Source: Bacteroidota bacterium (lineage in GTDB: Bacteria; Bacteroidota; Bacteroidia; Bacteroidales; WCHB1-69). Taken from it: a DNA stretch of 64,000 nucleotides. How positions within the stretch are numbered: the first letter of the stretch is position 1; every line of letters begins with the position of its first letter. The DNA is taken from positions 1 to 64,000 of the forward strand of contig JAGDMF010000005.1 in assembly GCA_017860455.1 (NCBI GenBank). The letters run 5' to 3'. Of the stretch, positions 1 to 64,000 are shown in pieces. A program made the translations under genes and the position numbers. The notes under the pieces were generated by a model, which saw nothing but the letters and a program-made list of their open reading frames with translations, did not search any database and was not told where the DNA came from.

Positions 1-44
1 CTTTGGCGCATCAATTGATAAAATAATTATAAAACCTTTATAAT

Positions 45-1664
45 ATGAAAAACAGATCCTTTTTAACAACAACTTTATTTTTAGTCGTTTTTACTTCAAC
101 ATTTGTTGTAAAAGCTCAAGTGCCTCCTGGAATTGTACCAGCTAATGGAATTCCTGTTCTTGTTCCGGCAACAGTAGGTGAATTGAATACCCCAAATAGC
201 TATTGTCAGCTTTCTTATGGCACTTCGGGATTAACTCGATCAATTACAAGTTGTGACACTTTAACATTAGCTGGTCATCAGTTGGGTTCAATAGCTAATT
301 CTCATGTTATAATTACAACACCATGTTATGATTCACTTGCTTGTAATGCGGTGCTTTCAGGGCCTTTTTTAGCTACTATGCCAGAAATTTCATATTGGGA
401 TACTCTAAATTATGGACCTCTAAGAGTGATGAAACTTGGAGATCAAAATCCTGGACCAGATCCATTCGCAAGCGTAGCAGCTACATACTATTTCACTCCA
501 ACTGAAGAGGAAAATTTCCTATTATTATGGATCTCATTTGTCACTCAAGTATCACTATATCATGATAAAAGTGAAAATGGATTATTTAGAGTAGAAATGA
601 CAGATATAAATGGTAATTATGTGACAGGAAATTATTACACAAGTACTTTTTATATAATTCCAGAATCAGACGCTGATCCAATATTACATCCTTGCTGTCA
701 AGCTCAATATATAAGATTTAATTGCCCTTCAATTCAGACAAATCCTCCTCTAAATTCCCCAAAAATGTGGGTAAATTGGAAACAACTGACATTTGATCTT
801 AGCCCATATATAGGTCAGACTGTAAAGTTAAGGATTATTTCTTCAGAATGTATTTATAATGCACATTATACATATGGTTATTTTACTGGGTTCGGAGTAA
901 ATGGGAATCTGGATGTACAATCTTGCTCTTCTGATAGTACTTCAATTAAAGCTCCGGTAGGTTTTAATAATTATGAATGGTATGTGAATGATGTTTATAT
1001 TCCTGCCTATGATAGTTTACAAATGATCACTCTATTAAGGAATACAAGTGACACCACCTTTAAATGTAAAGTTGTTTCTGAAACAGGAGATACTTTTCAG
1101 TTTGAAAAAACGATTCATTATTATGCTTCAAATCCCGATTTTAGCTGGCAGCAAGAAATCGAAGATGATTTATTAAAAGTTCAATTTATCAATGCCAGTA
1201 CTTTATTAAATAATACTAACAATGACAGTGTTGTGGAGAATATTGATAGTCTCCTTTGGGATTTTGGTGATGGAACTACTTCATCTGAGATGAATCCAAT
1301 TCATTACTATTCAGAATTAGGTCCATTTGCAGTAACTCTAAAAATCTTTTACAATAATGGTTTGTGTAGCGATGAGATTAGTACACAGGTTTTATTATCC
1401 GGTAATTCTCTATTTGAAGCTCATAAAGAATCAATTTCATGTAAAGCGTATCCAAATCCATTTAATGAAGAGATCATTCTGGAGGTTCACAATTCAAATG
1501 AAATAGTTCCTTTTGAAATCAGTAATCTTTTAGGGCAGGTAGTTTACCAGGGACAAATGAATCACCAAATCAAAGTACGTACTCAATATTTTAAACCAGG
1601 AGTCTATATTGTTAAGTTTTTGATTGGGAATCAAACATTTTATACAAAACTGGTGAAGGAATAA
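45..1664 (+). CDS. T9SS-exported surface protein with PKD-like domain
   Basis: Predicted secreted protein of 539 aa. An N-terminal signal peptide (hydrophobic stretch ending near VVKAQ, residue 25) is followed by a large beta-sandwich-like region rich in Cys and Tyr. Residues ~375-450 form a PKD-like domain (LLWDFGDGTTSS). Residues ~463-539 form a type IX secretion system type-A sorting domain, recognisable by KAYPNPF, ISNLLGQVVY and KPGVYIVK. Proteins of this kind cross the outer membrane by T9SS and are attached to the surface or released, with the sorting domain removed. No catalytic motif was recognised, so its role (adhesion, binding) is unknown. The gene is not tightly linked to its neighbours and is followed at once by an 8-bp tandem repeat. 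T9SS assignment is firm; function is open. Confidence 0.85.
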   Translation: MKNRSFLTTTLFLVVFTSTFVVKAQVPPGIVPANGIPVLVPATVGELNTPNSYCQLSYGTSGLTRSITSCDTLTLAGHQLGSIANSHVIITTPCYDSLACNAVLSGPFLATMPEISYWDTLNYGPLRVMKLGDQNPGPDPFASVAATYYFTPTEEENFLLLWISFVTQVSLYHDKSENGLFRVEMTDINGNYVTGNYYTSTFYIIPESDADPILHPCCQAQYIRFNCPSIQTNPPLNSPKMWVNWKQLTFDLSPYIGQTVKLRIISSECIYNAHYTYGYFTGFGVNGNLDVQSCSSDSTSIKAPVGFNNYEWYVNDVYIPAYDSLQMITLLRNTSDTTFKCKVVSETGDTFQFEKTIHYYASNPDFSWQQEIEDDLLKVQFINASTLLNNTNNDSVVENIDSLLWDFGDGTTSSEMNPIHYYSELGPFAVTLKIFYNNGLCSDEISTQVLLSGNSLFEAHKESISCKAYPNPFNEEIILEVHNSNEIVPFEISNLLGQVVYQGQMNHQIKVRTQYFKPGVYIVKFLIGNQTFYTKLVKE

Positions 1665-1670
1665 TAGATA

Positions 1671-1752
1671 ATGTGCTAATGTGCTAATGTGCTAATGTGC
1701 TAATGTGCTAATATGCTAATGTGCTAATATGCTAATGTGCTAATGTGCTAAT
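1671..1752. repeat. 8-bp tandem repeat (ATGTGCTA)x10
   Basis: Ten copies of ATGTGCTA, two of them ATATGCTA, fill the whole gap between the stop codon of the T9SS protein gene and the stop codon of the convergent radical SAM gene. The related word ATGTGCTC appears near 45.63 kb. Confidence 0.95.
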
Positions 1753-1754
1753 TG

Positions 1755-2735
1755 TTAATTTGATAATTGTTTAAAAATCACTTTTTGAAAGCGTTGTTCC
1801 AACATTTTCCGGTTTTTGCTTTGATATCCGATGGCATAGTTGATTTCTGATTTTGGAACTTCAATAATAAAAGTGTCTGAATGGTTGTTTTCTGATAATT
1901 TGAGCAACTTCTCTTTCCATATTTCAGTAAGGACCAACTCCTTAAATGAAACATGAAAGGGACCTGCCACTAAGGTGTCCCGGTTGATAAACCCTTCTGA
2001 AGGATGGAGCCCAATTCTCAAAATTTGAACTTGATGGTTTTCAAAAAGGGTAAATAATGGAGCCACCCAATCAATAGCCTGATCTAATGTTAACGGTGTG
2101 TATTCTCCTTTAAAATAGGCTGTTTCCAAATCAGTATCTTTAATCACAAGAGTTGGATAGATTCGGGTATAATGTGCTTTTAAACTTACAATTTTCTGAG
2201 CGGTTTCAAACGATTTTTCCTTTGAATCTCCAAGAAGTCCAACCATCATTTGTAAGCCTAATTCAAAACCGTTTTGCAGGATGAGGTGGGAACTTTTCTC
2301 AACATCCTCCACGGTATGTCCTCTTCTGGTTAATTGCAGAACCTGCGGATCTAAACTCTGAGCTCCCAGTTCTATAAGCTTTACATGATGTAACTTCAGC
2401 AAATCTAAAATTTCCTGATTGATATAATCTGGGCGTGTAGAAAGTTGAACAGAATCTACCTGTCTCGATTCTATAAACGGTGAGACCACTTCTAAGTAGC
2501 GTTGTTGTTCCGAAATCGGTAATCCGGTGAAACTGCCTCCAAAAAAGGCCGCCTTTATTTCTATATCCGGATTATTGGGGGGAATGGTTGCAAGGTATTG
2601 CTGAATAACAGAAACCACCTCATCCGGAGTGGGAGAGGTGGCTTTTTGGGTAATATTATACTGGTTACAGTAAGTGCAGCGAAATGGACAAGCTGATTCA
2701 GGAATAAAGATCGGTATTGTGTAATGAGTTTTCAA
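1755..2735 (-). CDS. radical SAM protein with Elp3-like core
   Basis: A 326-aa radical SAM enzyme. The iron-sulfur cluster motif CPFRCTYC (CxxxCxxC) lies near residue 16. FFGGSFTGL and the stretch ELGAQSLDPQVL are typical of the Elp3/HemN-like branch. The C-terminal part (GFINRDTLVAGPFHVSFKEL) resembles the C-terminal domain of bacterial Elp3-like radical SAM proteins. It is expected to bind [4Fe-4S] and S-adenosylmethionine; the substrate cannot be read from sequence. It sits 8 bases downstream of atpC and is probably co-transcribed with atpD-atpC, but nothing ties it functionally to ATP synthase. Confidence 0.8.
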   Translation of the reverse strand: MKTHYTIPIFIPESACPFRCTYCNQYNITQKATSPTPDEVVSVIQQYLATIPPNNPDIEIKAAFFGGSFTGLPISEQQRYLEVVSPFIESRQVDSVQLSTRPDYINQEILDLLKLHHVKLIELGAQSLDPQVLQLTRRGHTVEDVEKSSHLILQNGFELGLQMMVGLLGDSKEKSFETAQKIVSLKAHYTRIYPTLVIKDTDLETAYFKGEYTPLTLDQAIDWVAPLFTLFENHQVQILRIGLHPSEGFINRDTLVAGPFHVSFKELVLTEIWKEKLLKLSENNHSDTFIIEVPKSEINYAIGYQSKNRKMLEQRFQKVIFKQLSN

Positions 2736-2743
2736 TGAACAAA

Positions 2744-2977
2744 TTACTCGGCTAATACCAATACTTTATTAAATTTAACTTCCACAACACCACCATTAAT
2801 TTCAAAAAATTGAATTCCGGAAGGAGTTTCGGCTTTAATTTTTCCTTTTTTCAAGCCGGCAATCATGGGGGCATGTCTATCTAAAACTGCAAATAAGCCA
2901 TCCAACCCGGGGAATAGGATAGCAGATGCTTCGCCAAGATAGATCTCTTTGTCTGGGGTAAGAATTTCGAGTAACAT
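2744..2977 (-). CDS. atpC: F1Fo ATP synthase epsilon subunit
   Basis: Epsilon subunit of the F1 part of ATP synthase, coupling rotation of the central stalk to catalysis. At 77 aa it contains only the N-terminal beta-sandwich domain (LLEILTPDKEIYLGEA, LDRHAPMIAGLKKGKI). The C-terminal helical hairpin that inhibits ATP hydrolysis in other bacteria is absent, which is common in Bacteroidota. It starts 5 bases after the atpD stop. The other ATP synthase genes are not in this window, so the operon is split. Confidence 0.93.
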   Translation of the reverse strand: MLLEILTPDKEIYLGEASAILFPGLDGLFAVLDRHAPMIAGLKKGKIKAETPSGIQFFEINGGVVEVKFNKVLVLAE

Positions 2978-2982
2978 AGTGT

Positions 2983-4503
<1,521 letters not shown>

Positions 4504-4530
4504 TTATATTATTCAAATTTTTACGAGCCG

Positions 4531-4538
4531 CAAAAATA
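4531..4538 (-). promoter_or_regulatory. -7 promoter element for atpD
   Basis: TATTTTTG on the minus strand, matching the Bacteroidota -7 consensus TAnnTTTG, 43 bases before the atpD start. No TTTG box is seen 19-22 bases upstream. Confidence 0.55.
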
Positions 4539-4593
4539 GTATTTTTTATCAGATTTTTGAGGTCAAAATAAAAAAATATTTAAAAAAAACAAC

Positions 4594-4627
4594 AAAAAAA
4601 GAGGAGATGATTCCCCTCTTATTTTTT
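4594..4627 (-). terminator. terminator downstream of rpmH
   Basis: Arms 4599-4604 (AAGAGG) and 4615-4620 (CCTCTT) can pair on the minus strand and are followed there by a run of seven T. It lies 22 bases after the rpmH stop codon. Confidence 0.7.
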
Positions 4628-4649
4628 TATCGTAAAAAAACAAAGAATA

Positions 4650-4808
4650 CTACTTTTTGCCGAACCCTTCGTCAGAAACTGTTAATTTTTTTCTGCCTTT
4701 TGCTCTTCTAGCAGCTAAAACTCTACGTCCATTAGCAGTAGCCATTCTTTCTCTAAACCCGTGTTTGTTTTTACGTCTTCTGTTCGAAGGTTGATAAGTT
4801 CTTTTCAT
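4650..4808 (-). CDS. rpmH: 50S ribosomal protein L34
   Basis: A 52-aa protein starting [18 protein letters not shown] and ending DEGFGKK, the standard sequence of bL34, with strongly basic composition ([16 protein letters not shown]). It is a structural component of the large ribosomal subunit. In many bacteria rpmH neighbours rnpA and dnaA at the origin; neither is here. The gene is monocistronic by context: a canonical promoter directly upstream and a terminator directly downstream. Confidence 0.97.
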
Positions 4809-4849
4809 TGCCGTATAATGTTATTATTTTTTCTAATTTTTTAGGGCTG

Positions 4850-4880
4850 CAAAGATACAACTTTTTTTTATATTTCCAAA
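4850..4880 (-). promoter_or_regulatory. canonical Bacteroidota promoter for rpmH
   Basis: Minus strand: TTTG (4880-4877), 19 bases, then TATCTTTG (4857-4850). This fits the -33/-7 consensus of the Bacteroidota primary sigma factor exactly. The -33 box lies inside the last codons of trmH, so rpmH has its own promoter at the end of the upstream gene. Confidence 0.85.
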
Positions 4881-5566
4881 TTATTTTCAGATAAAAATTT
4901 AGAAATGATCAGTTCTGGCATTTTTATTGATTTTTGTAGCCATTCGAGATACAAATTTTCTTTTTCCTCTTCTGATAATTTCCAGTTTAGATCAGATTTT
5001 CGCAATTTTTCAATGAAAAAATTGGTCATTATAGCAACAGAATTGGAAATATTGAAGCTGGTGGTGAACCCATACATAGGAATTTTAACGGAACAATCAG
5101 CCAGTTGAATAGCTTCATCAGTTAATCCTTTTAATTCTGTTCCAAATAATAATGCAATCGGCTTATCTATCGGAAAATCTTCCAGAAAACAGCTATCATC
5201 ACCCGGTAGTGTAGCAGCTACCCTGTACCCTTTCTCTTGAAGTCCTAGAATGCAGTCCGCAATATTATGATCTGAAGCGGGATAAAAGTGTTTGTCAATC
5301 CACTTATCTGATCCCATTGATATGGCAGTGTGAATAAAAAAATCGTTTTCCCCTTCAATAACATGAATATCCTGTAATCCCAAACATTCACAAGTACGCA
5401 TTACAGCACTGATATTTTGTGTTTGAAACAAATCTTCAATCACTACAGTTAAATAGCGGGTTCTGTTATTCAATACCTCGATTATCCTTTGATTTCTTTC
5501 ATCAGTGAGGAAAGTTGTTAAATATTCTGAAACTTTACGTCGTGTCTCTTTATTGTTTATTTTCAT
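4868..5566 (-). CDS. trmH: TrmH-family tRNA/rRNA 2'-O-methyltransferase
   Basis: SPOUT-class RNA ribose methyltransferase, 232 aa. The three SpoU motifs are visible: NISAVMRTCECLGLQDIHVIE, IALLFGTELKGLTDEAI and IPMYGFTTSFNISNSVAIM. Length and motif 3 favour TrmH, which methylates the 2'-O of G18 in tRNA using SAM, over the longer RlmB. The N-terminal extension before motif 1 (~45 aa) and the C-terminal helical tail also fit TrmH. Its 3' end carries the -33 box of the rpmH promoter. The exact RNA target is inferred from family only. Confidence 0.85.
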   Translation of the reverse strand: MKINNKETRRKVSEYLTTFLTDERNQRIIEVLNNRTRYLTVVIEDLFQTQNISAVMRTCECLGLQDIHVIEGENDFFIHTAISMGSDKWIDKHFYPASDHNIADCILGLQEKGYRVAATLPGDDSCFLEDFPIDKPIALLFGTELKGLTDEAIQLADCSVKIPMYGFTTSFNISNSVAIMTNFFIEKLRKSDLNWKLSEEEKENLYLEWLQKSIKMPELIISKFLSENNLEI

Positions 5567-5580
5567 AATGTATAATTCAT

Positions 5581-5607
5581 AAAAAAAGCCCTGACAGGGC
5601 TTTTTTT
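5581..5607 (-). terminator. bidirectional-looking terminator after HU gene
   Basis: Perfect hairpin: a run of seven A, then GCCCT, loop GAC, AGGGC and seven T. Arms are 12 bp including the A/T runs. It lies 22 bases after the HU stop codon and just before trmH, so it ends the HU transcript. Confidence 0.9.
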
Positions 5608-5629
5608 ATTTCTTTAATCCGGGTATAAA

Positions 5630-5899
5630 TTAGATTGTACCGGTTAGTTCAGTGCCTGGTTTGAATTTGATCACATTTTTAGCAGGAATGTCCATCTCTT
5701 TTTTAGTTTGAGGATTACGTCCTTTTCTTGCAGCACGTTTAACAACTGCAAATGTTCCAAAACCAACTAAAGAAACTTTTTCACCTTTGGTTAAAGCTTC
5801 AGTTGTAGCGCATACAAATGCATCTAAAGCTATCTTAGCTTGAACTTTAGTAAATCCAGCTTTTTCAGCTATTGAACTAATTAATTCTGCTTTGTTCAT
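5630..5899 (-). CDS. hup: HU-family DNA-binding protein
   Basis: Histone-like nucleoid protein of 89 aa, normal length for HU. It begins MNKAELISSIAEKAG and contains the DNA-binding arm signature GFGTFAVVKRAARKGRNPQTKKEM and the closing NVIKFKPG. It binds and bends DNA non-specifically as a dimer. It is flanked by its own promoter element and a strong terminator, so it is probably expressed alone and highly. Confidence 0.95.
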   Translation of the reverse strand: MNKAELISSIAEKAGFTKVQAKIALDAFVCATTEALTKGEKVSLVGFGTFAVVKRAARKGRNPQTKKEMDIPAKNVIKFKPGTELTGTI

Positions 5900-5940
5900 T
5901 TGATTAGATTTAATGGTTAATAAAATAATTTCAACGACTG

Positions 5941-5974
5941 CAAATTTAAAAAATATTTAATGAAATATCTCAAA
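5941..5974 (-). promoter_or_regulatory. promoter for HU gene
   Basis: Minus strand TAAATTTG at 5948-5941 matches TAnnTTTG. TTTG at 5974-5971 lies 22 bases upstream, slightly wider than the usual 19-21. Confidence 0.6.
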
Positions 5975-6040
5975 AAAACGGAAATGTTGATAAACAGTTT
6001 AATTGTTGATAAAAAACCTAAAAATGGGCAAAAAAATACA

Positions 6041-6994
6041 CTAAAATAATTTTAAAGTGTAATTGGAGTTTCTGAATCCTGCTAAAAATGGGGTAATTTG
6101 CATTTTACTTTTGCCCTGAAGTTGCAATTCTAGTAGAGAAATTTGATAATCAGAGCAACAAATGGAAAGAAAAGTTTTATGATCAGTCAAAATTGTACCG
6201 GGTTCATAGTCACTTTTTTGTTTTAAAATCACTGCTTTAAAACATTTTAAAACCAGAATTTCGCCTGAAATAGTTTGAATATGAGTATAAGCTCCGGGGT
6301 ATGGCGACAATCCTCTGATACAATTAAAAACTGTTTGAGCGGGTAAATTCCAGTTGATTTGGGTGTTTTCTTTATTTAATTTAGGAGCTAATTTTAAATC
6401 AGCATTTTCAAAATGAGTTTGAGGTTTGATAAAAATGTTTTTGTTTTCAATGGCATCAACGGTTTCCAAAGCTAACTGAGCTCCTAATTTCTTTAGTTTA
6501 TCGTAGACAATCCCTGTGTCATCAGTTTCAGAAACAGGTAATTCTATACAATCGATGATATCTCCTTTATCAATTTCAAGATTAAGGAAAAATGAGGTGA
6601 CTCCTGTTTTGGTTTCTCCATTGATCACAGCCCAATGGATAGGAGCAGCACCCCGGTATTGAGGAAGTAAAGATGCGTGAATATTGAAAGTCCCGTGAGG
6701 AGGCATTGAAAAAACCTCTTTAGGAAGCATTCTAAATGCAACTACAACAAAGAGATCAGCTTCTAATTTCTTTAATTGATCTAAAAAATCAGGATCTTTT
6801 AGCTTATCAGGTTGTAAAACAGGAATTTGATGATCTAAAGCATATTGTTTAACTTCAGAATATTGTAATTTCAAGCCTCTTCCCGCCGGTTTATCAGGTG
6901 CTGTTACAACAGCTTTAACTGAATGTTTGGAATGGTAAAGAACATCTAAAGTTGCCACAGCAAATTCAGGTGTTCCCAGAAAAACGATATTCAT
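6041..6994 (-). CDS. fmt: methionyl-tRNA formyltransferase
   Basis: Transfers the formyl group from 10-formyl-tetrahydrofolate to Met-tRNAfMet so that translation can start. At 317 aa it is full length. N-terminal formyltransferase domain: MNIVFLGTPEFAV, then the catalytic region with NIHASLLPQYRGAAPI and TGVTSFF. The C-terminal OB-like tRNA-binding domain covers residues ~205-315. Its start overlaps the ribH stop by one base, so it is the last gene of the TPR protein-ribH-fmt operon. Confidence 0.96.
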   Translation of the reverse strand: MNIVFLGTPEFAVATLDVLYHSKHSVKAVVTAPDKPAGRGLKLQYSEVKQYALDHQIPVLQPDKLKDPDFLDQLKKLEADLFVVVAFRMLPKEVFSMPPHGTFNIHASLLPQYRGAAPIHWAVINGETKTGVTSFFLNLEIDKGDIIDCIELPVSETDDTGIVYDKLKKLGAQLALETVDAIENKNIFIKPQTHFENADLKLAPKLNKENTQINWNLPAQTVFNCIRGLSPYPGAYTHIQTISGEILVLKCFKAVILKQKSDYEPGTILTDHKTFLSICCSDYQISLLELQLQGKSKMQITPFLAGFRNSNYTLKLF

Positions 6995-7479
6995 TATTTT
7001 AACTTTCGTTGAAGCTCAATCATTTTTAAAACAGTATAAGCGGCTTCCACTCCTTTATTACCATGTTTTCCACCGGAACGATCTAATGCTTGTTCTAATG
7101 TATCACAGGTTAATACTCCAAAAATGACAGGAGAACCGTAGTCTAAACCAACTTTCATTGCACCTGATGCAACAGCTTGTGAAATGAACTCAAAATGTCT
7201 GGTTTCTCCCTGAATAACACAACCTAAACAGATTACACCATCCAATTCTTCGTCGGCATCAAAAAGCATGGCTGCCCCAAGGGGTAGTTCAAAACTTCCG
7301 GGTACTGAATGAACCGCAATATTTTGCTCTGAAACGCCATATTCTAAAAGAGATGAAATGGCACCATCTTTAAGAGCATCCGTTACAGCAGGATTCCATT
7401 CACTTACAACAATTCCAACTTTATACTTTCCAGCTTTTGGAAAAGTTCCGGAGTGTTCAGAAAGATTTGTTTTTTTCAT
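6994..7479 (-). CDS. ribH: 6,7-dimethyl-8-ribityllumazine synthase
   Basis: Penultimate enzyme of riboflavin synthesis, joining 5-amino-6-ribitylaminouracil and 3,4-dihydroxybutanone phosphate. 161 aa, typical length. Conserved segments VSEWNPAVTDALKDGA, SVPGSFELPLGA and CVIQGETRHFEFI (with the catalytic His) are present, as is the ending GGKHGNKGVEAA. No other rib genes are nearby. It is tightly packed between the TPR protein gene and fmt, sharing one base with each. Confidence 0.97.
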   Translation of the reverse strand: MKKTNLSEHSGTFPKAGKYKVGIVVSEWNPAVTDALKDGAISSLLEYGVSEQNIAVHSVPGSFELPLGAAMLFDADEELDGVICLGCVIQGETRHFEFISQAVASGAMKVGLDYGSPVIFGVLTCDTLEQALDRSGGKHGNKGVEAAYTVLKMIELQRKLK

Positions 7480-8186
7480 TATTTGCCTAGTTTTGCAGCA
7501 ACTCTGTCAGCAAATCTATCTAATCCCATATTTTGATATTGATCATAAAAATCTTTTTCAATGAGAGTATAGATATCTAAAGCTTTTTGCCATTGTTCTT
7601 CTCTTTCGTACATTTGAGCTAATTTGAACTGATTGGCAGGAGTAAAATAAGGATCATCATTACCATCAATTGATTTTTCATAATAAGAGATCGCTTTTTT
7701 AGTATCACCCATATCATCATAAATATCACCAATTACAGCTTGACATGCGAACCAAAGGGCATCTTCTTTGTGTTTATATTTTTTCAAATAAACAAGAGCT
7801 TCATCAGGTTGGTTTAATTTTAAATAGCATAATCCGGCGTAATAGTTAGCTGTATTAGCAGTTTTGGTCAAACTATATGATTTTGCAATGGCAAGAAATC
7901 CATCCATTTCATCATCACCTTCTAATGCAAGTTGAATAGAAAGCGAGTCCCCCATTAATAATTTATCAATTGGTTTCAAAATAAGCATAGATGCTTTTTC
8001 AGTTTGGGGAGTCAAATAAAATCGGTTAAATGCGATAAGGCTTATAACAATAAGCAAAATACCGATCACAACACCGTAAACAATTTTGTTGTATTTATTG
8101 AAAAACACAATGGTTTTAGAAATAAAATTTTCTTTTGCGGGTGTTCCACTTTCCTTTTTTGCACCTATTTTTTCTTTGTTTGTCAT
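7479..8186 (-). CDS. membrane-anchored TPR protein
   Basis: A 235-aa protein with one transmembrane segment (residues ~36-54, IVYGVVIGILLIVISLIAF) after a cytoplasmic Lys-rich N-terminus. The remaining part carries tetratricopeptide repeats, for example YYAGLCYLKLNQPDEALVYLKKY and AISYYEKSIDG. It probably faces the periplasm as a protein-interaction scaffold, similar in layout to YfgM, but orthology is not shown. It is first in the operon with ribH and fmt, with a -7 promoter element ~30 bases upstream. Confidence 0.8.
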   Translation of the reverse strand: MTNKEKIGAKKESGTPAKENFISKTIVFFNKYNKIVYGVVIGILLIVISLIAFNRFYLTPQTEKASMLILKPIDKLLMGDSLSIQLALEGDDEMDGFLAIAKSYSLTKTANTANYYAGLCYLKLNQPDEALVYLKKYKHKEDALWFACQAVIGDIYDDMGDTKKAISYYEKSIDGNDDPYFTPANQFKLAQMYEREEQWQKALDIYTLIEKDFYDQYQNMGLDRFADRVAAKLGK

Positions 8187-8215
8187 ATTAAATTGTATTT
8201 TAATTTTTCGAGCGG

Positions 8216-8223
8216 CAAAAATA
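8216..8223 (-). promoter_or_regulatory. -7 promoter element for TPR protein-ribH-fmt
   Basis: TATTTTTG on the minus strand, 30 bases before the start codon. No convincing -33 box. Confidence 0.55.
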
Positions 8224-8284
8224 ACAATAATTTTCTTATGTTTGAACTCTTTGGTTAGAAAAAAATCAATTAATAAGTTGATTA

Positions 8285-9007
8285 TTAATTCTTATCTTTT
8301 ATTGAGCGGTTTAATTCGAATAAAACCTGATTGGTAATCTCTTTGGAAGGATCTGCATGAATAAGAAAAGGACTATTGGATTGATAGGTTAATACAAATG
8401 AAGCATTTCTTTGAATGTTAATCCTTTTTACTACAACCTGAAGAGAATCGTACAATTGCAAAAGCGCATTGGCTTGTTTGGTTTGAAGATTATTAAACAC
8501 ATTTTCTTTTTCTGCTTCTAATTGAGCATATTCTTGTTGTAATAAATTTTGAGCGTTTTGAATTTGAATTTGTGTTAAAACTCCTTTGGAATAATTTTCT
8601 TCAAATTGTGCATATTTTTGTTTAAAGGCCTGCTCTTTGTTTTGGAAAATGAGTTCTTGTCTTTTTGTTTCTGCATCTATCTCTTTTTTCAATTGATCTA
8701 CTAATTTATAATTTTCATTAATGGTATCCAAATTGATGTATACGATCTCTCCTGATCCGGGTTTCCCTTCAAATACTTTTGGAACAAAAACTTCAGGTTT
8801 TGGTGTTAAAAAATGTAAAACATATAATACAATTACAGCAATAGTAATGATAGTGTAAAATCCAATCTGAAACCAGTTCTTTTTATTTTTAATCGGTTTA
8901 TTTTCACAAGCATTTGTGCTTTCTTCTTGTAATTCAACAGTTTCCATTTTTTCTGTTTCAATAGTTTCAATTGTTTCGTTTGTTGTGTTGTTGTCCATTT
9001 CGTTCAT
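8285..9007 (-). CDS. OmpH/Skp-like membrane-anchored coiled-coil protein
   Basis: A 240-aa protein: acidic Thr/Glu-rich N-terminus (~45 aa), one transmembrane helix (residues ~46-66), then an OmpH-like domain starting EIVYINLDTINENYKLVDQLKKEID with a long Gln/Glu-rich coiled coil. The Skp/OmpH family binds unfolded outer-membrane proteins in the periplasm as tentacle-shaped trimers. Unlike Skp this protein is anchored in the inner membrane rather than soluble. A second Met three codons in could be the start. It lies 12 bases downstream of the acyl ligase fusion gene and probably shares its transcript. Confidence 0.75.
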   Translation of the reverse strand: MNEMDNNTTNETIETIETEKMETVELQEESTNACENKPIKNKKNWFQIGFYTIITIAVIVLYVLHFLTPKPEVFVPKVFEGKPGSGEIVYINLDTINENYKLVDQLKKEIDAETKRQELIFQNKEQAFKQKYAQFEENYSKGVLTQIQIQNAQNLLQQEYAQLEAEKENVFNNLQTKQANALLQLYDSLQVVVKRINIQRNASFVLTYQSNSPFLIHADPSKEITNQVLFELNRSIKDKN

Positions 9008-9019
9008 TTTATTTTCTTT

Positions 9020-11494
9020 TTATGATAATTCTTTAATATAAATATTTTCAATTCTGGATCTGAATTCTCTAATTGATTCCCCTTGTTCAGGATATACAGC
9101 AGGAAGGAATTTTAATTCAATTTTCGATAAAAATCTTGGCAATCTGATGCTTTTAAAAGTTGCTTTTTCAGATCCTTTAATAATTACGGGAACCACTGGA
9201 ATATTTAACTCTGTACTTAGAATAGCAAATGAATCTCTGAAATGTTTGAGTTTTTTATCTTTAGCTCTGGTTCCTTCTGGAAAAATAACGACATTGTTTC
9301 CTTGTTTAAGCACTTCTGACATCTGTTGTAAAGATTCCCGGATGTTGGTATTCACATTCATTAAAATAATGTTGCTTCTGTTGGCAATAAAGCGGCCTAG
9401 TTTGAAATTAAAATGTTTCTCTTTCGCAAAAAAGAATGTTTTTGTGTTGATTTTCCATTTTAATTTGGACGTAATAAAAACACCATCAAATCCACTTCTA
9501 TGATTACCAATAATAATACAAGGACCATCAGGTAAATTGATTTTTCCTTTGGTATAATATCTGTAATATAGATGAAACGATATTTTGATAAAAAGGTCCA
9601 AAACCCAATGAACAAATCCTGATTTTGGTAATTTTATATCTTCAAGTTTGTGTTGTAAAATCTCTTTCCAGGAGATTTCAGTATCTTTAACCACACTTGA
9701 ATTTTGTTCAATATAAGCAGTTAATTTATTTAATGTTTGATAATTATCCAATTCATTTTCCTGAAGATGGATTTCAAATGCTGTTTCGATGTAGGCAATT
9801 AAGGCAACGCGAGTTAGAGAGTCCATAGCTAAATCGATTTCAAAATGGGAATCTCCGGTTGCTTTTTTACCGGTTTCATTTTCAACAAATTGTTTTAAAG
9901 CGATATATGCAGGACTTTGATTTTCTTTTGGAATTTCTTTTTCAACCTTTTCTTCCACCGTGATTAAAGGTTTTAATAAGTGTCTTTGAATTTTCCCTAA
10001 CCTTGTTCGTGGTAATTCAGCAGAAGCGATGTGGAATTTTTTAATTCTTTTATAGGTCATCGCATTTTTGTTGTACTCTTCAATCTCATTTTTGATCATC
10101 TCCTCTGCTGTGGAGCCGGTATTGAGTCTTACCACATCCATATCCGGAACAACTAAAGCCTGAAGTAAGTCATTTTCTAAGAAAACGGCTATCTCTTTCA
10201 TCACTTTGGTTTGCTCTAAGATTTCAAATTCTAATTCAACAGGATTGATATTTTTTCCGTTGGAAGTAACTATAATCTCTTTAATTCTTCCTGTAATTTT
10301 GAGACCATTTTTATCTAATATGCCAATATCTCCGGTTTCCAACCAACCATCTTTTAAAATGGCATCGGTTTCTTCGGGCCTATTGTAGTAACCTTTCATT
10401 ACATTGTTTCCCCTGACACGAATCTCTCCATTTTCACCGAACTGAATTTCCAAACCTGGAAGCAGATCTCCGGAATAACCAATTCTATCTTTTCCAGGTC
10501 TTGTAAAACTGATCATGGGGGCACATTCTGTCATCCCATATCCTGCTAAGACTGAAAAACCCAAAGCTCTATATATTGTACCAGTTTCTTCAGATAATGC
10601 AGCACCTCCGCATACCAGATGTTCAAGATGTCCTCCAAATTTTTGGTGTACTGCTTTGAATATTTTTCTTGAAAAAGGCTTACTATCAATAGCTTTTGCT
10701 ATTTTATACATCAATCTGCCAACAGGTGAAGAGTTTACTTTAACCATGATCCCTTTTGCTAAGGTATCATATAATTTAGGAACTCCAATAATTAATCCGA
10801 TTTTACCACGGTTTAATGTTTTTATGATAGAATCTGCTGTTAATCCTTCAGCAATAAAAACAGTAGATCCAACATACATCGGAGCAAGCATAGTCCCTAC
10901 AAAAGGGAAACTGTGATGTAATGGCAATAAGACCATTACACTGGTATCTCTTTTAAAAATGGGAACATGTTCACAAACTGCAACAAGATTAAAATAGATA
11001 TTTTTATAGGTTAACATAACCCCTTTAGGACTACCTGTAGTTCCTGAAGTATAGATAATGCATAATGTATGATCATCTTCATGCATTGGAATAGGAGTAG
11101 GGTCATATTTTTCAACATTCAGAATATCAATGTCTTCTGTAGTGCAGATAACACAATTGTAGTCAGGAATAGTAGCAACTGCATCCTGAATCATCTCCTT
11201 TTTATTTAGAGTAGTATAGATGATTTCCGGTTTACAATCTGCAATTATGAAAGATAACTCTTTGATAGTTGAACTGTAATCAACAGGAACAACTGTCCCT
11301 TTGGTTCTTAATGTGCCATATACAGCGAAAAAATAATCGGGTGTATTGTCAGCAAAAATTAATATTTTGTTAATATTTTGACTTTTTTGTACAAAATATT
11401 TTTCATAAGCAATGGTGTATTGTAAAAGTTGAGAATAACTATATTCCTGATCTTTAAATACTATTGCGCTTTTTTCATTGTTCTTTATAAGCAT
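9020..11494 (-). CDS. acyl-AMP ligase / ACP / PlsC acyltransferase fusion
   Basis: Three domains in 824 aa. Residues ~1-500: adenylate-forming acyl ligase with the AMP-binding motif IIYTSGTTGSPKGVML. Residues ~525-605: acyl-carrier-protein domain with the phosphopantetheine site MDSLTRV. Residues ~630-824: PlsC-type 1-acylglycerol-phosphate acyltransferase with NHRSGFD (NHx4D, H665 and D670) and FPEGTR near 738. The layout implies that a fatty acid is activated with ATP, loaded on the built-in carrier and passed to a lysophospholipid or other acceptor. It resembles Aas (acyl-ACP synthetase/2-acyl-GPE acyltransferase) but with an inverted order and its own ACP. It is probably membrane-associated. 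The promoter lies in the loop of the upstream terminator. Confidence 0.85.
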   Translation of the reverse strand: MLIKNNEKSAIVFKDQEYSYSQLLQYTIAYEKYFVQKSQNINKILIFADNTPDYFFAVYGTLRTKGTVVPVDYSSTIKELSFIIADCKPEIIYTTLNKKEMIQDAVATIPDYNCVICTTEDIDILNVEKYDPTPIPMHEDDHTLCIIYTSGTTGSPKGVMLTYKNIYFNLVAVCEHVPIFKRDTSVMVLLPLHHSFPFVGTMLAPMYVGSTVFIAEGLTADSIIKTLNRGKIGLIIGVPKLYDTLAKGIMVKVNSSPVGRLMYKIAKAIDSKPFSRKIFKAVHQKFGGHLEHLVCGGAALSEETGTIYRALGFSVLAGYGMTECAPMISFTRPGKDRIGYSGDLLPGLEIQFGENGEIRVRGNNVMKGYYNRPEETDAILKDGWLETGDIGILDKNGLKITGRIKEIIVTSNGKNINPVELEFEILEQTKVMKEIAVFLENDLLQALVVPDMDVVRLNTGSTAEEMIKNEIEEYNKNAMTYKRIKKFHIASAELPRTRLGKIQRHLLKPLITVEEKVEKEIPKENQSPAYIALKQFVENETGKKATGDSHFEIDLAMDSLTRVALIAYIETAFEIHLQENELDNYQTLNKLTAYIEQNSSVVKDTEISWKEILQHKLEDIKLPKSGFVHWVLDLFIKISFHLYYRYYTKGKINLPDGPCIIIGNHRSGFDGVFITSKLKWKINTKTFFFAKEKHFNFKLGRFIANRSNIILMNVNTNIRESLQQMSEVLKQGNNVVIFPEGTRAKDKKLKHFRDSFAILSTELNIPVVPVIIKGSEKATFKSIRLPRFLSKIELKFLPAVYPEQGESIREFRSRIENIYIKELS

Positions 11495-11506
11495 ATTTTA
11501 AATATA

Positions 11507-11539
11507 AAAAAGTTCGCTGCAAATATACGCGAACTTTTT
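11507..11539 (-). terminator. terminator with a -7 promoter element in its loop
   Basis: Perfect 11-bp arms, AAAAAGTTCGC at 11507-11517 and GCGAACTTTTT at 11529-11539, 25 bases after the FadL-like gene stop; minus-strand T run follows. The 11-base loop holds most of TATATTTG (minus strand, 11527-11520), a -7 match 26 bases before the next gene's start. Confidence 0.75.
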
Positions 11540-11564
11540 GATTCAGAAAGAAAGATAAATATTG

Positions 11565-13016
11565 TTATAACTTAAAGCCAAATGTACCTACTATACAATT
11601 AGATTCAAAGTTTTGATGAACGGGGTTAACCATTGAAGGATCATAAAACCAGTATTTTTGATGAGACAATTTGTAAACATAAGCAAAATCAACAAAAAAT
11701 GAATTGGTTCTGTATCCTAATCCTAGAGAGTATGTATAGAGAGCACCATCGTTTATCTCATTTTGATAAGGAGAACTGGTATATGCAAATCCACAACGGA
11801 ACAAAATGTTTTTAGTCACATAAGCCTCTCCACCTAATCTTAGAGTATGAGTAGATCTATAGGTGTCACGGATTGCTTTATTTTCATCTTTAAAAAGATA
11901 AGTGTTATTTCCATAACTTCCTAATTCAGATTTAGAATAATCAGTATATTCATAATCAAAACTAACAAACCCTCTTTTTAAAATTAAAAAGGCAACATTA
12001 CCCATTAGTTTCAAAGGTGTAATCAGTTGGTAATTATACTCATTTGTGTAATTGGATACATAAGTTGTATCTCCAAATGATACCATTTCACGTTCTAAAA
12101 CATCATGAACATTGCTGTAAAAAGTGGGGGTGTGTATTGCGGCTCCAAATCTTAAGAAAGAAACAGGTTGATATAAAATACCTAATTTTAAATTAACACC
12201 TGTTGAATTTACCATCAATTTATCGTTAATTGTAAATGAATTCAAATGATCCACTACATTATTATCATCTACTTCTTCATAACTTCTTTTTTCAGTATAG
12301 GAAATAAATGGGACACCCAAAGTTCCACCAATGTAAAATTTATCATCATAATTTCCACCAAAAGAGAAAGTCATTTCATTAATTCTGCCGGAAGTGATTA
12401 CAGAACTGGTTTGTTTAAGGTCTTTTCCAAGATAAGCAGGAATATATTGTGTATTATTTGCAGTATTGTAAAGGGGATCAATGATATAAGATTGGTAAGC
12501 AAAATCACCTTCTCTTTCCAAATTTTCATACAAAGTACCATTAGCATAAGCCGCAAAAGCGGAACCCATTGTACTTCCATTACTTCTACCTTCAACAGCA
12601 AATTTATTGTTAAAATTCATAATTTGGTTGAATCCGAATCCAAACTGACCTTTTTTCCATTTGCTATTATCAGCCCCGGACCAGGCAAAAACGATTCCTA
12701 AATTGGAAATAGTTGATGAAACAGAAGTTGTTGGGGTCATGTCATCGTTATAAGTGGAGTTAACATGATGAATATCAACATATAAAGGAGTAAAGGAAAT
12801 TTCAGTTTTTTTGAAAAGGGCAATAGATGCAGGATTGGTACTAAGAGCAGAGAATTCTGCACCAACAGCACCAAACGCACCGCCTGCACCTAGAAAACGA
12901 GCGGTTCCATTCCATTCTGTTTTTGAAAATCGAAGTGCATCCATCTCATTTTGAGCAGTTAATATACTTCCAAAACCTAGTAGAAGTGATATAAGTAAGA
13001 TGTTTTTAAGTTTCAT
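11565..13016 (-). CDS. FadL/OMPP1-like outer-membrane transport protein
   Basis: A 483-aa outer-membrane beta-barrel with a signal peptide (cut after ILTAQ). It has the N-terminal signature of the FadL family, ARFLGAGGAFGAVGAEFSALSTNPASIALF, where the NPA motif belongs to the hatch region. Alternating aromatic strands end in a C-terminal aromatic/Leu residue. FadL proteins let hydrophobic compounds such as fatty acids through the outer membrane; the ligand here is unknown. It is 31 bases downstream of the Tyr/Asn-rich lipoprotein gene and probably co-transcribed with it. The acyl ligase fusion follows after a terminator. Confidence 0.85.
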   Translation of the reverse strand: MKLKNILLISLLLGFGSILTAQNEMDALRFSKTEWNGTARFLGAGGAFGAVGAEFSALSTNPASIALFKKTEISFTPLYVDIHHVNSTYNDDMTPTTSVSSTISNLGIVFAWSGADNSKWKKGQFGFGFNQIMNFNNKFAVEGRSNGSTMGSAFAAYANGTLYENLEREGDFAYQSYIIDPLYNTANNTQYIPAYLGKDLKQTSSVITSGRINEMTFSFGGNYDDKFYIGGTLGVPFISYTEKRSYEEVDDNNVVDHLNSFTINDKLMVNSTGVNLKLGILYQPVSFLRFGAAIHTPTFYSNVHDVLEREMVSFGDTTYVSNYTNEYNYQLITPLKLMGNVAFLILKRGFVSFDYEYTDYSKSELGSYGNNTYLFKDENKAIRDTYRSTHTLRLGGEAYVTKNILFRCGFAYTSSPYQNEINDGALYTYSLGLGYRTNSFFVDFAYVYKLSHQKYWFYDPSMVNPVHQNFESNCIVGTFGFKL

Positions 13017-13047
13017 ATTTTTTATTTTTTAAAATTCAACTTATTAA

Positions 13048-14913
13048 TTATTTTCTATGACCGGAAGAGCTAGATCCACCTCTGCTTCCTGATGATGAAC
13101 CGGATGAACCGGATGATCTGCTGCTGCTTCCACTACTTGAACCTGATGATGACCCGCCTCGGCTATAGGAGCTTCCACTTGATCCGGATGATGATGGTTT
13201 ACTAGGTGTGTAGCTTCTGTTTGAACCGGATGATGAAGAACTTCCTGAACTGTTTCTATTGTTATTGTTGTAATTGCCGGAACCTTGATTGCTGTTGTTT
13301 CCCCGATTGGTATTGTTGTAATTACCAGATCCTTGATTGTTTTGGTTATTCCTGTTGTAGTTGTAGTCGTTGTTTTGGGAATTATTATTTCGGCTATTGT
13401 TATTATAGTTCCTTTGGTTGTTTTGGTTATTTTGATTATTGTATTGGTTATTTTGATTATTCCGATCGTAATTTCTTTGATTATTTTGGTTGTTATTTTG
13501 ATCAGTATTTCTTTGATTGTTTTGAGGATTTGAATTATTTCTATTGTACTGAGAATTATTGTTTTGAGGTCTGTATTGTTGGTTGTAGTTTTGTCTGTTA
13601 TCAGTGCCTTGGTTGTTTTGAGGTCTGTTTTGGTTGTTATAGTCTTGTCTGTTATCAGTACCTTGGTTGTTTTGAGGTCTGTTTTGGTTGTTATAGTTTT
13701 GTCTGTTATCAGTACCTTGGTTGTTTTGAGGTCTGTTTTGGTTATTGTAGTCTTGTCTGGTATCAGTTCCTTGGTTGTTTTGAGTTCTGTTTTGGTTGTT
13801 ATAGTTTTGTCTGGTGTCAGTACCTTGGTTGTTTTGAGTTCTGTTTTGATTGTTATTGTTTTGTCTGTTATCAGTACCTTGGTTGTTTTGAGTTCTGTTT
13901 TGGTTGTTAGTACTTTGAGTACTTTGATTCATTGGTCTGTTATTAGTGCTTTGTCTGGAATCAACTGTTGTTGTACCGGGAGATGGACGACTATCCACTT
14001 CTTTGATTATGGATGCATAGTTTTGATTAAATGAAGTTGGAGTCACAGAACGGGAAACAGAAGCTGTTTTGTTTCCCTCATTATTTTCACCGGGACCTGG
14101 TCTTCTTCCGCCATTACCACTGGAAGGACCAACATTATTTCTATGTCCGTAATAATAGCTTGAATTATTATCATAAGTATTATGGTAGTATCCTGCATGA
14201 TTGCCATCGTAATAGCCATCCCAGTATCCATCATTATAACCATTCCAATATCCATGATGATATCCATGACCACCATACCAGTAAGGATCATAACCCCAGC
14301 CGTAACAGAACCCATAATTATAGTAACCATAGTTGTAGTAATAAGGTCTGTAATAATAGGTTGGCCACCACCAGCTGTATCCTAAATAGATACTTGTACC
14401 CCAGGTTGCAGGATAGTAATCGTAGTAATACATATTGGTAAAGTAAGGATCATAATAACCCCAGCCTGTATTATAGGCAGTATGAAATCTACGGATTCTG
14501 GAAGTGTAATAGTAATCATAATTATCATAGTTTTCATAATCGGAATAGTAATAATTATCATCACCTGAGTAATTATTGTTATCTTCATAATAGTAATTGT
14601 TGTCATAATCACTATTATTTTGATCATAATTATTATCAGAATAATTTTGATCATACCCTTGATTTTGATCGTAACTTTGGTTTTGATTATTTCCTTGGTT
14701 TTGATCGTACCCTTGATTTTGGGAATAATTTTGGTCGTACCCCTGATTTTGATTGTTATCTGAATAGTTATCAGAAGGTGGGGTTACAGGACGTTGATAT
14801 TGTTTATCTGAAGATGGGGTATATGCATCGTCATAGTAAACTACATTTTCAACTGTACATGAACTGGCGATTAACGTAAGGATGATGCCGGTTATTAATA
14901 GTCTCTTTTTCAT
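13048..14913 (-). CDS. low-complexity Asn/Gln, Tyr and Ser/Gly-rich lipoprotein
   Basis: Predicted outer-membrane or surface lipoprotein (~621 aa). I chose the start MKKRLLITGIILTLIASSC because it gives a lipobox (ASSC) and has a strong AAAGGAGG seven bases upstream; an in-frame ATG 51 bases earlier adds a non-signal tail. After the Cys come: QNQGYDQN repeats (~50-100), a very Tyr/Trp/Gly-rich block (~100-270, WWWPTYYYRPYYYNYGYY), a six-fold 18-aa repeat of NNQGTDxRQxYNNQNRxQ, an Asn/Gln block and a Ser/Gly tail. Most of the protein is expected to be disordered. No enzyme motif. Similar Tyr-rich lipoproteins beside FadL-like genes are, to my knowledge, common in Bacteroidota but have no known function. 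Confidence 0.8.
   Translation of the reverse strand: MKKRLLITGIILTLIASSCTVENVVYYDDAYTPSSDKQYQRPVTPPSDNYSDNNQNQGYDQNYSQNQGYDQNQGNNQNQSYDQNQGYDQNYSDNNYDQNNSDYDNNYYYEDNNNYSGDDNYYYSDYENYDNYDYYYTSRIRRFHTAYNTGWGYYDPYFTNMYYYDYYPATWGTSIYLGYSWWWPTYYYRPYYYNYGYYNYGFCYGWGYDPYWYGGHGYHHGYWNGYNDGYWDGYYDGNHAGYYHNTYDNNSSYYYGHRNNVGPSSGNGGRRPGPGENNEGNKTASVSRSVTPTSFNQNYASIIKEVDSRPSPGTTTVDSRQSTNNRPMNQSTQSTNNQNRTQNNQGTDNRQNNNNQNRTQNNQGTDTRQNYNNQNRTQNNQGTDTRQDYNNQNRPQNNQGTDNRQNYNNQNRPQNNQGTDNRQDYNNQNRPQNNQGTDNRQNYNQQYRPQNNNSQYNRNNSNPQNNQRNTDQNNNQNNQRNYDRNNQNNQYNNQNNQNNQRNYNNNSRNNNSQNNDYNYNRNNQNNQGSGNYNNTNRGNNSNQGSGNYNNNNRNSSGSSSSSGSNRSYTPSKPSSSGSSGSSYSRGGSSSGSSSGSSSRSSGSSGSSSGSRGGSSSSGHRK
13559..13905 (-). repeat. 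54-bp coding tandem repeat, ~6.4 copies
   Basis: Six full 54-bp units plus a partial one, encoding an 18-aa repeat in the low-complexity lipoprotein. Copies differ by only a few bases, so copy number may vary between strains. Confidence 0.93.
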
Positions 14914-14920
14914 AATTTTG

Positions 14921-14928
14921 CCTCCTTT
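14921..14928 (-). promoter_or_regulatory. strong Shine-Dalgarno of the Tyr-rich lipoprotein gene
   Basis: AAAGGAGG on the minus strand, 7 bases before the chosen ATG. It decides the start and is unusual for Bacteroidota, which seldom use Shine-Dalgarno sequences. Confidence 0.8.
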
Positions 14929-14953
14929 TATTATTACTTTGGTTGCTTTTTCG

Positions 14954-14961
14954 TATCTTTG
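14954..14961 (+). promoter_or_regulatory. -7 promoter element for proS
   Basis: TATCTTTG on the plus strand, 52 bases before the proS start and followed by GC as often seen in this genome. Confidence 0.6.
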
Positions 14962-15013
14962 CACAAAATTTAGACTACCAAAAATTCATTAAGTTTAAAA
15001 GTAACGAGAAGAG

Positions 15014-16483
15014 ATGGCAAAAAGTATTACTCCAAGAGAAAAAGACTATTCACAATGGTATATTGATATTGTGAAAAATGCAGAATTAGCTGAAAATTCA
15101 GCAGTTAGAGGATGTATGGTGATTAAACCGTATGGTTATGCTATATGGGAAAAAATGAGAGATGCATTAGATAAAATGTTTAAAGATACCGGACATGTGA
15201 ATGCATATTTTCCACTTTTTATTCCAAAATCTTTTTTTTGTCGCGAAGCTGACCATGTGGAAGGGTTTGCAAAAGAGTGTGCGGTTGTTACACATTATCG
15301 TTTGAAAAATGATCCAAATGGTGGCGTTATGGTTGACCCTGATGCAAAACTGGAAGAGGAGTTAATTGTTCGCCCCACTTCAGAAACCATTATCTGGGAT
15401 ACCTATAGAAACTGGATTCAATCCTATCGGGATCTTCCGATTTTATGTAATCAATGGGCCAATGTGGTACGTTGGGAAATGAGAACCCGTTTGTTTTTAA
15501 GAACAGCGGAATTTTTATGGCAAGAGGGGCATACAGCTCATGCCACTAAAGAGGAAGCGATTGCTGAAACCGAACAAATGTTGAATGTATATGCTGATTT
15601 TGCTGAAAAACACATGGCTGTACCGGTAATTAAAGGGGTAAAATCTCCGAATGAAAGATTTGCAGGAGCTTTGGATACCTATTGTATAGAGGCTATGATG
15701 CAGGATGGAAAAGCGCTGCAAGCTGGCACATCCCATTTTCTTGGACAAAATTTTGCAAAAGCATTTGATGTTAAATTCTTAAGTAAAGAAAATAAATTAG
15801 AATATGTTTGGGCAACATCATGGGGTGTTTCTACCCGATTGATTGGCGCACTAATTATGAGCCATTCTGACGATAATGGCCTGGTACTTCCACCGATGTT
15901 AGCACCACTCCAAGTTGTAATAGTACCTATATATAAAGAGGTAGAACAACTGGATGCCATCAAAGCCAAAATGGAACCTGTAATCAAAGCGTTAAAAGCA
16001 AAAAATATTACCGTAAAATTGGATGATGATGATTCTCGTCGCTCCGGTTGGAAATTTAATGAATACGAAATGAAAGGGGTTCCTGTTCGTATTGCTGTTG
16101 GTCCCCGTGATCTTGAAAATAATCAGGTGGAGATTGCCCGTCGCGATACTTTAGAAAAACAAACGATCTCATTTGAAAACTTAGATCTGTATATTGAAAA
16201 GTTATTAGAAGATATTCAAAATAATATATATAATAAAGCGCTTCAATTCAGAGAACAAACCACTAGAAAAGCGGATACCTGGGAAGAGTTTACCCAACAA
16301 TTAGATTTGGGTGGCTTTGTCTCTGCACATTGGGATGGTACTCCGGAAACAGAAGATGCTATCAAAGAGAAAACCAAAGCTACGATTCGTTGTATTCCTT
16401 TAAACAATCGATTGGAAGAGGGGAAATGTATCCTAACCGGAAAACCTTCTACTCAAAGAGTGTTGTTTGCCAGAGCTTATTAA
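15014..16483 (+). CDS. proS: prolyl-tRNA synthetase (archaeal/eukaryotic-type)
   Basis: Class II aminoacyl-tRNA synthetase charging tRNAPro. At 489 aa it belongs to the short ProS type 3 group without the bacterial editing insertion. It starts [20 protein letters not shown] and contains motif 2 ([24 protein letters not shown]) and motif 3-like [14 protein letters not shown]. The C-terminal extension (~400-489, ending RVLFARAY) is characteristic of this type. It is transcribed divergently from the Tyr-rich lipoprotein gene. Confidence 0.97.
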
Positions 16484-16506
16484 AAAACAATTTTTTTATT
16501 GATATA

Positions 16507-17409
16507 CTAAGTTAAGAGATTCTCTAAAGCTTTGTTTATTCTATTAAATTGAAATTGAAATCCTTCCTTTTCAATCTTATAGGAAGAAACTTTGGATCCT
16601 TCTAATAAAAGAGATGATGCTTCTCCAAAAAGAGTATGCAAAATAATAGGAGGAATATTGGGCATAAATAAAGGCTTTTTCAATATTTTTGAAATCTCTT
16701 TAGTTAATTCCTCATTTGTAATATGATGAGGAGCTACACCATTATAAACCCCCTCTAAATGACGATTTTCAATAACATATTTATACAGATTACAAATATC
16801 TTGAATATGAATCCATGGAAAATATTGTTTACCATCTCCTAAGTGAGCTCCTAAGAAAAATTTGATTGGAAGCACGATTTTGGGTAGTGCTCCCTTTTGT
16901 GAATCCAGAACCACTCCTGTTCTTATCTTTACCACTCTGTCAGCAATACCGGTACTAAAAAAACGATCTGCGCATTGCTCCCATTGATCAACGACATCTG
17001 ATAAAAATCTTACTCCTTTCGGAGCTTCTTCCGTATTTTCTAAATTACGATTTAAAGCATCATAATAACCAATAGCTGAAGCAGATATAAAACTTTTTAT
17101 TCTGATTCCATTTTTTTGAAGTGTGTTTAAAATAAGTTCTGCACTCTCCTTGCGACTATTAATGATCTCATTTTTATAGGTTTTGGTCCATCGTTGTCCG
17201 GAAATGTTGGCTCCGGCTAAATGAATGATATGATCAACACCAATCAAAGCAGAAGGATCCAAAAAGCCTCGGTCTAAATCCCAGATAAAATCGTTTTCCT
17301 TGTTTTTTTGACGGGATAAAAAACGAATAGAGTAGTCCGGGGATAATAATCTTGCAAGATTGGATGCAATTAACCCCGAACCACCCGTAATGAGAACAAT
17401 CTCTTTCAT
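16507..17409 (-). CDS. TIGR01777-type NAD(P)-dependent epimerase/SDR
   Basis: A 300-aa extended SDR protein. The Rossmann NAD(P)-binding motif ITGGSGLIASNLARLL is at the N-terminus; HLAGANISGQRWTKTYKNEI follows, the typical signature of the TIGR01777/YfcH family. SASAIGYYD supplies the Ser-Tyr active-site region. The substrate is unknown for the family. It is convergent with proS and starts 9 bases downstream of the barrel protein gene, so a shared transcript is likely. Confidence 0.88.
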   Translation of the reverse strand: MKEIVLITGGSGLIASNLARLLSPDYSIRFLSRQKNKENDFIWDLDRGFLDPSALIGVDHIIHLAGANISGQRWTKTYKNEIINSRKESAELILNTLQKNGIRIKSFISASAIGYYDALNRNLENTEEAPKGVRFLSDVVDQWEQCADRFFSTGIADRVVKIRTGVVLDSQKGALPKIVLPIKFFLGAHLGDGKQYFPWIHIQDICNLYKYVIENRHLEGVYNGVAPHHITNEELTKEISKILKKPLFMPNIPPIILHTLFGEASSLLLEGSKVSSYKIEKEGFQFQFNRINKALENLLT

Positions 17410-17418
17410 TAATATATT

Positions 17419-18264
17419 TTAAAGTTTTAGAATAAATCCGGCTGAAACATTAAAGAAATGCAACCAGTTTTTTACATACCCATCACCAGGGAAATCAGGA
17501 TCACCACTACCTACAGCACCACCTCCTAAGTATCTGAAATTAAGAAACATATTTGTAAATGGATTCACTTCAGCCCCAAAACGCCAGCTGGCATCTAAAA
17601 TAGCTCCAACGATCTCATTATCACTTCCATTCAAATAACTTACAGGAGCATAGATTCCATCCGCTTCAATCTCAGAGTAAAATTTGGGTGTAAAATTATA
17701 TTTTGTTCTTAATTTTAATGCAGGTACGATTCCAATGTCACGATTATCTGTAAATAATGTTCCATCAGTTGATTCAAAAGAGATGGTTGCATTTCTTATT
17801 TGAACGGTCAAACCTATTGCCATTTTAAATTTTTCGTTATTTGCTGCTAATTCTCTTAAATAACTGAAACGATAAAATGGGAAATTGTAAACCGCTTTAA
17901 TCCCTTTATTGGCAGGAAACATCAAGCCATTAAAAGTTGTGCTATTTTGTAAAACCGCTTGTGTCTCAATTCGTAAAGGTTGATATAAAATGATGAATGT
18001 ATTTTTTTTATTGAGATCCATCTCTAACGAGAATCTGAGTGTAGGGAAAAGAACATCTTGTCCACCTTCCTTGACATAATCGAAATAGGTTCCACTATTT
18101 CCTAATTGGATTTTATGAGAGAGTACTGATACAAACCCTACTTCTGCAACAGCACGGTATTGAAATTTTGAAGACTCATTTTGGGCAATACTGTTTCCCA
18201 TTAATAATAACATAAAAATTGAAACAGCCAGTATACTTAAAAAACTTAAAGTTAATTTTTTCAT
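17419..18264 (-). CDS. predicted outer-membrane beta-barrel protein
   Basis: A 281-aa secreted protein with a signal peptide (residues 1-27, MLLLMGNSIAQ). The rest shows alternating polar/aromatic strands (AEVGFVSVLSHKIQLG, FNVSAGFILKL at the end) and hairpin turns typical of small Bacteroidota beta-barrels. No family-specific motif was recognised. The -7 promoter element 45 bases upstream suggests it heads a short operon with the SDR gene. Confidence 0.65.
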   Translation of the reverse strand: MKKLTLSFLSILAVSIFMLLLMGNSIAQNESSKFQYRAVAEVGFVSVLSHKIQLGNSGTYFDYVKEGGQDVLFPTLRFSLEMDLNKKNTFIILYQPLRIETQAVLQNSTTFNGLMFPANKGIKAVYNFPFYRFSYLRELAANNEKFKMAIGLTVQIRNATISFESTDGTLFTDNRDIGIVPALKLRTKYNFTPKFYSEIEADGIYAPVSYLNGSDNEIVGAILDASWRFGAEVNPFTNMFLNFRYLGGGAVGSGDPDFPGDGYVKNWLHFFNVSAGFILKL

Positions 18265-18308
18265 CTTTTTTATTTTTAAAATATAAAACTTATTAAATAA
18301 TTTTGATG

Positions 18309-18316
18309 CAAAAATA
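18309..18316 (-). promoter_or_regulatory. -7 promoter element for barrel protein gene
   Basis: TATTTTTG on the minus strand, 45 bases upstream of the start codon. Confidence 0.55.
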
Positions 18317-18389
18317 CACTATAAATCAATTCAATACAAATCAAAATGTTTATATTAACTATAGATGAAATCAATGGAAAATGCAACTA

Positions 18390-18899
18390 CTACAGGATTC
18401 CCCAGGGGTAGCTGGTTCTTGGAACACTAAAGATACCGTTACAATCTTCACTCAGTTGTAATTGAAATATCAAAGCAGGTTGATTTCCAATATAAGGTTC
18501 GTGGTATTGTATGATATAAGTTCCAGGAATAACATTATTGAGTTGTTCAGTAATATCATATAAACAATTACAATCACAGGCTGAAGTTTCTTCCATTTCA
18601 TAGATGTGAATTGTATCGCCTGAAATTTCAATTTGGCAATAGATCTCATCCGGGCAACAATTAAATGCAGCATTGATGTGATTTAAAGTAAGTCTATGCA
18701 GTGATAGACTATAATTGTACTCAACAGAAGAAAAGGTATCCGAAACGGTAAACTTTTCATTTTTTCCGGCCAGAAAGTTTTTACACTGTGATCGATCGAT
18801 CACTGTGCCGGTAATTTTACTTTGTGGGTCATCATCGCATTGGGTCAATAAGATTCCCAAAAGCATAAAAGACAGAAATTTGAGGAGGAATGGTTTCAT
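18390..18899 (-). CDS. Cys-rich hypothetical lipoprotein
   Basis: A 169-aa predicted lipoprotein: hydrophobic N-terminus ending in the lipobox LLTQC (Cys ~21) followed by DDDP, a sequence that usually sends lipoproteins out in Bacteroidota. The mature part has several Cys (CCPDEIYCQIEI, CDCNCLYDI) that may form disulfides, and looks like a small beta-rich domain. No family was recognised. It lies alone between two promoter-bearing gaps. Confidence 0.65.
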   Translation of the reverse strand: MKPFLLKFLSFMLLGILLTQCDDDPQSKITGTVIDRSQCKNFLAGKNEKFTVSDTFSSVEYNYSLSLHRLTLNHINAAFNCCPDEIYCQIEISGDTIHIYEMEETSACDCNCLYDITEQLNNVIPGTYIIQYHEPYIGNQPALIFQLQLSEDCNGIFSVPRTSYPWGIL

Positions 18900-18932
18900 A
18901 ATTTTGGGGAATTAATGGTTTTTATATCGAAA

Positions 18933-18940
18933 CAAAAATA
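18933..18940 (-). promoter_or_regulatory. -7 promoter element for Cys-rich lipoprotein gene
   Basis: TATTTTTG on the minus strand, 34 bases before the start codon. Confidence 0.55.
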
Positions 18941-19012
18941 GTAAATAATTGAATACAATAATAAATATTTTTTTTTAAAAATAAAAAACGCAGAGTTTTT
19001 TAGATAGAACCA

Positions 19013-19732
19013 TTAATTAATTTCAAATAATACTTTCATTCTGTATCGTAAATAAATTTTTTTATAATTTTGAGGTTGTATATTGGAACTTTCATCTAAA
19101 TAAGCATTACTTATAGATTTAGTTTTGGAGTATATAATATCAGTGTAATTACTATCTTCAATTTCAATAATGGTAACGAAATCACCACATGTTTTTCCTA
19201 CACTTTGTAATAGATAATCTGCTTTATCTTTCGCAGCTTTAAGTGCGTTAACTTTTACTTGTTTTCTCAGATCAGTAATATTTTTATTTTTAAGTTCAGC
19301 AATTCTTAAGCTTTGAATCCCTTTTTTGTCTAATAACCCAATTAAAGAATCCAATATTGAAAAATTAGTAATGGATATCTCATATTCTTTAGTAATCAAA
19401 AATTCCAGACCTTGATTTCTCCAGTAATTACCAATATCATTTACTAAAATTTGTTCATTTTTAACACCAAATTGATTTAATTTTTTAATGAGATCCTTTT
19501 CAATATTTTGAATTGGAATTTTTGTTTTAAATCTTCTTGGATTATTAGGTGAAATAAATTCCTCTTTCCAATATTCGCTAATTTCAATTACTAATATAAT
19601 CTCATCCGGATCAACATTTATTTCAGCACTTCCCGTAACTTCAATAGTATGAAGTTCTGAAGGTTTCATGTTTTGAGCCTGAATAACCCCCACAAGTATA
19701 GTCATAAAAATAATAAAGATCAATTTTTTCAT
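19013..19732 (-). CDS. SIMPL-domain (DUF541) secreted protein
   Basis: A 239-aa protein with a signal peptide (cut after VIQAQ) and the SIMPL/DUF541 pattern: IEVTGSAEINVDPDEIILVIEIS near the N-terminus and LRKQVKVNALKAAKDKADYLLQSVG about 160 residues in. The family forms periplasmic or surface proteins (E. coli YggE, oxidative-stress linked; BP26 of Brucella) with no defined biochemical activity. It appears monocistronic; no clear -7 element upstream. Confidence 0.85.
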   Translation of the reverse strand: MKKLIFIIFMTILVGVIQAQNMKPSELHTIEVTGSAEINVDPDEIILVIEISEYWKEEFISPNNPRRFKTKIPIQNIEKDLIKKLNQFGVKNEQILVNDIGNYWRNQGLEFLITKEYEISITNFSILDSLIGLLDKKGIQSLRIAELKNKNITDLRKQVKVNALKAAKDKADYLLQSVGKTCGDFVTIIEIEDSNYTDIIYSKTKSISNAYLDESSNIQPQNYKKIYLRYRMKVLFEIN

Positions 19733-19839
19733 AGTACAATAATTTTAATATTTATAATTGTACAAAATTGAAAAAAAAGTTATTGAAAAATGATATGAAA
19801 TGGGTGAATCCCTTTTTTCACTGTGTATAATAATATATT

Positions 19840-20379
19840 TTATTTCACCCGATTGGCGTTTTCGGAAATGAAACTCTCCCAGCCGGTGTATTTTTTCCCC
19901 GGAATTGAAATTTTATTTTGTAATTGATGACAAACGGCGACTGCTAAAGCATCTGTAGCATCAAAATATTTGGAATCTTCAGTATAAATGCCCATATTTT
20001 TGAGCATTGCTGCTACTTGTTCTTTAGAGGCAGCACCTTTACCTGTGATTGATTGTTTAATTTTTCTGGGAGAATATTCAAAAACATCCAGATTTCGGGA
20101 TAACGAAGCCGCTATGACAACCCCTTGTGCTCTTCCTAATTTCAACATGGATTGTGGGTTTTTCCCAAAAAAAGGAGCTTCAATAGCCAAAACATCAGGT
20201 TTATACCGTTCAATAATCTCGATTGTACACTCAAATATTCTTTTCAATTTGGCATTCTGATCCGGAAGTTTGGCCATTTTTTCCACACCCATTTCCAATA
20301 GGTTTACTTTATTATTTTCTACAGAAATAATGGAAAACCCCATGATTACAGTTCCCGGATCTATCCCTAAAATAATCAT
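19840..20379 (-). CDS. ruvC: Holliday junction endodeoxyribonuclease RuvC
   Basis: Resolves Holliday junctions in homologous recombination and repair, acting as a dimer with RuvAB. 179 aa, typical length. The acidic active-site residues are visible: D7 in ILGIDPGT, E in AIEAPFFGKNP, and the two Asp in DATDALAVAVCH. The segment SPRKIKQSITGKGAASKEQV is also conserved. Its start overlaps the retropepsin gene stop by 4 bases. ruvA and ruvB are not in this window. Confidence 0.97.
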   Translation of the reverse strand: MIILGIDPGTVIMGFSIISVENNKVNLLEMGVEKMAKLPDQNAKLKRIFECTIEIIERYKPDVLAIEAPFFGKNPQSMLKLGRAQGVVIAASLSRNLDVFEYSPRKIKQSITGKGAASKEQVAAMLKNMGIYTEDSKYFDATDALAVAVCHQLQNKISIPGKKYTGWESFISENANRVK

Positions 20380-20822
20380 GAATACAGGGTTAATTTTTGT
20401 TCAGAAAAATCAATAATGGCATTATAGGCTACAAAAAAATCACTTCCCAAAATACATTGGATGATAGGAACATCTGCCATAATGTAAGCTTGATTGATGT
20501 GTTTTAAACTGAGTAAAACAGTTTGAAAATCATGGATGTTAAATCTTCCGATTTTAAAATCCTGCATTAATGCAATGCTCGTTTCGAATTCAGCGGTACC
20601 AATACCCACATTTGTCCCGGTATTGACTGAAGTAAAAGCTTCAGGATCAATTGATTTGAAAAAATCAATATCAAAACAAGTATGAGAAGCACCTGTATCA
20701 ATGATAATATTTACAGGGTGACCTTTCCACTTACCACGGGCAAAAATATGATAATTTTCAGGTTCTAACTCTAAAATATAAAGTTTAATTGTGTATTTCT
20801 TGTAGTGTTTAGTTACATCCAT
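20376..20822 (-). CDS. retropepsin-like aspartic protease domain protein
   Basis: A 148-aa protein with one aspartic-protease active-site motif IIDTGASHTCFD and the later ILGSDFFVAYNAIIDF, the half-molecule layout of clan AA retropepsins that work as homodimers. No signal peptide or membrane segment is visible, so it is probably cytoplasmic. Its substrate is unknown. It overlaps corA by 10 bases and ruvC by 4, so the three are almost certainly co-translated. Activity is inferred from the motif. Confidence 0.8.
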   Translation of the reverse strand: MDVTKHYKKYTIKLYILELEPENYHIFARGKWKGHPVNIIIDTGASHTCFDIDFFKSIDPEAFTSVNTGTNVGIGTAEFETSIALMQDFKIGRFNIHDFQTVLLSLKHINQAYIMADVPIIQCILGSDFFVAYNAIIDFSEQKLTLYS

Positions 20823-21724
20823 CGTTTTTTATTAAAGAATAGGAGCATTAAAAGACTGGTGACAACACATAAACCAATAATCATCCAAAATGCAAAAGAA
20901 TTTGATTGGAAAGGAAGATGAACATTCATACCGAATAGTCCGGTGTAAAATGTCAGAGGAAGAACAATGGTTGATATAATGGTGAGGATTCTCATGATCT
21001 CATTGGTTCTATTTGCCATCAATGAATCGAAAGTATTTGATAACCCGGCAACTAATTCTCCGTAGTCATCAATCATATCAAACATCTTTTGATAAAAGTC
21101 CAATATATTACCCCAATACTCTTCCATATCGTCAGCAAACCCTTTCACTTCTCCTGATTCAAACTTGTGGAATAAACGAAGTTGAGGTTTAAACATGGTG
21201 TTTAGCTGAATCATATTTTTTCTGTATCGGGATATTTTTTCAATAATCTTTTCAGATTTTGATTCAAACAAATCCCTACTGATAATATCCAGTTCAGAGC
21301 CCAATCTTTCAACTAAAAGGAACGTTTCTTTCATCATCCGGTAGAGCACTTTGTATAGTAAAGCATCACTGGTGGAGCCGATTTCGTCCTCTTCAAATTC
21401 TTCAGGAGCAATTTTGGTAAGACTAAACAGATCCTGAACAACATAATGGGAATTACCTACCGTGATTAAAAAATCCTGACCCCAAAATATTTTGGTTTCT
21501 TCAGTTTTAACCAAACTGGTTCTTTTGTCAATGATAGGGAAGTGGAGTACCAGAAAAAAATAGTCATCGTAAATGTCAATTTTGGGACGCTGAACGAAAC
21601 TTGAACAGTCCTCGATATCCAAAGGGTGGAACCTGAAGTTATCTCTTAAAAAATCCAAATCCTCTATGGTGGGATTTGTAATATGGTGCCATTTAAGCTT
21701 GCCGATATTGATGGTGTCAACCAT
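20813..21724 (-). CDS. corA: CorA-family magnesium/cobalt transporter
   Basis: A 303-aa divalent-cation channel of the inner membrane. The long N-terminal cytoplasmic domain ends in a stalk helix, followed by two transmembrane helices (residues ~240-262 and ~274-294). The selectivity motif GMN sits between them (YTGLFGMNVHLPF). CorA forms a pentamer. A strong Shine-Dalgarno (AAAGGAGG, 5 bases before ATG) and a -7 promoter element precede it. It heads the corA-retropepsin-ruvC operon. Confidence 0.95.
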   Translation of the reverse strand: MVDTINIGKLKWHHITNPTIEDLDFLRDNFRFHPLDIEDCSSFVQRPKIDIYDDYFFLVLHFPIIDKRTSLVKTEETKIFWGQDFLITVGNSHYVVQDLFSLTKIAPEEFEEDEIGSTSDALLYKVLYRMMKETFLLVERLGSELDIISRDLFESKSEKIIEKISRYRKNMIQLNTMFKPQLRLFHKFESGEVKGFADDMEEYWGNILDFYQKMFDMIDDYGELVAGLSNTFDSLMANRTNEIMRILTIISTIVLPLTFYTGLFGMNVHLPFQSNSFAFWMIIGLCVVTSLLMLLFFNKKRWM

Positions 21725-21729
21725 GATAA

Positions 21730-21737
21730 CCTCCTTT
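21730..21737 (-). promoter_or_regulatory. strong Shine-Dalgarno of corA
   Basis: AAAGGAGG on the minus strand, 5 bases before the corA ATG; unusually complete for this phylum. Confidence 0.8.
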
Positions 21738-21797
21738 CCTTTTTGGAAGAAAAACTAATTTCTACATTCCGATTTCTAATTAATTATTTAGCGGCTG

Positions 21798-21805
21798 CAA
21801 AAGTA
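21798..21805 (-). promoter_or_regulatory. -7 promoter element for corA operon
   Basis: TACTTTTG on the minus strand, 74 bases before the corA start and followed by GC on that strand. Confidence 0.55.
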
Positions 21806-21836
21806 CAAAAAATAAAAATGAAAATAACGGATAATT

Positions 21837-23090
21837 TTAAAAAAGATGTTTTTTAGAATTATTATGATACAAAACGACAAAAACGCCTCCCTGTTTTTCC
21901 ACTTCTTGTTGAAGTAAATGCATGGCATTCAAACACATATCAATGGAATCATAAAGATGATATAATGCACCATCCATTACAGTTAGAGGAACTAAAAGCA
22001 AATGGGTTTGTAGATTGGTTTTTAGGTTGAAAAAAGGAACAGGAATTGTTATTGACATTCTAAAACCTGCCTCATCGTGCCATCCCAGGGAATAATCTTC
22101 CTGTATTCCTGCTTCTATTAATGCTTCAAAGGTATCAGGAAATCTGAATTTTAAAAAATGTTGCCGGGATTTAGTAATTGGAAAATTTGTTTTTAATGAT
22201 AAAAGTGCGATCTCTTTTGAAATGAGTTTTTCGTTTTCTGAAGAGTGGTAGGAGGGATGGATCCCAACTTCTGAGAAAGTTTGCAAATAGTGAACCAGTT
22301 TCTGAAACTCTGGATGGTGAGGATCAATATTTTTGTCAAATTTGGAAAACGGAGCTGTTAAAATGAAATGGATAGGTCTGATTTGCTCATCAGAAGCGAG
22401 TTTTTTATGCAAATCAAAACGATCGAAACTATCTTCATGTGCTATTCCATATGCTCCTTTTAATACTTTTTGAAAAGTTATAAAATCAAATTTAATCAGT
22501 GACTTAGCCAACGACCCAAACAATCTGAACATCCCTTTTCCTCTGTATTGGTAAGCAATATCAACATCATAGGTGGTTAATTTCTGATAGGCAGGTTTTT
22601 GATAGGTAAATTCAGGATATTTTTCCTTTATTTTTTCTGCAATCGCAGTTGCTAAAATGTTAACGATTGGTTTTCTATGAAATCCTAATTGATAAGAAAC
22701 GGAGTTTTTAGCCTGAAAACGATGATGTTGATCTCTTTCAAAAGTATCGGAATACTCTTCATATCTGGAGATCAGGAAGAAAGAGACAGCAATCGGATCA
22801 ATAAGAAACGCTCCTTGTGAAGTAGGAAAGAACAGGGTAAATTCATTCCAGGGAGTTGGTGTAATCGTCTGATTATAAATATTTTCTTCAAAAAGGAGCG
22901 GTATTGCTTCAATCCATAAATGGTTTGGGTTTTCTAAAGGCTGATCTGAATAAGCCAATTTTGGACCTGAAAAGGAGTCAAATTTATCGAATTGGTCTGT
23001 CAGTTCATAAGCAGTTCCCAACAACCCATTCAGAATAATTTCGAATGTATAACGAATTCTGGGGGTTATTTGTGGAACAAAGATTAACAT
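21837..23090 (-). CDS. polysaccharide deacetylase-like protein
   Basis: A 417-aa cytoplasmic-looking protein of a Bacteroidota family related to NodB polysaccharide deacetylases. The N-terminal ~130 aa is the extra domain common in this group (PFAM-type DUF7033), including DPIAVSFFLISRYEEYSD. The deacetylase-like barrel follows: LTTYDVDIAYQYRGKG carries the first acidic pair, SEVGIHPSYHSSEN the His motif, and GWHDEAGFRMS a later active-site-like segment. It overlaps the miaB stop by 7 bases in an mreB-miaB operon. The carbohydrate substrate is unknown; a wall or capsule role fits mreB but is inference. Confidence 0.72.
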   Translation of the reverse strand: MLIFVPQITPRIRYTFEIILNGLLGTAYELTDQFDKFDSFSGPKLAYSDQPLENPNHLWIEAIPLLFEENIYNQTITPTPWNEFTLFFPTSQGAFLIDPIAVSFFLISRYEEYSDTFERDQHHRFQAKNSVSYQLGFHRKPIVNILATAIAEKIKEKYPEFTYQKPAYQKLTTYDVDIAYQYRGKGMFRLFGSLAKSLIKFDFITFQKVLKGAYGIAHEDSFDRFDLHKKLASDEQIRPIHFILTAPFSKFDKNIDPHHPEFQKLVHYLQTFSEVGIHPSYHSSENEKLISKEIALLSLKTNFPITKSRQHFLKFRFPDTFEALIEAGIQEDYSLGWHDEAGFRMSITIPVPFFNLKTNLQTHLLLVPLTVMDGALYHLYDSIDMCLNAMHLLQQEVEKQGGVFVVLYHNNSKKHLF

Positions 23091-24409
23091 GGATCAACTA
23101 ATTCTGTAATTAATGTCCCGGCAGTACAACTTACTACTTTAACATGCACATAATCGCCAACTTTTGCTTCCTGCCGAGGGAATACACATACTTTATTCTG
23201 ACTGGTTCTTCCAAACATTTTTTTATCGGAACGTTTAGAAACCCCTTCTACCAACACTTCAAAAACTTTACCAATATCTTTTTGGTTATTTTCGAGGGAG
23301 AGATGTTGCTGTAAGGCAATAATCTCTTCCAATCTTTTTGCTTTTACATCATCAGGAACGTCATCAATCAGATTTTCAGCCGCTTTGGTTCCATTTCTGA
23401 CGGAGTAACGAAACATAAAAGCAGAAGCGTATTCCACCTCTTTCATGATAGAGAGCGTATCCTGATGATCCTGATTGGTTTCCCCACAAAATCCGGATAA
23501 AATATCGGTTGAAAGGGCAATTTCAGGAATCCATTTTTTTATAGTACTGATCCTTTCCAGATAGTATTCCCGGTTATAAACCCGGTTCATTTTTTTCAAA
23601 ACGGCGCTACTACCCGACTGAACCGGAAGATGGATATATTTGCAAATATTGGGATATTTTGCGATGGTTTGGATTAGCTTATCCGAAATATCTTTAGGGT
23701 GAGAAGTGGCAAAACGAACTCGCAAAAGGGGTGATATGAGTGCGACTTGTTCCATTAATCCTGCAAAATCCAATGGTTCAGATTCCTCTTTCCAAAGATA
23801 GGAATTTACATTTTGTCCCAAAAGGGTCACTTCCCGATATCCATTTTCAAAAAGATGGGTAGCTTCTTCGAGGATGGTTTTTGGATCGCGGCTTCTTTCC
23901 CGACCTCTGGTGTACGGAACAATACAATAGGTACAAAAATTATTACACCCTCTCATTATTGGAATATAAGCAGAAATTCCATTTCCGTCATATCTGATTG
24001 GGGCAATATTATCGTAAGTTTCCTCTTCCGAAAGGATTACATTAAAGGAGAGTTCCCCTCTGGAAGCCTCTTCAATCAATTTGGGAAGGGTTCTGTATGC
24101 GTCAGGACCGGCAATGAAATCAAGAGCTTTCTCTTCAGTGAGGAGTTGTTCTTTGATTCTTTCTGCCATACAACCAAGAAGTCCGATTAAAAGTTTATTA
24201 TTTTTCTTTTTTAATGAGCCTAATTCACGCAATCTTTTTCTAATTCTCTGTTCGGCATTATCACGCACGGAACAAGTATTGATCAGGATGAGGTCGGCTT
24301 CTTTTTGTTGATCTGTAATCTCGTATAAATCGGCCAAGATAGATGCAACAACTTCACTATCAGCAATATTCATCTGACAGCCATAAGTTTCAATATGGAG
24401 TTTCTTCAT
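23084..24409 (-). CDS. miaB: tRNA-2-methylthio-N6-dimethylallyladenosine synthase
   Basis: Radical SAM methylthiotransferase that adds a methylthio group to i6A37 of tRNAs. 441 aa. N-terminal UPF0004 domain with its three cluster Cys (ETYGCQMNIADSE, INTCSVRDNAEQ, GLLGCMAER). The radical SAM motif CNNFCTYCIVPYTRGRERSR follows, and the C-terminal TRAM domain (~375-441). TYGCQMN and RGRERSR favour MiaB over RimO and MtaB. It follows mreB after 6 bases. Confidence 0.95.
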   Translation of the reverse strand: MKKLHIETYGCQMNIADSEVVASILADLYEITDQQKEADLILINTCSVRDNAEQRIRKRLRELGSLKKKNNKLLIGLLGCMAERIKEQLLTEEKALDFIAGPDAYRTLPKLIEEASRGELSFNVILSEEETYDNIAPIRYDGNGISAYIPIMRGCNNFCTYCIVPYTRGRERSRDPKTILEEATHLFENGYREVTLLGQNVNSYLWKEESEPLDFAGLMEQVALISPLLRVRFATSHPKDISDKLIQTIAKYPNICKYIHLPVQSGSSAVLKKMNRVYNREYYLERISTIKKWIPEIALSTDILSGFCGETNQDHQDTLSIMKEVEYASAFMFRYSVRNGTKAAENLIDDVPDDVKAKRLEEIIALQQHLSLENNQKDIGKVFEVLVEGVSKRSDKKMFGRTSQNKVCVFPRQEAKVGDYVHVKVVSCTAGTLITELVDPC

Positions 24410-24415
24410 TAAAAA

Positions 24416-25438
24416 CTATTTAATCAAGAATGGGAATTTATCAAAATTCTTTAAAGCGATACTGGTTCCACGGGCAACAGCTTTCAAAGGATCATCAGCA
24501 ACATGAACTTTAAGTTTGGTTTTCTTTTGAAGACGTTTATCTAGTCCACGTAAAAGAGATCCACCGCCGGCAAGATAGATACCTGTTTTATAAATATCAG
24601 CAGAAAGGGCAGGAGGAGTTGATTCCAATGCATTGATTACTGCTGCTTCAATTTTAGTGATGGAACTGTTTAATGCCAGTGCTATCTCTCTGTAATTTAC
24701 TTTAACAGAGATTGGAATCCCCTGAAGTAAGTCTCTCCCAAAAGATTCATAATCTTCAGGTGGATTTTCAAGATCTTCAATAGCTGCACCAACATTTATT
24801 TTAATATCTTCAGCCATAGATTCGCTGATGGAGATATTATGTTTTTTTCTCATGTACTCGATAATGTCATCATTAAACTCATCACCTGCTGTTTTAACAG
24901 ATTTTTGAGTAACAATACCACCCAAAGCGATAACTGCGATCTCACTAGTACCACCGCCAATGTCAATAATCATATTTCCATTAGCATCCAGAACGTCAAT
25001 ACCAATACCGATAGCTGCAGCCATAGGTTCATGGATCATTCTAACCTCTTTAGCACCGGATTGTTCAGCGGAGTCACGAACGGCTCTCTCTTCCACTTCC
25101 GTAATACCGGAAGGGATACAGATCACCATTTTAAGAGCAGGAGGAAATAACAAACCCTTCGTTCCGGTCATTTTAATAAATTCCCGTAACATCAACTCAG
25201 TTGATTGGAAATCAGCGATAACACCATCTTTCAATGGTCTTATAGTCTGAATATTTTCGTGTGTTCTACCATGCATTAACAATGCTTTTTTGCCAACTGC
25301 CATTACACGTTTTGTGCTTCGTTCAAGTGCGATAATGGAGGGTTCATCAACCACTACCTTGTCGTTATGTAAAATTACAGTATTGGCTGTTCCTAAGTCA
25401 ATTGCAATCTCTTTTGTGAATAAAGAAAAGAATCCCAT
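24416..25438 (-). CDS. mreB: rod shape-determining protein MreB
   Basis: Bacterial actin homologue, 340 aa, that polymerises under the inner membrane and guides lateral wall synthesis. The phosphate-1 loop IDLGTANTVI, phosphate-2 IDIGGGTSEIAVI and the adenosine motif AGGGSLLRGLD are all present. The short amphipathic N-terminus (MGFFSLFTKE) fits membrane binding. mreC/mreD do not follow; instead miaB and a deacetylase-like gene do. Rod shape is suggested but not proven by one gene. Confidence 0.97.
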   Translation of the reverse strand: MGFFSLFTKEIAIDLGTANTVILHNDKVVVDEPSIIALERSTKRVMAVGKKALLMHGRTHENIQTIRPLKDGVIADFQSTELMLREFIKMTGTKGLLFPPALKMVICIPSGITEVEERAVRDSAEQSGAKEVRMIHEPMAAAIGIGIDVLDANGNMIIDIGGGTSEIAVIALGGIVTQKSVKTAGDEFNDDIIEYMRKKHNISISESMAEDIKINVGAAIEDLENPPEDYESFGRDLLQGIPISVKVNYREIALALNSSITKIEAAVINALESTPPALSADIYKTGIYLAGGGSLLRGLDKRLQKKTKLKVHVADDPLKAVARGTSIALKNFDKFPFLIK

Positions 25439-25458
25439 TATATTTTATATTAAGAGTG

Positions 25459-25466
25459 CAAAGGTA
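25459..25466 (-). promoter_or_regulatory. -7 promoter element for mreB operon
   Basis: TACCTTTG on the minus strand, 21 bases before the mreB start and followed by GC on that strand. Confidence 0.6.
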
Positions 25467-25509
25467 CAAAAAATTATCACATAAAAAAATGGGATATTAA
25501 AAAAAACCC

Positions 25510-25517
25510 TATTTTTG
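25510..25517 (+). promoter_or_regulatory. -7 promoter element for SPOR-domain gene
   Basis: TATTTTTG on the plus strand, 16 bases before the ATG at 25534, so the 5' leader must be very short. Confidence 0.6.
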
Positions 25518-25533
25518 CAAAAAAAATAGGTAC

Positions 25534-25932
25534 ATGAAAAAAATGGGGTTAATTTTCATCATTTTCGCCTTTCTTGGAATCGTAAGTGCCCAGGAGAATG
25601 TTAGTTATGATGTAGAGGCGGGTGTTGATCAAGTGGAGGCAAAACATACTGAAGCCTGGGTAAAAGTGAAAAAAGTGGAAGGATATCGGATACAACTGAT
25701 CGCTATGTCCGGAAACAATTCGAAAGCTATTGTGGAAAAGATGCAAACAGATTTTATAACAGCATTTCCCGGAATTCCAGCTTATGTTACCTATTTTGAA
25801 CCTAGTTTTCGCTTAAGAGTAGGTGATTTTCGCACTAAACTGGAGGCGTACCACTTGAAGTCGATCATCGAAGCACAGTTTCCCGGCGGATTTATTATCA
25901 AAGATAAAGTAGAATATTTACCTAAAAATTAA
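25534..25932 (+). CDS. secreted SPOR-domain protein
   Basis: A 132-aa exported protein: signal peptide (cut after GIVSAQ) and a SPOR-like domain filling residues ~50-130, with GYRIQLIAMSGN, SFRLRVGDFRTKLEAY and FPGGFIIKDKV. SPOR domains bind denuded peptidoglycan glycan strands, often at the division site. There is no membrane anchor, so it is probably periplasmic. It is divergent from mreB and convergent with gltX (3-base gap). The cell-wall neighbourhood supports the call. Confidence 0.82.
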   Translation: MKKMGLIFIIFAFLGIVSAQENVSYDVEAGVDQVEAKHTEAWVKVKKVEGYRIQLIAMSGNNSKAIVEKMQTDFITAFPGIPAYVTYFEPSFRLRVGDFRTKLEAYHLKSIIEAQFPGGFIIKDKVEYLPKN

Positions 25933-25935
25933 AGG

Positions 25936-27438
25936 TTACGCAATCTCTTGAATCGCTTTTGCTATCCTTTTACCAACCTCTTCGGTTCCTAAAAAGTCTA
26001 TAATCTCAAATAGATCTGGTCCTTTTGAATCTCCTACTAAAGAAAGTCTTAAACAATTCATGATCTGACCCATATTGATCTGATTTTCTTGTATATATGC
26101 CATCACATCATCATGAGCTTTTGCTTTATCAAAAGGTTGCGAACTCATAAGAATCTCTGAAATAGTATTTAAATGTTGAGGAGTATCCTCTTTCCATCGT
26201 TTTTTGATCACATCTGGATTATAAGTGTCTGGTTGAAGGAAAAAGAAACTGCTTTGTGTCCATAACTCCTGAATAAAATGGACTCTCTCTTTCACCAACC
26301 CAACCACTTTTTCTACTTTGTCGAGGGAGATTTGAATCCCTTTTTCAATTAATTGATGGTTAAATTGTTCCGCTAATTCTGCATTTGATTTCATTTGCAG
26401 ATATTGGTGATTAAACCAACGTGCTTTGTCCAAATCAAATTTTGCACCCGATTTGCTTACTTTTTCAAGGGAGAATAATTGGATCAACTGATCTATCGAC
26501 ATCATCTCCTGATCATTCCCAGGATTCCATCCGAGAAGTGCTAACATGTTGATTACAGCTTCAGGTAAGTAGCCGCTTTCACGATATCCGGATGAGATCT
26601 CCCCGGTTTTTGGATCTGTCCATTGTAATGGAAACACCGGAAAACCCAAACGATCGCCGTCCCGTTTGCTCAATTTTCCGTTTCCGTCAGGTTTTAGTAA
26701 AAGAGGAAGATGTGCAAATTGTGGAGCATCCCAGCCAAAAGCTTGATATAACATCACATGTAGTGGTGCAGATGGCAGCCACTCTTCCCCTCTGATGACG
26801 TGGGTGATCTCCATAGTATGATCGTCCACAACATTAGCTAAATGGTAAGTTGGCAGTCCGTCAGATTTAAACAAAACCTTGTCATCCAGCAAATGGGAAC
26901 TGATTTTCACCTCTCCACGAATAAGATCGTGAACAGTGATTTCTAAATTCTCAGGATATTTAAAACGAACCACAAAATGTCCTTTTAATCGCTCCTGAAC
27001 CTCCTCAGCTGTTAAAGTCAACGAATTGCATAAACTGTTTCGGGTATTGATATCGTATTGGAATGTTCTTTTTTCACTTTCCGCTTCTTTTCTTTTCACT
27101 TCGAGTTCTTCAGGTGTATCAAAGGCGTAGTATGCCCATCCGTTCTCAATCAGATAGTCGGCATACTCCTTATACATAGCCATTCTTTCCGACTGTTTAT
27201 AAGGTGCAAAAGGTCCACCCACATGAACTCCTTCATCAAAAGTGATCCCTAACCATTTAAATGATTCAACGATGTACTCTTCAGCCCCCGGAACAAAACG
27301 GGTTTGATCGGTATCTTCGATACGCAATAATAATTTGCCACCCAGTTTTTTAGCAAAAAGGTAGTTGTATAAACAGGTTCTGACACCACCAATATGAAGT
27401 GGACCAGTAGGACTAGGAGCAAAACGAACTCTTACCAT
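25936..27438 (-). CDS. gltX: glutamyl-tRNA synthetase
   Basis: Class I aminoacyl-tRNA synthetase charging tRNAGlu, 500 aa. HIGH-type motif in [30 protein letters not shown]-type motif in [15 protein letters not shown]; the conserved segment RIEDTDQTR is present. C-terminal anticodon-binding helices (~360-500). It begins 40 bases downstream of a lipoprotein gene and may be read from that promoter as well. Confidence 0.97.
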
Positions 27439-27477
27439 AGTTTTTTAGAGAATTAAAAAGTTAAAAAAGAAAAAGTT

Positions 27478-27915
27478 TTATAAATTAAATGGTGCCTGAT
27501 ATTTTATGGTAGCACCAATAATCTGACCCGGATTATCAGGATTTTCAATCACATTTACAACATAGATTCTGATATAAACACCTTCAGAGTTCCAGTCTCT
27601 TAATATGTAACTGTTTCCCGGTACAATCGACAAAACTGATGACCAGCCATAAGTTGGTAATGAGTTGACTTGTCTTAGGGTTCTTTCCCCAACATTTACC
27701 ATTTCCATACCATAAGTTAAAAAATTGGATCCATCAATCAGCATGTAATGAACATGATCAACGTAAGGATCATATTCATAAATCGAATTGAAATAAAGAA
27801 ATTGACCTTCATAGAGATCTATAGTGATTGTTCCAATAGGATCTTCATTTGGATCCACTTCCACACAAGAAGCGAACGATAATGCCATAATCAGTAAAAC
27901 GAAAAATTTTTTCAT
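27478..27915 (-). CDS. hypothetical lipoprotein (possibly NigD-like)
   Basis: A 145-aa predicted lipoprotein. I chose MKKFFVLLIMALSFASC as start: it gives a lipobox (FASC), while the longer reading frame would begin inside the -7 promoter element. The mature protein is a small beta-rich domain (GTITIDLYEGQFLYFNS, NSYILRDWNSEGVYIRIYVVNV). The overall pattern recalls NigD-like Bacteroidota lipoproteins, but the resemblance is weak and function is unknown. Confidence 0.65.
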   Translation of the reverse strand: MKKFFVLLIMALSFASCVEVDPNEDPIGTITIDLYEGQFLYFNSIYEYDPYVDHVHYMLIDGSNFLTYGMEMVNVGERTLRQVNSLPTYGWSSVLSIVPGNSYILRDWNSEGVYIRIYVVNVIENPDNPGQIIGATIKYQAPFNL

Positions 27916-27942
27916 AATTTTTTTGGTTTTTGGTTTGAGGTG

Positions 27943-27950
27943 CAAAAATA
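27943..27950 (-). promoter_or_regulatory. -7 promoter element for lipoprotein gene
   Basis: TATTTTTG on the minus strand, 28 bases before the chosen start; it overlaps an upstream in-frame ATG, which argues against that ATG. Confidence 0.65.
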
Positions 27951-27966
27951 AGGATAAAATTTTAAT

Positions 27967-28034
27967 AGAACACTGATGACACAGATTTAATAGATTTTAT
28001 GTGTAAATCAGTATTATCATTAGGATCTGTGTTC
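27967..28034. repeat. partial copy of the CACTGATGA dispersed element
   Basis: Contains ACACTGATGACACAGATTTA, the core also found in the direct repeats at 30.2 and 31.9 kb. Its flanks AGAACAC and GTGTTCT are inverted, so it may fold after the M28 peptidase stop. Confidence 0.55.
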
Positions 28035-28045
28035 TATATGATTTT

Positions 28046-29266
28046 TCAAATTTTTAATAAGAAATTTTGAATCACTTTACTGATCTCCGATAATCTTTCA
28101 AAATTCACAATACCCGGATGATCTTTTGGGGTATGGGTGATCTCCTGGCACTCCATGTTTTCAATAAACCAGGAGGACGTGACAGCAATTGCAGGGCGTC
28201 CAAATTGAACAAAAATGGAATGATCTCCCTGAACCCAGGGTGCTCCTAATTCAATATGATCTTGATTTTTAATCACCTCATCCAAAGTAGTTTGCATAGG
28301 CTCGGGAAGATCAAAAGGGGAGAAGGCTGATCCTCCGGTATGGTAACCGGCCCCATCAATATTGATATTCAGCAACACCTGTTCAAAATCACCTTGATGT
28401 TGTTCAATATACTTCATTTGTCCCGGAACACTATAATAATCCTCCCCGTTAAAAGCAACCAGTTCGATAAGATATTTTCCGGAGTAATCCTTTAGTAATT
28501 CGGAAAGTAGTAATAAAACACTCACACCTGTAGCATTATCAATCGCACCGGGTGTTCCGATTTTAGCATCAATGTGAGCAGAAATCACCATTTTTGGAGC
28601 AGTAGTATCTCCTTTTCTAGCAACAATGTTAAAAGCTTTTGAAGGAATTCGCTTTGCTTTGGAGATCAATGTGACGATTTTACCATCACAATGGAGCAAT
28701 TTTTCCCCTTCAGTATCTTTCATAAACACGGAAGGGATATCAAAATCACCATCTTCAAAAAGGGGAAACGGGTAAACACCACCAGCCACGGCACTATTAT
28801 GTTCCGTAGCACAAACCAATGCCAATGGATTTCCATTTTCTAATGTAGCAACCAACTCCTGATGGTGTTCCGGGTTATAAAAAACAAAATTCTTGGGACT
28901 AATCTGTTCAGCAGCAATTTCACCATAAAGAAACACAATTTTCCCATCGATAGATCTCTCTTTCATCTGTTCTAAAGTGTTTATTGCAATAAGCTCCCCT
29001 TTCACATCACATCCCAAAGAATAGGGAGAAGATTCCACATCAAAAGACTCCTGATCACAAATCAACTGAGCTCCAGCTGTTCGCCAATCGATCACATCTA
29101 GTTCAGTTTCCTCTACGAGCCAACCTTGTTGTTCCACAAAATGTTTAAAATAGGTGGTTGCTTTTCGATTTCCATCACCACCCACTCGTCGTTCCTGAAG
29201 TATATTACAAAGGTAGTTCACATGTTCTTGCGCCTGATTGCATAAATAATTTTGATCCATAAACAT
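28046..29266 (-). CDS. M28-family metallopeptidase
   Basis: A 406-aa zinc aminopeptidase-like protein. The M28 metal and catalytic segments are present in order: VISAHIDAKIG (His, Asp), PGAIDNATG (bridging Asp), VAFNGEDYY (catalytic Glu plus metal ligand), NINIDGAGY and THTPKDHPG (late His). A PA-like insertion occupies ~residues 75-200. No signal peptide is visible, so it may act in the cytoplasm. It is expected to remove N-terminal residues from peptides; specificity is unknown. It has its own -7 promoter element. Confidence 0.82.
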   Translation of the reverse strand: MFMDQNYLCNQAQEHVNYLCNILQERRVGGDGNRKATTYFKHFVEQQGWLVEETELDVIDWRTAGAQLICDQESFDVESSPYSLGCDVKGELIAINTLEQMKERSIDGKIVFLYGEIAAEQISPKNFVFYNPEHHQELVATLENGNPLALVCATEHNSAVAGGVYPFPLFEDGDFDIPSVFMKDTEGEKLLHCDGKIVTLISKAKRIPSKAFNIVARKGDTTAPKMVISAHIDAKIGTPGAIDNATGVSVLLLLSELLKDYSGKYLIELVAFNGEDYYSVPGQMKYIEQHQGDFEQVLLNINIDGAGYHTGGSAFSPFDLPEPMQTTLDEVIKNQDHIELGAPWVQGDHSIFVQFGRPAIAVTSSWFIENMECQEITHTPKDHPGIVNFERLSEISKVIQNFLLKI

Positions 29267-29285
29267 ATTTTCTAATTTTAAAGTG

Positions 29286-29293
29286 CAAAAATA
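29286..29293 (-). promoter_or_regulatory. -7 promoter element for M28 peptidase
   Basis: TATTTTTG on the minus strand, 20 bases before the start codon. Confidence 0.6.
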
Positions 29294-29337
29294 GGGGAGA
29301 AGGAACTGGAATAATTGTAAAAAAGAGACAAAAGTTC

Positions 29338-29490
29338 GGAATGCTCAAATGCTCGAATGCTCGGAATGCTCGATAATAAAGGACTGGTGACGGGAGAAGT
29401 TCGACGTTAAACGTTCGAGGTTCGACGTTAAACGTTAAACGTTCGAAGTTCGACGTTAAACGTTCGATGTTCGAAGTTAAAAGTTCGACG
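29338..29490. repeat. intergenic word repeats: AATGCTCG and ACGTTAAACGTTCGA
   Basis: 29338-29373 holds four imperfect copies of AATGCTCG. 29399-29490 is made of the units TTCGACGTTAAACG, ACGTTCGA and AGTTCGA in irregular order. Part of a larger non-coding mosaic up to 29592; no ORF of note. The same words recur at 45.62 and 58.77 kb. Confidence 0.85.
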
Positions 29491-29508
29491 AAATCCGCTA
29501 AATTATTC

Positions 29509-29540
29509 GTCCGTAGTCTGTGGTCCGTAGTCTGTGGTCC
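29509..29540 (+). repeat. 32-bp dispersed element, 14-bp period (copy 1)
   Basis: Two exact copies of GTCCGTAGTCTGTG followed by GTCC. The same 32-bp layout with consensus GTCSGYAGTCTGYG occurs at 32010-32041 (inverted) and 45580-45611. Confidence 0.85.
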
Positions 29541-29565
29541 TTTGTCCTGGCATCATTTTTAGCCT

Positions 29566-29590
29566 CGCTGAGGGCGCAGGGAGCGCTGAG
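29566..29590 (+). repeat. 25-bp GC-rich dispersed element (copy 1)
   Basis: Starts CGCTGAGGGCGCAGG and ends GAGCGCTGAG. Identical at 31964-31988 and with one mismatch at 30309-30333; much more GC-rich than its surroundings. Confidence 0.85.
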
Positions 29591-29601
29591 GGATTTCTTT
29601 T

Positions 29602-30183
29602 TTAATTTCCATACCGGTAATGCCCGATAATCTTGAAATCAAATAAGCAATCTTCTAAAACCTGCCCAAATCCAATATTATGGATGATGAGGTAATTCCC
29701 AATGTTAGATTTAACATTAGAAACAATCCCTATATGGGTTGTACTGGTTCCTAAATTCCAGCATACAATATCGCCTGGCAAATAATCTGCTCCATTGGTT
29801 GAGATCACCTTTACAGTTCCATGTCGTTTAAAGAAAGTCATTAAGTTAGGAACTCGCCGATGATCAATGTTCTTATCCGGTTTTGTAAGTCCCCAAATTT
29901 GTGGGTATTGATTAAAATTTGCGATCATATCTTCATGGATCTTTTTTTGAAGATCAATTCCCAATTTTCGGTAAGCTCTTATTATTACATCTGTGCAGAC
30001 TCCTTTATCTGAAGGAACATCTCCATTTGGATAAGAAATGGTAAAGTAAGAAGGATCATACTGAACCATTTGTTTTGTTAATGTTAGTGCTGAATCTGCA
30101 AGTCTATTGTAAAAATCGGACTGAGCATACCCCGAAAAGAAGATTATTTGGAGAGATACTAAAAAAAACCATTTCAGTTTCAT
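29602..30183 (-). CDS. DUF1287-family secreted protein
   Basis: A 193-aa exported protein with a signal peptide (cut after FFSGYAQ). The DUF1287 pattern is clear: YPNGDVPSDKGVCTDVIIRAYRKLGIDLQ with a candidate catalytic Cys, then DIVCWNLGTSTTHIGIVS with a candidate His, as in papain-like NlpC/P60-related hydrolases. Such proteins (E. coli YijF is one) may cut peptidoglycan peptides or other amides; none is well characterised. It stands between two repeat-rich gaps and looks monocistronic. Confidence 0.82.
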   Translation of the reverse strand: MKLKWFFLVSLQIIFFSGYAQSDFYNRLADSALTLTKQMVQYDPSYFTISYPNGDVPSDKGVCTDVIIRAYRKLGIDLQKKIHEDMIANFNQYPQIWGLTKPDKNIDHRRVPNLMTFFKRHGTVKVISTNGADYLPGDIVCWNLGTSTTHIGIVSNVKSNIGNYLIIHNIGFGQVLEDCLFDFKIIGHYRYGN

Positions 30184-30237
30184 GATCTGTTTTTATATTC
30201 AGATATAATAACGCATAATCTTGTTGTTTTGTTATTG

Positions 30238-30334
30238 AATTTCAGTTCTATTTTTTTTATAGCACACTGATGAAACTGATTAAACAGATTTTCACAGATT
30301 ATTTTCCACGCTGAGGACGCAGGGAGCGCTGAGA
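30238..30334 (+). repeat. ~97-bp direct repeat, left copy
   Basis: Begins AATTTCAGTTCTATTTT, contains GCACACTGATGAAACTGATT and ends with the 25-bp GC-rich element. About 90% identical, in the same orientation, to 31894-31989. Together they bracket the two AT-rich lipoprotein genes. Confidence 0.9.
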
Positions 30335-30462
30335 TTCGTTACATCTTTTCTTGGTCAACAGTTTACCTACTACAGTCTTTTATTCGGACAATAGTGGAAT
30401 AAAATATACAATCCTATAGGAATTGAAAAATTATTGGATGAAGATAAATAAAGATATTTTAC

Positions 30463-30470
30463 TATCTTTG
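30463..30470 (+). promoter_or_regulatory. -7 promoter element for the AT-rich lipoprotein genes
   Basis: TATCTTTG on the plus strand, 22 bases before the ATG at 30493. No -33 box at normal spacing. Confidence 0.6.
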
Positions 30471-30492
30471 CCATATCAATCTTCTTAAGAAA

Positions 30493-31035
30493 ATGAAAAT
30501 ATTGAGAAATAATCACCAATACACAACTTTAATAATAAAAGCAGTGATTTTAATAATTTCAGCTACACTTTTTATGTGTTGTAGTCCAAGATTATTACTG
30601 CAAAAAAGAACAAAAAGACTCGTTGAAAAATCTTATCAATATACTGATACAATCTATTTGTATACTGTTGCTTTTAGTAATTCAAATTTAATATGGTATC
30701 ACAAAAATGAATATATTTATAGTTGTTTTATTGGGCCTTACAAAATAAAAAAGTATAAACCTATAGAGGCTAAAAATATCACTGTAAATGATAGTATAGA
30801 CAAGTACTTTGATAACACATTTTATAAAGATATCCCATGTTTTCGTACAACATTAGATGGTGAAGGATTTGAAATGTATGTTAAAGATAAAGATGTTAAA
30901 TGGAGTAGTATAAACGTAAAATGCTTATTTCAACAAAAATATGGACAAAATAGTTTTCCATACAAATTACAATATGATTTTTCAAAATTATTAAAGTATA
31001 AGGATTTTGAAATTGATACAATGTATTTAAAATGA
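30493..31035 (+). CDS. AT-rich hypothetical lipoprotein
   Basis: A 180-aa protein. The N-terminus has a hydrophobic segment (LIIKAVILIISATLFMCC) whose end may be a lipobox, with Cys ~29-30. The mature part is rich in Lys, Tyr and Asn and has no recognised family motif. Codon third positions are more A/T-rich than in housekeeping neighbours. It lies with the next gene between long direct repeats, which suggests an acquired or mobile cassette. Function unknown. Confidence 0.6.
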   Translation: MKILRNNHQYTTLIIKAVILIISATLFMCCSPRLLLQKRTKRLVEKSYQYTDTIYLYTVAFSNSNLIWYHKNEYIYSCFIGPYKIKKYKPIEAKNITVNDSIDKYFDNTFYKDIPCFRTTLDGEGFEMYVKDKDVKWSSINVKCLFQQKYGQNSFPYKLQYDFSKLLKYKDFEIDTMYLK

Positions 31036-31130
31036 AAACAATAAAAAAATGAAGAACAGAAAAAATGAATAAAGAGATTATGGGATAAAGGAAAAAAGAT
31101 TTTAAAATTAGTAATTCAATTTATTAACAA

Positions 31131-31691
31131 ATGAAAAATAAAATATTTTCCAAGAATTTAATATTATTTATTGTTGTTGTTTTAATTTTATCAAGTTGTT
31201 CAAATGATATTGATAATATTATAGAGCATAAAGATGAAATAATTTCAATTACGAAAAATCAAGAAATCAGTGTTGATAAATATTATAAAACTTATTATTT
31301 AGTCACTAATATCAACAATAAAACATCAGAAAATTTTTATTATTTTAAAAAAAATTGTATCAAAAATTCCTTATTTTCCAAAAAATGTAAATTTATCATT
31401 TCTCATACTGAAATTCAGTCTAATCCTGATACAGTTGTTAAACTCGATGTTGTTGATAGTGTCGAAAATATTTGTTTATATTACCAAAAATTATCAGAAA
31501 TATTACTTGAATATAATATAATATATATCTCTCATTCAAGAAATAATAAAAATTATTGCACAATGTTTTTAAAAAATGGAAATATTCTAACCTATTATCC
31601 TAATATGCCTAAAGAAGATGAAAAGTTCTTTTTGGATTTTAAAAAGAAGTCTAAAGATTGGTATTTATATGATGGAAATGTTTCACGTTAA
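31131..31691 (+). CDS. AT-rich hypothetical lipoprotein
   Basis: A 186-aa predicted lipoprotein with signal sequence ending LILSSCSND (lipobox LSSC). The mature part is very rich in Lys, Asn and Ile with no recognised domain. It follows the previous lipoprotein gene after 95 bases in the same direction, probably on the same transcript. Very AT-rich, even for this genome. Function unknown; the flanking direct repeats suggest a cassette. Confidence 0.6.
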   Translation: MKNKIFSKNLILFIVVVLILSSCSNDIDNIIEHKDEIISITKNQEISVDKYYKTYYLVTNINNKTSENFYYFKKNCIKNSLFSKKCKFIISHTEIQSNPDTVVKLDVVDSVENICLYYQKLSEILLEYNIIYISHSRNNKNYCTMFLKNGNILTYYPNMPKEDEKFFLDFKKKSKDWYLYDGNVSR

Positions 31692-31797
31692 AATTAGGTA
31701 TAAAAAAAATGTTTAGTTTCAAAAAATCATCAACCTAATATCTAGATTTAAAACAAGTTATGTTTACTCAACATGAAATGAACCCAAGTTTAAATTT

Positions 31798-31850
31798 AAA
31801 AACACTGTGGAACACTTTTTAACACTGAGGAACACTGTGAACCAAAAAAA
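31798..31850. repeat. AACACTG word repeat
   Basis: Four close copies of AACACTGNGG/AACACTTTTT type words in the 350-bp gap after the lipoprotein pair. The gap (31692-32041) holds no gene; it consists of this word, the direct repeat and a 32-bp element. Confidence 0.7.
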
Positions 31851-31893
31851 TTGTTTTTTTTATAATAAAATAACAATGTTAATTATTAATTTT

Positions 31894-31989
31894 AATTTCA
31901 GTTCTATTTTTTTATAGCACACTGATGACACTGATTTAACAGATTTTCAGAGATTATTTTTCTCGCTGAGGGCGCAGGGAGCGCTGAGA
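31894..31989 (+). repeat. ~97-bp direct repeat, right copy
   Basis: Second copy of the element at 30238-30334, same orientation, about 90% identical, again ending with the 25-bp GC-rich element (31964-31988). Confidence 0.9.
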
Positions 31990-32009
31990 GATGTGTTATC
32001 ACTTTCCAA

Positions 32010-32041
32010 AGACCGCAGTCCGCCGACCGCAGACTGCCGAC
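32010..32041 (-). repeat. 32-bp dispersed element, 14-bp period (copy 2, inverted)
   Basis: Minus strand: GTCGGCAGTCTGCG, GTCGGCGGACTGCG, GTCT. It abuts the stop codon of the nitroreductase gene. Confidence 0.85.
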
Positions 32042-33103
32042 TTAATTTAAATTGATATTATTTGTTGTTATTCTGATTGAACTTCTTTTGGATATTTGAT
32101 CTGTTTGACCAATTCTTAAGAGTAATGCCGGAAATTTGGTGGAAGATTCTGTAAATACGGCATTGAACTTTTCTTTGTGTTTGAAAAGCTTATTTTTATA
32201 CTTTTCGGTAAAAAACCGGGGCTCAATATCCAGTTTGGTAAGATATTGGGGTAATACGCCATAAGGTTGTACCGATAAACCCATTTTTGTGCAGGTCAAC
32301 CACAGTTGTTCCAATCCCCTTCCGGCTTCAATGTATGATTTACAATCTCTTTCTGTCACCGAAATCAAACATAAACAGCTTGATTTGGTGAGTTTTCGGG
32401 AAAGTGAATAGGCTACTAATTTGCCGAATCCCAGCTTACTTACAAGATCATTAAATAAACGAAATTTCAAAAATTTGGCAAAAAATACAGCAAAATCCGG
32501 TACTTCTAAACTTTCAAAGGTGAGGCCATACCGGTATTTTTCGTTTTCAGATCTTGAAAACCGTAAAATATCAAATAGTTCATCATGAAAAGGTTGATAT
32601 TCGAGTCTAATGTAAGATGATTGTGCATCTAACAGGGCGATCTCTTCAAATTGTGGTTTGTCAAAAATATACTGACAAGATACCGGAAAAGAAGCTGTCG
32701 ATTTTTGAAGTAAAAAAATCTGAGTGTTGCTTAATTTTGTTCGGATATCATAAGGCGCTCTATTCGTTGATCTTATTGGGATGCAATCTGCTAATTCATT
32801 GTTACTTTCACAAGAAGAAAAGCATAACAGTGCAACAAGTTTATCGAATGTGGCATGATTAGGGTAAGTTATTTTACACGAAAATCCTCTGTTTTCAGCG
32901 GTAATAATGATGTTTTGGATTGCTGCACCCACACTGATTAATCCAAACATATCTAAGGTGTCAGTGGGTAATGATCTCTCTTTGATGTAATAAACCTCAA
33001 TTTCATCGTCTCTTTTCTTGAAAGCCCAGGGTTGCATGTTATCTGCCGAAGGGGCTAAAGAAGCCGCTTCTAACCAACAGTAAAATTCGCTGTCTGATAT
33101 CAT
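32042..33103 (-). CDS. Acg-like nitroreductase-family flavoprotein
   Basis: A 353-aa protein of the nitroreductase superfamily. ASLAPSADNMQPWAFK at residues ~14-29 is the typical FMN-contacting N-terminal signature, and GLEQLWLTCTKMGLSVQPYGVLPQY is the conserved C-terminal part. The length, about 1.6 times a simple nitroreductase, suggests an Acg-like two-half subunit. It should bind FMN and reduce an unknown substrate with NAD(P)H. Its start overlaps the stop of the GNAT/oxoamine synthase fusion by 4 bases, so it probably acts on that enzyme's product or pathway. The product itself is inference. Confidence 0.75.
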   Translation of the reverse strand: MISDSEFYCWLEAASLAPSADNMQPWAFKKRDDEIEVYYIKERSLPTDTLDMFGLISVGAAIQNIIITAENRGFSCKITYPNHATFDKLVALLCFSSCESNNELADCIPIRSTNRAPYDIRTKLSNTQIFLLQKSTASFPVSCQYIFDKPQFEEIALLDAQSSYIRLEYQPFHDELFDILRFSRSENEKYRYGLTFESLEVPDFAVFFAKFLKFRLFNDLVSKLGFGKLVAYSLSRKLTKSSCLCLISVTERDCKSYIEAGRGLEQLWLTCTKMGLSVQPYGVLPQYLTKLDIEPRFFTEKYKNKLFKHKEKFNAVFTESSTKFPALLLRIGQTDQISKRSSIRITTNNINLN

Positions 33104-35475
33104 ATTTTATTTTGTATAGGCCAAAATGGCGTTTTTAATGTTTCAAATATTTGTAAGGCATGATCTAACATCTCTTTTGTGTGCGTAGCCATAAGACTGA
33201 TCCTCAATAGTTCGTGATTTTTGGGAACTGCCGGACTGGTAACCGGGTTTACAAAAACACCCTGTTCAAATAGAAATTGGTAGGCAGCAACTGTCATATG
33301 TTCATTTCTGCAATATAAAGCAATAATGGGACCACCCTGATAATAGATTTCAAAACCTAATTTAGTTAATCCTTGTGCCAGGTAGGCTGCATTTTCCAGT
33401 AAGTTTTTTCTTCTTTCCGGTTCTTCACAGCTAATTTTTAATGCTGCTAAAACAGCAGCCACAGATGAGGGTGGTAAGCTGGCAGAAAATACATGTCCCC
33501 TGGAAGTGTGGCGCAAAGTGTCAATAATTTTTTCTTCACCGGCTATAAAACCACCGACTGATGCAAAAGCTTTGCTGAATGTTCCCATAATGAGATCAAC
33601 GTCGTCCGTTAATTGATAATAGGAAGCAATTCCTTGTCCTGCATCTCCAAAAACCCCCAAGGCATGGGATTCATCTAGCATCAATCTAAATCCATACTTC
33701 TTTTTTAAGGTTACTATTCCCGGTAAATCAATGATGGTACCCTCCATGCTGAACAGAGAATCGGTAACCACTAATATTTTTTGTCCCGAATATTTATTCA
33801 ATAATTGTTCTAAAGAATCTAAACAATTGTGTCGGTATCTTACTAATTGGGATCTGGATAACAAAGCACCATCAATTAAACTGGCATGGTTCCTTTCATC
33901 CATGATTACAACATCGTTTCTATTGGTTAAGGCAGAAAGTGTTCCCACATTGGTTTGATATCCTGTTGAAAACAATAAAGCACTCTCTTTGCCCACAAAA
34001 GAAGCCATTTTTTCAGATAGTTCAACATGCAAATCCAATGTACCGTTTAATATAGGGGAACCTGAACAGCCGGTACCATATTTCTCAATGGCACTTATGG
34101 CAGCTTTACATATTTCGGGATGAACAGAAAGTCCCAAATAAGCATTGGCTCCGAGCATAATCACCTGTTTACCATTTGATTGAACAATAGGAGTCTGCGC
34201 CGTTTCAAATGGGGGACAAAGCTGGTATAATCCTGCTGCCCGTGCTTTGTCGGTTCTGATATACCTTTTATGTTTATAAAATACATCTTCTTTATTTTGA
34301 TTCTGAATCAGATTTCGATACGTTTTAAGTTGTATCCGCTGATGAGAATTTTCATATCTGAAAGCCCTGTGGTTGTTATCCGGTTGTTGAATGCTATTGC
34401 AGATGTAATCGGCATAAACGGGACTATATCGATCATTTTGGAACGACTTAATATAGTAAAATGTAGGTTCTAATTCACAGCCAATAAAACATTTAAAATC
34501 ATAAGTTGTAATACCAAAATTAAAGAACTTTTTACCCAATCTACAAGCGACTTTAAACGATTCAAAAATATTATTGAAATAAAGATCATACTGATCCCGG
34601 TACTTATAATCCAAACCTTCTGCCATTCCAAAATATTCTGTATCACCGATCAGATTTAATCCAAATGCGATCAGTTCATTGTCCCTTTTTATTGCGACTA
34701 AATGGGATCTTCCTTTGAGTTCTTCCGCCATTTTAATGAAAAATGCAGGCGTTAGTTTCTCATGTTCATATCCATTATTGTTTTGGGCAACCTGAGTCCA
34801 AAGTTCGGTTAATCGGTCTGCGTAAATTCCATAATCTTCCATAATTTCAACCTGAATTTCCGGTTGATCTATTTTGGAACTTCTATGTAAAAGCTGATTT
34901 CTTTTTTTAGATTTTAAGGCTTCCAAATAACCTGAAATATGATTCCATTTTAGTCCCATTCTGGCTATTGGATATCCTAAAGTACAACAATAACCCTCAT
35001 CGGTAAGGGGTTGAAAAAATGGAACCTGTTCTTTTAAAATATCTCTGATCAGACAAACATCAATCTGCTCTTGTAAGGCTATTTTTTCAATTTCCAAATG
35101 GAGTAATTTTAAAAAATCATGAGCGTAATTTGTATCAAAATGAATTGTATTTCCTAATGATGCAATATGGCCCATTTCCAAAATTTTGAGTTTCATAAAC
35201 TGATGTTTCCAACACCTGATTGTTTCCAGAATTTCAGAAGGATAACTATTGGATAATTTAGCAAAATCAACATTCAAAATCATCCCATAAGCAATTCCTA
35301 TCACATTCTGTTCCTCGTAAGCAATAAAATAGTAAGGTTTTAAATCATTAATTCGGGATAATTCAATGCCTTTTAAATGAGCTATTTCTAAACTGACACT
35401 AGCGGTATCAACAAAAAGATTCCAATCATGAACCGGAACGGAATCAATGGAAGAAAATTGTTGTATCGAAATCAT
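33100..35475 (-). CDS. GNAT acyltransferase / alpha-oxoamine synthase fusion
   Basis: A 791-aa two-domain enzyme. Residues ~1-390: GNAT/FemAB-like acyltransferase (Acetyltransf_6 type, e.g. LKSKKRNQLLHRSSK, SHLVAIKRDNELIAFGL). Residues ~400-791: complete PLP-dependent alpha-oxoamine synthase with NHASLIDGA, DESHALGVFG (D601 pairs with PLP) and GTFSKAFASVGGF (K635 forms the Schiff base). Enzymes of the second family (BioF, Kbl, HemA, serine palmitoyltransferase, cysteate acyltransferase) condense an amino acid with an acyl thioester. GNAT-type proteins N-acylate sphingoid bases in bacterial ceramide synthesis. The fusion could therefore make an N-acylated ketoamine lipid on one chain; that is inference. 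It lies between a TetR gene and a flavoprotein gene with 4-base overlaps on both sides. Confidence 0.85.
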   Translation of the reverse strand: MISIQQFSSIDSVPVHDWNLFVDTASVSLEIAHLKGIELSRINDLKPYYFIAYEEQNVIGIAYGMILNVDFAKLSNSYPSEILETIRCWKHQFMKLKILEMGHIASLGNTIHFDTNYAHDFLKLLHLEIEKIALQEQIDVCLIRDILKEQVPFFQPLTDEGYCCTLGYPIARMGLKWNHISGYLEALKSKKRNQLLHRSSKIDQPEIQVEIMEDYGIYADRLTELWTQVAQNNNGYEHEKLTPAFFIKMAEELKGRSHLVAIKRDNELIAFGLNLIGDTEYFGMAEGLDYKYRDQYDLYFNNIFESFKVACRLGKKFFNFGITTYDFKCFIGCELEPTFYYIKSFQNDRYSPVYADYICNSIQQPDNNHRAFRYENSHQRIQLKTYRNLIQNQNKEDVFYKHKRYIRTDKARAAGLYQLCPPFETAQTPIVQSNGKQVIMLGANAYLGLSVHPEICKAAISAIEKYGTGCSGSPILNGTLDLHVELSEKMASFVGKESALLFSTGYQTNVGTLSALTNRNDVVIMDERNHASLIDGALLSRSQLVRYRHNCLDSLEQLLNKYSGQKILVVTDSLFSMEGTIIDLPGIVTLKKKYGFRLMLDESHALGVFGDAGQGIASYYQLTDDVDLIMGTFSKAFASVGGFIAGEEKIIDTLRHTSRGHVFSASLPPSSVAAVLAALKISCEEPERRKNLLENAAYLAQGLTKLGFEIYYQGGPIIALYCRNEHMTVAAYQFLFEQGVFVNPVTSPAVPKNHELLRISLMATHTKEMLDHALQIFETLKTPFWPIQNKI

Positions 35476-36128
35476 GATTTAATAGTATTCCAAAAGTTAG
35501 TCTCAAAAAATTGGATCATCATCTCAAGTTCTGCTTTTATCTTAGAAAGATCAGCATTAGAATTTTGTTTAACAATAAAAGTATTGTATGCCCAAGAAAA
35601 TCTGAAACTATTAAACAAAAGAGTTAAAGCTTTTAAGTCAGTAGTTTTAAGAGTTCCCATTTTTTGACATTTTTCAAATAATACATAAATCAATTCAAAT
35701 CCTAACTCATTATATTGCTTAACATAGATTTCACCAATCTGTTCATTTCTATTCATTTCATGAAACATGATTCTCATAATTTTTATCATATAGGGTTCAG
35801 AATTAATAATATCCGGCAACGGTTCAAGTAATCCGCGAAAAATAGAGATTCCGTCAAGGGAATTCAATGTAGCTTCGATAGGAAGAGGTGAAAAAATCAG
35901 GTTTTCAGCATATTTAAAAATTGCATTTAATAGCTCTTCTTTATTGGAATAATGCCTGTAAATAGCACCTTCTGTCAATCCAAGAGCATTGCTAATATCA
36001 CGTATTGGCGTGCTGTTGTACCCTTTTTCAGCAAAAAGATCAATTGCCGTGTTGAAAATTTTGTCTTTGGTGCTTTGTTCTCCGTTTTTTACTGGTGGAC
36101 GCCCCATTTTCTTTTGAGTATTTTTCAT
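35472..36128 (-). CDS. TetR/AcrR-family transcriptional regulator
   Basis: A 218-aa regulator. The N-terminal helix-turn-helix is clear: IFNTAIDLFAEKGYNSTPIRDISNALGLTEGAIYRHYSNKEELL. The C-terminal all-helical ligand domain is unassigned. I chose MKNTQKKMGRPPVKNGE as start because the longer frame begins inside the -7 promoter element and encodes a hydrophobic, non-TetR tail. It is the first gene of the operon with the oxoamine synthase fusion and nitroreductase, so it probably autoregulates and controls them, perhaps in response to an acyl or lipid ligand (inference). Confidence 0.88.
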   Translation of the reverse strand: MKNTQKKMGRPPVKNGEQSTKDKIFNTAIDLFAEKGYNSTPIRDISNALGLTEGAIYRHYSNKEELLNAIFKYAENLIFSPLPIEATLNSLDGISIFRGLLEPLPDIINSEPYMIKIMRIMFHEMNRNEQIGEIYVKQYNELGFELIYVLFEKCQKMGTLKTTDLKALTLLFNSFRFSWAYNTFIVKQNSNADLSKIKAELEMMIQFFETNFWNTIKS

Positions 36129-36185
36129 TAAAAATATTGAATAACAATAAAATAGAATAAATAAGTAAACAGTTACATACAAATG

Positions 36186-36193
36186 CAAAAATA
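36186..36193 (-). promoter_or_regulatory. -7 promoter element for TetR-fusion-nitroreductase operon
   Basis: TATTTTTG on the minus strand, 58 bases before the chosen TetR start. A TetR operator would be expected nearby; no convincing palindrome was seen. Confidence 0.55.
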
Positions 36194-36307
36194 GTATTAT
36201 TTGAATTATAAAAAGTGTTAAAAATTTATAAAAATGATGAAGGAATCAAAAATTTATTTTAAACAGAAATTGGATTTCAGATCGTTTATCATTTCAAAAA
36301 ATAATCG

Positions 36308-36315
36308 TAACTTTG
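36308..36315 (+). promoter_or_regulatory. -7 promoter element for C69 dipeptidase
   Basis: TAACTTTG on the plus strand, 34 bases before the ATG at 36349. TTTA (one base off TTTG) lies 19 bases upstream. Confidence 0.6.
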
Positions 36316-36348
36316 CGAGTTAAATTCTTGAAACTTAAAATTTGTAAT

Positions 36349-38109
36349 ATGAAAAAAATGATTTTGACTGTTATGCTGGCGGTGCTGACGACATTTGGAT
36401 CTCAGCTTTCAGCTTGTACTAACTTTATCGTAACGAAAGGTGCCAGCAAGGATGGCTCCACTTTTTTAACTTATTCCGCTGATTCTCACACTCTTTACGG
36501 CGAGTTGTACTACTGGCCTGCACGGGATTATCCTACAGGTACTGTAATGGATGTGATTGAATGGGATTCGGGTAAATTTTTGGGTCAAATTCCTCAGGTA
36601 AACCACACCTATCAAGTGGTTGGAAACATGAATGAACACCAATTGGCAATTGGCGAAACTACTTATGGTGGTTTGGATCAATTGGGTGACCCTAACGGAA
36701 TCATGGATTATGGTTCCCTCATTTATATCACATTACAAAGAGCAAAAAATGCCAGAGAAGCGATCAAAATTTTGAGCGAATTGATGGATGCTTACGGATA
36801 TGCCAGCAGTGGAGAATCATTTTCTATCGTTGACCCTAACGAAGCCTGGATTTTTGAATTGATTGGAAAAGGTAAAGAACTTAAAGATGCTAAAGGGAAA
36901 ACTTTAAAAGGTTGGACCAAAGGTGCTGTTTGGGTTGCTCGTCGTATTCCTGATGGATTTGTTTCCGGACATGCTAACCATGCCAGAATAATGACTTTCC
37001 CTTTAACAAACGGAAAAACGTCTATCACCAATAGAGAATTAAGCAAAATTTTTAATCCTGAAGTGGAAACCGTATATGCTCATGATGTAATCTCATTTGC
37101 TAAAATAGCAGGTTTATACCCAGCAACTGCTCCCGATGCAGAATTTGACTTTGCAGGAACTTACGCACCACTTGATTTTGGAGGTGCACGTGGTTGTGAA
37201 GCACGCGTTTGGGCTTTCTTTAATCATTGCGATACCAAATTGATGGCTCCTTATGAAAAATATGCTCGTGGCGAAGATCTAAAAAGTAAAGAAAGAATGC
37301 CATTGTGGATTAAACCGGTTCAAAAAATTGGAGTTAGAGATATGATGCTTTTTATGCGTGATCATTACGAAGGAACATCAATGGATATGACTCAGGATTT
37401 GGGAGCAGGTCCATTCGCTTGTCCATACAGATGGAGACCTATGACCTGGAGTGTTGATGGTCAAAACTATGTTCATGAAAGAGCAACGGCAACTCAACAA
37501 ACCGGATTCTCATTTGTAGCACAATGCCGCAGCTGGATGCCTGATAAAATTGGGGGAATCTATTGGTTTAGTGTGGATGACGCAGCCAGCACCTGCTATG
37601 TTCCGATGTTTGTCGGAATCACTTCTGTTCCATTAGCATTTAGAGAAGGAAACGGTTCCATGGTAGAATATTCTGCCACTTCTGCTTTCTGGACATTTAC
37701 CAAAGTGAGCAATTTTGCCTATTCCCGCTATAAAGATATGATTAAACACATCAATGCAAAACAAGATTATTGGGAGATTGGTGCTATTAATGAGATCGCT
37801 CAGAAAGAGAAAGAGTGGGTTGCATTATACCAAAAAGATACAGTTGCTGCCATTAATCAAATTAACGATTATTCAAACCACAAAGCAGAACAAGTTGTTG
37901 CAGACTGGAATAAACTGTTCGAATATCTTCTTGTAAAATATAACGATGGTAACGTTAAAAAAGAGGAAAACGGAAAATTTAAAACCAATGGGGAGAGAAA
38001 ACCTCAGGCTGTTTTCCCTGATCAACCAAAATATCCAGATTATTGGTATCGTATGATCGTAAAAGATTGCGGTACAAAAATTCAGGCACCTCAAGAACAA
38101 AGTCACTAA
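36349..38109 (+). CDS. pepD: C69-family dipeptidase
   Basis: Secreted Ntn-hydrolase fold dipeptidase, 586 aa. The signal peptide ends in QLSAC, and the catalytic nucleophile is expected to be the Cys of ACTNFIVTKGASKDGS, exposed by processing. Conserved C69 segments follow (GNMNEHQLAIGETTYGG, DYGSLIYITLQRAKNAREAI, GHANHARI, GGARGCEARVW). I chose the ATG at MKKMILTVML since an earlier in-frame TTG overlaps the -7 element. It splits dipeptides, probably in the periplasm as part of peptide use. folP follows 4 bases later. Confidence 0.9.
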   Translation: MKKMILTVMLAVLTTFGSQLSACTNFIVTKGASKDGSTFLTYSADSHTLYGELYYWPARDYPTGTVMDVIEWDSGKFLGQIPQVNHTYQVVGNMNEHQLAIGETTYGGLDQLGDPNGIMDYGSLIYITLQRAKNAREAIKILSELMDAYGYASSGESFSIVDPNEAWIFELIGKGKELKDAKGKTLKGWTKGAVWVARRIPDGFVSGHANHARIMTFPLTNGKTSITNRELSKIFNPEVETVYAHDVISFAKIAGLYPATAPDAEFDFAGTYAPLDFGGARGCEARVWAFFNHCDTKLMAPYEKYARGEDLKSKERMPLWIKPVQKIGVRDMMLFMRDHYEGTSMDMTQDLGAGPFACPYRWRPMTWSVDGQNYVHERATATQQTGFSFVAQCRSWMPDKIGGIYWFSVDDAASTCYVPMFVGITSVPLAFREGNGSMVEYSATSAFWTFTKVSNFAYSRYKDMIKHINAKQDYWEIGAINEIAQKEKEWVALYQKDTVAAINQINDYSNHKAEQVVADWNKLFEYLLVKYNDGNVKKEENGKFKTNGERKPQAVFPDQPKYPDYWYRMIVKDCGTKIQAPQEQSH

Positions 38110-38113
38110 AAAT

Positions 38114-38914
38114 ATGTTTCTAAATTTAAAAGGAGATTTACAGTCACTCAAAACACCCATCGTTATGGGTGTTTTGAATTGTACTGATGATTCTTTTTAT
38201 GCAGGTAGCCGATTTAAAGAGGACTCCGATGTAATTATCAGAGCAACAGAAATTTTAACTCAAGGTGGCGTTTTAATCGACTTAGGCGCTGTATCAACAC
38301 GTCCGGATTCACATCCGATTGATGCCGGAACCGAATATATGAGAATCAAGAAATATCTGAACCTCATTTTAAAATATATCCCACATGCTAAGGTATCCGT
38401 GGATACTTTTCGTTCTAATGTGGCTGAAATGGCTATCGGAGAAGGAGCTGCCATGATCAATGATGTCTCCGGCGAAGATGAAAAAATGTTTAAGGTAGTG
38501 GCTTCTCATAGAATTCCGTATTGCCTTACCCACAACTCGAGAGGCAGGGAGTTGACTAACGAAGAATTGATTCCGGACATGCTCACATTTTTCGGAAATA
38601 AAGTGGAACAACTAAAACAAATGGGTGCTAATGATATTATTTTGGATCCCGGTTTTGGTTTCGGAAAATCGATTGATCAAAATTTTTATCTCATGAAAAA
38701 TTTAGCTGTTCTTCATGAACTTGAATTGCCATTATTAGTCGGAATTTCAAGAAAATCAATGATATATAAAAGTTTGGATTCAACTCCTGAACACGCATTA
38801 GCCGGAACGATTGCACTCAATACAATCGCTGTGCTGAATCATGCGCATATTTTAAGGGTTCATGACGTTAAAGAAGCATTAGATACTATTGTTATCACTG
38901 AAAAATGTATGTAA
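38114..38914 (+). CDS. folP: dihydropteroate synthase
   Basis: Condenses 6-hydroxymethyl-7,8-dihydropterin pyrophosphate with p-aminobenzoate in folate synthesis; the target of sulfonamides. 266 aa TIM barrel with the conserved segments PIVMGVLNCTDDSFYAGSR, IDLGAVSTRP, SVDTFRSNVA, MINDVSG, LDPGFGFGKS and GISRKSMI. It follows the dipeptidase gene after 4 bases and leads the compact folP-lipoprotein-nadC-yihY-lpxB series. Confidence 0.95.
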   Translation: MFLNLKGDLQSLKTPIVMGVLNCTDDSFYAGSRFKEDSDVIIRATEILTQGGVLIDLGAVSTRPDSHPIDAGTEYMRIKKYLNLILKYIPHAKVSVDTFRSNVAEMAIGEGAAMINDVSGEDEKMFKVVASHRIPYCLTHNSRGRELTNEELIPDMLTFFGNKVEQLKQMGANDIILDPGFGFGKSIDQNFYLMKNLAVLHELELPLLVGISRKSMIYKSLDSTPEHALAGTIALNTIAVLNHAHILRVHDVKEALDTIVITEKCM

Positions 38915-38926
38915 AATAGTCCGGTT

Positions 38927-39430
38927 ATGAAAAAAATTGTGTTTTTCTTGTTTTTAGGAGTTTTGTTTACCTGTTGTGAACCGGAAGATAAATATCCGAT
39001 TATTCCTAAAATTGTGTTTCTAAGTCTTGACAAAATTCCCAACGAAATGGGTGTCGATAATAAAGCTTCACTCACTTTCTATTTTGAAGATGGAGATGGC
39101 GATATTGGACTAAACGATACTGCTGAAGATTTAAAACCTCCATTTGATACAACTTCCATTTATCATTATAATTTTTTTATTGATTATTATGAAAAACAAA
39201 ACGGGGAGTTTGTCAAAATTGATCTACCTGCCGAACAGAATGCCAGAATACCCAGATTAAGCAATAATACACCGGAATCGATTGACGGAACAGTGTCTGT
39301 TGAGATCTTTATCAACAATATCACTTCCGTTTATGATACCGTAAAATTTGAATTTTATATTGTGGACAGAGCCTTACATCACAGTAATGTTGTGTCAACA
39401 CCCGAAATTATAATAGATAAAGCAAAATGA
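38927..39430 (+). CDS. hypothetical lipoprotein in folP-nadC operon
   Basis: A 167-aa predicted lipoprotein (lipobox LFTCC, Cys ~16). The mature part starts EPEDKYPIIPKI and contains FYFEDGDGDIGLND, an acidic motif that could bind Ca2+, in a predicted beta-sandwich-like domain. This FxDGDGDIGL pattern is known to me from many Bacteroidota lipoproteins of unknown function. Its stop overlaps the nadC start by 4 bases. Confidence 0.72.
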   Translation: MKKIVFFLFLGVLFTCCEPEDKYPIIPKIVFLSLDKIPNEMGVDNKASLTFYFEDGDGDIGLNDTAEDLKPPFDTTSIYHYNFFIDYYEKQNGEFVKIDLPAEQNARIPRLSNNTPESIDGTVSVEIFINNITSVYDTVKFEFYIVDRALHHSNVVSTPEIIIDKAK

Positions 39431-40263
39431 GCATCGAAGAGATTGTAAAGCAAACTTTACTGGAGGATATAGGATCTGGTGATCACTCCTCTTTAGCCTG
39501 TATTGATCCTTCCATTATAGGAAAAATGAAATTACTGGTAAAAGAGGATGGCATTTTAGCCGGCGTTGAAGTGGCCAATGAGGTGATTCGACAAGTGAAT
39601 CCTGCTATTAAAATGACCCAAATAATGAACGATGGAGATTCCATAAAAGTGGGAGACATTGTTTTTGAACTGGAAGGTCCCGCACAAAGTATGCTTACCG
39701 CAGAAAGAAGTTTACTCAATTTTATGCAAAGAATGAGTGGAATTGCTACCTGCTCTAAGAAATATGCTGATGCTGTTGCTGGTACTAAAACCAAAATTTT
39801 AGATACCCGAAAAACAACGCCCGGATTGAGAATTTTTGAAAAATATGCGGTTCACTTAGGAGGATCAGAAAATCACCGCTTTGGACTTTACGATATGATT
39901 ATGTTGAAAGATAATCATATCGATTTTGCCGGGGGTATTGAAAAAGCGATTGATACTACCCGAAGTTATTTGAAAAACAATCAGTTAGATCTTAAAATTG
40001 AGATAGAAACCCGCAATCTTGATGAGGTGAAAAGGGTGATCGCCCACGGAGGAGTGGACAGAATCATGTTAGATAACTTTTCTCCTGACAAAATTAAAGA
40101 AGCTTTGACTCTCATCAATGGTCAATTCGAAACAGAAGCTTCAGGAGGAATCACTTTGGAAAACATTAGAGGGTATGCTGAATCAGGCGTAGATTTTATT
40201 TCAATTGGTGCATTAACCCACCATATAAAAAGTTTAGATTTGAGTCTTAAATTTGTCCAATAA
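39427..40263 (+). CDS. nadC: nicotinate-nucleotide pyrophosphorylase (carboxylating)
   Basis: Quinolinate phosphoribosyltransferase, forming nicotinate mononucleotide from quinolinate and PRPP in de novo NAD synthesis. 278 aa, full length. Conserved segments: ILDTRKTTPGLR, HRFGLYDMIMLKDNHI, and the C-terminal EASGGITLENIRGYAESGVDFISIGALTH. nadA and nadB are not in the window. Both gene ends overlap neighbours. Confidence 0.97.
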   Translation: MSIEEIVKQTLLEDIGSGDHSSLACIDPSIIGKMKLLVKEDGILAGVEVANEVIRQVNPAIKMTQIMNDGDSIKVGDIVFELEGPAQSMLTAERSLLNFMQRMSGIATCSKKYADAVAGTKTKILDTRKTTPGLRIFEKYAVHLGGSENHRFGLYDMIMLKDNHIDFAGGIEKAIDTTRSYLKNNQLDLKIEIETRNLDEVKRVIAHGGVDRIMLDNFSPDKIKEALTLINGQFETEASGGITLENIRGYAESGVDFISIGALTHHIKSLDLSLKFVQ

Positions 40264-41255
40264 TGACCAATACCCCTTTTTATTCATTTAAAACCAGAAG
40301 AAAGATCATCCGTTTGATGCACTTGCCGATGATTCACAAAACGACCGCTTTTTTAAAAAAGCTGGTGGTTCCCGGTTTTCAAAACGTACCCTTTTGGGAT
40401 GTGATGAAGTTCTTTCTGGAATCTTTGTTTAAAGGGATATTATTTCAAAGGGCTGCGGCCATGACCTACTACATTTTTGCTACTGCAATCCCAATGCTGA
40501 TGGCGTTAGTAGCCACAATCTCGTTTTTAGGAGTCTCCTTTCATACCACCATGCTCGAGATGTTACAATCCGTAATTCCACCCTATTTGTGGCCCACCAT
40601 TTCTCAGATTGTCAACTCCTTAATATTACAACAAAATAGTGCTATTTTATATGTTTCTATCGGATTAGGAATTTATCTCTCCTTTTTGAGTGTCAATTCA
40701 ATTGTAACAACTTTGAATATCAGTTATTTTCATGTTGAACAACGGTCGTTTCTAAAACAATTACCGATCAGTTTTATTATGGTGATTGTATTTTTAATCA
40801 TCATCATTGCATCATCGGGTATATTTGTTGGAGCTTCCTTGTTAATCAGTAATTTAACCAAACATTTTGTTGCCTCTGCAACATTTTATACAACGTCCAT
40901 TACAATTTTCAAATGGGTTTCCTTGTTCTCATTAATGTATTTGTTGCTTTCAGCACTATTCTATTTTGCTCCTTATAAAAAAGAATTTTTCAAGTTCTTT
41001 TCTGCAGGGTCCACATTTTCCTCCATAATGCTCGTGATTTTGCTAAAAGGGATCAACTACTATTTTGCCAATTTTTCATCCTATAATGCTGTTTATGGGT
41101 CAATTGGAGCGATATTACTAATATTGATCTGGATCAACTGGAGTTGTGTGGTGGTGTTGATCGGGTTTGATCTGAATGTAAGCATCTCATTAGCCCAACA
41201 AAAAAGAAAAAACCAAAACGATGGACTTAAGATCATAAGTTCTTTAGAGAATTAA
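40263..41255 (+). CDS. YihY/BrkB-family inner-membrane protein
   Basis: A 330-aa integral membrane protein with about six transmembrane helices in the YihY/BrkB pattern: FQRAAAMTYYIFATAIPMLMALVATI near the N-terminus and ANFSSYNAVYGSIGAILLILIWINWSCVVVLIGFDLN near the C-terminus. Members were once labelled ribonuclease BN, which is incorrect; proposed roles concern envelope integrity or transport. It sits between nadC (one-base overlap) and lpxB. Confidence 0.9.
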   Translation: MTNTPFYSFKTRRKIIRLMHLPMIHKTTAFLKKLVVPGFQNVPFWDVMKFFLESLFKGILFQRAAAMTYYIFATAIPMLMALVATISFLGVSFHTTMLEMLQSVIPPYLWPTISQIVNSLILQQNSAILYVSIGLGIYLSFLSVNSIVTTLNISYFHVEQRSFLKQLPISFIMVIVFLIIIIASSGIFVGASLLISNLTKHFVASATFYTTSITIFKWVSLFSLMYLLLSALFYFAPYKKEFFKFFSAGSTFSSIMLVILLKGINYYFANFSSYNAVYGSIGAILLILIWINWSCVVVLIGFDLNVSISLAQQKRKNQNDGLKIISSLEN

Positions 41256-41262
41256 CAAAACT

Positions 41263-42399
41263 ATGAAATATTACATCATTGCCGGAGAGGCATCAGGTGA
41301 CTTATTAGGTTCCTATTTAATGAAAGAGATCAAAAAAAATGATCCTGAAGCTGATTTTTTGATTTGGGGCGGTGATCTGATGGAAGCACAGGGAGGAACA
41401 TTAATCAAACACTACAAAGAACTGGCATTTATGGGTTTCTGGGAAGTAGCCACCCATTTGAAAACGATAATGAAAAACCTTTCTGTGTGCAAAATTGATC
41501 TTTTATTATATGAACCGGATGTAGTTATTTTAATCGATTATCCCGGATTTAATATGAAAATTGCCCAGTTTGCCAGGGAAAACGGTTTTAAAGTGGTCTA
41601 TTATGTTTCCCCATCCGTTTGGGCATGGAAAAAAAACAGAGTATATAAAATCAAAAGAGATGTTGATATACTGCTTTCGATACTTCCATTCGAAAAAGAG
41701 TTTTATGCCAAATATAACTACGATGTTGCGTACATCGGACATCCTTTGCTCGATGTGATTCAGGATCAAAAAGATAGCTATGGAACGATTGAAGATTTCA
41801 AGAACCAGTTTTCTTTAGATGATCGTCCCATAATCGCCATTTTACCGGGAAGCAGAAAGCAGGAGTTAGTTCGCATTCTTCCCGAAATGTTAAAAGTGAT
41901 CGATCTATATCCGGAGTACCAGTTTGTGATCTCCAAAGTGAAATGGCAACCCGAAGAATTGTATCATAAATTACTCAAAAACAGAAAAATAACCCTCATT
42001 GAAGGAAATACATATCCATTATTGCATCATGCAACAGCTGCATTAGTAACTTCCGGAACGGCCACATTAGAAACCGCATTAATAGATACCCCACAGGTAG
42101 TGTGTTATAAAACAAGTGGTTTATCTTACCGTATTGCCAAGATGGTAGTTGGTAAAGATCTGAAATATATCTCATTGGTCAATCTTATTATGGATGAACC
42201 GATTGTAACCGAGCTGATCCAGGGTGACATGAACACCAAAAGAGTTTGTAAAGAGCTTGATTTGATCTTAAAAGATCAGGAAAACATCCAAAGAATGAAA
42301 AGTCGGTACGCTGCTTTACGGGAAAAATTAGGCAACAGCGGCGCTTCAGCCAAAGGGGCAAAGTTGATTGATGAGTTGGGGAGGAGTGGATCAAATTAG
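41263..42399 (+). CDS. lpxB: lipid-A-disaccharide synthase
   Basis: Family GT19 glycosyltransferase joining UDP-2,3-diacylglucosamine and lipid X to give the lipid A disaccharide. 378 aa. It opens KYYIIAGEASGDLLGSYLM and contains VVYYVSPSVWAWKKNRVYKIK, IGHPLLDVI, ILPGSRKQEL and TSGTATLETALIDTPQVVCYK. It acts on the inner face of the inner membrane. Last gene of the folP operon; shows that the organism makes LPS. Confidence 0.97.
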   Translation: MKYYIIAGEASGDLLGSYLMKEIKKNDPEADFLIWGGDLMEAQGGTLIKHYKELAFMGFWEVATHLKTIMKNLSVCKIDLLLYEPDVVILIDYPGFNMKIAQFARENGFKVVYYVSPSVWAWKKNRVYKIKRDVDILLSILPFEKEFYAKYNYDVAYIGHPLLDVIQDQKDSYGTIEDFKNQFSLDDRPIIAILPGSRKQELVRILPEMLKVIDLYPEYQFVISKVKWQPEELYHKLLKNRKITLIEGNTYPLLHHATAALVTSGTATLETALIDTPQVVCYKTSGLSYRIAKMVVGKDLKYISLVNLIMDEPIVTELIQGDMNTKRVCKELDLILKDQENIQRMKSRYAALREKLGNSGASAKGAKLIDELGRSGSN

Positions 42400-42409
42400 T
42401 AATTAAAAA

Positions 42410-43030
42410 TTAAGGAATTTTTTTTACTTTGATATTTTCTATACTTTTAAGCACTTCATTGTAAATTGAAAAATCATCTACTCCATTCTGTACAAATTCA
42501 AAATTAATTAAATTGCTATCTATATACATATAAGCGTCAATATTTAACATATAATTGATAGAATCATTTCTTAAATATTGATAACCTATAATAATCATAT
42601 TTTGAGATACTTTTTTCGTTAATATTTTAGTTTCATAGTTTAAGCGACAAAAGAAATCAGCAAGCCAATTTGCTAATGTATCATTTAACGGATATAAATT
42701 TGATGAAGTACAACCCAAATGTTGATCTTGTTCAATTTTGAAATAAAAATTGGGTGTTCCTTTTTTAAATCTTGGACCAAATTCACCTGTTTTCTGCAAA
42801 ATGTGATTTGAGTATTTTTTATTTATAATAAAGAAACTATATCTATCTCCACAATAATAATCTGAATGATGTTCTGAACGAACTATTTTATCAAAAACCG
42901 GGGGTAATTGAATCTCAATTTCACCAATGTTGTTCATTAATTTAACGTGAAATGAATCTATTTTTTCATGATTGTTAAAAATACTACAACTCGAAAAGAA
43001 AAAAAGTAATATAAATTTCAAATATTTCAT
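42410..43030 (-). CDS. hypothetical lipoprotein
   Basis: A 206-aa predicted lipoprotein with signal sequence and lipobox FFSSC (Cys ~15). No domain was recognised; the mature part resembles small periplasmic proteins of mixed alpha/beta content. Codon use is AT-rich. It is convergent with lpxB and divergent from the toxin-antitoxin pair, so it marks the start of the second accessory region. Function unknown. Confidence 0.65.
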   Translation of the reverse strand: MKYLKFILLFFFSSCSIFNNHEKIDSFHVKLMNNIGEIEIQLPPVFDKIVRSEHHSDYYCGDRYSFFIINKKYSNHILQKTGEFGPRFKKGTPNFYFKIEQDQHLGCTSSNLYPLNDTLANWLADFFCRLNYETKILTKKVSQNMIIIGYQYLRNDSINYMLNIDAYMYIDSNLINFEFVQNGVDDFSIYNEVLKSIENIKVKKIP

Positions 43031-43078
43031 AAAGGTGTGTTTTTACTTTTATTTGATTAAAAGCTTATTTATAAAAAG

Positions 43079-43086
43079 CAAAAATA
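43079..43086 (-). promoter_or_regulatory. -7 promoter element for lipoprotein gene
   Basis: TATTTTTG on the minus strand, 49 bases before the start at 43030. Confidence 0.5.
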
Positions 43087-43134
43087 CAAATACTTTTTAT
43101 CAGTCAAAAGAAAATAAAAATATTTTTTATCTAT

Positions 43135-43163
43135 AAAAGTATATACTAAAAATATATACTTTT
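43135..43163. promoter_or_regulatory. 11-bp inverted repeat, probable antitoxin operator
   Basis: Perfect arms AAAAGTATATA (43135-43145) and TATATACTTTT (43153-43163) with a 7-base spacer. The right arm covers most of the -7 element TACTTTTG. The position suits autorepression by the ribbon-helix-helix antitoxin. Confidence 0.7.
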
Positions 43164-43164
43164 G
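43157..43164 (+). promoter_or_regulatory. -7 promoter element for toxin-antitoxin operon
   Basis: TACTTTTG on the plus strand, 20 bases before the antitoxin start and inside the inverted repeat. Confidence 0.65.
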
Positions 43165-43183
43165 CAGTATAAAAAACAAATAT

Positions 43184-43414
43184 ATGAAAACAATATCTTT
43201 AAAAATTGATACGCTTATTTTTGGAGAAACAGAAATGATTCTTTCGCATTTAAAAATTCCTAGAAATCGCTACATAAATGAGGCATTAGCTTATTATAAT
43301 GCAATTAAAAACAGACAGTTACTAGAAAAACAACTACAGAAAGAGTCTGCCTTAGTTCAAAAAGAATCAATCAATATATTAAATGAATTTGAAGGTTTGG
43401 ATTATGTTGATTAA
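43184..43414 (+). CDS. antitoxin of MazF/PemK-type pair
   Basis: A 76-aa protein directly upstream of, and overlapping, the MazF-like toxin gene. The N-terminal half (SLKIDTLIFGETEMILSHLKIPRNRYINEALAYYN) fits a ribbon-helix-helix DNA-binding fold: a short strand followed by two helices. The charged C-terminal half (QLLEKQLQKESALVQKES) probably wraps the toxin. It is predicted to neutralise the toxin and repress the operon through the inverted repeat at the promoter. The class is inferred from size, position and pattern. Confidence 0.8.
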   Translation: MKTISLKIDTLIFGETEMILSHLKIPRNRYINEALAYYNAIKNRQLLEKQLQKESALVQKESINILNEFEGLDYVD

Positions 43415-43754
43415 ACAATTTGAAATTTGGGTTGCAGATTTGAATCCTCAAATAGGAACAGAAACCGGGAAAACACGCCCGGTATTGATTATTCAAACAA
43501 ATTTATTGAATAGTATTCCACATCCATCCACACTAATTTGTCCTATTACGACAAACGTCGAAAAGCGATCAGATATACTGCGTGTTCACCTAAAAAAGGG
43601 AATGGCAAATCTGAATGAAAATTGTGATATTATGATAGATCAAATGAGAGCAATTGACAATCAGAGATTTGTCAGAAAAATTGGTAATTTACCTTCCATT
43701 TTGGAGGAAAAAGTAATACAAAATATCAAGATTGTTCTCGATTTTAATCCATAG
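43404..43754 (+). CDS. MazF/PemK-family endoribonuclease toxin
   Basis: Type II toxin of 116 aa. It begins MLIKQFEIWVADLNPQIGTETGKTRPVLIIQ, the MazF/PemK hallmark (ADLNP...G.E.GKTRPVLIIQ), followed by ICPITTNVEKRSD and NCDIMIDQMRAIDNQRF, which carries the conserved Asp-Gln region. The family cuts mRNA at short sequence motifs. I chose the internal ATG at 43404, which overlaps the antitoxin stop, over an upstream in-frame start that adds seven residues. It is intact and probably active. Confidence 0.9.
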   Translation: MLIKQFEIWVADLNPQIGTETGKTRPVLIIQTNLLNSIPHPSTLICPITTNVEKRSDILRVHLKKGMANLNENCDIMIDQMRAIDNQRFVRKIGNLPSILEEKVIQNIKIVLDFNP

Positions 43755-43791
43755 TATTTGGGCGTTTCGACACCATCTTATTCATTTTTTT

Positions 43792-43901
43792 TCACGCAGA
43801 GATCACAAAGTGATTTTCCACTGAGTCCACTGAGGTAAATATCATTGTGTCCTTAGTGGTAAAAAAAATTGCTAATTCACCAATTTGCTAATTTGCTAAT
43901 T
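43792..43901. repeat. word-repeat block before the RHS tip gene
   Basis: Contains CACGCAGAGATCACAAAGTG, CCACTGAGTCCACTGAGG and then TTGCTAATT words (TTTGCTAATTTGCTAATT). This 170-bp gap between the toxin gene and the RHS tip holds no gene. The last word supplies the -33 box of the next promoter. Confidence 0.75.
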
Positions 43902-43914
43902 TTTTTTATCTTTG
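43884..43914 (+). promoter_or_regulatory. canonical Bacteroidota promoter for orphan RHS tip
   Basis: TTTG (43884-43887), 19 bases, TATCTTTG (43907-43914); exact consensus. The -33 box is part of the TTTGCTAA tandem word. The ATG at 43934 leaves a leader of only about 15 bases. Confidence 0.8.
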
Positions 43915-43933
43915 CTCTTTCAATTTGCACACA

Positions 43934-44695
43934 ATGACCCACTGCACTTGCACTTATTATGATTCCGGTTTGAGTTTATGGCTCTCTGTTGACCCGATGA
44001 GTGATAAGTACCCCAGCATGTCGCCCTATAACTATTGTGCGAATAATCCGGTCATTTTGGTGGATCCGGATGGGAGAGAGGTTGGTGATCCTGATCCGCC
44101 AACTACTTATAAAATAAAAAAAGGAGACACATTTTGGGGTATTGAAAATAAATATAATTTACCTCATGGATTATTAAAATCTGCAAACCCTTTTCTTGAT
44201 CCCCGTAACTTAAAAATTGGCACTGTAATAAATATGACTACATATGGTGATGATTTACCTGTAGTGCCTAATGATGTAAAAGTTAAAGGTTCAAATGATT
44301 TTAGCCAACCAACATCTTCTGGTCCAACAATGAATTTGGATAATTATTATGCACTTAATCCTTTTTTGTTTTTATGGGATATCGCTGGTTTGTTTGTCGG
44401 TAATGGTAGTCAATATGTATTTAGAGGACCACCTGAAAAAACATTTCCAAGTTATGGTCCTGTCCCTTATCCCGGAACTGATCCGACAAAAGCACCTAAA
44501 GGGTATGAATGGAAAGGTCAACCGGGTTCTGTTCAAGGTTCAAAACAAGGAAGTTATCTGAAACCTAATTCAAATGAGAGGTTAAGTCCAGATTTGCTGC
44601 ATGGTCCTCCATATAATGCGCATTGGGATTATAGAGATCCTAATAAAGTATGGTATAGATTATATCCAAATGGAGCATTGATGCCAAAAAAATAA
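43934..44695 (+). CDS. orphan RHS C-terminal tip with LysM and probable toxin domain
   Basis: A 253-aa protein that begins in the middle of an RHS core: YYDSGLSLWLSVDPMSDKYP and MSPYNYCANNPVILVDPDGRE are the end of the RHS-repeat-associated core. Next comes a LysM-like segment (YKIKKGDTFWGIENKYNLP, ~residues 59-105), a spacer, and a C-terminal module with HWDYRDPNKVWYRLYPNG like those of polymorphic toxins. The large RHS barrel is missing and there is no signal peptide. It therefore looks like a detached toxin tip, possibly a donor cassette or a remnant kept with its immunity gene. I used the ATG at 43934; an in-frame TTG lies 9 bases earlier. The toxin activity is unknown. Confidence 0.75.
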   Translation: MTHCTCTYYDSGLSLWLSVDPMSDKYPSMSPYNYCANNPVILVDPDGREVGDPDPPTTYKIKKGDTFWGIENKYNLPHGLLKSANPFLDPRNLKIGTVINMTTYGDDLPVVPNDVKVKGSNDFSQPTSSGPTMNLDNYYALNPFLFLWDIAGLFVGNGSQYVFRGPPEKTFPSYGPVPYPGTDPTKAPKGYEWKGQPGSVQGSKQGSYLKPNSNERLSPDLLHGPPYNAHWDYRDPNKVWYRLYPNGALMPKK

Positions 44696-44718
44696 CTAAA
44701 TTTTAAAATAAACAAAAT

Positions 44719-44976
44719 ATGTCAAAAATTCAATCAGATGACTGGCGCAGAAGTGGTCAAGATTTTTTAAAAGGAGTTAAATTAATTGCTCAAGATTATT
44801 TTCTTTATAGTTCTGACTGGGATCATGATCATTGTGAATTTTGTATGGCAAAATTTTCAATGAATGAGGGTGATTTAAAACGAGGATATTCAACGACTGA
44901 TTCTTACCATTGGATATGTGAAGAGTGTTTTCAGGATTTTAAAGAAGAATTTAATTGGGAAGTAATAAAGAAATAA
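44719..44976 (+). CDS. probable immunity protein for the RHS toxin tip
   Basis: An 85-aa protein 23 bases downstream of the toxin tip. It has two Cys pairs (HCEFC and WICEEC) that could hold one zinc ion, and a pattern DWRRSGQDFLKGVKL...WDHDHCEFC...YHWICEECFQDFKEEFNWEV that I recall from small proteins next to polymorphic toxins in many bacteria. Position and size fit an immunity protein binding the toxin domain. A terminator follows the gene, closing a two-gene unit. Function inferred. Confidence 0.65.
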   Translation: MSKIQSDDWRRSGQDFLKGVKLIAQDYFLYSSDWDHDHCEFCMAKFSMNEGDLKRGYSTTDSYHWICEECFQDFKEEFNWEVIKK

Positions 44977-45072
44977 TTTTTTCATTTAAATAAACTCAAT
45001 TATTTTTAAGATCTAAAAATTCAGAATATATTAAAATTAAAAAACTAAAATTATAATAGGATAATTTCCATC

Positions 45073-45100
45073 AAAGAGAGCTCCCTTAGCTCTCTTTATT
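45073..45100 (+). terminator. terminator after the toxin tip/immunity operon
   Basis: Perfect 9-bp arms AAAGAGAGC (45073-45081) and GCTCTCTTT (45089-45097), 7-base loop, T/A-rich tail; about 97 bases after the immunity gene stop. Confidence 0.75.
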
Positions 45101-45163
45101 ATAGCATCATTTTCTTAATTTTGGCTTTAGTGATAAAGTCGTCGATCAAATTAAACGGCAAAA

Positions 45164-45417
45164 CTACCCTGCATAATTTTGTTTAGCTTTAAAGTCTCGG
45201 ATGTAGGCGGTAACAACCTCAATGATCACATTTTGTTCATGGTCGGGGAGTTGTTCTATCTCTTTAAAGCGTTGGAGGATTTTGTTGTTTTAAAAGGATC
45301 AGCCACTTTTTGATTGGAATTACCGTTAATGAGATAGTCATTAAACTGTTCCGATAAAGTGTGGAAACTGTTTTGGTTAGAAAATCCAAATTTTATAACA
45401 ACTGCATATTGAGACTG
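45164..45417 (-). pseudogene. decayed gene remnant, possibly an XRE-type regulator tail
   Basis: Two adjacent minus-strand reading frames look like pieces of one protein broken by a frameshift near an A-rich stretch. Upstream piece: FGFSNQNSFHTLSEQFNDYL. Downstream piece: ILQRFKEIEQLPDHEQNVII, then EVVTAYIRDFKAKQNYAG before a stop. The second piece matches, from memory, the C-terminal end of Bacteroidota XRE-family regulators (QxFxEIExLPE...AYIRDFKxKQAYA). The DNA-binding domain is absent. There is no usable start. The rest of the gap up to 45850 is repeats. Confidence 0.45.
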
Positions 45418-45452
45418 TTATGAAATTATTCTTCCACACTTTCCCGGAATAA

Positions 45453-45571
45453 CGCTCCTCAGGAGCGGGATTGTTTGGTCGGAATTTAAACGCTACCAAT
45501 ATAACGCCACGCTGTGGCGGGTTAGTTTGGTGTGCAATTCATCTGCTACAAAGGTGTCGCTCCTACGGAGC
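45453..45571 (-). repeat. tandem ~52-bp unit with three covarying hairpins
   Basis: Minus strand: hairpin GCTCC-GTA-GGAGC, 40-bp linker, hairpin GCCAC-AGC-GTGGC, 39-bp linker, hairpin GCTCC-TGA-GGAGC. The linkers align (shared TAGC, AATT, ACCAAAC and CCC) so this is a tandem repeat of 52-53 bp. The middle hairpin differs in both arms in a compensating way. Confidence 0.85.
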
Positions 45572-45579
45572 TGAGAAAA

Positions 45580-45611
45580 GTCGGCAGACAGCGGTCGGCA
45601 GACTGCAGACC
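45580..45611 (+). repeat. 32-bp dispersed element, 14-bp period (copy 3)
   Basis: GTCGGCAGACAGCG, GTCGGCAGACTGCA, GACC: same length and layout as the copies at 29.5 and 32.0 kb. Confidence 0.85.
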
Positions 45612-45617
45612 TTTCAG

Positions 45618-45778
45618 AATGCTCGAATGCTCAATGTGCTCATGTGCTCGATTGCTCATGTGCTCAAATTTATTTCATTCATAACTCATAATTCATAATT
45701 CTAAGGTTTTAGCCTTTTACCCTTCGCCCTTAGCCTTTCTTCATTATTCATTATTCATTTTTCATTTTTCATTTCCCC
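45618..45778. repeat. word-repeat block: ATGTGCTC, ATTCATA and TTCATT
   Basis: 45618-45668: AATGCTCGAATGCTC then ATGTGCTC variants. 45676-45702: CATAATTCATAATTC. 45739-45778: TTCATTATTCATTATTCATT and TTTTTCAT words. No gene is present. It ends just before the nifJ terminator. Confidence 0.85.
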
Positions 45779-45815
45779 CAGTCTCCCGTCGCTTTTTATT
45801 GTTCCGGCACGCCCA

Positions 45816-45844
45816 AATAAAAAAGGGACTGTTGCCAGTCCCTT
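45816..45844 (-). terminator. terminator after nifJ
   Basis: Arms AAGGGACTG (45823-45831) and CAGTCCCTT (45836-45844), 4-base loop, minus-strand T run after it; 6 bases from the nifJ stop. Confidence 0.92.
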
Positions 45845-45850
45845 CAGTTG

Positions 45851-48800
45851 TTAGTTTTGTGCTTTCTTCACATATTGGTTGTAACGCCATTTTGCGTTTT
45901 CTTCCGTTGCTTTGAATAGCAGTTCGGCTTCTTCTGGGAATGACCCAATAAGAGAAGAGTAACGTACTTCCGATTTCAAGAAATCCTGGAATTTAGTCCA
46001 ATCAGGTTCTTTGCTATCTAATACGAATGGATTTTGTCCCTCTTCTTCTAAAGCAGGATTGTATCTCCATAAATGCCAGTATCCGCAATCAACAGCCACT
46101 TTTTGTTCGTGTTGAGTTTTGCCCATACCTGATTTTAAACCATGGTTGATACATGGTGCATAAGCGATGATAATGGATGGTCCATTGAAGGCTTCCGCTT
46201 CTTTTAATGCTTTAAACCATTGATTTTGGTTGGCTCCGATGGCTACTTGTGCTACGTAAACATATCCGTAACTTGCAGCAATCATACCTAAATCTTTTTT
46301 ACGAATTTTTTTACCGGATGTTGCAAATTTTGCTACAGCTCCTGCAGGAGTAGATTTTGATGATTGTCCACCGGTATTTGAGTAAACTTCAGTATCCATT
46401 ACCAATATATTTACATCTTCGCCTGATGCTAATACGTGATCTAAACCACCGAAACCGATATCATAAGCCCAGCCGTCTCCACCGAAAATCCATTGGGATT
46501 TTTTAACGAAGTATTGTTTTAATCCGGCTAATTCTTTGCAGAAATCACAATCACATGCTTCAATCATTGGAATTAAAGAATTTGAAATTCTTTGAGTTTC
46601 AATAGTGCTGTTTTTGTTAGCAATCCATTCTCCGAAAAGAGCTTTCATTTCAGGTGAGCAACAGTTGCAACCTTTAATAGCTTCTTGCATCACTCTTTCA
46701 ATTCTGTTACGAAGTTGGTTTACAGCAATTGCCATACCCATTCCATACTCAGCATTGTCTTCAAATAATGAGTTTGCCCAAGCAGGTCCTTGTTCAGATC
46801 TGTGGCTTTTGCAATATGGAGTAGCAGGAGCAGAACCACCGTAGATGGAAGAACATCCGGTTGCATTGGCTACCATCATTTGTTCACCAAATAATTGAGT
46901 GATTGTTTTGATATATGGAGTTTCACCACAACCGGCACAAGCTCCTGAGAACTCGAATAATGGTTGAGCAAACTGACTGTTTTTAACACTTTGAGCTTTG
47001 TTTACCAACTCATCTTTGTAAGTAACTTTTGCTTCGAAATAATCGAAACGTTTTTGTTCTTCCAATTGAGTTTCCAAAGGTCTCATTTCCAACGCTTTTG
47101 TTTTAGCTGGACAAACATCTGCACAGTTACCGCAACCGGTACAATCTAAAACAGAAACCTGAATACGGAAATGCATTCCGGTAAACTCTTTACCCATCGC
47201 TTTCAATGTAGTTGTTCCTTCAGGTGCATTTGCCAATTCTTCGTCAGTTAAAACGTAAGGACGGATAGCAGCGTGAGGACAAACATAAGCACATTGGTTA
47301 CATTGGATACAGTTTTCAGACATCCAGGTTGGAACATGAACTGCGATACCTCTTTTTTCGTAAGCAGTTGTACCTGCTGGGAATGTACCATCTTCATATC
47401 CTAAGAAAGCACTTACAGGAAGATCATCCCCTTTTTGTGCGTTCATTGGTTCAACTACGTTTTTAATGAAATCAGGAATATCGCGAGTGTCAACAACAGG
47501 TTTAACATCAATATTTGCCCATTCTGCAGGAATTTCAACCTTAATAACATCAGCACCGGCATCAACAGCTGCATTGTTCATTTTAACAATATCTTCCCCT
47601 TTACGACCATAAGATTTTTGAATCGCTTTTTTCATCTCTTTTACAGCTAATTCGTAAGGAATAACTTCAGAGATTTTAAAGAATGCAGATTGAAGAATAG
47701 TATTAGTTCTGTTACCTAATCCAATTTTTTCAGCTACTTCAGTTGCATTGATGATATACATGCTGATGTTATGAGCAGCTAAATATTTTTTTACATAATC
47801 AGGAAGACGTTTTTTAGTTTCTTCAGCATCCCAGATAGAGTTGTAAAGGAAAGTACCACCATCTTTTAAACCTTTTAAACAATCATATTTTTCAAGGTAA
47901 GAAGGAACGTGAACGGCTACGAAATCAGGAGTTCCAACTAAGTAAGGAGCTAAGATTGGCTGATCACCGAAACGAAGGTGTGAACAGGTAAATCCACCCG
48001 ATTTTTTACTGTCATAAGCAAAATAAGCCTGACTGTATTTATCGGTGTTATCACCAATGATTTTGATGGAGTTTTTATTAGCACCAACAGTACCATCAGC
48101 ACCTAATCCGTAGAATTTAGCTTCGTAAGTACCTTTTGGAAGTACGTTGATAGCAGGAAGGATTGGTAAAGATTTGAAAGTAACGTCATCAACGATACCT
48201 ACAGTAAATTGGTTTTTAGGATTAGCATCAGCTAAGTTATTATAAACTGCTAAAATGTGAGCAGGAGTAGTATCTTTTGAAGATAAACCGTAACGACCAC
48301 CAATGATAACAGGTTTTTCAGCTGCATTATAGAAAGCTTCAACAACATCTAGGTACAATGGATCTCCATTGGCACCTGGTTCTTTGGTTCTGTCTAAAAC
48401 ACAAATTTTCTTGGTTGTTTTTGGAAGAACAGCCATCATATATTTCACTGAGAATGGACGGTAAAGGTGAACAGAAATAACACCCACTTTTTTACCTTCA
48501 GCGATCAATTTGTCAACTACAGTTTTCAATACTTCAGTAATGGAACCCATAGCGATTACCACGTCAGTAGCATCAGCTGCACCATAATAAGTGAAAGGAG
48601 CATATTGACGACCAGTCACTTCGCTCATTTGTTTCATATATTCTGCTACGATTTCAGGAAGAGCATCGTAGTATTTATTTTGAAGTTCGCGAGTTTGGAA
48701 GTAAATGTCAGGATTTTGAGCAGTTCCGCGGGTAACAGGGTGTTCTGGATTAAGCGCATTATCTCTGTAACTTTGTAAAGCTTCATAGTCTAACAAACCT

Positions 48801-49378
48801 TTCATTTTTTCCATGTCAGTGGCTTCCACTTTTTGAATTTCGTGAGAAGTTCTGAATCCATCGAAGAAATGTAAAAATGGAACGCGTGCTTTAATAGCTG
48901 CAAGGTGAGCAACCGGAGCAATATCCATGATCTCTTGAACAGATCCTGTTGCAATCATGGCAAAACCGGTTTGACGGGTACTCATAACATCAGAGTGGTC
49001 TCCAAAAATAGAAAGAGCCTGAGCTGCTAATGAACGAGCTGATACGTGAAAAACTCCTGGTAATAATTCACCGGCAATTTTATACATATTTGGGATCATC
49101 AAAAGTAATCCTTGTGAAGCTGTATAAGTGGTTGTTAAAGCACCTGCTTGTAAAGAACCATGTACTGCACCTGCTGCACCTGCTTCTGATTGCATCTCTA
49201 CAACTTTAACTGTTTCCCCAAAAATGTTTTTTCTACCAAAAGCTGACCATTCGTCAACATACTCCGCCATTGTTGAAGATGGAGTGATAGGATAAATTGC
49301 TGCAACTTCACTAAACATGTAAGCTACATGAGCTGCTGCGTAGTTACCGTCGCATGTTAAAAATTTTTTATCTGACAT
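45851..49378 (-). CDS. nifJ: pyruvate:ferredoxin (flavodoxin) oxidoreductase
   Basis: Oxidises pyruvate to acetyl-CoA and CO2 with reduction of ferredoxin, a central step of anaerobic metabolism. 1175 aa single chain with all domains. The N-terminal pyruvate-binding part has YPITPSSTMAEYVDEWSA; the gamma domain follows; then two [4Fe-4S] motifs CIQCNQCAYVCP and CTGCGNCADVCP (~680-760). The C-terminal TPP domain has CAGCGETPYIK and GGDGWAYDIGFGGLDHVLASG with DTEVYSNTGGQSS. It is monocistronic, with a near-canonical promoter and a strong terminator. It marks an oxygen-sensitive, fermentative style of metabolism. Confidence 0.98.
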   Translation of the reverse strand: MSDKKFLTCDGNYAAAHVAYMFSEVAAIYPITPSSTMAEYVDEWSAFGRKNIFGETVKVVEMQSEAGAAGAVHGSLQAGALTTTYTASQGLLLMIPNMYKIAGELLPGVFHVSARSLAAQALSIFGDHSDVMSTRQTGFAMIATGSVQEIMDIAPVAHLAAIKARVPFLHFFDGFRTSHEIQKVEATDMEKMKGLLDYEALQSYRDNALNPEHPVTRGTAQNPDIYFQTRELQNKYYDALPEIVAEYMKQMSEVTGRQYAPFTYYGAADATDVVIAMGSITEVLKTVVDKLIAEGKKVGVISVHLYRPFSVKYMMAVLPKTTKKICVLDRTKEPGANGDPLYLDVVEAFYNAAEKPVIIGGRYGLSSKDTTPAHILAVYNNLADANPKNQFTVGIVDDVTFKSLPILPAINVLPKGTYEAKFYGLGADGTVGANKNSIKIIGDNTDKYSQAYFAYDSKKSGGFTCSHLRFGDQPILAPYLVGTPDFVAVHVPSYLEKYDCLKGLKDGGTFLYNSIWDAEETKKRLPDYVKKYLAAHNISMYIINATEVAEKIGLGNRTNTILQSAFFKISEVIPYELAVKEMKKAIQKSYGRKGEDIVKMNNAAVDAGADVIKVEIPAEWANIDVKPVVDTRDIPDFIKNVVEPMNAQKGDDLPVSAFLGYEDGTFPAGTTAYEKRGIAVHVPTWMSENCIQCNQCAYVCPHAAIRPYVLTDEELANAPEGTTTLKAMGKEFTGMHFRIQVSVLDCTGCGNCADVCPAKTKALEMRPLETQLEEQKRFDYFEAKVTYKDELVNKAQSVKNSQFAQPLFEFSGACAGCGETPYIKTITQLFGEQMMVANATGCSSIYGGSAPATPYCKSHRSEQGPAWANSLFEDNAEYGMGMAIAVNQLRNRIERVMQEAIKGCNCCSPEMKALFGEWIANKNSTIETQRISNSLIPMIEACDCDFCKELAGLKQYFVKKSQWIFGGDGWAYDIGFGGLDHVLASGEDVNILVMDTEVYSNTGGQSSKSTPAGAVAKFATSGKKIRKKDLGMIAASYGYVYVAQVAIGANQNQWFKALKEAEAFNGPSIIIAYAPCINHGLKSGMGKTQHEQKVAVDCGYWHLWRYNPALEEEGQNPFVLDSKEPDWTKFQDFLKSEVRYSSLIGSFPEEAELLFKATEENAKWRYNQYVKKAQN

Positions 49379-49432
49379 AACTTTTTAATATTTAAAGTGT
49401 TATATATGTTTTGTTCTTTTTATAAAACGTTG

Positions 49433-49463
49433 CAAAGGTACAAAAAAGAATTTAGAAATTCAA
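49433..49463 (-). promoter_or_regulatory. promoter for nifJ
   Basis: Minus strand TACCTTTG (49440-49433), with TTG (49463-49461) 20 bases upstream; 55 bases before the nifJ start. Confidence 0.7.
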
Positions 49464-49560
49464 TAATTTCTTGGAGAAAAGAACCCATTATATTAAAATA
49501 AATATTTACAGAAATTTTCTTTGATGACATTTTTGAAAAGAAGTCTGTTATTTTATTTCA

Positions 49561-49568
49561 TATCTTTG
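49561..49568 (+). promoter_or_regulatory. -7 promoter element upstream of rlmN
   Basis: TATCTTTG on the plus strand followed by GC; the rlmN start is 189 bases further on, so a long leader is implied. The 379-bp nifJ-rlmN gap otherwise contains only the nifJ promoter. Confidence 0.6.
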
Positions 49569-49757
49569 CGAATTATAATTGCAATTTAGCATCAGTTTAT
49601 AAAAAGTATGGAATATCCAAATTATAAATTCATCTTATTTTGTACTTCTCAATAACTTAAAAAATCATCTCCATGATAGATCAGACTTCCAAAAACAAAA
49701 TAAATACTGCGTTTTAGAAGAAGATGCTTAATGGAATAAAGTTTATATTCACAAAAA
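49569..49757 (+). other. possible long 5' leader of rlmN
   Basis: If transcription starts just after the -7 element, the leader is ~185 bases. It has two tiny ORFs (15 codons from 49608; 13 codons from the ATG near 49673) and no clear hairpin. It could hold a small RNA or leader peptide, or be plain spacer. Confidence 0.3.
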
Positions 49758-50798
49758 ATGCAAAAACCGGATATCCGAAATTGTACAGATGAGGAGATGA
49801 AACAATTTCTCATCTCGATTAACGAAAAACCTTTTCGTGCTAAACAGATTCATGAGTGGCTCTGGAAAAAAAATGTGCACTCTTTTGAAGAGATGATCAA
49901 TATTCCAAAATTGTTAACGGAACAATTAAATGCCCATTTTACTTTTCATACTTCTATCATTGATCAGGAAGCATCAAGCGAGGATGGAACCATCAAATTT
50001 ATTTTCAGGTTGTTCGACCAGCAATTGATTGAAGGGGTTTTGATTCCATCCGGAAAAAGAGTAACAGCATGCATCTCTTCTCAAGTAGGATGCCCTTTGA
50101 AATGTGATTTTTGTGCTACCGGAACCATGGGATTTACCAGAAATCTCCATTTTTGGGAAATTATGGATCAATTTTCCTTAATGAATCAAAGATCAATCGA
50201 ATCTTTCGGAAACCATATTACAAATTTCGTTTTTATGGGAATGGGGGAACCGTTACTCAATTATGATCAGGTAACTAAGGCAATTAATATACTGACTTCT
50301 CCTCAGGGAAATGGAATTTCGCCGAGTAGGATTACGCTATCAACTGTTGGATTGGTGAAAGGGATCCGGAAACTGGCGGATGAACAGTTTAAAGCCAATT
50401 TAGCCATCTCTATCCATGTTGCCAATGATCAGAAACGAAATCAGCTGATTCCTACAAATTTGTCTAATCCATTGGCCGAATTACAGGCTGCCCTAAAATA
50501 TTATGTTGATAAAACAGATCAACGAATTACCATAGAATATGTGTTGATTGATCATGTGAATGATTCACTGGAAGATGCAGAAAATTTATGTAGATTTTGT
50601 AAATCATTTCCGGTGAAAATCAATCTGATCCAGTACAATGCCACAGATTCCAAATATCGGAAATCTTCTATTGAAAATACAAAAGCTTTTATTCAACATC
50701 TGGAATCACGAAATCTGATCGTAAACCTACGCCAAAGCAGGGGCCAGGATATTGCTGCCGCATGTGGTCAATTGGTAAAAAATTCAAAAAAAAGGTAA
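49758..50798 (+). CDS. rlmN: 23S rRNA/tRNA adenine-C2 methyltransferase RlmN
   Basis: Radical SAM enzyme that methylates C2 of A2503 in 23S rRNA and A37 in some tRNAs. 346 aa. Radical SAM motif CPLKCDFCATGTMGF (CxxxCxxC), FMGMGEPLLNYD, and the C-terminal catalytic Cys region DIAAACGQL are all present; the N-terminal accessory domain is typical (KPFRAKQIHEWLWKK). The HlyD-like gene follows from a separate promoter. Confidence 0.96.
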   Translation: MQKPDIRNCTDEEMKQFLISINEKPFRAKQIHEWLWKKNVHSFEEMINIPKLLTEQLNAHFTFHTSIIDQEASSEDGTIKFIFRLFDQQLIEGVLIPSGKRVTACISSQVGCPLKCDFCATGTMGFTRNLHFWEIMDQFSLMNQRSIESFGNHITNFVFMGMGEPLLNYDQVTKAINILTSPQGNGISPSRITLSTVGLVKGIRKLADEQFKANLAISIHVANDQKRNQLIPTNLSNPLAELQAALKYYVDKTDQRITIEYVLIDHVNDSLEDAENLCRFCKSFPVKINLIQYNATDSKYRKSSIENTKAFIQHLESRNLIVNLRQSRGQDIAAACGQLVKNSKKR

Positions 50799-50808
50799 TT
50801 TTTTTTAT

Positions 50809-50816
50809 TATTTTTG
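50809..50816 (+). promoter_or_regulatory. -7 promoter element for the ABC export operon
   Basis: TATTTTTG on the plus strand, 11 bases after the rlmN stop and 36 bases before the HlyD-like start. Confidence 0.6.
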
Positions 50817-50851
50817 TGAATCATAAATGAAATTTTTAAATTGTGAAGAAT

Positions 50852-51592
50852 ATGAAAAGAGGAATTTATAACTATTTGATTGTTTTATTATTATCCGTAT
50901 TTTTTGGCTATTCTTGTCAGCATAAAAATGGGAATGCAGATGCGTATGGCGTGTTTGAAGCTACCGAAATTACGGTTTCATCTGAAAATAATGGAAAAAT
51001 TCTGTTTTTTGACGCGGAAGAGGGCAAAATATATCAAAAAGGGGATCTGTTAGGATGCATAGATACGATGCAACTTTACCTACAAATGATGCAAATAGAG
51101 TCCAGTATGAAAGCTGTTTCCGATAAGGTGAAAGGGATACCCGGTGGAAAGGAAAAAGTAAAAAATGAGCTCGAATCACTTCGCTATCAAAAAATGCAAA
51201 TTGAAAAATCGTTTCAAAGTTGTTTCTTGAGAGCACCTATTACCGGCACTTTAACGAAAAAGTATCTGGAACCATTTGAATTGGCATACCAGGGAAAGCC
51301 ACTATATAAATTGGCCAATTTATCCCAAATGTATATTAGAGTTTATGTAACTGAAGATCAGCTATCTCAGATCAAACTGGGTCAAAATGCTGACATTCAC
51401 ATTGATGGAACTAATGGTGAAACCAAAAATATGATGGGAAAAGTAAGCTGGATCTCTTCTAAAGCAGAATTTACTCCTAAAATGATTCAAACGAAAAAAG
51501 AGCGGGTGAATTTGGTTTATGCTGTTAAAGTTGTGTTTCAAAATGATGGCTCAGCCAAAATAGGAATGCCGGGTGATGTGATTTTTAAATAA
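50852..51592 (+). CDS. HlyD/YbhG-like membrane fusion lipoprotein
   Basis: A 246-aa periplasmic adaptor with a lipoprotein signal (MKRGIYNYLIVLLLSVFFGYSC). It contains the biotinyl-lipoyl-like half motifs ATEITVSSENNGKILFFDAEEGKIYQKGDLLG and FLRAPITGTLTKKYLEPFELAYQGKPLYKLAN, separated by a short coiled coil (~70-120), then a beta-barrel domain. I chose the ATG at 50852 over an upstream GTG. It should link the ABC permeases below to an outer-membrane exit. First of five genes packed head to tail (YbhG-F-S-R-like). Confidence 0.88.
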   Translation: MKRGIYNYLIVLLLSVFFGYSCQHKNGNADAYGVFEATEITVSSENNGKILFFDAEEGKIYQKGDLLGCIDTMQLYLQMMQIESSMKAVSDKVKGIPGGKEKVKNELESLRYQKMQIEKSFQSCFLRAPITGTLTKKYLEPFELAYQGKPLYKLANLSQMYIRVYVTEDQLSQIKLGQNADIHIDGTNGETKNMMGKVSWISSKAEFTPKMIQTKKERVNLVYAVKVVFQNDGSAKIGMPGDVIFK

Positions 51593-51596
51593 GAGT

Positions 51597-52520
51597 ATGT
51601 CAATAATACAGGTAGAAAACCTAACCAAAAAGTTTAAAAAGCTAACCGCTTTGTCTGAACTCAATTTTGAGGTACAGAAAGGGGAGATTTTTGGAATAAT
51701 TGGACCGGATGGCGCCGGAAAATCTACCCTGTTCAATATTTTAGCTACCTTAACATTACCTACATCCGGAACGATTACTGTTTTAGATCATGATATCTTA
51801 AAGCAATATAAGCAGATCCGAAAAGAGATCGGCTATTTACCGGGCACCTTTTCCCTTTATCCCGATTTGACGGTTCAGGAGAATCTTACGTTTTTTGCAA
51901 CGATGTATGGCAGTGGAATAAAAGAGAATTTACCCATGATCATGCCGATATGGAGACAAATCTCCCCTTTTAAAAATCGGGAAGCAGGTAAATTGTCGGG
52001 TGGAATGAAACAAAAATTAGCTTTATGTTGTGCCTTAATTCATAGACCTAAAATATTGTTGCTTGATGAACCTACAACTGGTGTGGATCCCGTTTCCCGT
52101 AAGGAATTTTGGGATCTTCTGGATAAAATCAGAGAGTATCAGGTAACGGTTGTTGTTTCTACACCATACATGGATGAGGTGGGACGCTGTGATCGCATTG
52201 CCCTGATGCAGGATGGTCGTTTTATAACTGTGGATACTCCGGAATCCATTATTAAAAATTATAAAGGGGATCTTTATGCGATCAAAACATCGCAACTATT
52301 TAAATTATTGGATATTATGCCCCAATTTCAAGAAAAATGTTCCTATTATCCTTATGGAGAGTATTTTCATATTTCATTTTATCATGACACCAAACACGCC
52401 AAAAACTCATTTTTGCAATTTCTAAAACAGCATGAAATCGAATTTGAAAAGATGGAACATATCTCACCTCTGTTAGAAGACTGTTTTATTGAAATTATTA
52501 AGGAGGATCGAAATGTATAG
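51597..52520 (+). CDS. ABC exporter ATP-binding protein, H-loop-less subunit
   Basis: A 307-aa ATPase. Walker A GPDGAGKSTL, signature LSGGMKQKLALC and Walker B ILLLDEPTTGVDP are standard, but the switch His is replaced: VVSTPYMDEVGRCDRI has Pro where most have His. A C-terminal extension of ~80 aa follows. It corresponds to the N-terminal half of E. coli YbhF and probably pairs with the next gene's product. Its ATP site would be weak or inactive, while its intact signature serves the partner's site. Four bases separate it from the HlyD-like gene. Confidence 0.9.
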   Translation: MSIIQVENLTKKFKKLTALSELNFEVQKGEIFGIIGPDGAGKSTLFNILATLTLPTSGTITVLDHDILKQYKQIRKEIGYLPGTFSLYPDLTVQENLTFFATMYGSGIKENLPMIMPIWRQISPFKNREAGKLSGGMKQKLALCCALIHRPKILLLDEPTTGVDPVSRKEFWDLLDKIREYQVTVVVSTPYMDEVGRCDRIALMQDGRFITVDTPESIIKNYKGDLYAIKTSQLFKLLDIMPQFQEKCSYYPYGEYFHISFYHDTKHAKNSFLQFLKQHEIEFEKMEHISPLLEDCFIEIIKEDRNV

Positions 52521-53232
52521 TATTGAAGTTGAAAATCTTACTAAAAAGTTTGGTCACTTTACAGCAGTGAATAATATCACTTTTCAAGTGAAGAAAGGGG
52601 AGATTTTCGGTTTTTTGGGAGCTAATGGTGCCGGGAAAACAACTGCCATGAAAATGATGTGCGGACTCTTATTACCCACTTCCGGAAAAGCAAAAATTGC
52701 AGGCTTCGACCTAAATGCTGAATCTAAACTAATAAAACAACAAATCGGCTACATGAGTCAACGGTTCTCTTTGTATGATGATCTGACCATCCTGGAAAAC
52801 ATGAAACTTTTCGGGGTGATCTATAACATTCCAAGACGCATACTAAATGATAGAATTGAAGAGCAATTGACTGAACTTAAAATGTTTGAAATCAAAGATT
52901 TGTTAGTGAATGAGATTCCTCTGGGATGGAAACAAAGGCTTGCATTTGCAACAGCCATGTTGCACCATCCTCAAATTGTTTTTCTGGATGAACCAACCAG
53001 CGGTGTTGATCCAATCGTAAGAAGAGAGTTCTGGAGTTTAATATACAAAGCAGCAAGCCAGGGAATTACTATTTTTGTTACGACACACTATATGGACGAA
53101 GCTTCCTATTGTGAACGGATCTCTATTATGGCAGAAGGTTCAGTTCAACTACTGGGAACCCCTACGGAACTGAAACAACAAATGGGGGTTGCAACTATTG
53201 ATGATCTTTTTGTTAAATTCGTTAAAAGGTAG
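52513..53232 (+). CDS. ABC exporter ATP-binding protein, degenerate-signature subunit
   Basis: A 239-aa ATPase. Walker A GANGAGKTTAMK, Walker B IVFLDEPTSGVDP and the switch His (VTTHYMDEA) are intact. The signature is altered to IPLGWKQRL instead of LSGGQ. This is the mirror image of the preceding ATPase and matches the C-terminal half of YbhF. A good Shine-Dalgarno (AAGGAGG, ~52500) points to the ATG at 52513, overlapping the previous stop. The heterodimer should have one working and one degenerate ATP site. Confidence 0.9.
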   Translation: MYSIEVENLTKKFGHFTAVNNITFQVKKGEIFGFLGANGAGKTTAMKMMCGLLLPTSGKAKIAGFDLNAESKLIKQQIGYMSQRFSLYDDLTILENMKLFGVIYNIPRRILNDRIEEQLTELKMFEIKDLLVNEIPLGWKQRLAFATAMLHHPQIVFLDEPTSGVDPIVRREFWSLIYKAASQGITIFVTTHYMDEASYCERISIMAEGSVQLLGTPTELKQQMGVATIDDLFVKFVKR

Positions 53233-53235
53233 AAC

Positions 53236-54348
53236 ATGAAGGAACTCATTGCCATATTGCAAAAAGAACTGATCCATATTTATAGGGATAAAGTGTCCCT
53301 CTTTCTGGTATTGGCGATGCCTTTAGTTTTGATACTTCTTTTCGGATTTACCATAAGCACTGAAATACGAAATGCCAAAATCTCAGTTTGTGATTTAGCT
53401 CAAGATGCACAATCTAAAGCATTAATTGATGCTTTTAGAGCTTCCGGTTATTTTAAAATTGTTCATTTTCCTCAAAATCCAAATGAGATTAATCATGATT
53501 TTAAAGAGAAACAAATTAAAGCGGGAATCATTATCCCTGCCCATTTTGGTTCTCAGTTATTGTCAGATAAAGAATCTCAAATTCAAGTGATTAGCGATAT
53601 TTCAGATATTAATGTTGCCTCTGTTCTTAATAATTACATTGAATCAGTCGTGAGCCATTTTGAAGAAGAGGTTAATGAATCAGGTCATTATTCTGACAAT
53701 CCGATTCAGGTTTCCATTCAAATGTTGTACAATCCGGAATTGAACAGTGTCTATATGTTTGTTCCGGGGATTATCACTCTGATTATGATCATTATTACGG
53801 CTTTAATGTCATCTATTACCTTAGCCAGGGAAACAGAAACCAATACCATGAGGATGATGTTGATCACACCGGTTAAGAAAATCTATATTGTGGTGGGGAA
53901 AGTGATCCCCTATATGGGGCTCTCATTGTTGAGTACCATCATGATTTTAGGAATCAGTGTATGGGTTTTTAAAATGCCGATTGAAGGAAATATTTTTCTA
54001 TTACTCTTGTTGTGTATCATTTTTATGTTCACAGCTGCTTCTTTTGGTTTACTTGTTTCATCCATCTCGAATACGCAGCTGGATGCCATGATGATCACTA
54101 TGATGGGTTTGTTTTTGCCAACCGTGTTACTTTCCGGGTTTTTATTTCCACTGGATAATATGCCGTTTATTTTTCAGATACTGGCAGATATTTTCCCCGC
54201 AAAATGGTTTATTTTAGCTATTAAAGATGTGATGATTAAAGGGGCGGGGATCGCTGATATATGGCATTATATTTTGATATTAGCAGTGATGTCGGTAGTA
54301 CTTTTACGCTTCAGTATGTCTCAAATTGATAAAAGGAGAAAACAATGA
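53236..54348 (+). CDS. ABC-2 type permease (YbhS/YbhR-like), first
   Basis: A 370-aa inner-membrane permease: one N-terminal transmembrane helix (residues ~22-40, LFLVLAMPLVLILLFGFTIS), a ~130-aa periplasmic domain, and five helices in the C-terminal half with the ABC-2 pattern (YMFVPGIITLIMIIITALMSSITLARE, GLFLPTVLLSGFLFPLDNMP). It is expected to form the channel with the next permease, exporting drugs, lipids or other small hydrophobic compounds. Confidence 0.9.
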   Translation: MKELIAILQKELIHIYRDKVSLFLVLAMPLVLILLFGFTISTEIRNAKISVCDLAQDAQSKALIDAFRASGYFKIVHFPQNPNEINHDFKEKQIKAGIIIPAHFGSQLLSDKESQIQVISDISDINVASVLNNYIESVVSHFEEEVNESGHYSDNPIQVSIQMLYNPELNSVYMFVPGIITLIMIIITALMSSITLARETETNTMRMMLITPVKKIYIVVGKVIPYMGLSLLSTIMILGISVWVFKMPIEGNIFLLLLLCIIFMFTAASFGLLVSSISNTQLDAMMITMMGLFLPTVLLSGFLFPLDNMPFIFQILADIFPAKWFILAIKDVMIKGAGIADIWHYILILAVMSVVLLRFSMSQIDKRRKQ

Positions 54349-55460
54349 GAGTGATTTTGATGTTGATAAAGAAGGAGTTTTTGCAGGTTTATAGAAATAA
54401 ACTGTTAATGTCCATTTTAATAGTAGCTCCATTGGTTCAATTTGTAATTTTCCCATTTACAGCTGATTATGAAATCAAAGTAGTAAAAATCGGATTTATA
54501 GATTCGGATCATTCATCTTTAACCCGTCAAATGGTTGAGAAATTTACCTATTCTCCCTATTTTATCAATTATGGGTTTATTGAGTCACGGGATCAAGGAG
54601 AGGCTTTGATGATGCAGGATAAAGTGGATTTCATCATTGAGTTTCCTAGCCATTTTGAAAAAGATCTGATGAATGGATTATCACCTCAATTGGCAATAAC
54701 CGCCAATGCAATCAATAGCGTCAAAGCAGGAATCGGATCAGGGTATATTAAAAATGTGATTTCCAGTTTTTTTAATGAACAGAAAGAGGGATTGGCAAAT
54801 CGATCTGCTCAACCTGCAAATGTGTCGATCTCAAAAGTGTATTGGTATAATGAACAGTTAAACTACAAAAATCTGATTGTTCCCGGAATTTTAGTTATTC
54901 TGGTAACTTTGATTGGGGCTTATGTAACAGCATTAAATATTGTAAGGGAGAAAGAGATTGGGACTATTGAACAAATGAATGTTTCTCCTATTAAAAAATG
55001 GCATTTTTTATTAGGTAAAATGATTCCATTCTGGATTTTGGGAATGGTTGAGTTTATCATTGGTCTTTTACTAATGAAATTTATCTTTGGAATCTCTGTT
55101 CAAGGAAGTGTTGGTGCACTTTTACTCTGTACTTCAGTTTACCTTTTAGTCATGTTGGGACTTGGATTTTTCATCTCCTTGGTTTCCCGAAACCAACTTC
55201 AGGCGATGTTCATCGTATTTTTTCTTTTTGTAGTTTTTGTGTTGATGAGTGGATTGTTTACCCCAACCGAAGGGATGCCACAATGGGCGAAATATATCAA
55301 TTATGCCAATCCTATGTCATTCTTTATGGAAATTATTAAATTAATTGTAATGAAAGGTGCCGGTTTAATGGATGTAATGAAACCACTGATAACACTTTTT
55401 GTTATGTCTGTGTTTATCAATAGTGCAGCTTTGTTAAGCTATTCGGAAAAGAAAAAGTAG
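54345..55460 (+). CDS. ABC-2 type permease (YbhS/YbhR-like), second
   Basis: A 371-aa permease with the same plan as its upstream partner: one N-terminal helix (LLMSILIVAPLVQFVIFPFTA), periplasmic domain, five C-terminal helices, and signature LIVPGILVILVTLIGAYVTALNIVREKEIGTIEQMNVSPIKKW and VLMSGLFTPTEGMPQWA. Its start overlaps the previous gene by 4 bases. It ends the operon, two bases from the convergent lptB stop. No TolC-like outer-membrane gene is in the operon. Confidence 0.9.
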   Translation: MRVILMLIKKEFLQVYRNKLLMSILIVAPLVQFVIFPFTADYEIKVVKIGFIDSDHSSLTRQMVEKFTYSPYFINYGFIESRDQGEALMMQDKVDFIIEFPSHFEKDLMNGLSPQLAITANAINSVKAGIGSGYIKNVISSFFNEQKEGLANRSAQPANVSISKVYWYNEQLNYKNLIVPGILVILVTLIGAYVTALNIVREKEIGTIEQMNVSPIKKWHFLLGKMIPFWILGMVEFIIGLLLMKFIFGISVQGSVGALLLCTSVYLLVMLGLGFFISLVSRNQLQAMFIVFFLFVVFVLMSGLFTPTEGMPQWAKYINYANPMSFFMEIIKLIVMKGAGLMDVMKPLITLFVMSVFINSAALLSYSEKKK

Positions 55461-55461
55461 A

Positions 55462-56193
55462 TTATCTTCTAAGTTCAAAATTTTGGCCTAAATACACTTT
55501 TTTAACGTATTCATCTGATGCTAATTCTTCTGCAGATCCGGCTTTAATCACTTTCCCTTCAAAAAGCAAATAAGAGCGGTCTGTAATAGATAATGTTTCA
55601 TGAACATTATGGTCAGTGATCAAAATTCCAATATTTTTTTCCTTCAATTTAGCAACAATATGTTGAATATCCTCAACAGCAATAGGATCCACACCGGCGA
55701 AAGGTTCATCCAAAAGTATAAATTTAGGATTTGAAGCTAAACATCTTGCGATCTCGGTACGTCTTCTTTCGCCACCGGATAAATTATTCCCCAGGTTTTT
55801 CCGTACTTTTTCCAATCGAAATTCAGCAATTAACTCTTCCAATCTATCTTTTTGTTGAGCTCCGGTCATCTCTGTAAATTCAAGGATAGCTCTGATATTG
55901 TCTTCAACTGAAAGTTGTCTAAACACAGATGCTTCCTGAGGTAAATAGGCAATTCCCAATTTGGCTCTTTTGTACATTGGTAACTCTGTGATATCAATAT
56001 CATTCAGGTAAATTCTTCCGGCAAATGGTCGAATCAATCCAACAATCATATAAAAAGAAGTTGTTTTTCCGGCACCGTTTGGACCAAGAAGTCCTACGAT
56101 TTCACCCTGTTTGACATCAAAAGAGGCTTCGTTAACAACCGTTCTTGATTTATATTTTTTAACTAAATTTTCAGTTCTGATTTGGTATTCCAT
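55462..56193 (-). CDS. lptB: LPS export ABC transporter ATPase LptB
   Basis: ATPase that drives LPS extraction from the inner membrane by LptFG. 243 aa. Walker [14 protein letters not shown], signature [16 protein letters not shown], Walker [20 protein letters not shown] and the switch His ([10 protein letters not shown]) match LptB closely. Starts 3 bases after the SRPBCC gene stop. The other lpt genes are not in the window. Confidence 0.95.
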
Positions 56194-56195
56194 GG

Positions 56196-56600
56196 TTATA
56201 ATTTTTCAGCTTCCGCCTGGATTCGATCACTTAAAATATCTATAAACTTTTGTAAAGGAGATTTGATCATCCCTTGTAAGAAAAATGGTATATCTGCCTG
56301 AAGTTCCATTTTTAATTCACATCCGGTTTGTTCAGGAGTAATATAAATTTCCAGATTAATTGGAATTTGTTTGTCATTTTTAGCATCAAAATGGACAAAT
56401 GTAGGGGCTGTTTTTTCAGTAATTTCAATACGAAAAGTGGCCACATTGTTCATGTTAAAAGAACAGTAATTCTCAGTAGCTTCAAAACCTGACACATCAG
56501 GAGGTAAATATTCCCCGAAATTGGAACAATTTGATACGAGTTGAAACACTTTGTCAGCACTATTTTGAATTTTTTTAGAATCACCGGATAACTTCATCAT
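56196..56600 (-). CDS. SRPBCC-fold hypothetical protein
   Basis: A 134-aa protein resembling the START/Bet v1-like (SRPBCC) family: short N-terminal strand [35 protein letters not shown], central antiparallel strands, and the long C-terminal helix [21 protein letters not shown]. Such proteins hold hydrophobic ligands. I use the MMKLSG start because the longer frame would begin with TTG inside the -7 element. It shares a transcript with lptB; a lipid-related role is possible but unproven. Confidence 0.72.
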
Positions 56601-56621
56601 CTCATTTTTTGTTTTAATCTG

Positions 56622-56629
56622 CAAAAATA
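56622..56629 (-). promoter_or_regulatory. -7 promoter element for SRPBCC-lptB operon
   Basis: TATTTTTG on the minus strand, 22 bases before the start. Confidence 0.6.
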
Positions 56630-56822
56630 CAAAAAGTTATAGTATTGTATTCTTTTTTTTTTAACAGTCAGTTTTTTAGAATAAAATTCTAAAAATGAAC
56701 CTTTTGAAAGAAAAAAAATGAATAAAAAATGCATGAAATGTTTATTTTTTTACACTTATAAGTGTTTTTTCCCCTTAGAAAATCCTATTAAAAGCAATAT
56801 TTCTAAAAAAAATTCATTTTTT

Positions 56823-56853
56823 TTTGCAGATTAAGAAAAAATGATTATTTTTG
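56823..56853 (+). promoter_or_regulatory. canonical Bacteroidota promoter for four-helix-bundle gene
   Basis: TTTG (56823-56826), 19 bases, TATTTTTG (56846-56853); ATG 31 bases later. The 283-bp gap is otherwise A/T runs without a gene. Confidence 0.8.
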
Positions 56854-56883
56854 ACAAAATTTTCTAACCAAACCCATTTGAAT

Positions 56884-57315
56884 ATGAACGAACAAGAAAA
56901 CTCAGTAAGCTTCTTCAGATTTGAAGATTTACGTATCTACGCTAAAGCACTTGATTATATCAACTGGCTTCATGCAGTTGTAAATCAATTCCCTACCAAT
57001 CAACAACTCAACTTAGGTGATCCATTTCTTAAATCCGCACAAAATATTGCCTTACATCTTGCAGAAGGATCAGCCAGAAACAAAGCCCAATTTGTGTATT
57101 ATTTAAAAATGGCAAAAAGTTCTGTTAGAGAGTGTGTTGTTTATACCGAAATCGCATCTCGCCTTCATTCAATGGAAGATAATCAAAAAGATTATTCTAG
57201 AAACCAATTGATGGAATTAACCAAAATGATTGGTTCACTTGTAGCATCTTTGCAAAGAACTGTTTCAGCATCGCGTGAAGATGATGATATGGATGGGTTA
57301 GGTGATATGATGTAA
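56884..57315 (+). CDS. four-helix-bundle protein (S23/TIGR02436 family)
   Basis: A 143-aa all-helical protein of the family first noted in 23S rRNA intervening sequences. Signature: FRFEDLRIYAKALDYINWLHAVV, then IALHLAEGSARNKAQFVYYLKMAKSSVRECVVY. It forms a pentameric four-helix bundle; the role is unknown. Here it is a free-standing gene rather than an rRNA insert, with its own strong promoter and a terminator. Confidence 0.85.
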   Translation: MNEQENSVSFFRFEDLRIYAKALDYINWLHAVVNQFPTNQQLNLGDPFLKSAQNIALHLAEGSARNKAQFVYYLKMAKSSVRECVVYTEIASRLHSMEDNQKDYSRNQLMELTKMIGSLVASLQRTVSASREDDDMDGLGDMM

Positions 57316-57340
57316 TTCATAATTATTCTTAATAATAATG

Positions 57341-57376
57341 AAGAGTGTGGTTCAATTGTGGACTACACTCTTTTTA
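57341..57376 (+). terminator. terminator after four-helix-bundle gene
   Basis: Arms AAGAGTGTGG (57341-57350) and CTACACTCTT (57363-57372), one G-U pair, 12-base loop, followed by TTTATTTT. Confidence 0.85.
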
Positions 57377-57392
57377 TTTTATAAAAAATCAC

Positions 57393-57400
57393 TATTTTTG
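57393..57400 (+). promoter_or_regulatory. -7 promoter element for DUF1015 gene
   Basis: TATTTTTG on the plus strand followed by GC, 41 bases before the ATG at 57441. Confidence 0.6.
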
Positions 57401-57440
57401 CACTTTATAATTCTAATAATATTATTAATACTTTATAATT

Positions 57441-58691
57441 ATGGCAATAGTAAAACCTTTTAAAGGCTTGAGACCTCCTAAAGAGATCGTTAAGCAATTG
57501 GCATCCAGACCTTATGATGTTCTAAATTCTGCAGAAGCTCGTATCGAAGCTGCCGGTAATCCCTATTCTTTATTGAGAGTTACCAAAGCGGAAATTGACC
57601 TTCCTGAAGGAATTGATGAACATTCTCAAGAAGTGTATGACAAAGTGGTTGAAAATTTTAACTTATTTAAAAACAACCAATGGTTAGTACAAGATCAAGA
57701 TGAAAAATTTTACATCTATGCACAAACTATGGATGGAAGAACTCAGTACGGTATTGTAGCCTGCACTCATATTGATGATTATTTGAATAATAATATCAAA
57801 AAACACGAATTAACCCGTAAAGATAAAGAGGAAGATAGAATGATTCACGTTAGAATCACTAACGCAAATGTGGAACCGGTTTTCTTCTCCTATCCAGCAA
57901 ATCCAAAAATTGACGCTATCGTTAATCAAATTATTAACAATCAAAAACCGGAATACGACTTTATCGCTGATGAAGGGTTTGGCCACACTTTTTGGGTAAT
58001 CAACGATCCTGCTATCAATGCAGAAATCGTCGAAATCTTTAGAAAAGAGATCCCTTATTTATACGTAGCCGACGGACATCATAGAACTGCAGCTGCTGCT
58101 TTAGTAGGTAGTGAAAAAAGAAATGCAAATCCTGATCATAACGGTAAAGAAGAGTATAACTATTTTATGTCTGTTATTTTTCCTGATAATCAATTGAAAA
58201 TTATTGATTATAACCGTGTGATTAAAGATTTAAACGGCCATTCTAAAGAGGAGTTAATTGCACTTTTAGAAGAAACTTTTGTTGTTGAAAATATGGGATC
58301 AGACATTTATACGCCTGCTCAATTACATGAATTTAGTATGTATATCGATGGAAATTGGTATAAATTGACTGCAAAACCAGGTACTTTTAATGATGCAGAT
58401 CCAATCGGAGTTCTTGATGTGACTATCTTATCCAATCTTGTCTTGGATAAAATTTTAGGAATTAAAGACCTAAGAACTGATAAAAGAATTGATTTCGTAG
58501 GTGGTATCCGTGGGTTAGGTGAATTAAAACGTAGAGTGGATAATGGTGAAATGAAAGTTGCTTTTGCTTTGTATCCTGTTTCTATGAAACAATTGATCGA
58601 TATCGCCGATACTGGTAATATTATGCCTCCAAAAACAACCTGGTTCGAACCAAAATTACGTTCCGGATTGGTAATCCATGAATTGGCTTAA
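57441..58691 (+). CDS. DUF1015-family protein
   Basis: A 416-aa cytoplasmic protein with the DUF1015 pattern: VKPFKGLRPPKEIVKQLASRPYDVLNSAEA at the N-terminus, LYVADGHHRTAAAAL in the middle and VGGIRGLGEL near the C-terminus. ADGHHR resembles a catalytic or metal-binding site. The family is often encoded beside serA/serC in Bacteroidota and has been linked with serine metabolism; those genes are not here. Function not established. Confidence 0.9.
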   Translation: MAIVKPFKGLRPPKEIVKQLASRPYDVLNSAEARIEAAGNPYSLLRVTKAEIDLPEGIDEHSQEVYDKVVENFNLFKNNQWLVQDQDEKFYIYAQTMDGRTQYGIVACTHIDDYLNNNIKKHELTRKDKEEDRMIHVRITNANVEPVFFSYPANPKIDAIVNQIINNQKPEYDFIADEGFGHTFWVINDPAINAEIVEIFRKEIPYLYVADGHHRTAAAALVGSEKRNANPDHNGKEEYNYFMSVIFPDNQLKIIDYNRVIKDLNGHSKEELIALLEETFVVENMGSDIYTPAQLHEFSMYIDGNWYKLTAKPGTFNDADPIGVLDVTILSNLVLDKILGIKDLRTDKRIDFVGGIRGLGELKRRVDNGEMKVAFALYPVSMKQLIDIADTGNIMPPKTTWFEPKLRSGLVIHELA

Positions 58692-58737
58692 TTCGAAATT
58701 AATTATTTTTTAATTAATAAAAAATGAAACAATCAAT

Positions 58738-58766
58738 AGCCCTGTACTTTAATGCAGGGCTTTTTT
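58738..58766 (+). terminator. terminator after DUF1015 gene
   Basis: Arms AGCCCTG (58738-58744) and CAGGGCT (58755-58761), 10-base loop, then a T run. Confidence 0.92.
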
Positions 58767-58799
58767 AACGTTCAACGTTTAACGTTTAACGTTCAACGT
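58767..58799. repeat. AACGTTN tandem word repeat
   Basis: AACGTTC AACGTTT AACGTTT AACGTTC AACGT directly after the terminator; the same word family as at 29.4 kb. Confidence 0.9.
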
Positions 58800-58873
58800 G
58801 ATCTATTAAATTATTTTGTAATTTTACAATTTAAAATGAAAAATTTCGTTAGAGTAATCTAAACACAAATGTT

Positions 58874-61800
58874 ATGAGAAATATTTCCCTAAAATTAGCC
58901 GCTTTTATAAGCTTTTTTATTTTAATTTTAAACTTTTCTTCTAATGCACAAACCACCGCCAAAGAGGATCTGTTGTTGCAAACTTTAATCGAAGAGTGCA
59001 ATAGAAATTATGCCATTTTAAAGACTCAGGATCCCCCTGTATATCTACTGAGTTACCGGTTAGAAGATCAGATAATGAATAATATCACTTCCAATTTGGG
59101 GTCTATCAGTTCTTCAGTTTCAGAAAAGAATAGAATAATAACTATACAGGTCAGGATTGGGAATAAATCTATGGATAATTATCGGGAAATGAGAAATCAA
59201 ACCTTCTCCTATTTTGTTTATGATGATGATATTACCATCCCTATTGACAACAATTATTTAGCAGTGAAACAAACTTTATGGAGAGAAACAGAAAGAGTAT
59301 ATAGAGCTGCCTTATTGAAATATGAACAGGTAAAAGCGAATGCTGCTGTAACAACAGAATTAGATGATAAATCACCGGATTATTCCGATAGTCAGTTGGA
59401 AAGTTATTATGAACCTGTTCTAACCAATACTCAATTTGATGTAGAATTGTGGAAATCAAAATTAAACAGATTTACAGCACCCTTTTTACCATTTCATAAC
59501 ATTTTACAAGGTAGAGCTTCCATTCGTTTTTCAGTTATAAGAAAAATGTTTGTAAGTAGCGAAGGGGTTGCCATTGCTCAAAATAATACTTATACCCACT
59601 TATTTGTTTCTTTGGAGGGAAAAGCTGATGATGGAATGGAGATTCCTATTTACAAATCATGGTTTGCATTCTATCCGGATGAATTACCGAATGACGAAAC
59701 GGTCTTATCAGAGGTAGATAAACTTAGAGATCTTTTAGAAAGATTAAGAACAGCTCCAATTGTAGATACTTATTCTGGTCCTGCGATTTTATCCAATGAT
59801 GCAGCCGGCGTTTTTTTCCATGAAATCTTTGGTCATAGAGTGGAAGGAGCCAGATTAAAAAGTGAAAACGATGGACAAACATTCAAAAAGAAAGTGGGAG
59901 AGATCGTTTTAAATCCTGATATAACCATCACATTTGATCCTACCATAAAATATTATAATTCAATTCCATTAAATGGTAGCTATGTGTTTGATGATGAGGG
60001 AATAAGAGGATCAAAAGTGGTTGTTGTTGAAAAAGGGATTTTGAAAAACTTCTTAATGACAAGAACTCCGATTGAAGGATTTGATTATTCTAATGGGCAT
60101 GCAAGAGCACAGGCCGGGTATCAGCCGGTGTCCAGACAATCGAATCTGATCGTTGAAACCCAACATCCCTATTCGGATATTGAATTGAAAAATATGTTGA
60201 TTCAGGAAGCTAAAAATCAGGGGAAAGAGTATGGATACTTTTTCAAAAAAGTAACCGGTGGGTTTACTACAACCGGAAGATATATGCCTAATTCCTTTAA
60301 TGTTACCCCAATTGAAGTTTATCGGATCTATGTGGATGGTCGTCCTGATGAATTGGTTAGAGGTGTTGATTTAATTGGAACCCCATTAGCTATGTTTAGT
60401 CAAATTGGCGCAATTGGAACCACAGCCGGAAATTTTGCCGGAACATGTGGTGCTGAATCAGGTGGAATCCCTGCAGGATGTTGCTCTCCAGCTGTTTTTG
60501 TAAAAAGAATTGAATTACAAAAACAAAATAAATCTCAGGAAAAACCCACAGTTTTACCAAGAACTTCCGAAGTTCAACCTATTGAAAATAAACAGGAACT
60601 GATATTTAAAGCTATGGAAGATGAGCTCATGAGAAACAGACAAAATCTTTTCATTGCAGGCCTTAAATCTCCCTATTTTTATAGTTATACCGTTGCTGAT
60701 GCTAAATTTGTAGCCATCAATTGCTATTTGGGTGGTATCATATATTCCAATGAAAAAGTTCTTAATTCTCAAAACGCCAAAGTATTAGTTGGTTCGAACA
60801 AATATAATAATCTTAATTTCTTTGATGAAAATTCAATTTACTCCAGCCAATCAGAAACAGCACTGTCACAAGAACTCGATTATACCAATATAAGAAATAG
60901 CTTCTGGATAGCTACAGACTCTAAATATAAATCTGCTGCAGAATTAATTGAAACTAAAACCGTATCTATCGCCCAACAAGTTTTACCTCCTGAATTATTA
61001 GCTCTTCCCGATTTTTATCCTGTCGATGTGAAAACCAATTACTTACAGGATGATTCTGAACCTTTTTCTAAGTCATTGCTGGAAGATCTTGGTGTACAAT
61101 TATCGAAAATTTTTGAAAGCTATCCCAATTTTACCTATTCCGGAGTCCAAATTAATGCTATTGATGCTTCTATTTATTTTGTAAGCTCTGAACAAATGAA
61201 GTTTAAACAACCTTATAATTTGATTACAATTCGTGCTTTTGCACAAACAAGAGCAGAAGATGGAGAGATTTTATCAGATTATATAGATCTTTATTTTACT
61301 TCTCAAAATGAGATCCCAATGTTGAACGTACTCGCTCAACAAGTGAAATCTATGGCTGATCGACTTGATTTACTCAGAACAGCTCCGATCATTTCGGAAG
61401 CTTATAGTGGACCGGTAATGTTTATGGATGATGCTGTGGCAGAAGTTTTTTCAAACGCATTTATTGAAGATAATGACGGGATTTTAGCAGGTAGAAAGTT
61501 TATTAGTAGTACAAGTGAGATTTCTCAGTGGATGACCAGTTATGTTCCAAAAGAGAATAAATCGGAACGATTAATCAATAAAAAAGTGATCTCCAGGAAT
61601 TTAAATATCATGACTGCTGATTACTTGAAATCTTACAATAATGTTTCTCTTATTGGCCATTTTACATTGGATGCTGATGGCGTTAATCCCGATAATAATC
61701 TTAAGGTTATTGAGAATGGAGTCCTAAAAAGTGTTTTAACAAACAGAATACCTTCATTTTCTTCTGAAAGCTCTAATGGTCATGAAAGATTCGGTTTCAC

Positions 61801-62332
61801 CAGCAATAAAATCGGTTCTGATTTAGCTCCCGGAGTTCTTATGATGACCTTTGAAAATGATGGAAAATTTGTTCTTTCTTACCAAAAAATGAAAAAAAGA
61901 TTGATCGAACTCGCAAAGGAAGAGGATTATGAATATGCTTATATTGTAGTCAAATTACCAAATCGTTCCGTGAATCTACTAGGTGTTGGTGACTATTTTA
62001 GTTCAAATGGATTTGTGAAACCTATTATTGTTTATAGAGTAAATGTTAAAGATGGGTCTGAACAGTTGGTAAGAACTACAAAAATGAACGTTTTGAAAAT
62101 GAAATCCTTTAAACATGTGGAAGCTGTAACTAAAGAATTGGTTCCATTTAATAGAATGTTTAGAGGAAAGAAAAGTAGATTTTATGGCTATAATGAATCT
62201 GCATTATTTGGGATTCCTGTTAGTTTTATTCTGCCAAAAGCAATCATATTCAAAGAGTTGGAAATTGAAAAAGATGATGAAATCATGAGGATGAAACAAC
62301 CTTTAGTTCCTAATCCAATTCAAAAACCTTAA
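58874..62332 (+). CDS. secreted single-chain TldD/TldE-like metalloprotease
   Basis: A 1152-aa exported protein with a signal peptide (cut after SSNAQ). Residues ~30-550: TldD/PmbA-family protease with the zinc motif HEIFGH (H316, E317, H321) and the TldD core TAGNFAGTCGAESGGIPAGCC. Residues ~575-1152: a second copy of the fold, aligned by LRTAPI...YSGP, but with the zinc motif replaced by FSNAFIEDNDG. In E. coli TldD (active) and TldE (inactive) form a cytoplasmic heterodimer that trims unstructured peptides and microcin B17 or CcdA. Here both halves are one secreted chain, so it probably degrades or processes peptides in the periplasm or outside. Confidence 0.88.
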   Translation: MRNISLKLAAFISFFILILNFSSNAQTTAKEDLLLQTLIEECNRNYAILKTQDPPVYLLSYRLEDQIMNNITSNLGSISSSVSEKNRIITIQVRIGNKSMDNYREMRNQTFSYFVYDDDITIPIDNNYLAVKQTLWRETERVYRAALLKYEQVKANAAVTTELDDKSPDYSDSQLESYYEPVLTNTQFDVELWKSKLNRFTAPFLPFHNILQGRASIRFSVIRKMFVSSEGVAIAQNNTYTHLFVSLEGKADDGMEIPIYKSWFAFYPDELPNDETVLSEVDKLRDLLERLRTAPIVDTYSGPAILSNDAAGVFFHEIFGHRVEGARLKSENDGQTFKKKVGEIVLNPDITITFDPTIKYYNSIPLNGSYVFDDEGIRGSKVVVVEKGILKNFLMTRTPIEGFDYSNGHARAQAGYQPVSRQSNLIVETQHPYSDIELKNMLIQEAKNQGKEYGYFFKKVTGGFTTTGRYMPNSFNVTPIEVYRIYVDGRPDELVRGVDLIGTPLAMFSQIGAIGTTAGNFAGTCGAESGGIPAGCCSPAVFVKRIELQKQNKSQEKPTVLPRTSEVQPIENKQELIFKAMEDELMRNRQNLFIAGLKSPYFYSYTVADAKFVAINCYLGGIIYSNEKVLNSQNAKVLVGSNKYNNLNFFDENSIYSSQSETALSQELDYTNIRNSFWIATDSKYKSAAELIETKTVSIAQQVLPPELLALPDFYPVDVKTNYLQDDSEPFSKSLLEDLGVQLSKIFESYPNFTYSGVQINAIDASIYFVSSEQMKFKQPYNLITIRAFAQTRAEDGEILSDYIDLYFTSQNEIPMLNVLAQQVKSMADRLDLLRTAPIISEAYSGPVMFMDDAVAEVFSNAFIEDNDGILAGRKFISSTSEISQWMTSYVPKENKSERLINKKVISRNLNIMTADYLKSYNNVSLIGHFTLDADGVNPDNNLKVIENGVLKSVLTNRIPSFSSESSNGHERFGFTSNKIGSDLAPGVLMMTFENDGKFVLSYQKMKKRLIELAKEEDYEYAYIVVKLPNRSVNLLGVGDYFSSNGFVKPIIVYRVNVKDGSEQLVRTTKMNVLKMKSFKHVEAVTKELVPFNRMFRGKKSRFYGYNESALFGIPVSFILPKAIIFKELEIEKDDEIMRMKQPLVPNPIQKP

Positions 62333-63471
62333 GCTCCATCCATAATTTGTAAAATTATTTTGGTCTTTCCATTATGGGATCTGTTTCTATAATTACTTAG
62401 AAAGAGTAAAAATAATCTATCTTTTGGCCTGTAGGTCATTACATGATGAAATCCTCTCCATAAACCACCGTGATATACTAAATTTCCTGTTATTTCATTG
62501 ACTTCAATACGTAATCCATAGCCATACGCTTCTGAAGGAATAACTCCATTGATCTGATTATGAGGTGAAATCGCTTGATGAACATACCTTTTTGAAATAA
62601 TTTTATTGTCAATAAAATATGCCTGATACCACTTGTATAGATCTTCGGCAGTTGAATACATCGATTTGTCCCCTAATACACTATTGAGAATATTATCGGG
62701 AACCTCTTCTCCATCAATGAGATGACCTTTACTTACGTTAAAAGTAGTATTGTTTCGTATTTCTGTATAAAAATAGGTGTGGGTCATTCCTGCAGGAATT
62801 AACAAATTGGCTCTCACATAATCAGGAAAACTTTGACCGGTAATTTGCTCAATAATCGAAGCGAGTAGAGCATAATTTGTGTTGGTATACTTGAATTCAA
62901 TTCCGGGAGTAGCCGTCATAATCGGGATGTCACAGGTTAGATATTGTAGTAACATCTGATTCGTAAAGATGGTGTCTGTTCTGAAAAATTGTTCGAAATC
63001 TAAATACTCAGGTAATCCGGATGTATGTGTCAGTAAATGTTTGATTTTAACTGTGTTGTATGGTAAATCAGGAAAATAATCAATCAGATAATCCTCTAAA
63101 GAGAGGGAATCATGCTCCACTAATTTTAAAATGGCTGCAGCTGTGAATTGTTTCGAAACAGAAGCTAAATCAAAGAGTGTAGTTTCAGTAATTTTATTGG
63201 TAACATTTTTTTTTGCGGTTAATGATTTATATCCTCCGGTATATTGAAACATTACGGAATCATCAGAGACAAAAAGTATGCTTCCATTTATTACTTTTGC
63301 GATTTTCGAAAGTTCATCGTTTACTTGTTCTAATTTAAATTGATGATTGGCTTCTTTAAAAATGGCGTTGATTTCGTAAATACTTGTCTTTTCTAGCGGT
63401 TTTTGAACAGCGGGTTTGGGCTGATGTGTTCCTAAAAAAAGTACCTGTAAAAAAATCACTAAGTAACTCAT
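62329..63471 (-). CDS. serine hydrolase, class C beta-lactamase/PBP-like fold
   Basis: A 380-aa exported hydrolase. The serine active-site motif SVSK (S104, K107), the YTN motif (FKYTNTNYALLAS) and the HGG triad (VYHGGLWRGF) are all present. LLTHTSGLPEYLDF is the usual segment of this fold. The N-terminus (SYLVIFLQVLFLG) is a short signal peptide. Substrates of the family range from D-amino peptides and penicillins to esters, so the substrate is open. The stop overlaps the tldD-like stop (shared TTAA), and the start overlaps the GSCFA gene stop by 4 bases. Confidence 0.88.
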   Translation of the reverse strand: MSYLVIFLQVLFLGTHQPKPAVQKPLEKTSIYEINAIFKEANHQFKLEQVNDELSKIAKVINGSILFVSDDSVMFQYTGGYKSLTAKKNVTNKITETTLFDLASVSKQFTAAAILKLVEHDSLSLEDYLIDYFPDLPYNTVKIKHLLTHTSGLPEYLDFEQFFRTDTIFTNQMLLQYLTCDIPIMTATPGIEFKYTNTNYALLASIIEQITGQSFPDYVRANLLIPAGMTHTYFYTEIRNNTTFNVSKGHLIDGEEVPDNILNSVLGDKSMYSTAEDLYKWYQAYFIDNKIISKRYVHQAISPHNQINGVIPSEAYGYGLRIEVNEITGNLVYHGGLWRGFHHVMTYRPKDRLFLLFLSNYRNRSHNGKTKIILQIMDGA

Positions 63472-64000
63472 GGCCTTTTATTTAGGGGAATATGACCAAC
63501 ACTTTTAATCTCTTTCTCTATTTGTGTGAACTTGAATTCCGTTTCAGGATTAAAAAAGGTTTTTCTAATCATCTCCTCCATATAGTGAATACCATTTTCT
63601 CCGGGATGAGATAGATCTAATCCGTAAAACCGATAATCTCTTAGATCATCCATAAATAACTCATAAGCAGGAAAATAAAAAACAGTGAATTCATCAACTA
63701 ATTGATCTATAGCTACATGTAAAATCGATTTACTCACTTGATTTTCATGAAACCCATCACTTAAATGGCGGACAGGACTAACTGTAAATATAATTTTGAT
63801 TGATGGATTTATTTTTTTAATATTGTCAATCAATATTTTATAATCATCAACAATCTCATTAACTGATAATCTCAACTTTTCAAATTTGTGATTTGGAATT
63901 TTGTGACAGTTAGCCACAATGATATTGTTTTCAATAAAACGATAACAATAAGAGGTTCCCAGAGTAATGAATAAGTAGGTGCTTTCCCTTAGATTATTGA
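63468..64000 (-). CDS. GSCFA-domain protein (5' end outside window)
   Basis: C-terminal part of a GSCFA-domain protein; the reading frame is open to the window edge (LFITLGTSYCYRFIENN before VANCHKIP), so the real start lies beyond 64000. NCHKIP, IIFTVSPVRHLSDG and DLSHPGENG are typical. The fold is related to SGNH hydrolases and may act as an esterase or acyltransferase on a surface polysaccharide; this is not established. It is upstream of and overlaps the serine hydrolase gene, so the two are co-expressed. Confidence 0.8.
   Translation of the reverse strand, partial: NNLRESTYLFITLGTSYCYRFIENNIIVANCHKIPNHKFEKLRLSVNEIVDDYKILIDNIKKINPSIKIIFTVSPVRHLSDGFHENQVSKSILHVAIDQLVDEFTVFYFPAYELFMDDLRDYRFYGLDLSHPGENGIHYMEEMIRKTFFNPETEFKFTQIEKEIKSVGHIPLNKRP

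Follow-up and report, generated by a model that had tools for sequence, protein, structure and literature searches.

The gaps between genes in the genome of the stretch of DNA analysed here (the window, 64 kb) carry tandem arrays of short words with a period of 7 or 8 nucleotides, and both the words and whole composites of them recur in several gaps. In a congener and, for one octamer, in a distant planctomycete, such arrays are polar, pointing away from the nearest gap edge, and their ends are locked in phase to preferred letters of the unit. We read the arrays, tentatively and at somewhat less than even confidence, as end-caps, since amplified, of tiny non-autonomous inserts by which the gaps are filled.

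The window is part of a 2.01-Mb assembly that is 65% complete (the source genome), from which the window and 40 further stretches of 20 kb were analysed (864 kb of 2.01 Mb, 43%). The congener (G001, 98% complete) was sampled with 860 kb of about 2.1 Mb (41%), a member of the same family (G014) with 211 kb and other relatives with 5-50 kb each; L236 (G049, 1.3 kb) was excluded from the array count in relatives. The planctomycete MAG RH-18aug17-231 (65% GC) was represented by 26 stretches, chosen since they hold GAATGCTC. Genes were called as ORFs of at least 80 aa, taken greedily by length, and 5' gene ends are therefore approximate; in the high-GC planctomycete the ORF calls are partly doubtful, with 27 octamer arrays falling inside called ORFs.

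Within the window, the octamer array (TAATGTGC)10 + TAAT at 1669..1752, to which no strand was assigned, lies between the convergent stop codons of two ORFs (45-1664 on the forward and 1755-2735 on the reverse strand) and can be written as TAAT(GTGCTAAT)n. The gap on which the preliminary description had centred begins with a GAATGCTC octamer array at about 29338..29373 (forward strand), which advances in steps of 8 or 9 nt and reads away from the left gene edge. It is followed on the same strand by GTTCGAC/GTTAAAC/GTTCGAN heptamers at 29399..29490, previously listed as the AACGTTN type and with akin arrays elsewhere in the source genome by BLAST, by GTCCGTA/GTCTGTG heptamers at 29509..29540, and by the 25-bp word CGCTGAGGGCGCAGGGAGCGCTGAG at 29566..29590. 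As had been described, this last word recurs at 30309 and 31964; it does so without a mismatch, giving three exact copies in the window against none for the reversed control; only three further copies, with 2-3 mismatches, occur in the 2.0-Mb assembly. A 32-bp word immediately precedes it at two of the three sites, a joint duplication of about 95 bp, and the composite of the ACTGATG..ACAGATTTTCA word and the 25-bp word occupies 30238..30333 and 31894..31988, both on the forward strand. The same strand carries the decamer-like module AACACTGTGG at 31801..31839 (overlapping BLAST matches elsewhere in the sampled gaps: up to 11), GACCGCA/GACTGCC heptamers at 32011..32041, the CACGCAGAG..CACTGAG module at 43791..43866 (up to 16 such matches), a TTTGCTAAT octamer array at 43869..43902, corresponding to the earlier word TTTGCTAATT, and TTCATTA/TTCATTT heptamers at 45740..45774. 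Two features remained without an assigned strand: AACGTTC/AACGTTT heptamers at 58767..58799, and a composite module at 45449..45696 that joins CGCTCC/GGAGCG palindromes, GTCGGCA heptamers, a GAATGCTC array and an ATTCATA array and includes a mixed GCTC array at 45618-45668. The words that had been named were found at the places given for them and recur genome-wide: BLAST with window positions 29330-29600 returned 60 matches in the source genome, self included, and a 28-bp pattern of GAATGCTC gave 100 overlapping matches there with one mismatch allowed. Rfam returned no hit in the window.

The arrays are sharply restricted in period. Noncoding tandem arrays in the 864 kb of the source genome numbered 76 for period 7 and 40 for period 8, compared to 4, 1 and 1 for periods 9, 10 and 11 and none for the rest of the 4-13 range; Markov shuffles of the same gaps yielded 0.8 (period 7), 0.6 (period 8) and fewer than one array for any period. 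The words had been said to lie always outside genes, which is largely true of arrays, with 116 of period 7 or 8 in 74.7 kb of noncoding and 15 in 789 kb of called coding DNA, but not of single copies, which in the window also occur in genes, at a lower density per kb than in noncoding DNA (noncoding versus coding: ATGTGCTA 8 vs 1; AATGCTCG 4 vs 2; TTCATTAT 3 vs 9). The preliminary description would have failed if the words were confined to these places or equally common inside genes; as the words are genome-wide and arrays are rare in genes, the idea of dispersed modules stands. Its statement that the words mostly follow stop codons agrees with the array densities, which were highest in convergent gaps (3.9 per kb in the source genome and 3.3 in the congener), followed by tandem gaps (1.5 and 1.7) and divergent gaps (0.9 and 0.8). 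Arrays started 0-5 bp from a stop codon in 11 of 38 cases in the congener (3.4 expected), with 2 more overlapping the stop, and in 10 of 43 cases in the source genome (7.8 expected), with 4 more overlapping. Array counts per 20 kb were overdispersed in the source genome (variance/mean 2.28); the proposed bias towards accessory regions is not shown, array neighbours in the window including pyruvate-ferredoxin oxidoreductase, a radical SAM protein and DUF1015. Among the smaller samples, noncoding arrays of period 7 or 8 were present in G002 (1), G012 (1), G018 (2) and G023 (3), and none occurred in the 5-40 kb samples of G003, G004, G005, G007, G008, G009, G011, G024, G036, G037, G041, G042 and G048. 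Twenty adjacent gene pairs conserved between the samples of the source genome and the congener had a median gap of 14 bp, and none of these gaps held an array.

Within each genome, the arrays are written with few words. In the first 464 kb of the source genome, 48 heptamer arrays used 22 consensus words, where random words of matching composition gave a mean of 45.8 and a minimum of 41, and 22 octamer arrays used 8 words (random 21.9); in 460 kb of the congener, 80 heptamer arrays used 14 words (random 76.2, minimum 70). The larger samples contained 29 words in 76 heptamer arrays of the source genome and 17 words in 127 heptamer arrays of the congener, which had only 2 octamer arrays in its 860 kb. 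The reuse of words is far above that of independent slippage of random words. AAAGGCG is the only heptamer common to both lists, and the family member wrote its 30 heptamer and 6 octamer arrays with yet other words. Among 60 relatives, GAATGCTC was found in one genome, the source itself, and of 395 genomes from the phylum, 2 contained the corresponding array pattern GCTCRAWT, namely the source and a second genome with a single match; in a named collection, GAATGCTC occurred in 60 stretches, 26 from the planctomycete MAG and the rest scattered over several phyla. A vocabulary shared by the phylum was rejected, as GAATGCTC is present in distant genomes and missing from near ones, and because so few genomes of the phylum contain it, compared with 26 stretches of one planctomycete MAG, it is sporadic and not inherited within the family. 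The array vocabulary is largely private to each species.

Replication slippage alone, by which each array would have grown independently in a tolerant gap with the unit of 7 nt set by the DNA polymerase, is in line with the sharp preference for periods 7 and 8. It also agrees with the report that heptamers are the most abundant class of long simple sequence repeats in most genomes studied, for which polymerase contact was suggested (Mrazek et al. 2007, via PMC4679880). Such growth does not explain the reuse of vocabulary, the polarity in the congener, phase-locked ends beside unlike flanks or composites recurring in other gaps. Slippage is therefore disfavoured as the sole cause and is, in our estimation, improbable in that role, but it may lengthen arrays once they are present.

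That modules are copied and reshuffled beyond simple slippage, as had been proposed from the window, is supported by the far-above-random reuse of words and also by whole composites that recur in other gaps. Window positions 45449-45696 match stretch L186 (8169-8405) of the source genome at 82.3%, and 45449-45653 match L184 (16436-16640) at 85.6%; the copies in L184 and L186 agree at 87.5%, all pairwise values being 82-88%. The palindromic module ACCAATATAACGCTCCGCTGGAGCGGG..., which is part of this window composite, is widespread in source-genome gaps (e.g., L180 12573-12683 and 17821-17931; L184 18998-19076), each copy having 10-12 overlapping BLAST matches among the gaps sampled. Where a GAATGCTC array adjoins an AATAATG or AAAAATG array in the source genome, a single order and orientation is kept (6 of 6 adjacent cases). 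When arrays were masked, there were 74 dispersed matches in the congener (2.0 expected) and 5 in the source genome (0 expected) whose two copies both ended next to the same word; these counts are not independent where they come from copies of a single element. The congener also has an element of about 88 bp (TTCCAGAGTGGGG ... CTGCCCCCC with a T/A-rich tail; e.g., L203 4571-4660 and L150 19074-19166); overlapping BLAST matches of one copy numbered up to 60 in the 860 kb, and an AAATAAG array often stands at the 3' end of the element. Rfam analysis of six congener stretches holding this element returned only two tRNAs and no hit to the element.

Since convergent gaps are rich in arrays and congener arrays start so often within 5 bp of stop codons, the arrays might be selected sites acting in transcripts or DNA: inverted pairs could serve as terminator hairpins, for example, and arrays at gene ends as G-quadruplexes or binding sites. 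Quadruplex and translational roles have been proposed for GGGAATC and TAACTGA repeats (PMC4692102, PMC4679880). The orientation of the arrays speaks against this. In the congener, for words occurring three times or more, 91 of 104 arrays read outward from the nearest gap edge, where 64 were expected by chance and the maximum of 2000 simulations was 76. With orientations derived from the first DNA batch and scored on the second, 36 of 40 held-out arrays were outward, comprising 10 of 11 at start edges and 26 of 29 at stop edges. Scored by the sense of transcription, agreement was 17 of 35 in the held-out set and 65 of 104 over all edges. An orientation linked to transcription had been considered, as stop-adjacent recurring words agreed in 31 of 33 cases in the congener and 27 of 32 in the source genome, and was rejected with the congener's all-edge score at chance. 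The polarity in the congener follows the gap edge and not transcription. The congener 8-mer ATTTCGGA pointed outward 23 times and inward once at stop edges, and outward in all 15 cases at start edges, counts for which, as for those of the array ends below, p-values are nominal; arrays that share a gap, or are copies of one module, are statistically not independent. As congener words that lack G runs (AATTACG, GATTTCG) are polar too, quadruplexes need not be invoked for the polarity; GGG on either strand occurs in 4 of 29 heptamer words of the source genome and 1 of 17 of the congener. Given this, and vocabularies that differ between congeners, we consider selected sites an unlikely origin of the arrays.

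In the planctomycete, GAATGCTC arrays within 35 bp of a called edge were outward in 13 of 13 cases (11 stop, 2 start edges), and the four inward arrays lay 85-196 bp from the nearest called edge, all in inverted pairs. In the family member, CAAAATTC was 9:0 at stop edges and mixed at start edges. The source genome itself gave 16 of 28 outward arrays in the held-out set and 51 of 73 overall, against 47.4 by chance, and its held-out score for transcriptional sense was 20 of 30 (p 0.10); with these values, no orientation rule is established there. Some of its families were polar (outward to inward: GCTC 16:3, gcc 9:0, ctc 4:0) and others had no clear polarity (GCTA 12:9, aca 9:5, acc 1:3), and at stop edges AGGGCGAA and AATGCTCG were outward 11:0 and 13:1.

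The arrays end abruptly, as the two flanking units on either side match the phase at only 0.26-0.29. To determine the phase, counts were restricted to ends whose neighbouring units are not degenerate copies, and the positions named in the following were chosen after the counts were seen. Planctomycete GAATGCTC arrays had their 5' ends at G in 24 of 29 cases and their 3' ends after GAATG in 23 of 33. In the congener, AATTACG arrays began at A (43/49) and ended at G (28/47), GATTTCG arrays began at G or A (49/55), GAAGGCG arrays ended at GAA (28/31) and AAAGTCG arrays at AAA or AAAGT (17/18); AGAAATA displayed no phase lock. Giving one vote to each flank cluster, the 5' lock amounted to 17/21 for AATTACG, 13/13 for GAAGGCG (two positions), 9/13 for AAAGTCG, 11/22 at G plus 5 at A for GATTTCG, and 10/14 in the planctomycete; the 3' lock was 8/10 for GAAGGCG, 11/12 for AAAGTCG and 13/16 for GATTTCG (two positions each), and 8/16 in the planctomycete, and was mostly lost for AATTACG (6/20). 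The general form of such a block is X(YX)n, e.g., GAATG(CTCGAATG)n. Most words of the source genome were without a strong lock at clean ends; departures from an even distribution were found for AACCTAA 5' ends (7/10), for the 3' ends of GAATGCTC and AATTTGCT, for TAATGTGC and for the A-rich GAAAAAT.

Outward polarity and fixed first and last letters would also follow if, at breaks in gaps, 3' ends were extended 5' to 3' away from conserved DNA and then rejoined, the extension either copying another array or being made by a polymerase that uses a short fixed template. Such end synthesis at breaks would suit a polarity that is independent of transcription, the fixed unit length, the locking of both ends, and words at the two edges of a gap that are not paired above chance in the congener. 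We rate it as rather unlikely, since the planctomycete has no extension on the core side of the presumed break, no clear gradient runs along the arrays, and a common reverse transcriptase was not found: RVT_1 matches were obtained in the source genome, the congener, G014 and G009 and not in G008, G023, G024 and G036, three reverse transcriptases compared by eye look unrelated, and a Ku match was absent from all eight genomes searched (the source genome being 65% complete). Growth from one end, with older units at the other, was rejected, as there was no flank gradient (p 0.70, 0.97, 0.43); the 5' half of the arrays was slightly more uniform in the congener (p 0.041), with p 0.057 in the source genome and p 0.59 in the planctomycete, for which this test took in 25 of the 26 stretches. 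At a contig edge in G000 (L259), a fragment that by eye resembles a group II intron-like reverse transcriptase was observed at C1:7-474; the reverse transcriptase frame ends at 846 and a GAATGCTC array starts at C1:1172.

In the planctomycete, the arrays frequently form inverted pairs. Thirty of the 45 arrays in the 26 stretches stand in 15 pairs that face each other across a core (> core <), no pair of the opposite arrangement (< >) was found within 400 bp in these stretches, and of the unpaired arrays 8 are at most 400 bp away from where a stretch ends and 7 are in other positions. The number and length of planctomycete arrays may be underestimated, because contigs break in or beside GAATGCTC arrays, as observed at some ends of the whole contigs L071, L108 and L116. 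The cores measure 43-118 bp, with one of 324 bp. Three cores of 43 bp agree at 31, 33 and 36 of 43 positions, the best of 2000 shuffles reaching 23, and are by this similarity homologous. Adjacent arrays in the congener were arranged >< in 48 cases, <> in 15, >> in 79 and << in 67; terminal inverted pairing of the same word was rejected there, with 19 of 57 gaps against 16.3 expected (p 0.21) after exclusion of 22 single-word gaps.

Inverted pairs of short repeats between genes are also a feature of REP-type elements moved by a REP-associated tyrosine transposase, and Y1_Tnp matches were obtained in 29 of 41 genomes searched, with three matches in the source genome. No Y1_Tnp match was found in the congener (98% complete) despite its 127 heptamer arrays in 860 kb; for this genome, the REP-type explanation is refuted unless the gene lies in the missing 2%, and as a general origin we regard it as very improbable. 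MITEs are small non-coding inserts with inverted ends. The planctomycete pairs, 15 in number and with three homologous cores, are, for that genome, comparable to them in the inverted ends and unlike them in that the ends are tandem arrays of variable length, with no target-site duplication or partner transposase seen. Target-site duplications were looked for by eye in the planctomycete examples, and none of the eight genes with arrays near both ends in the 43% and 41% genome samples was recognised as a transposase from its first 60 residues.

No other single explanation accounts as simply as the end-cap reading for outer ends that are fixed, polarity that is outward at start and stop edges alike, inverted pairs around related cores, and composites found again in several gaps. 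An insert would arrive in a gap as a block with fixed ends, each side carrying a word that starts at a fixed letter at the boundary to conserved DNA and reads inwards to the core. The caps would then grow or shrink by whole units of 7 or 8 nt via slippage, and cores and words would be mixed into mosaics where caps that share a word recombine or serve as alternative templates. Each species would hold its own insert families, and hence a vocabulary of its own. The private and reused vocabulary, the polarity at gap edges, the locked ends with their sharp edges, the inverted pairs and the recurring composites support the proposal, as do the relatives of two Bacteroidetes in which the corresponding gaps are shorter and free of repeats (PMC4679880); the period and the noncoding location are part of its basis as well. 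The mobility of the inserts, expansion by units, recombination of caps and the same workings in the source genome are what we infer from these observations. The proposal is weakened by the polarity of 16 of 28 and the lack of a clear lock for most words in the source genome. Same-word pairing not above chance in the congener, the mostly lost 3' lock of AATTACG and the unlocked AGAAATA weaken it further, as do a target-site duplication, an empty site and a partner enzyme that were not found, and the Xanthomonas repeats, which are reported to be stable and not generally tied to mobile elements (PMC4692102).

The preliminary description had mentioned similar words in other Bacteroidota and knew of no formal description, which needs to be amended, as similar heptamer arrays have been published. 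Heptamer arrays were described in Beggiatoaceae, Cyanobacteria and five Bacteroidetes, and for two Bacteroidetes there are relatives with shorter, repeat-free gaps at the same place (MacGregor 2015, PMC4679880). GGGAATC and GGGGA(C/T)T heptamer repeats were described in Xanthomonas and Nostoc, where the largest fraction lies no more than 50 bp from ORFs, on the coding strand downstream and the non-coding strand upstream of them; two Xanthomonas genomes contain 70 and 75 convergent inverted pairs, and the repeats have no general association with mobile elements and loci more stable than controls (Rehm et al. 2015, PMC4692102). These repeats resemble those studied here as intergenic, dispersed heptamers, and their strand placement equals the outward polarity of the congener; it also applies to planctomycete GAATGCTC and is not confirmed in the source genome (16 of 28). 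They differ in comprising one G-rich word type per genome, discussed as quadruplexes, whereas here there are many words per genome, most without GGG, octamers in addition, and a largely species-private vocabulary; the units here do not each contain a run of at least three G. TAACTGA repeats, too, are heptamer arrays between genes, and in Microcystis and some Bacteroidetes other heptamers are interspersed with them; unlike in the present case, one word was followed, which in the Beggiatoaceae genome is mostly located just upstream of start codons (PMC4679880). Long simple sequence repeats differ in being explained by polymerase slippage (Mrazek et al. 2007, via PMC4679880). Like LSSR, STRR and TAACTGA-kind arrays, those of the source genome are tandem heptamers, intergenic and dispersed. 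The STRR sequences and the very small mobile repeats of cyanobacteria are heptamer arrays and small dispersed intergenic repeats with no known function; they belong to another phylum, use other words and are likened here by description, not by sequence. Intergenic heptamer arrays are thus already known, and the polarity in the congener and the locked array ends go beyond what had been noted in the window. The accessible parts of the literature on intergenic heptamer and octamer repeats held no description of end-phase locking or species-private vocabularies, which does not establish their absence in print.

Discussion of heptamer arrays has hitherto turned on slippage, quadruplexes and signals for translation, none of which obviously predicts polarity at gap edges and phase-locked ends, and both features are testable in any sequenced strain series. 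It is possible, though doubtful, that the arrays of at least Bacteroidota and Planctomycetota and, by the published strand data, also of Xanthomonas and Nostoc represent one unrecognised kind of element, with polar X(YX)n arrays that have fixed first and last letters, point away from conserved DNA, use a vocabulary private to each species and cap small inserts. Should this hold generally, a still nameless copying process would be at work in building the gaps of many bacterial genomes, and the choice of 7 or 8 nt would become a tractable question.

Several further features were observed in the window. A PemK/MazF-type toxin gene (43383-43754; region 43184-43754) lies near an array-bearing gap, and a small frame just upstream of it may, as judged by eye, be the antitoxin. 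A LysM-domain protein is encoded at 43925-44695, with a weak C-terminal Ntox37 match below the curated cut-off. ORF 13048-14964 contains a 54-bp tandem repeat at 13559-13909 (6.5 copies, 92%). Finally, two features are in keeping with Bacteroidota: a Por_Secre_tail domain is present among the window proteins, and a promoter-like GCAAAGAT signal, which we take to be the Bacteroidota -7 box, occurs upstream of genes.

Follow-up and report, generated by a model that had tools for sequence, protein, structure and literature searches.

Can a single bacterial polypeptide both condense an amino acid with a fatty acyl chain and N-acylate the product? An operon of three minus-strand genes raises this question in the window, the whole stretch of 64,000 nucleotides of a Bacteroidota genome that was analyzed here. 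The genes run from a TetR-family regulator through a fusion of a GNAT-type acyltransferase and an alpha-oxoamine synthase (AOS) to a flavoprotein, with a full extent of 32042-36128 (Table 1). The original prediction gave the range 33100-36128, in which nearly the whole flavoprotein gene is missing; the 4-base overlap that it described at each junction was confirmed as ATGA in both cases. Contamination or foreign composition was dropped as an explanation, because the GC content of the operon (31-39%) falls inside the range of the window.

Table 1. Positions of the operon features in the window
Feature	Position	Strand	Basis or remark
TetR-family regulator	35472-36128	-	218 aa from ATG at 36128; first operon gene
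ATGA overlap, TetR stop / fusion start	35472-35475	-	sequence read: ...AAATCATGATTTCG...
Fusion gene	33100-35475	-	791 aa, single uninterrupted frame
Tandem GNAT / FemAB-like acyltransferase domain and linker, fusion aa 1-395	34291-35475	-	Pfam, Foldseek, VIA-align
SPT-like AOS domain, C-terminal, fusion aa 401-791	33100-34275	-	NF047600, PDB 3a2b, residues, tree
ATGA overlap, fusion stop / flavoprotein start	33100-33103	-	sequence read: ...AAAATATGATATCA...
Flavoprotein gene	32042-33103	-	353 aa

The same fusion architecture was found in two other Bacteroidota assemblies only, GWF2_33_16 (54% identity over 789 aa) and Ww25 (742 aa up to the contig end, where the frame is still open). In GWF2_33_16, the one of the two that can be read past the fusion and a member of a different family from the window genome, a flavoprotein gene with 46% identity to that of the window directly follows the fusion. 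The arrangement of fusion and flavoprotein thus recurs, and the layout shared with two unrelated assemblies shows that the fused chain is not an accident of assembly. No fusion beyond that of GWF2_33_16 was found in a second sample of 393 Bacteroidales genomes, and none in plasmids or viral contigs. In phages, no match covered 80% of the fusion query, the matches listed falling in the AOS half, and a PHROGs search returned nothing. When genome contigs were scanned with the GNAT domain, a single sequence gave no match and a two-row alignment gave two loci. Two near-complete congeners of the window genome contained neither the fusion, nor a serine palmitoyltransferase (SPT), nor a gene of the bacterial ceramide synthase (bCerS) family. 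The operon is rare and mobile-looking.

We then compared the AOS domain with characterized synthases. In the alignment, the catalytic Lys635, the PLP-stacking His530, Asp601, His604 and the substrate residues Asn444 and Arg758 are all present. Position 665, which corresponds to the diagnostic active-site marker at SulA Lys281 (PMC9304779), is Ala, as in SPT; its equivalents are Lys in 6/6 SulA-clade rows, Asn in all Kbl rows and Thr in E. coli BioF. The nearest enzymes are all SPT (PDB 3a2b, E = 8.5e-113), and identity to SPTs of related Bacteroidales is 44-51%. The PLP lysine, stacking histidine, carboxylate arginine, asparagine and active-site alanine are common to this domain and SPT (Sphingobacterium multivorum, PDB 3a2b/8guh; NF047600). 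It differs from SPT in being fused to a GNAT domain, in scoring only 476.8 bits against the curated SPT equivalog NF047600 (cut-off 640) and in carrying Pro474 at a position that is Arg in the majority of SPT rows, although three relatives also have Pro.

In the tree, the three fusion AOS domains formed their own clade (100/100) beside SPT, grouping with SPT at 92/83 and as sister to Bacteroidota SPT at 82/35; the SPT grouping was not starred. In AU tests, neither a union with SulA (P = 0.10; the best tree keeps the fusion domains outside SulA) nor SPT without the fusions as a single clade (P = 0.19) was rejected. The check for clustering with Kbl or BioF that accompanied the original prediction came out in favor of an SPT-like domain: such an identity was ruled out by the rejected union with Kbl (P = 0.0004) and by Ala665 in place of the Asn of Kbl or the Thr of BioF. 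SulA, or cysteate acyltransferase (PDB 7u7h, 28eh), is likewise an AOS with a long-chain acyl donor and is common in the same families, but it has Lys where the window domain has Ala and forms a separate clade in the best tree. Judged from these comparisons, the AOS domain is predicted to be catalytically intact and nearest to SPT.

The N-terminal half exceeded the Pfam gathering cut-offs of PF04339 (39.3 bits; cut-off 27) and PF13480 (29.3 bits; cut-off 22). A structural model built on three sequences (mean pLDDT 70, pTM 0.58) had FemX as its best Foldseek match (E = 7e-10), and VIA-align gave a Z of 13.5 for the same pair, but with an rmsd of about 15 Å over 270 residues. The nearest folds were FemX, FemA, MprF and the Sba18/Sbb17 peptide synthases, with an N-myristoyltransferase at rank 45. 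The domain appears to be a FemX-like tandem GNAT. It had been assigned to the GNAT class that N-acylates 3-keto-amine lipid precursors, an assignment that did not hold for the bCerS family (CC_1154/YghO): a phmmer search with YghO found bCerS-like genes in relatives and did not recover the window protein. No bCerS structure was among the VIA-align matches listed. The acyl donor could be an acyl-CoA/ACP or an aminoacyl-tRNA. Saxitoxin SxtA, which also combines an AOS with a GNAT, was considered as a relative and dropped, its GNAT probably being of a different, decarboxylating kind.

A gene of the YghO/ceramide synthase family lay within about 1.5 kb at 9 of 21 SPT loci, compared with 0 of 8 loci of Kbl-type or other synthases; therefore, SPT is commonly paired with an N-acyltransferase. 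The Spt and bCerS enzymes of C. crescentus work in the cytoplasm, ahead of reduction (PMC11087976). E. coli BL21 carries both spt and yghO. Like the fusion GNAT, bCerS (CC_1154, E. coli BL21 YghO) is a GNAT-type N-acyltransferase of about the same size that is paired with SPT; however, it has no detectable sequence similarity to the fusion GNAT, and at all the loci observed it was encoded by a gene of its own. We also found AOS-GNAT fusions in the opposite domain order, with a PRK07505-type AOS, across Flavobacteriaceae and other Bacteroidota. These AOS-FemAB proteins resemble the window fusion in that one chain carries an AOS together with a GNAT of the same broad family, but differ in their reversed domains, distant AOS type and neighbors (DUF7793 and an AraC/PAS regulator), and they arose independently. 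They suggest that such chemistry is far commoner than the three SPT-type fusions. Condensation and N-acylation by one chain, as originally proposed, is thus a reasonable reading, given that SPT genes adjoin N-acyltransferase genes and that an AOS-GNAT fusion arose twice. The open-access literature yielded no AOS-GNAT, SPT-ceramide synthase or FemAB-SPT fusion, which is weak evidence of absence.

The flavoprotein belongs to the nitroreductase superfamily (PF00881, 33.9 bits; cut-off 23.5). It scored 158, 146 and 133 bits against NF011424, NF005901 and NF047509 (cut-off 199 for the last), all below the cut-offs, and its best matches were in the Acg/Rv1355c group, Acg being its best solved relative (PDB 2ymv, E = 1e-7). 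In an alignment of 11 proteins, including 9 relatives of the flavin-dependent oxidase (FDO) type, the NxQPW motif, Arg111, Arg115, Arg181, Gly193, Gly261 and Arg344 are conserved, and Trp26 is present in 10 of the 11. The likeliest counterparts of R540 and Q651 of TrzS are Arg181 and Gln279. A model from two sequences reached a pLDDT of 37. The sequence comparisons place the protein in the TyzC/TrzS/Acg branch of flavin-dependent oxidases, so that an oxidase or desaturase appears more likely than the tailoring reductase first suggested. Oxidases of the TyzC/OxzB/TrzS type desaturate N-acyl amino acids supplied by a partner N-acyltransferase (PMC10404671, PMC12856293). The nitroreductase relatives carry out O2-dependent desaturation, but the window lineage looks anaerobic, judging from a pyruvate:ferredoxin oxidoreductase-like gene at 45851-49378; O2 may therefore not be the acceptor.

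The TyzABC, OxzAB and TrzAS acyl-oxazolone pathways share with the operon an N-acyltransferase and an FDO of the same branch, whereas the operon has an AOS in place of the ThiF cyclase, an acyltransferase of another family, and both activities on one chain. No ThiF-type cyclase was found by Pfam in the three operon genes, and none was recognized on reading the neighboring ORFs, which were Pfam-scanned in part.

We propose, with a probability of roughly 0.5, that the operon is a self-contained, horizontally acquired route to a ceramide-like N-acylated aminoketone lipid that is modified by an oxidase. The AOS domain would use PLP to join an amino acid, most likely L-serine, to a fatty acyl thioester with loss of CO2; its intact SPT-type active site points to a 3-ketosphinganine-type 2-amino-3-ketone as product. 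The GNAT domain, replacing a separate bacterial ceramide synthase, would then put a second acyl group on the amine of the same compound to give a 3-ketoceramide-like amide, as its fold, the domain pairing and analogy suggest. Finally, the downstream FMN oxidase would desaturate or otherwise oxidize the N-acylated alpha-amino carbonyl compound, a role that its family suggests and that is modeled on TyzC, OxzB and TrzS acting on N-acyl amino acids. Since the congeners lack SPT and a bCerS-family gene, an imported SPT-like enzyme would have to bring its own acyltransferase. The more specific idea of a one-chain ketoceramide synthase, in which an SPT-like condensing enzyme and a non-homologous ceramide synthase share a polypeptide, a coupled flavin-dependent desaturase yields an unsaturated N-acyl aminoketone, a lipid or signal not described before, and the module was imported into bacteria otherwise without sphingolipid genes, is more tentative. 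Against the proposed route we counted the AOS score below the SPT cut-off, the unstarred SPT groupings (92/83 and 82/35) and the unrejected SulA union (P = 0.10), as well as a GNAT outside the bCerS family with the aminoacyl-tRNA-dependent FemX among its nearest folds, the possibility that O2 is not the acceptor, the finding of no ketoreductase or head-group gene linked to the operon, and a separate bCerS-family gene elsewhere in the GWF2_33_16 genome.

Several other explanations were weighed. The condensation might instead use glycine, alanine or an aromatic amino acid and yield a non-sphingoid N-acyl aminoketone, a signal or secondary metabolite that is then desaturated or closed to an oxazole-type ring, in functional analogy to the mycobacterial acyl-oxazolone pathways with the AOS replacing ThiF. 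The FDO family is characterized only in N-acyl-amino-acid desaturation, and the AOS forms a deep branch outside the SPT core, below the equivalog cut-off. Moreover, the relatives that the flavoprotein has in Bacteroidia are ThiF-FDO fusions of the Rv1355c type (the one scanned reached 736 bits; cut-off 476), whose operons contain a small acyltransferase-resembling protein, a 7TMR-DISM histidine kinase and response regulators. However, the SPT-type residues throughout the active site, including Ala665, and the uniformly SPT nearest enzymes make this explanation rather unlikely. If the FemX-like domain were aminoacyl-tRNA-dependent, as its closest folds and its Pfam FemAB_like assignment would allow, the group that it adds to the aminoketone would be an amino acid instead of a fatty acid, and the product an aminoacyl-lipid; yet acyl-CoA enzymes and the N-myristoyltransferase share this fold class, and a match from so uncertain a model is silent on the donor, so that we consider this improbable.

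Ordinary membrane sphingolipid synthesis, in which the flavoprotein is an Acg-type redox or flavin-storage protein outside the pathway and the fusion is the SPT of its lineage, extended by an accessory domain, would fit Acg as the best solved relative, as well as GWF2_33_16, where the fusion is the sole AOS more than 36% identical to the window domain and a bCerS-family gene lies apart. We judged it to be hardly more probable than the aminoacyl-lipid, because an ATGA overlap couples the flavoprotein gene to the fusion in the window, the two genes are neighbors in GWF2_33_16, a genome of another family, and the congeners live without any SPT. A mis-assembly or frameshift merging two unrelated genes might be suspected in a 65%-complete draft genome whose congeners lack the locus, but this is extremely improbable and was refuted by the independent copies, as domain order and length agree across three assemblies.

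If the proposed route is correct, its product would be a new ceramide-like lipid or signal. The three separate enzymes of bacterial ceramide synthesis were elucidated only recently, and a single-chain form with an acyltransferase of another kind would be a second solution to the same task, would give a compact tool for producing ceramide-like lipids and would point to an unmapped N-acyl aminoketone family in Bacteroidota. A direct prediction about the flavoprotein also follows from its kinship with mycobacterial acyl-oxazolone-making oxidases.

With regard to regulation, the suggestion that the TetR protein senses a lipid found no support, as neither of the other two fusion loci has a TetR gene. 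A search for its operator gave weak AT-rich inverted repeats and nothing stronger. The protein matched PF00440 at 57.2 bits (cut-off 24), its C-terminal part fell slightly below the cut-off of PF14246 (21 bits; cut-off 22), and it probably controls the operon.

A 92.9-kb contig of a draft genome that is 65% complete carries the window; GWF2_33_16-type relatives and the SPT/SulA neighbours point to Bacteroidales as the order. The operon is composed of genes for a TetR regulator, a protein in which a tandem GNAT/FemAB-like domain precedes an α-oxoamine synthase (AOS) domain (hereafter, the fusion) and a flavoprotein, and both gene junctions are 4-nt ATGA overlaps (see the table). The original prediction of three genes with 4-base overlaps was thus confirmed, but the range that it gave left out the third gene, that of the flavoprotein.

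Coordinates of the operon genes and of related loci (L, loci in other assemblies unless marked; other positions refer to the window)
Feature	Location	Strand	Remarks
TetR regulator	35472–36128	minus	first in transcription order
Fusion, 791 aa	33100–35475	minus	second in transcription order; Pfam FemAB_like/Acetyltransf_6 in first half, Aminotran_1_2 in second
Flavoprotein, 353 aa	32042–33103	minus	third in transcription order; Pfam Nitroreductase
Two lipoprotein-like ORFs	30493–31691		adjoin the operon; only 20–24% GC (window mean 34.5%)
Second AOS, 418 aa	L115:6666–7922		another contig of the window genome
Opposite-order AOS-FemAB fusions	L065:7738–10149, L066:8988–11411, L067:7251–9743, L068:9480–11906, L060:7510–9936		PRK07505-type AOS
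Operon-like sets with Rv1355c-type ThiF-flavin oxidase fusion	L158:6996–9940, L159:7407–13583, L160:7355–10318, L161:6693–9627, L162:6649–9605		Bacteroidia
Cluster with two GNATs	L061:4889–9892, L064:1610–8328		conserved across two families within the window's order

The best curated model for the AOS domain was Bacteroidota serine palmitoyltransferase (SPT; 477 bits, below the cut-off of 640), compared with 369 bits for BioF and 274–346 bits for Kbl-type models, and its best solved relative was Sphingobacterium SPT. A maximum-likelihood tree built from 58 AOS rows placed three fusions in one clade (100/100) beside SPT; support was moderate for their grouping with SPT (92/83) and weak for a sister relationship to Bacteroidota SPT (82/35). 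With a smaller set of rows, joining the fusions to Kbl was rejected (P = 0.0004), as the original prediction required, and joining them to the cysteate acyltransferase SulA was not (P = 0.10). Where tree support falls short, residues inform the AOS type. Position 665 is Ala, as in 21/21 SPT rows from relatives and three reference SPTs; its equivalent is Lys in 6/6 SulA rows, Asn in all Kbl rows and Thr in E. coli BioF. The Lys has been proposed as a marker separating sulfonolipid from sphingolipid enzymes (PMC9304779). Because Lys635, His530, Asp601, His604, Asn444 and Arg758 are all present together with Ala665, the domain is probably SPT-like in its working, yet its score stays below the curated threshold and it is not classed as SPT. 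The second AOS of the window genome (38% identical), itself unassigned, groups with L121 (100/97) and has Cys at the equivalent of position 665, in place of the Ala, Lys or Asn of SPT, SulA and Kbl, respectively.

The ACYLTRANSFERASE domain of the fusion is without sequence homology to bacterial ceramide synthase (bCerS): a search of these genomes with E. coli BL21 YghO, the CC_1154 counterpart (PMC9386255), matched YghO's own relatives and not this domain. A YghO-family gene was located within ~1.5 kb of the SPT gene in 9 of the relatives' 21 SPT loci and near none of the Kbl-type or other synthases (0/8 loci); therefore, an SPT adjoining an N-acyltransferase is a common local arrangement. 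In the fusion, this partner appears to have been swapped for another GNAT and joined to the SPT-like AOS. An AlphaFold model of the GNAT domain (three sequences, pLDDT 70, pTM 0.58) matched tandem GNATs of the FemX type (Foldseek E 7e-10; VIA-align Z 13.5 with an rmsd of ~15 Å across 270 residues). Because this fold is common to aminoacyl-tRNA and acyl-CoA enzymes, the match does not fix the donor. The L061/L064 cluster combines a bCerS/YghO-family GNAT, a FemAB-like GNAT and two B12-type radical SAM-like proteins.

The reversed domain order, a PRK07505-type AOS and then a GNAT from the same broad family, occurs in ~800–850-aa proteins of several families of Bacteroidota; one of the genomes belongs to the window's own taxonomic order. 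The AOS domains of these proteins fell in a distant clade (100/100, same tree) and their GNATs on a separate branch (FastTree). The AOS-GNAT fusion thus appears to have arisen twice, independently, which argues that both activities serve one pathway. The opposite-order fusions may represent a widespread signal system based on N-acyl aminoketones. DUF7793 adjoins them in L066 and L060, with an AraC-type HTH/PAS protein nearby in L066 (Pfam), and neighbours in L065, L067 and L068 look similar.

The flavoprotein matches the Acg/Rv1355c group, to which TyzC, OxzB and TrzS belong; these enzymes desaturate N-acyl amino acids from a partner N-acyltransferase, with O2 as the acceptor in the cases tested (PMC10404671, PMC12856293). 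This membership suggests that the flavoprotein is likelier an oxidase than the predicted 'tailoring reductase'. It retains the NxQPW motif and Arg111, Arg115, Arg181, Gly193, Gly261 and Arg344, conserved in an 11-protein alignment, as well as Trp26 (10/11). Pyruvate:ferredoxin oxidoreductase is an enzyme of anaerobes, and because window 45851–49378 reads as this enzyme on inspection, the acceptor may be other than O2. The nearest Bacteroidia relatives are mostly Rv1355c-type ThiF-oxidase fusions, whose operons also hold a ~230-aa protein (a weak GNAT-model match in one case), a large sensor-like protein, which in L159 is a 7TMR-DISM histidine kinase, and response regulators. These sets look like acyl-oxazolone pathways linked to signalling.

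We infer that an amino acid, probably serine, would condense with an acyl thioester to an aminoketone, which the same polypeptide would convert to a ketoceramide-like N-acyl aminoketone; an oxidised or desaturated product would follow. SPT and bCerS-family genes were found in neither of two near-complete congeners (G001 and G002); therefore, if an SPT-like enzyme was imported, an acyltransferase would have had to come with it, and the fusion is consistent with this. The original interpretation is supported in part: one polypeptide for condensation and N-acylation is a plausible reading, and a reductase role is less likely. The operon is an altered form of known enzymes, not a system of a new kind, and no paper on such an AOS-GNAT fusion was found in the open-access literature searched.

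The fusion is not an artefact: a homologue 54% identical over 789 aa is present in GWF2_33_16, an assembly from a different family, with a flavoprotein gene (46% identical) 13 nt downstream, and a third copy in the assembly Ww25 reaches the end of a 3.8-kb contig. TetR was found near neither. No further copies were detected in ~400 phylum, 400 order and 300 class genomes and a second order sample, and thus the locus is rare and scattered. It is absent from both congeners. In G001, the flanking block, which runs from the C69 peptidase to the lpxB-like gene (61–76% identical), is inverted beside gltX and the counterpart of window 28046–36188 is absent; G002 agrees in block and gap. The core block at 36349–42399, neighbouring this segment, is inverted relative to gltX in both. 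The gap and the inverted block suggest that 28046–36188 is a variable island beside a rearrangement, gained horizontally. On inspection, window 43383–44695 contains a PemK/MazF-like ORF, followed by a fragment resembling an RHS-repeat core end with a LysM motif.
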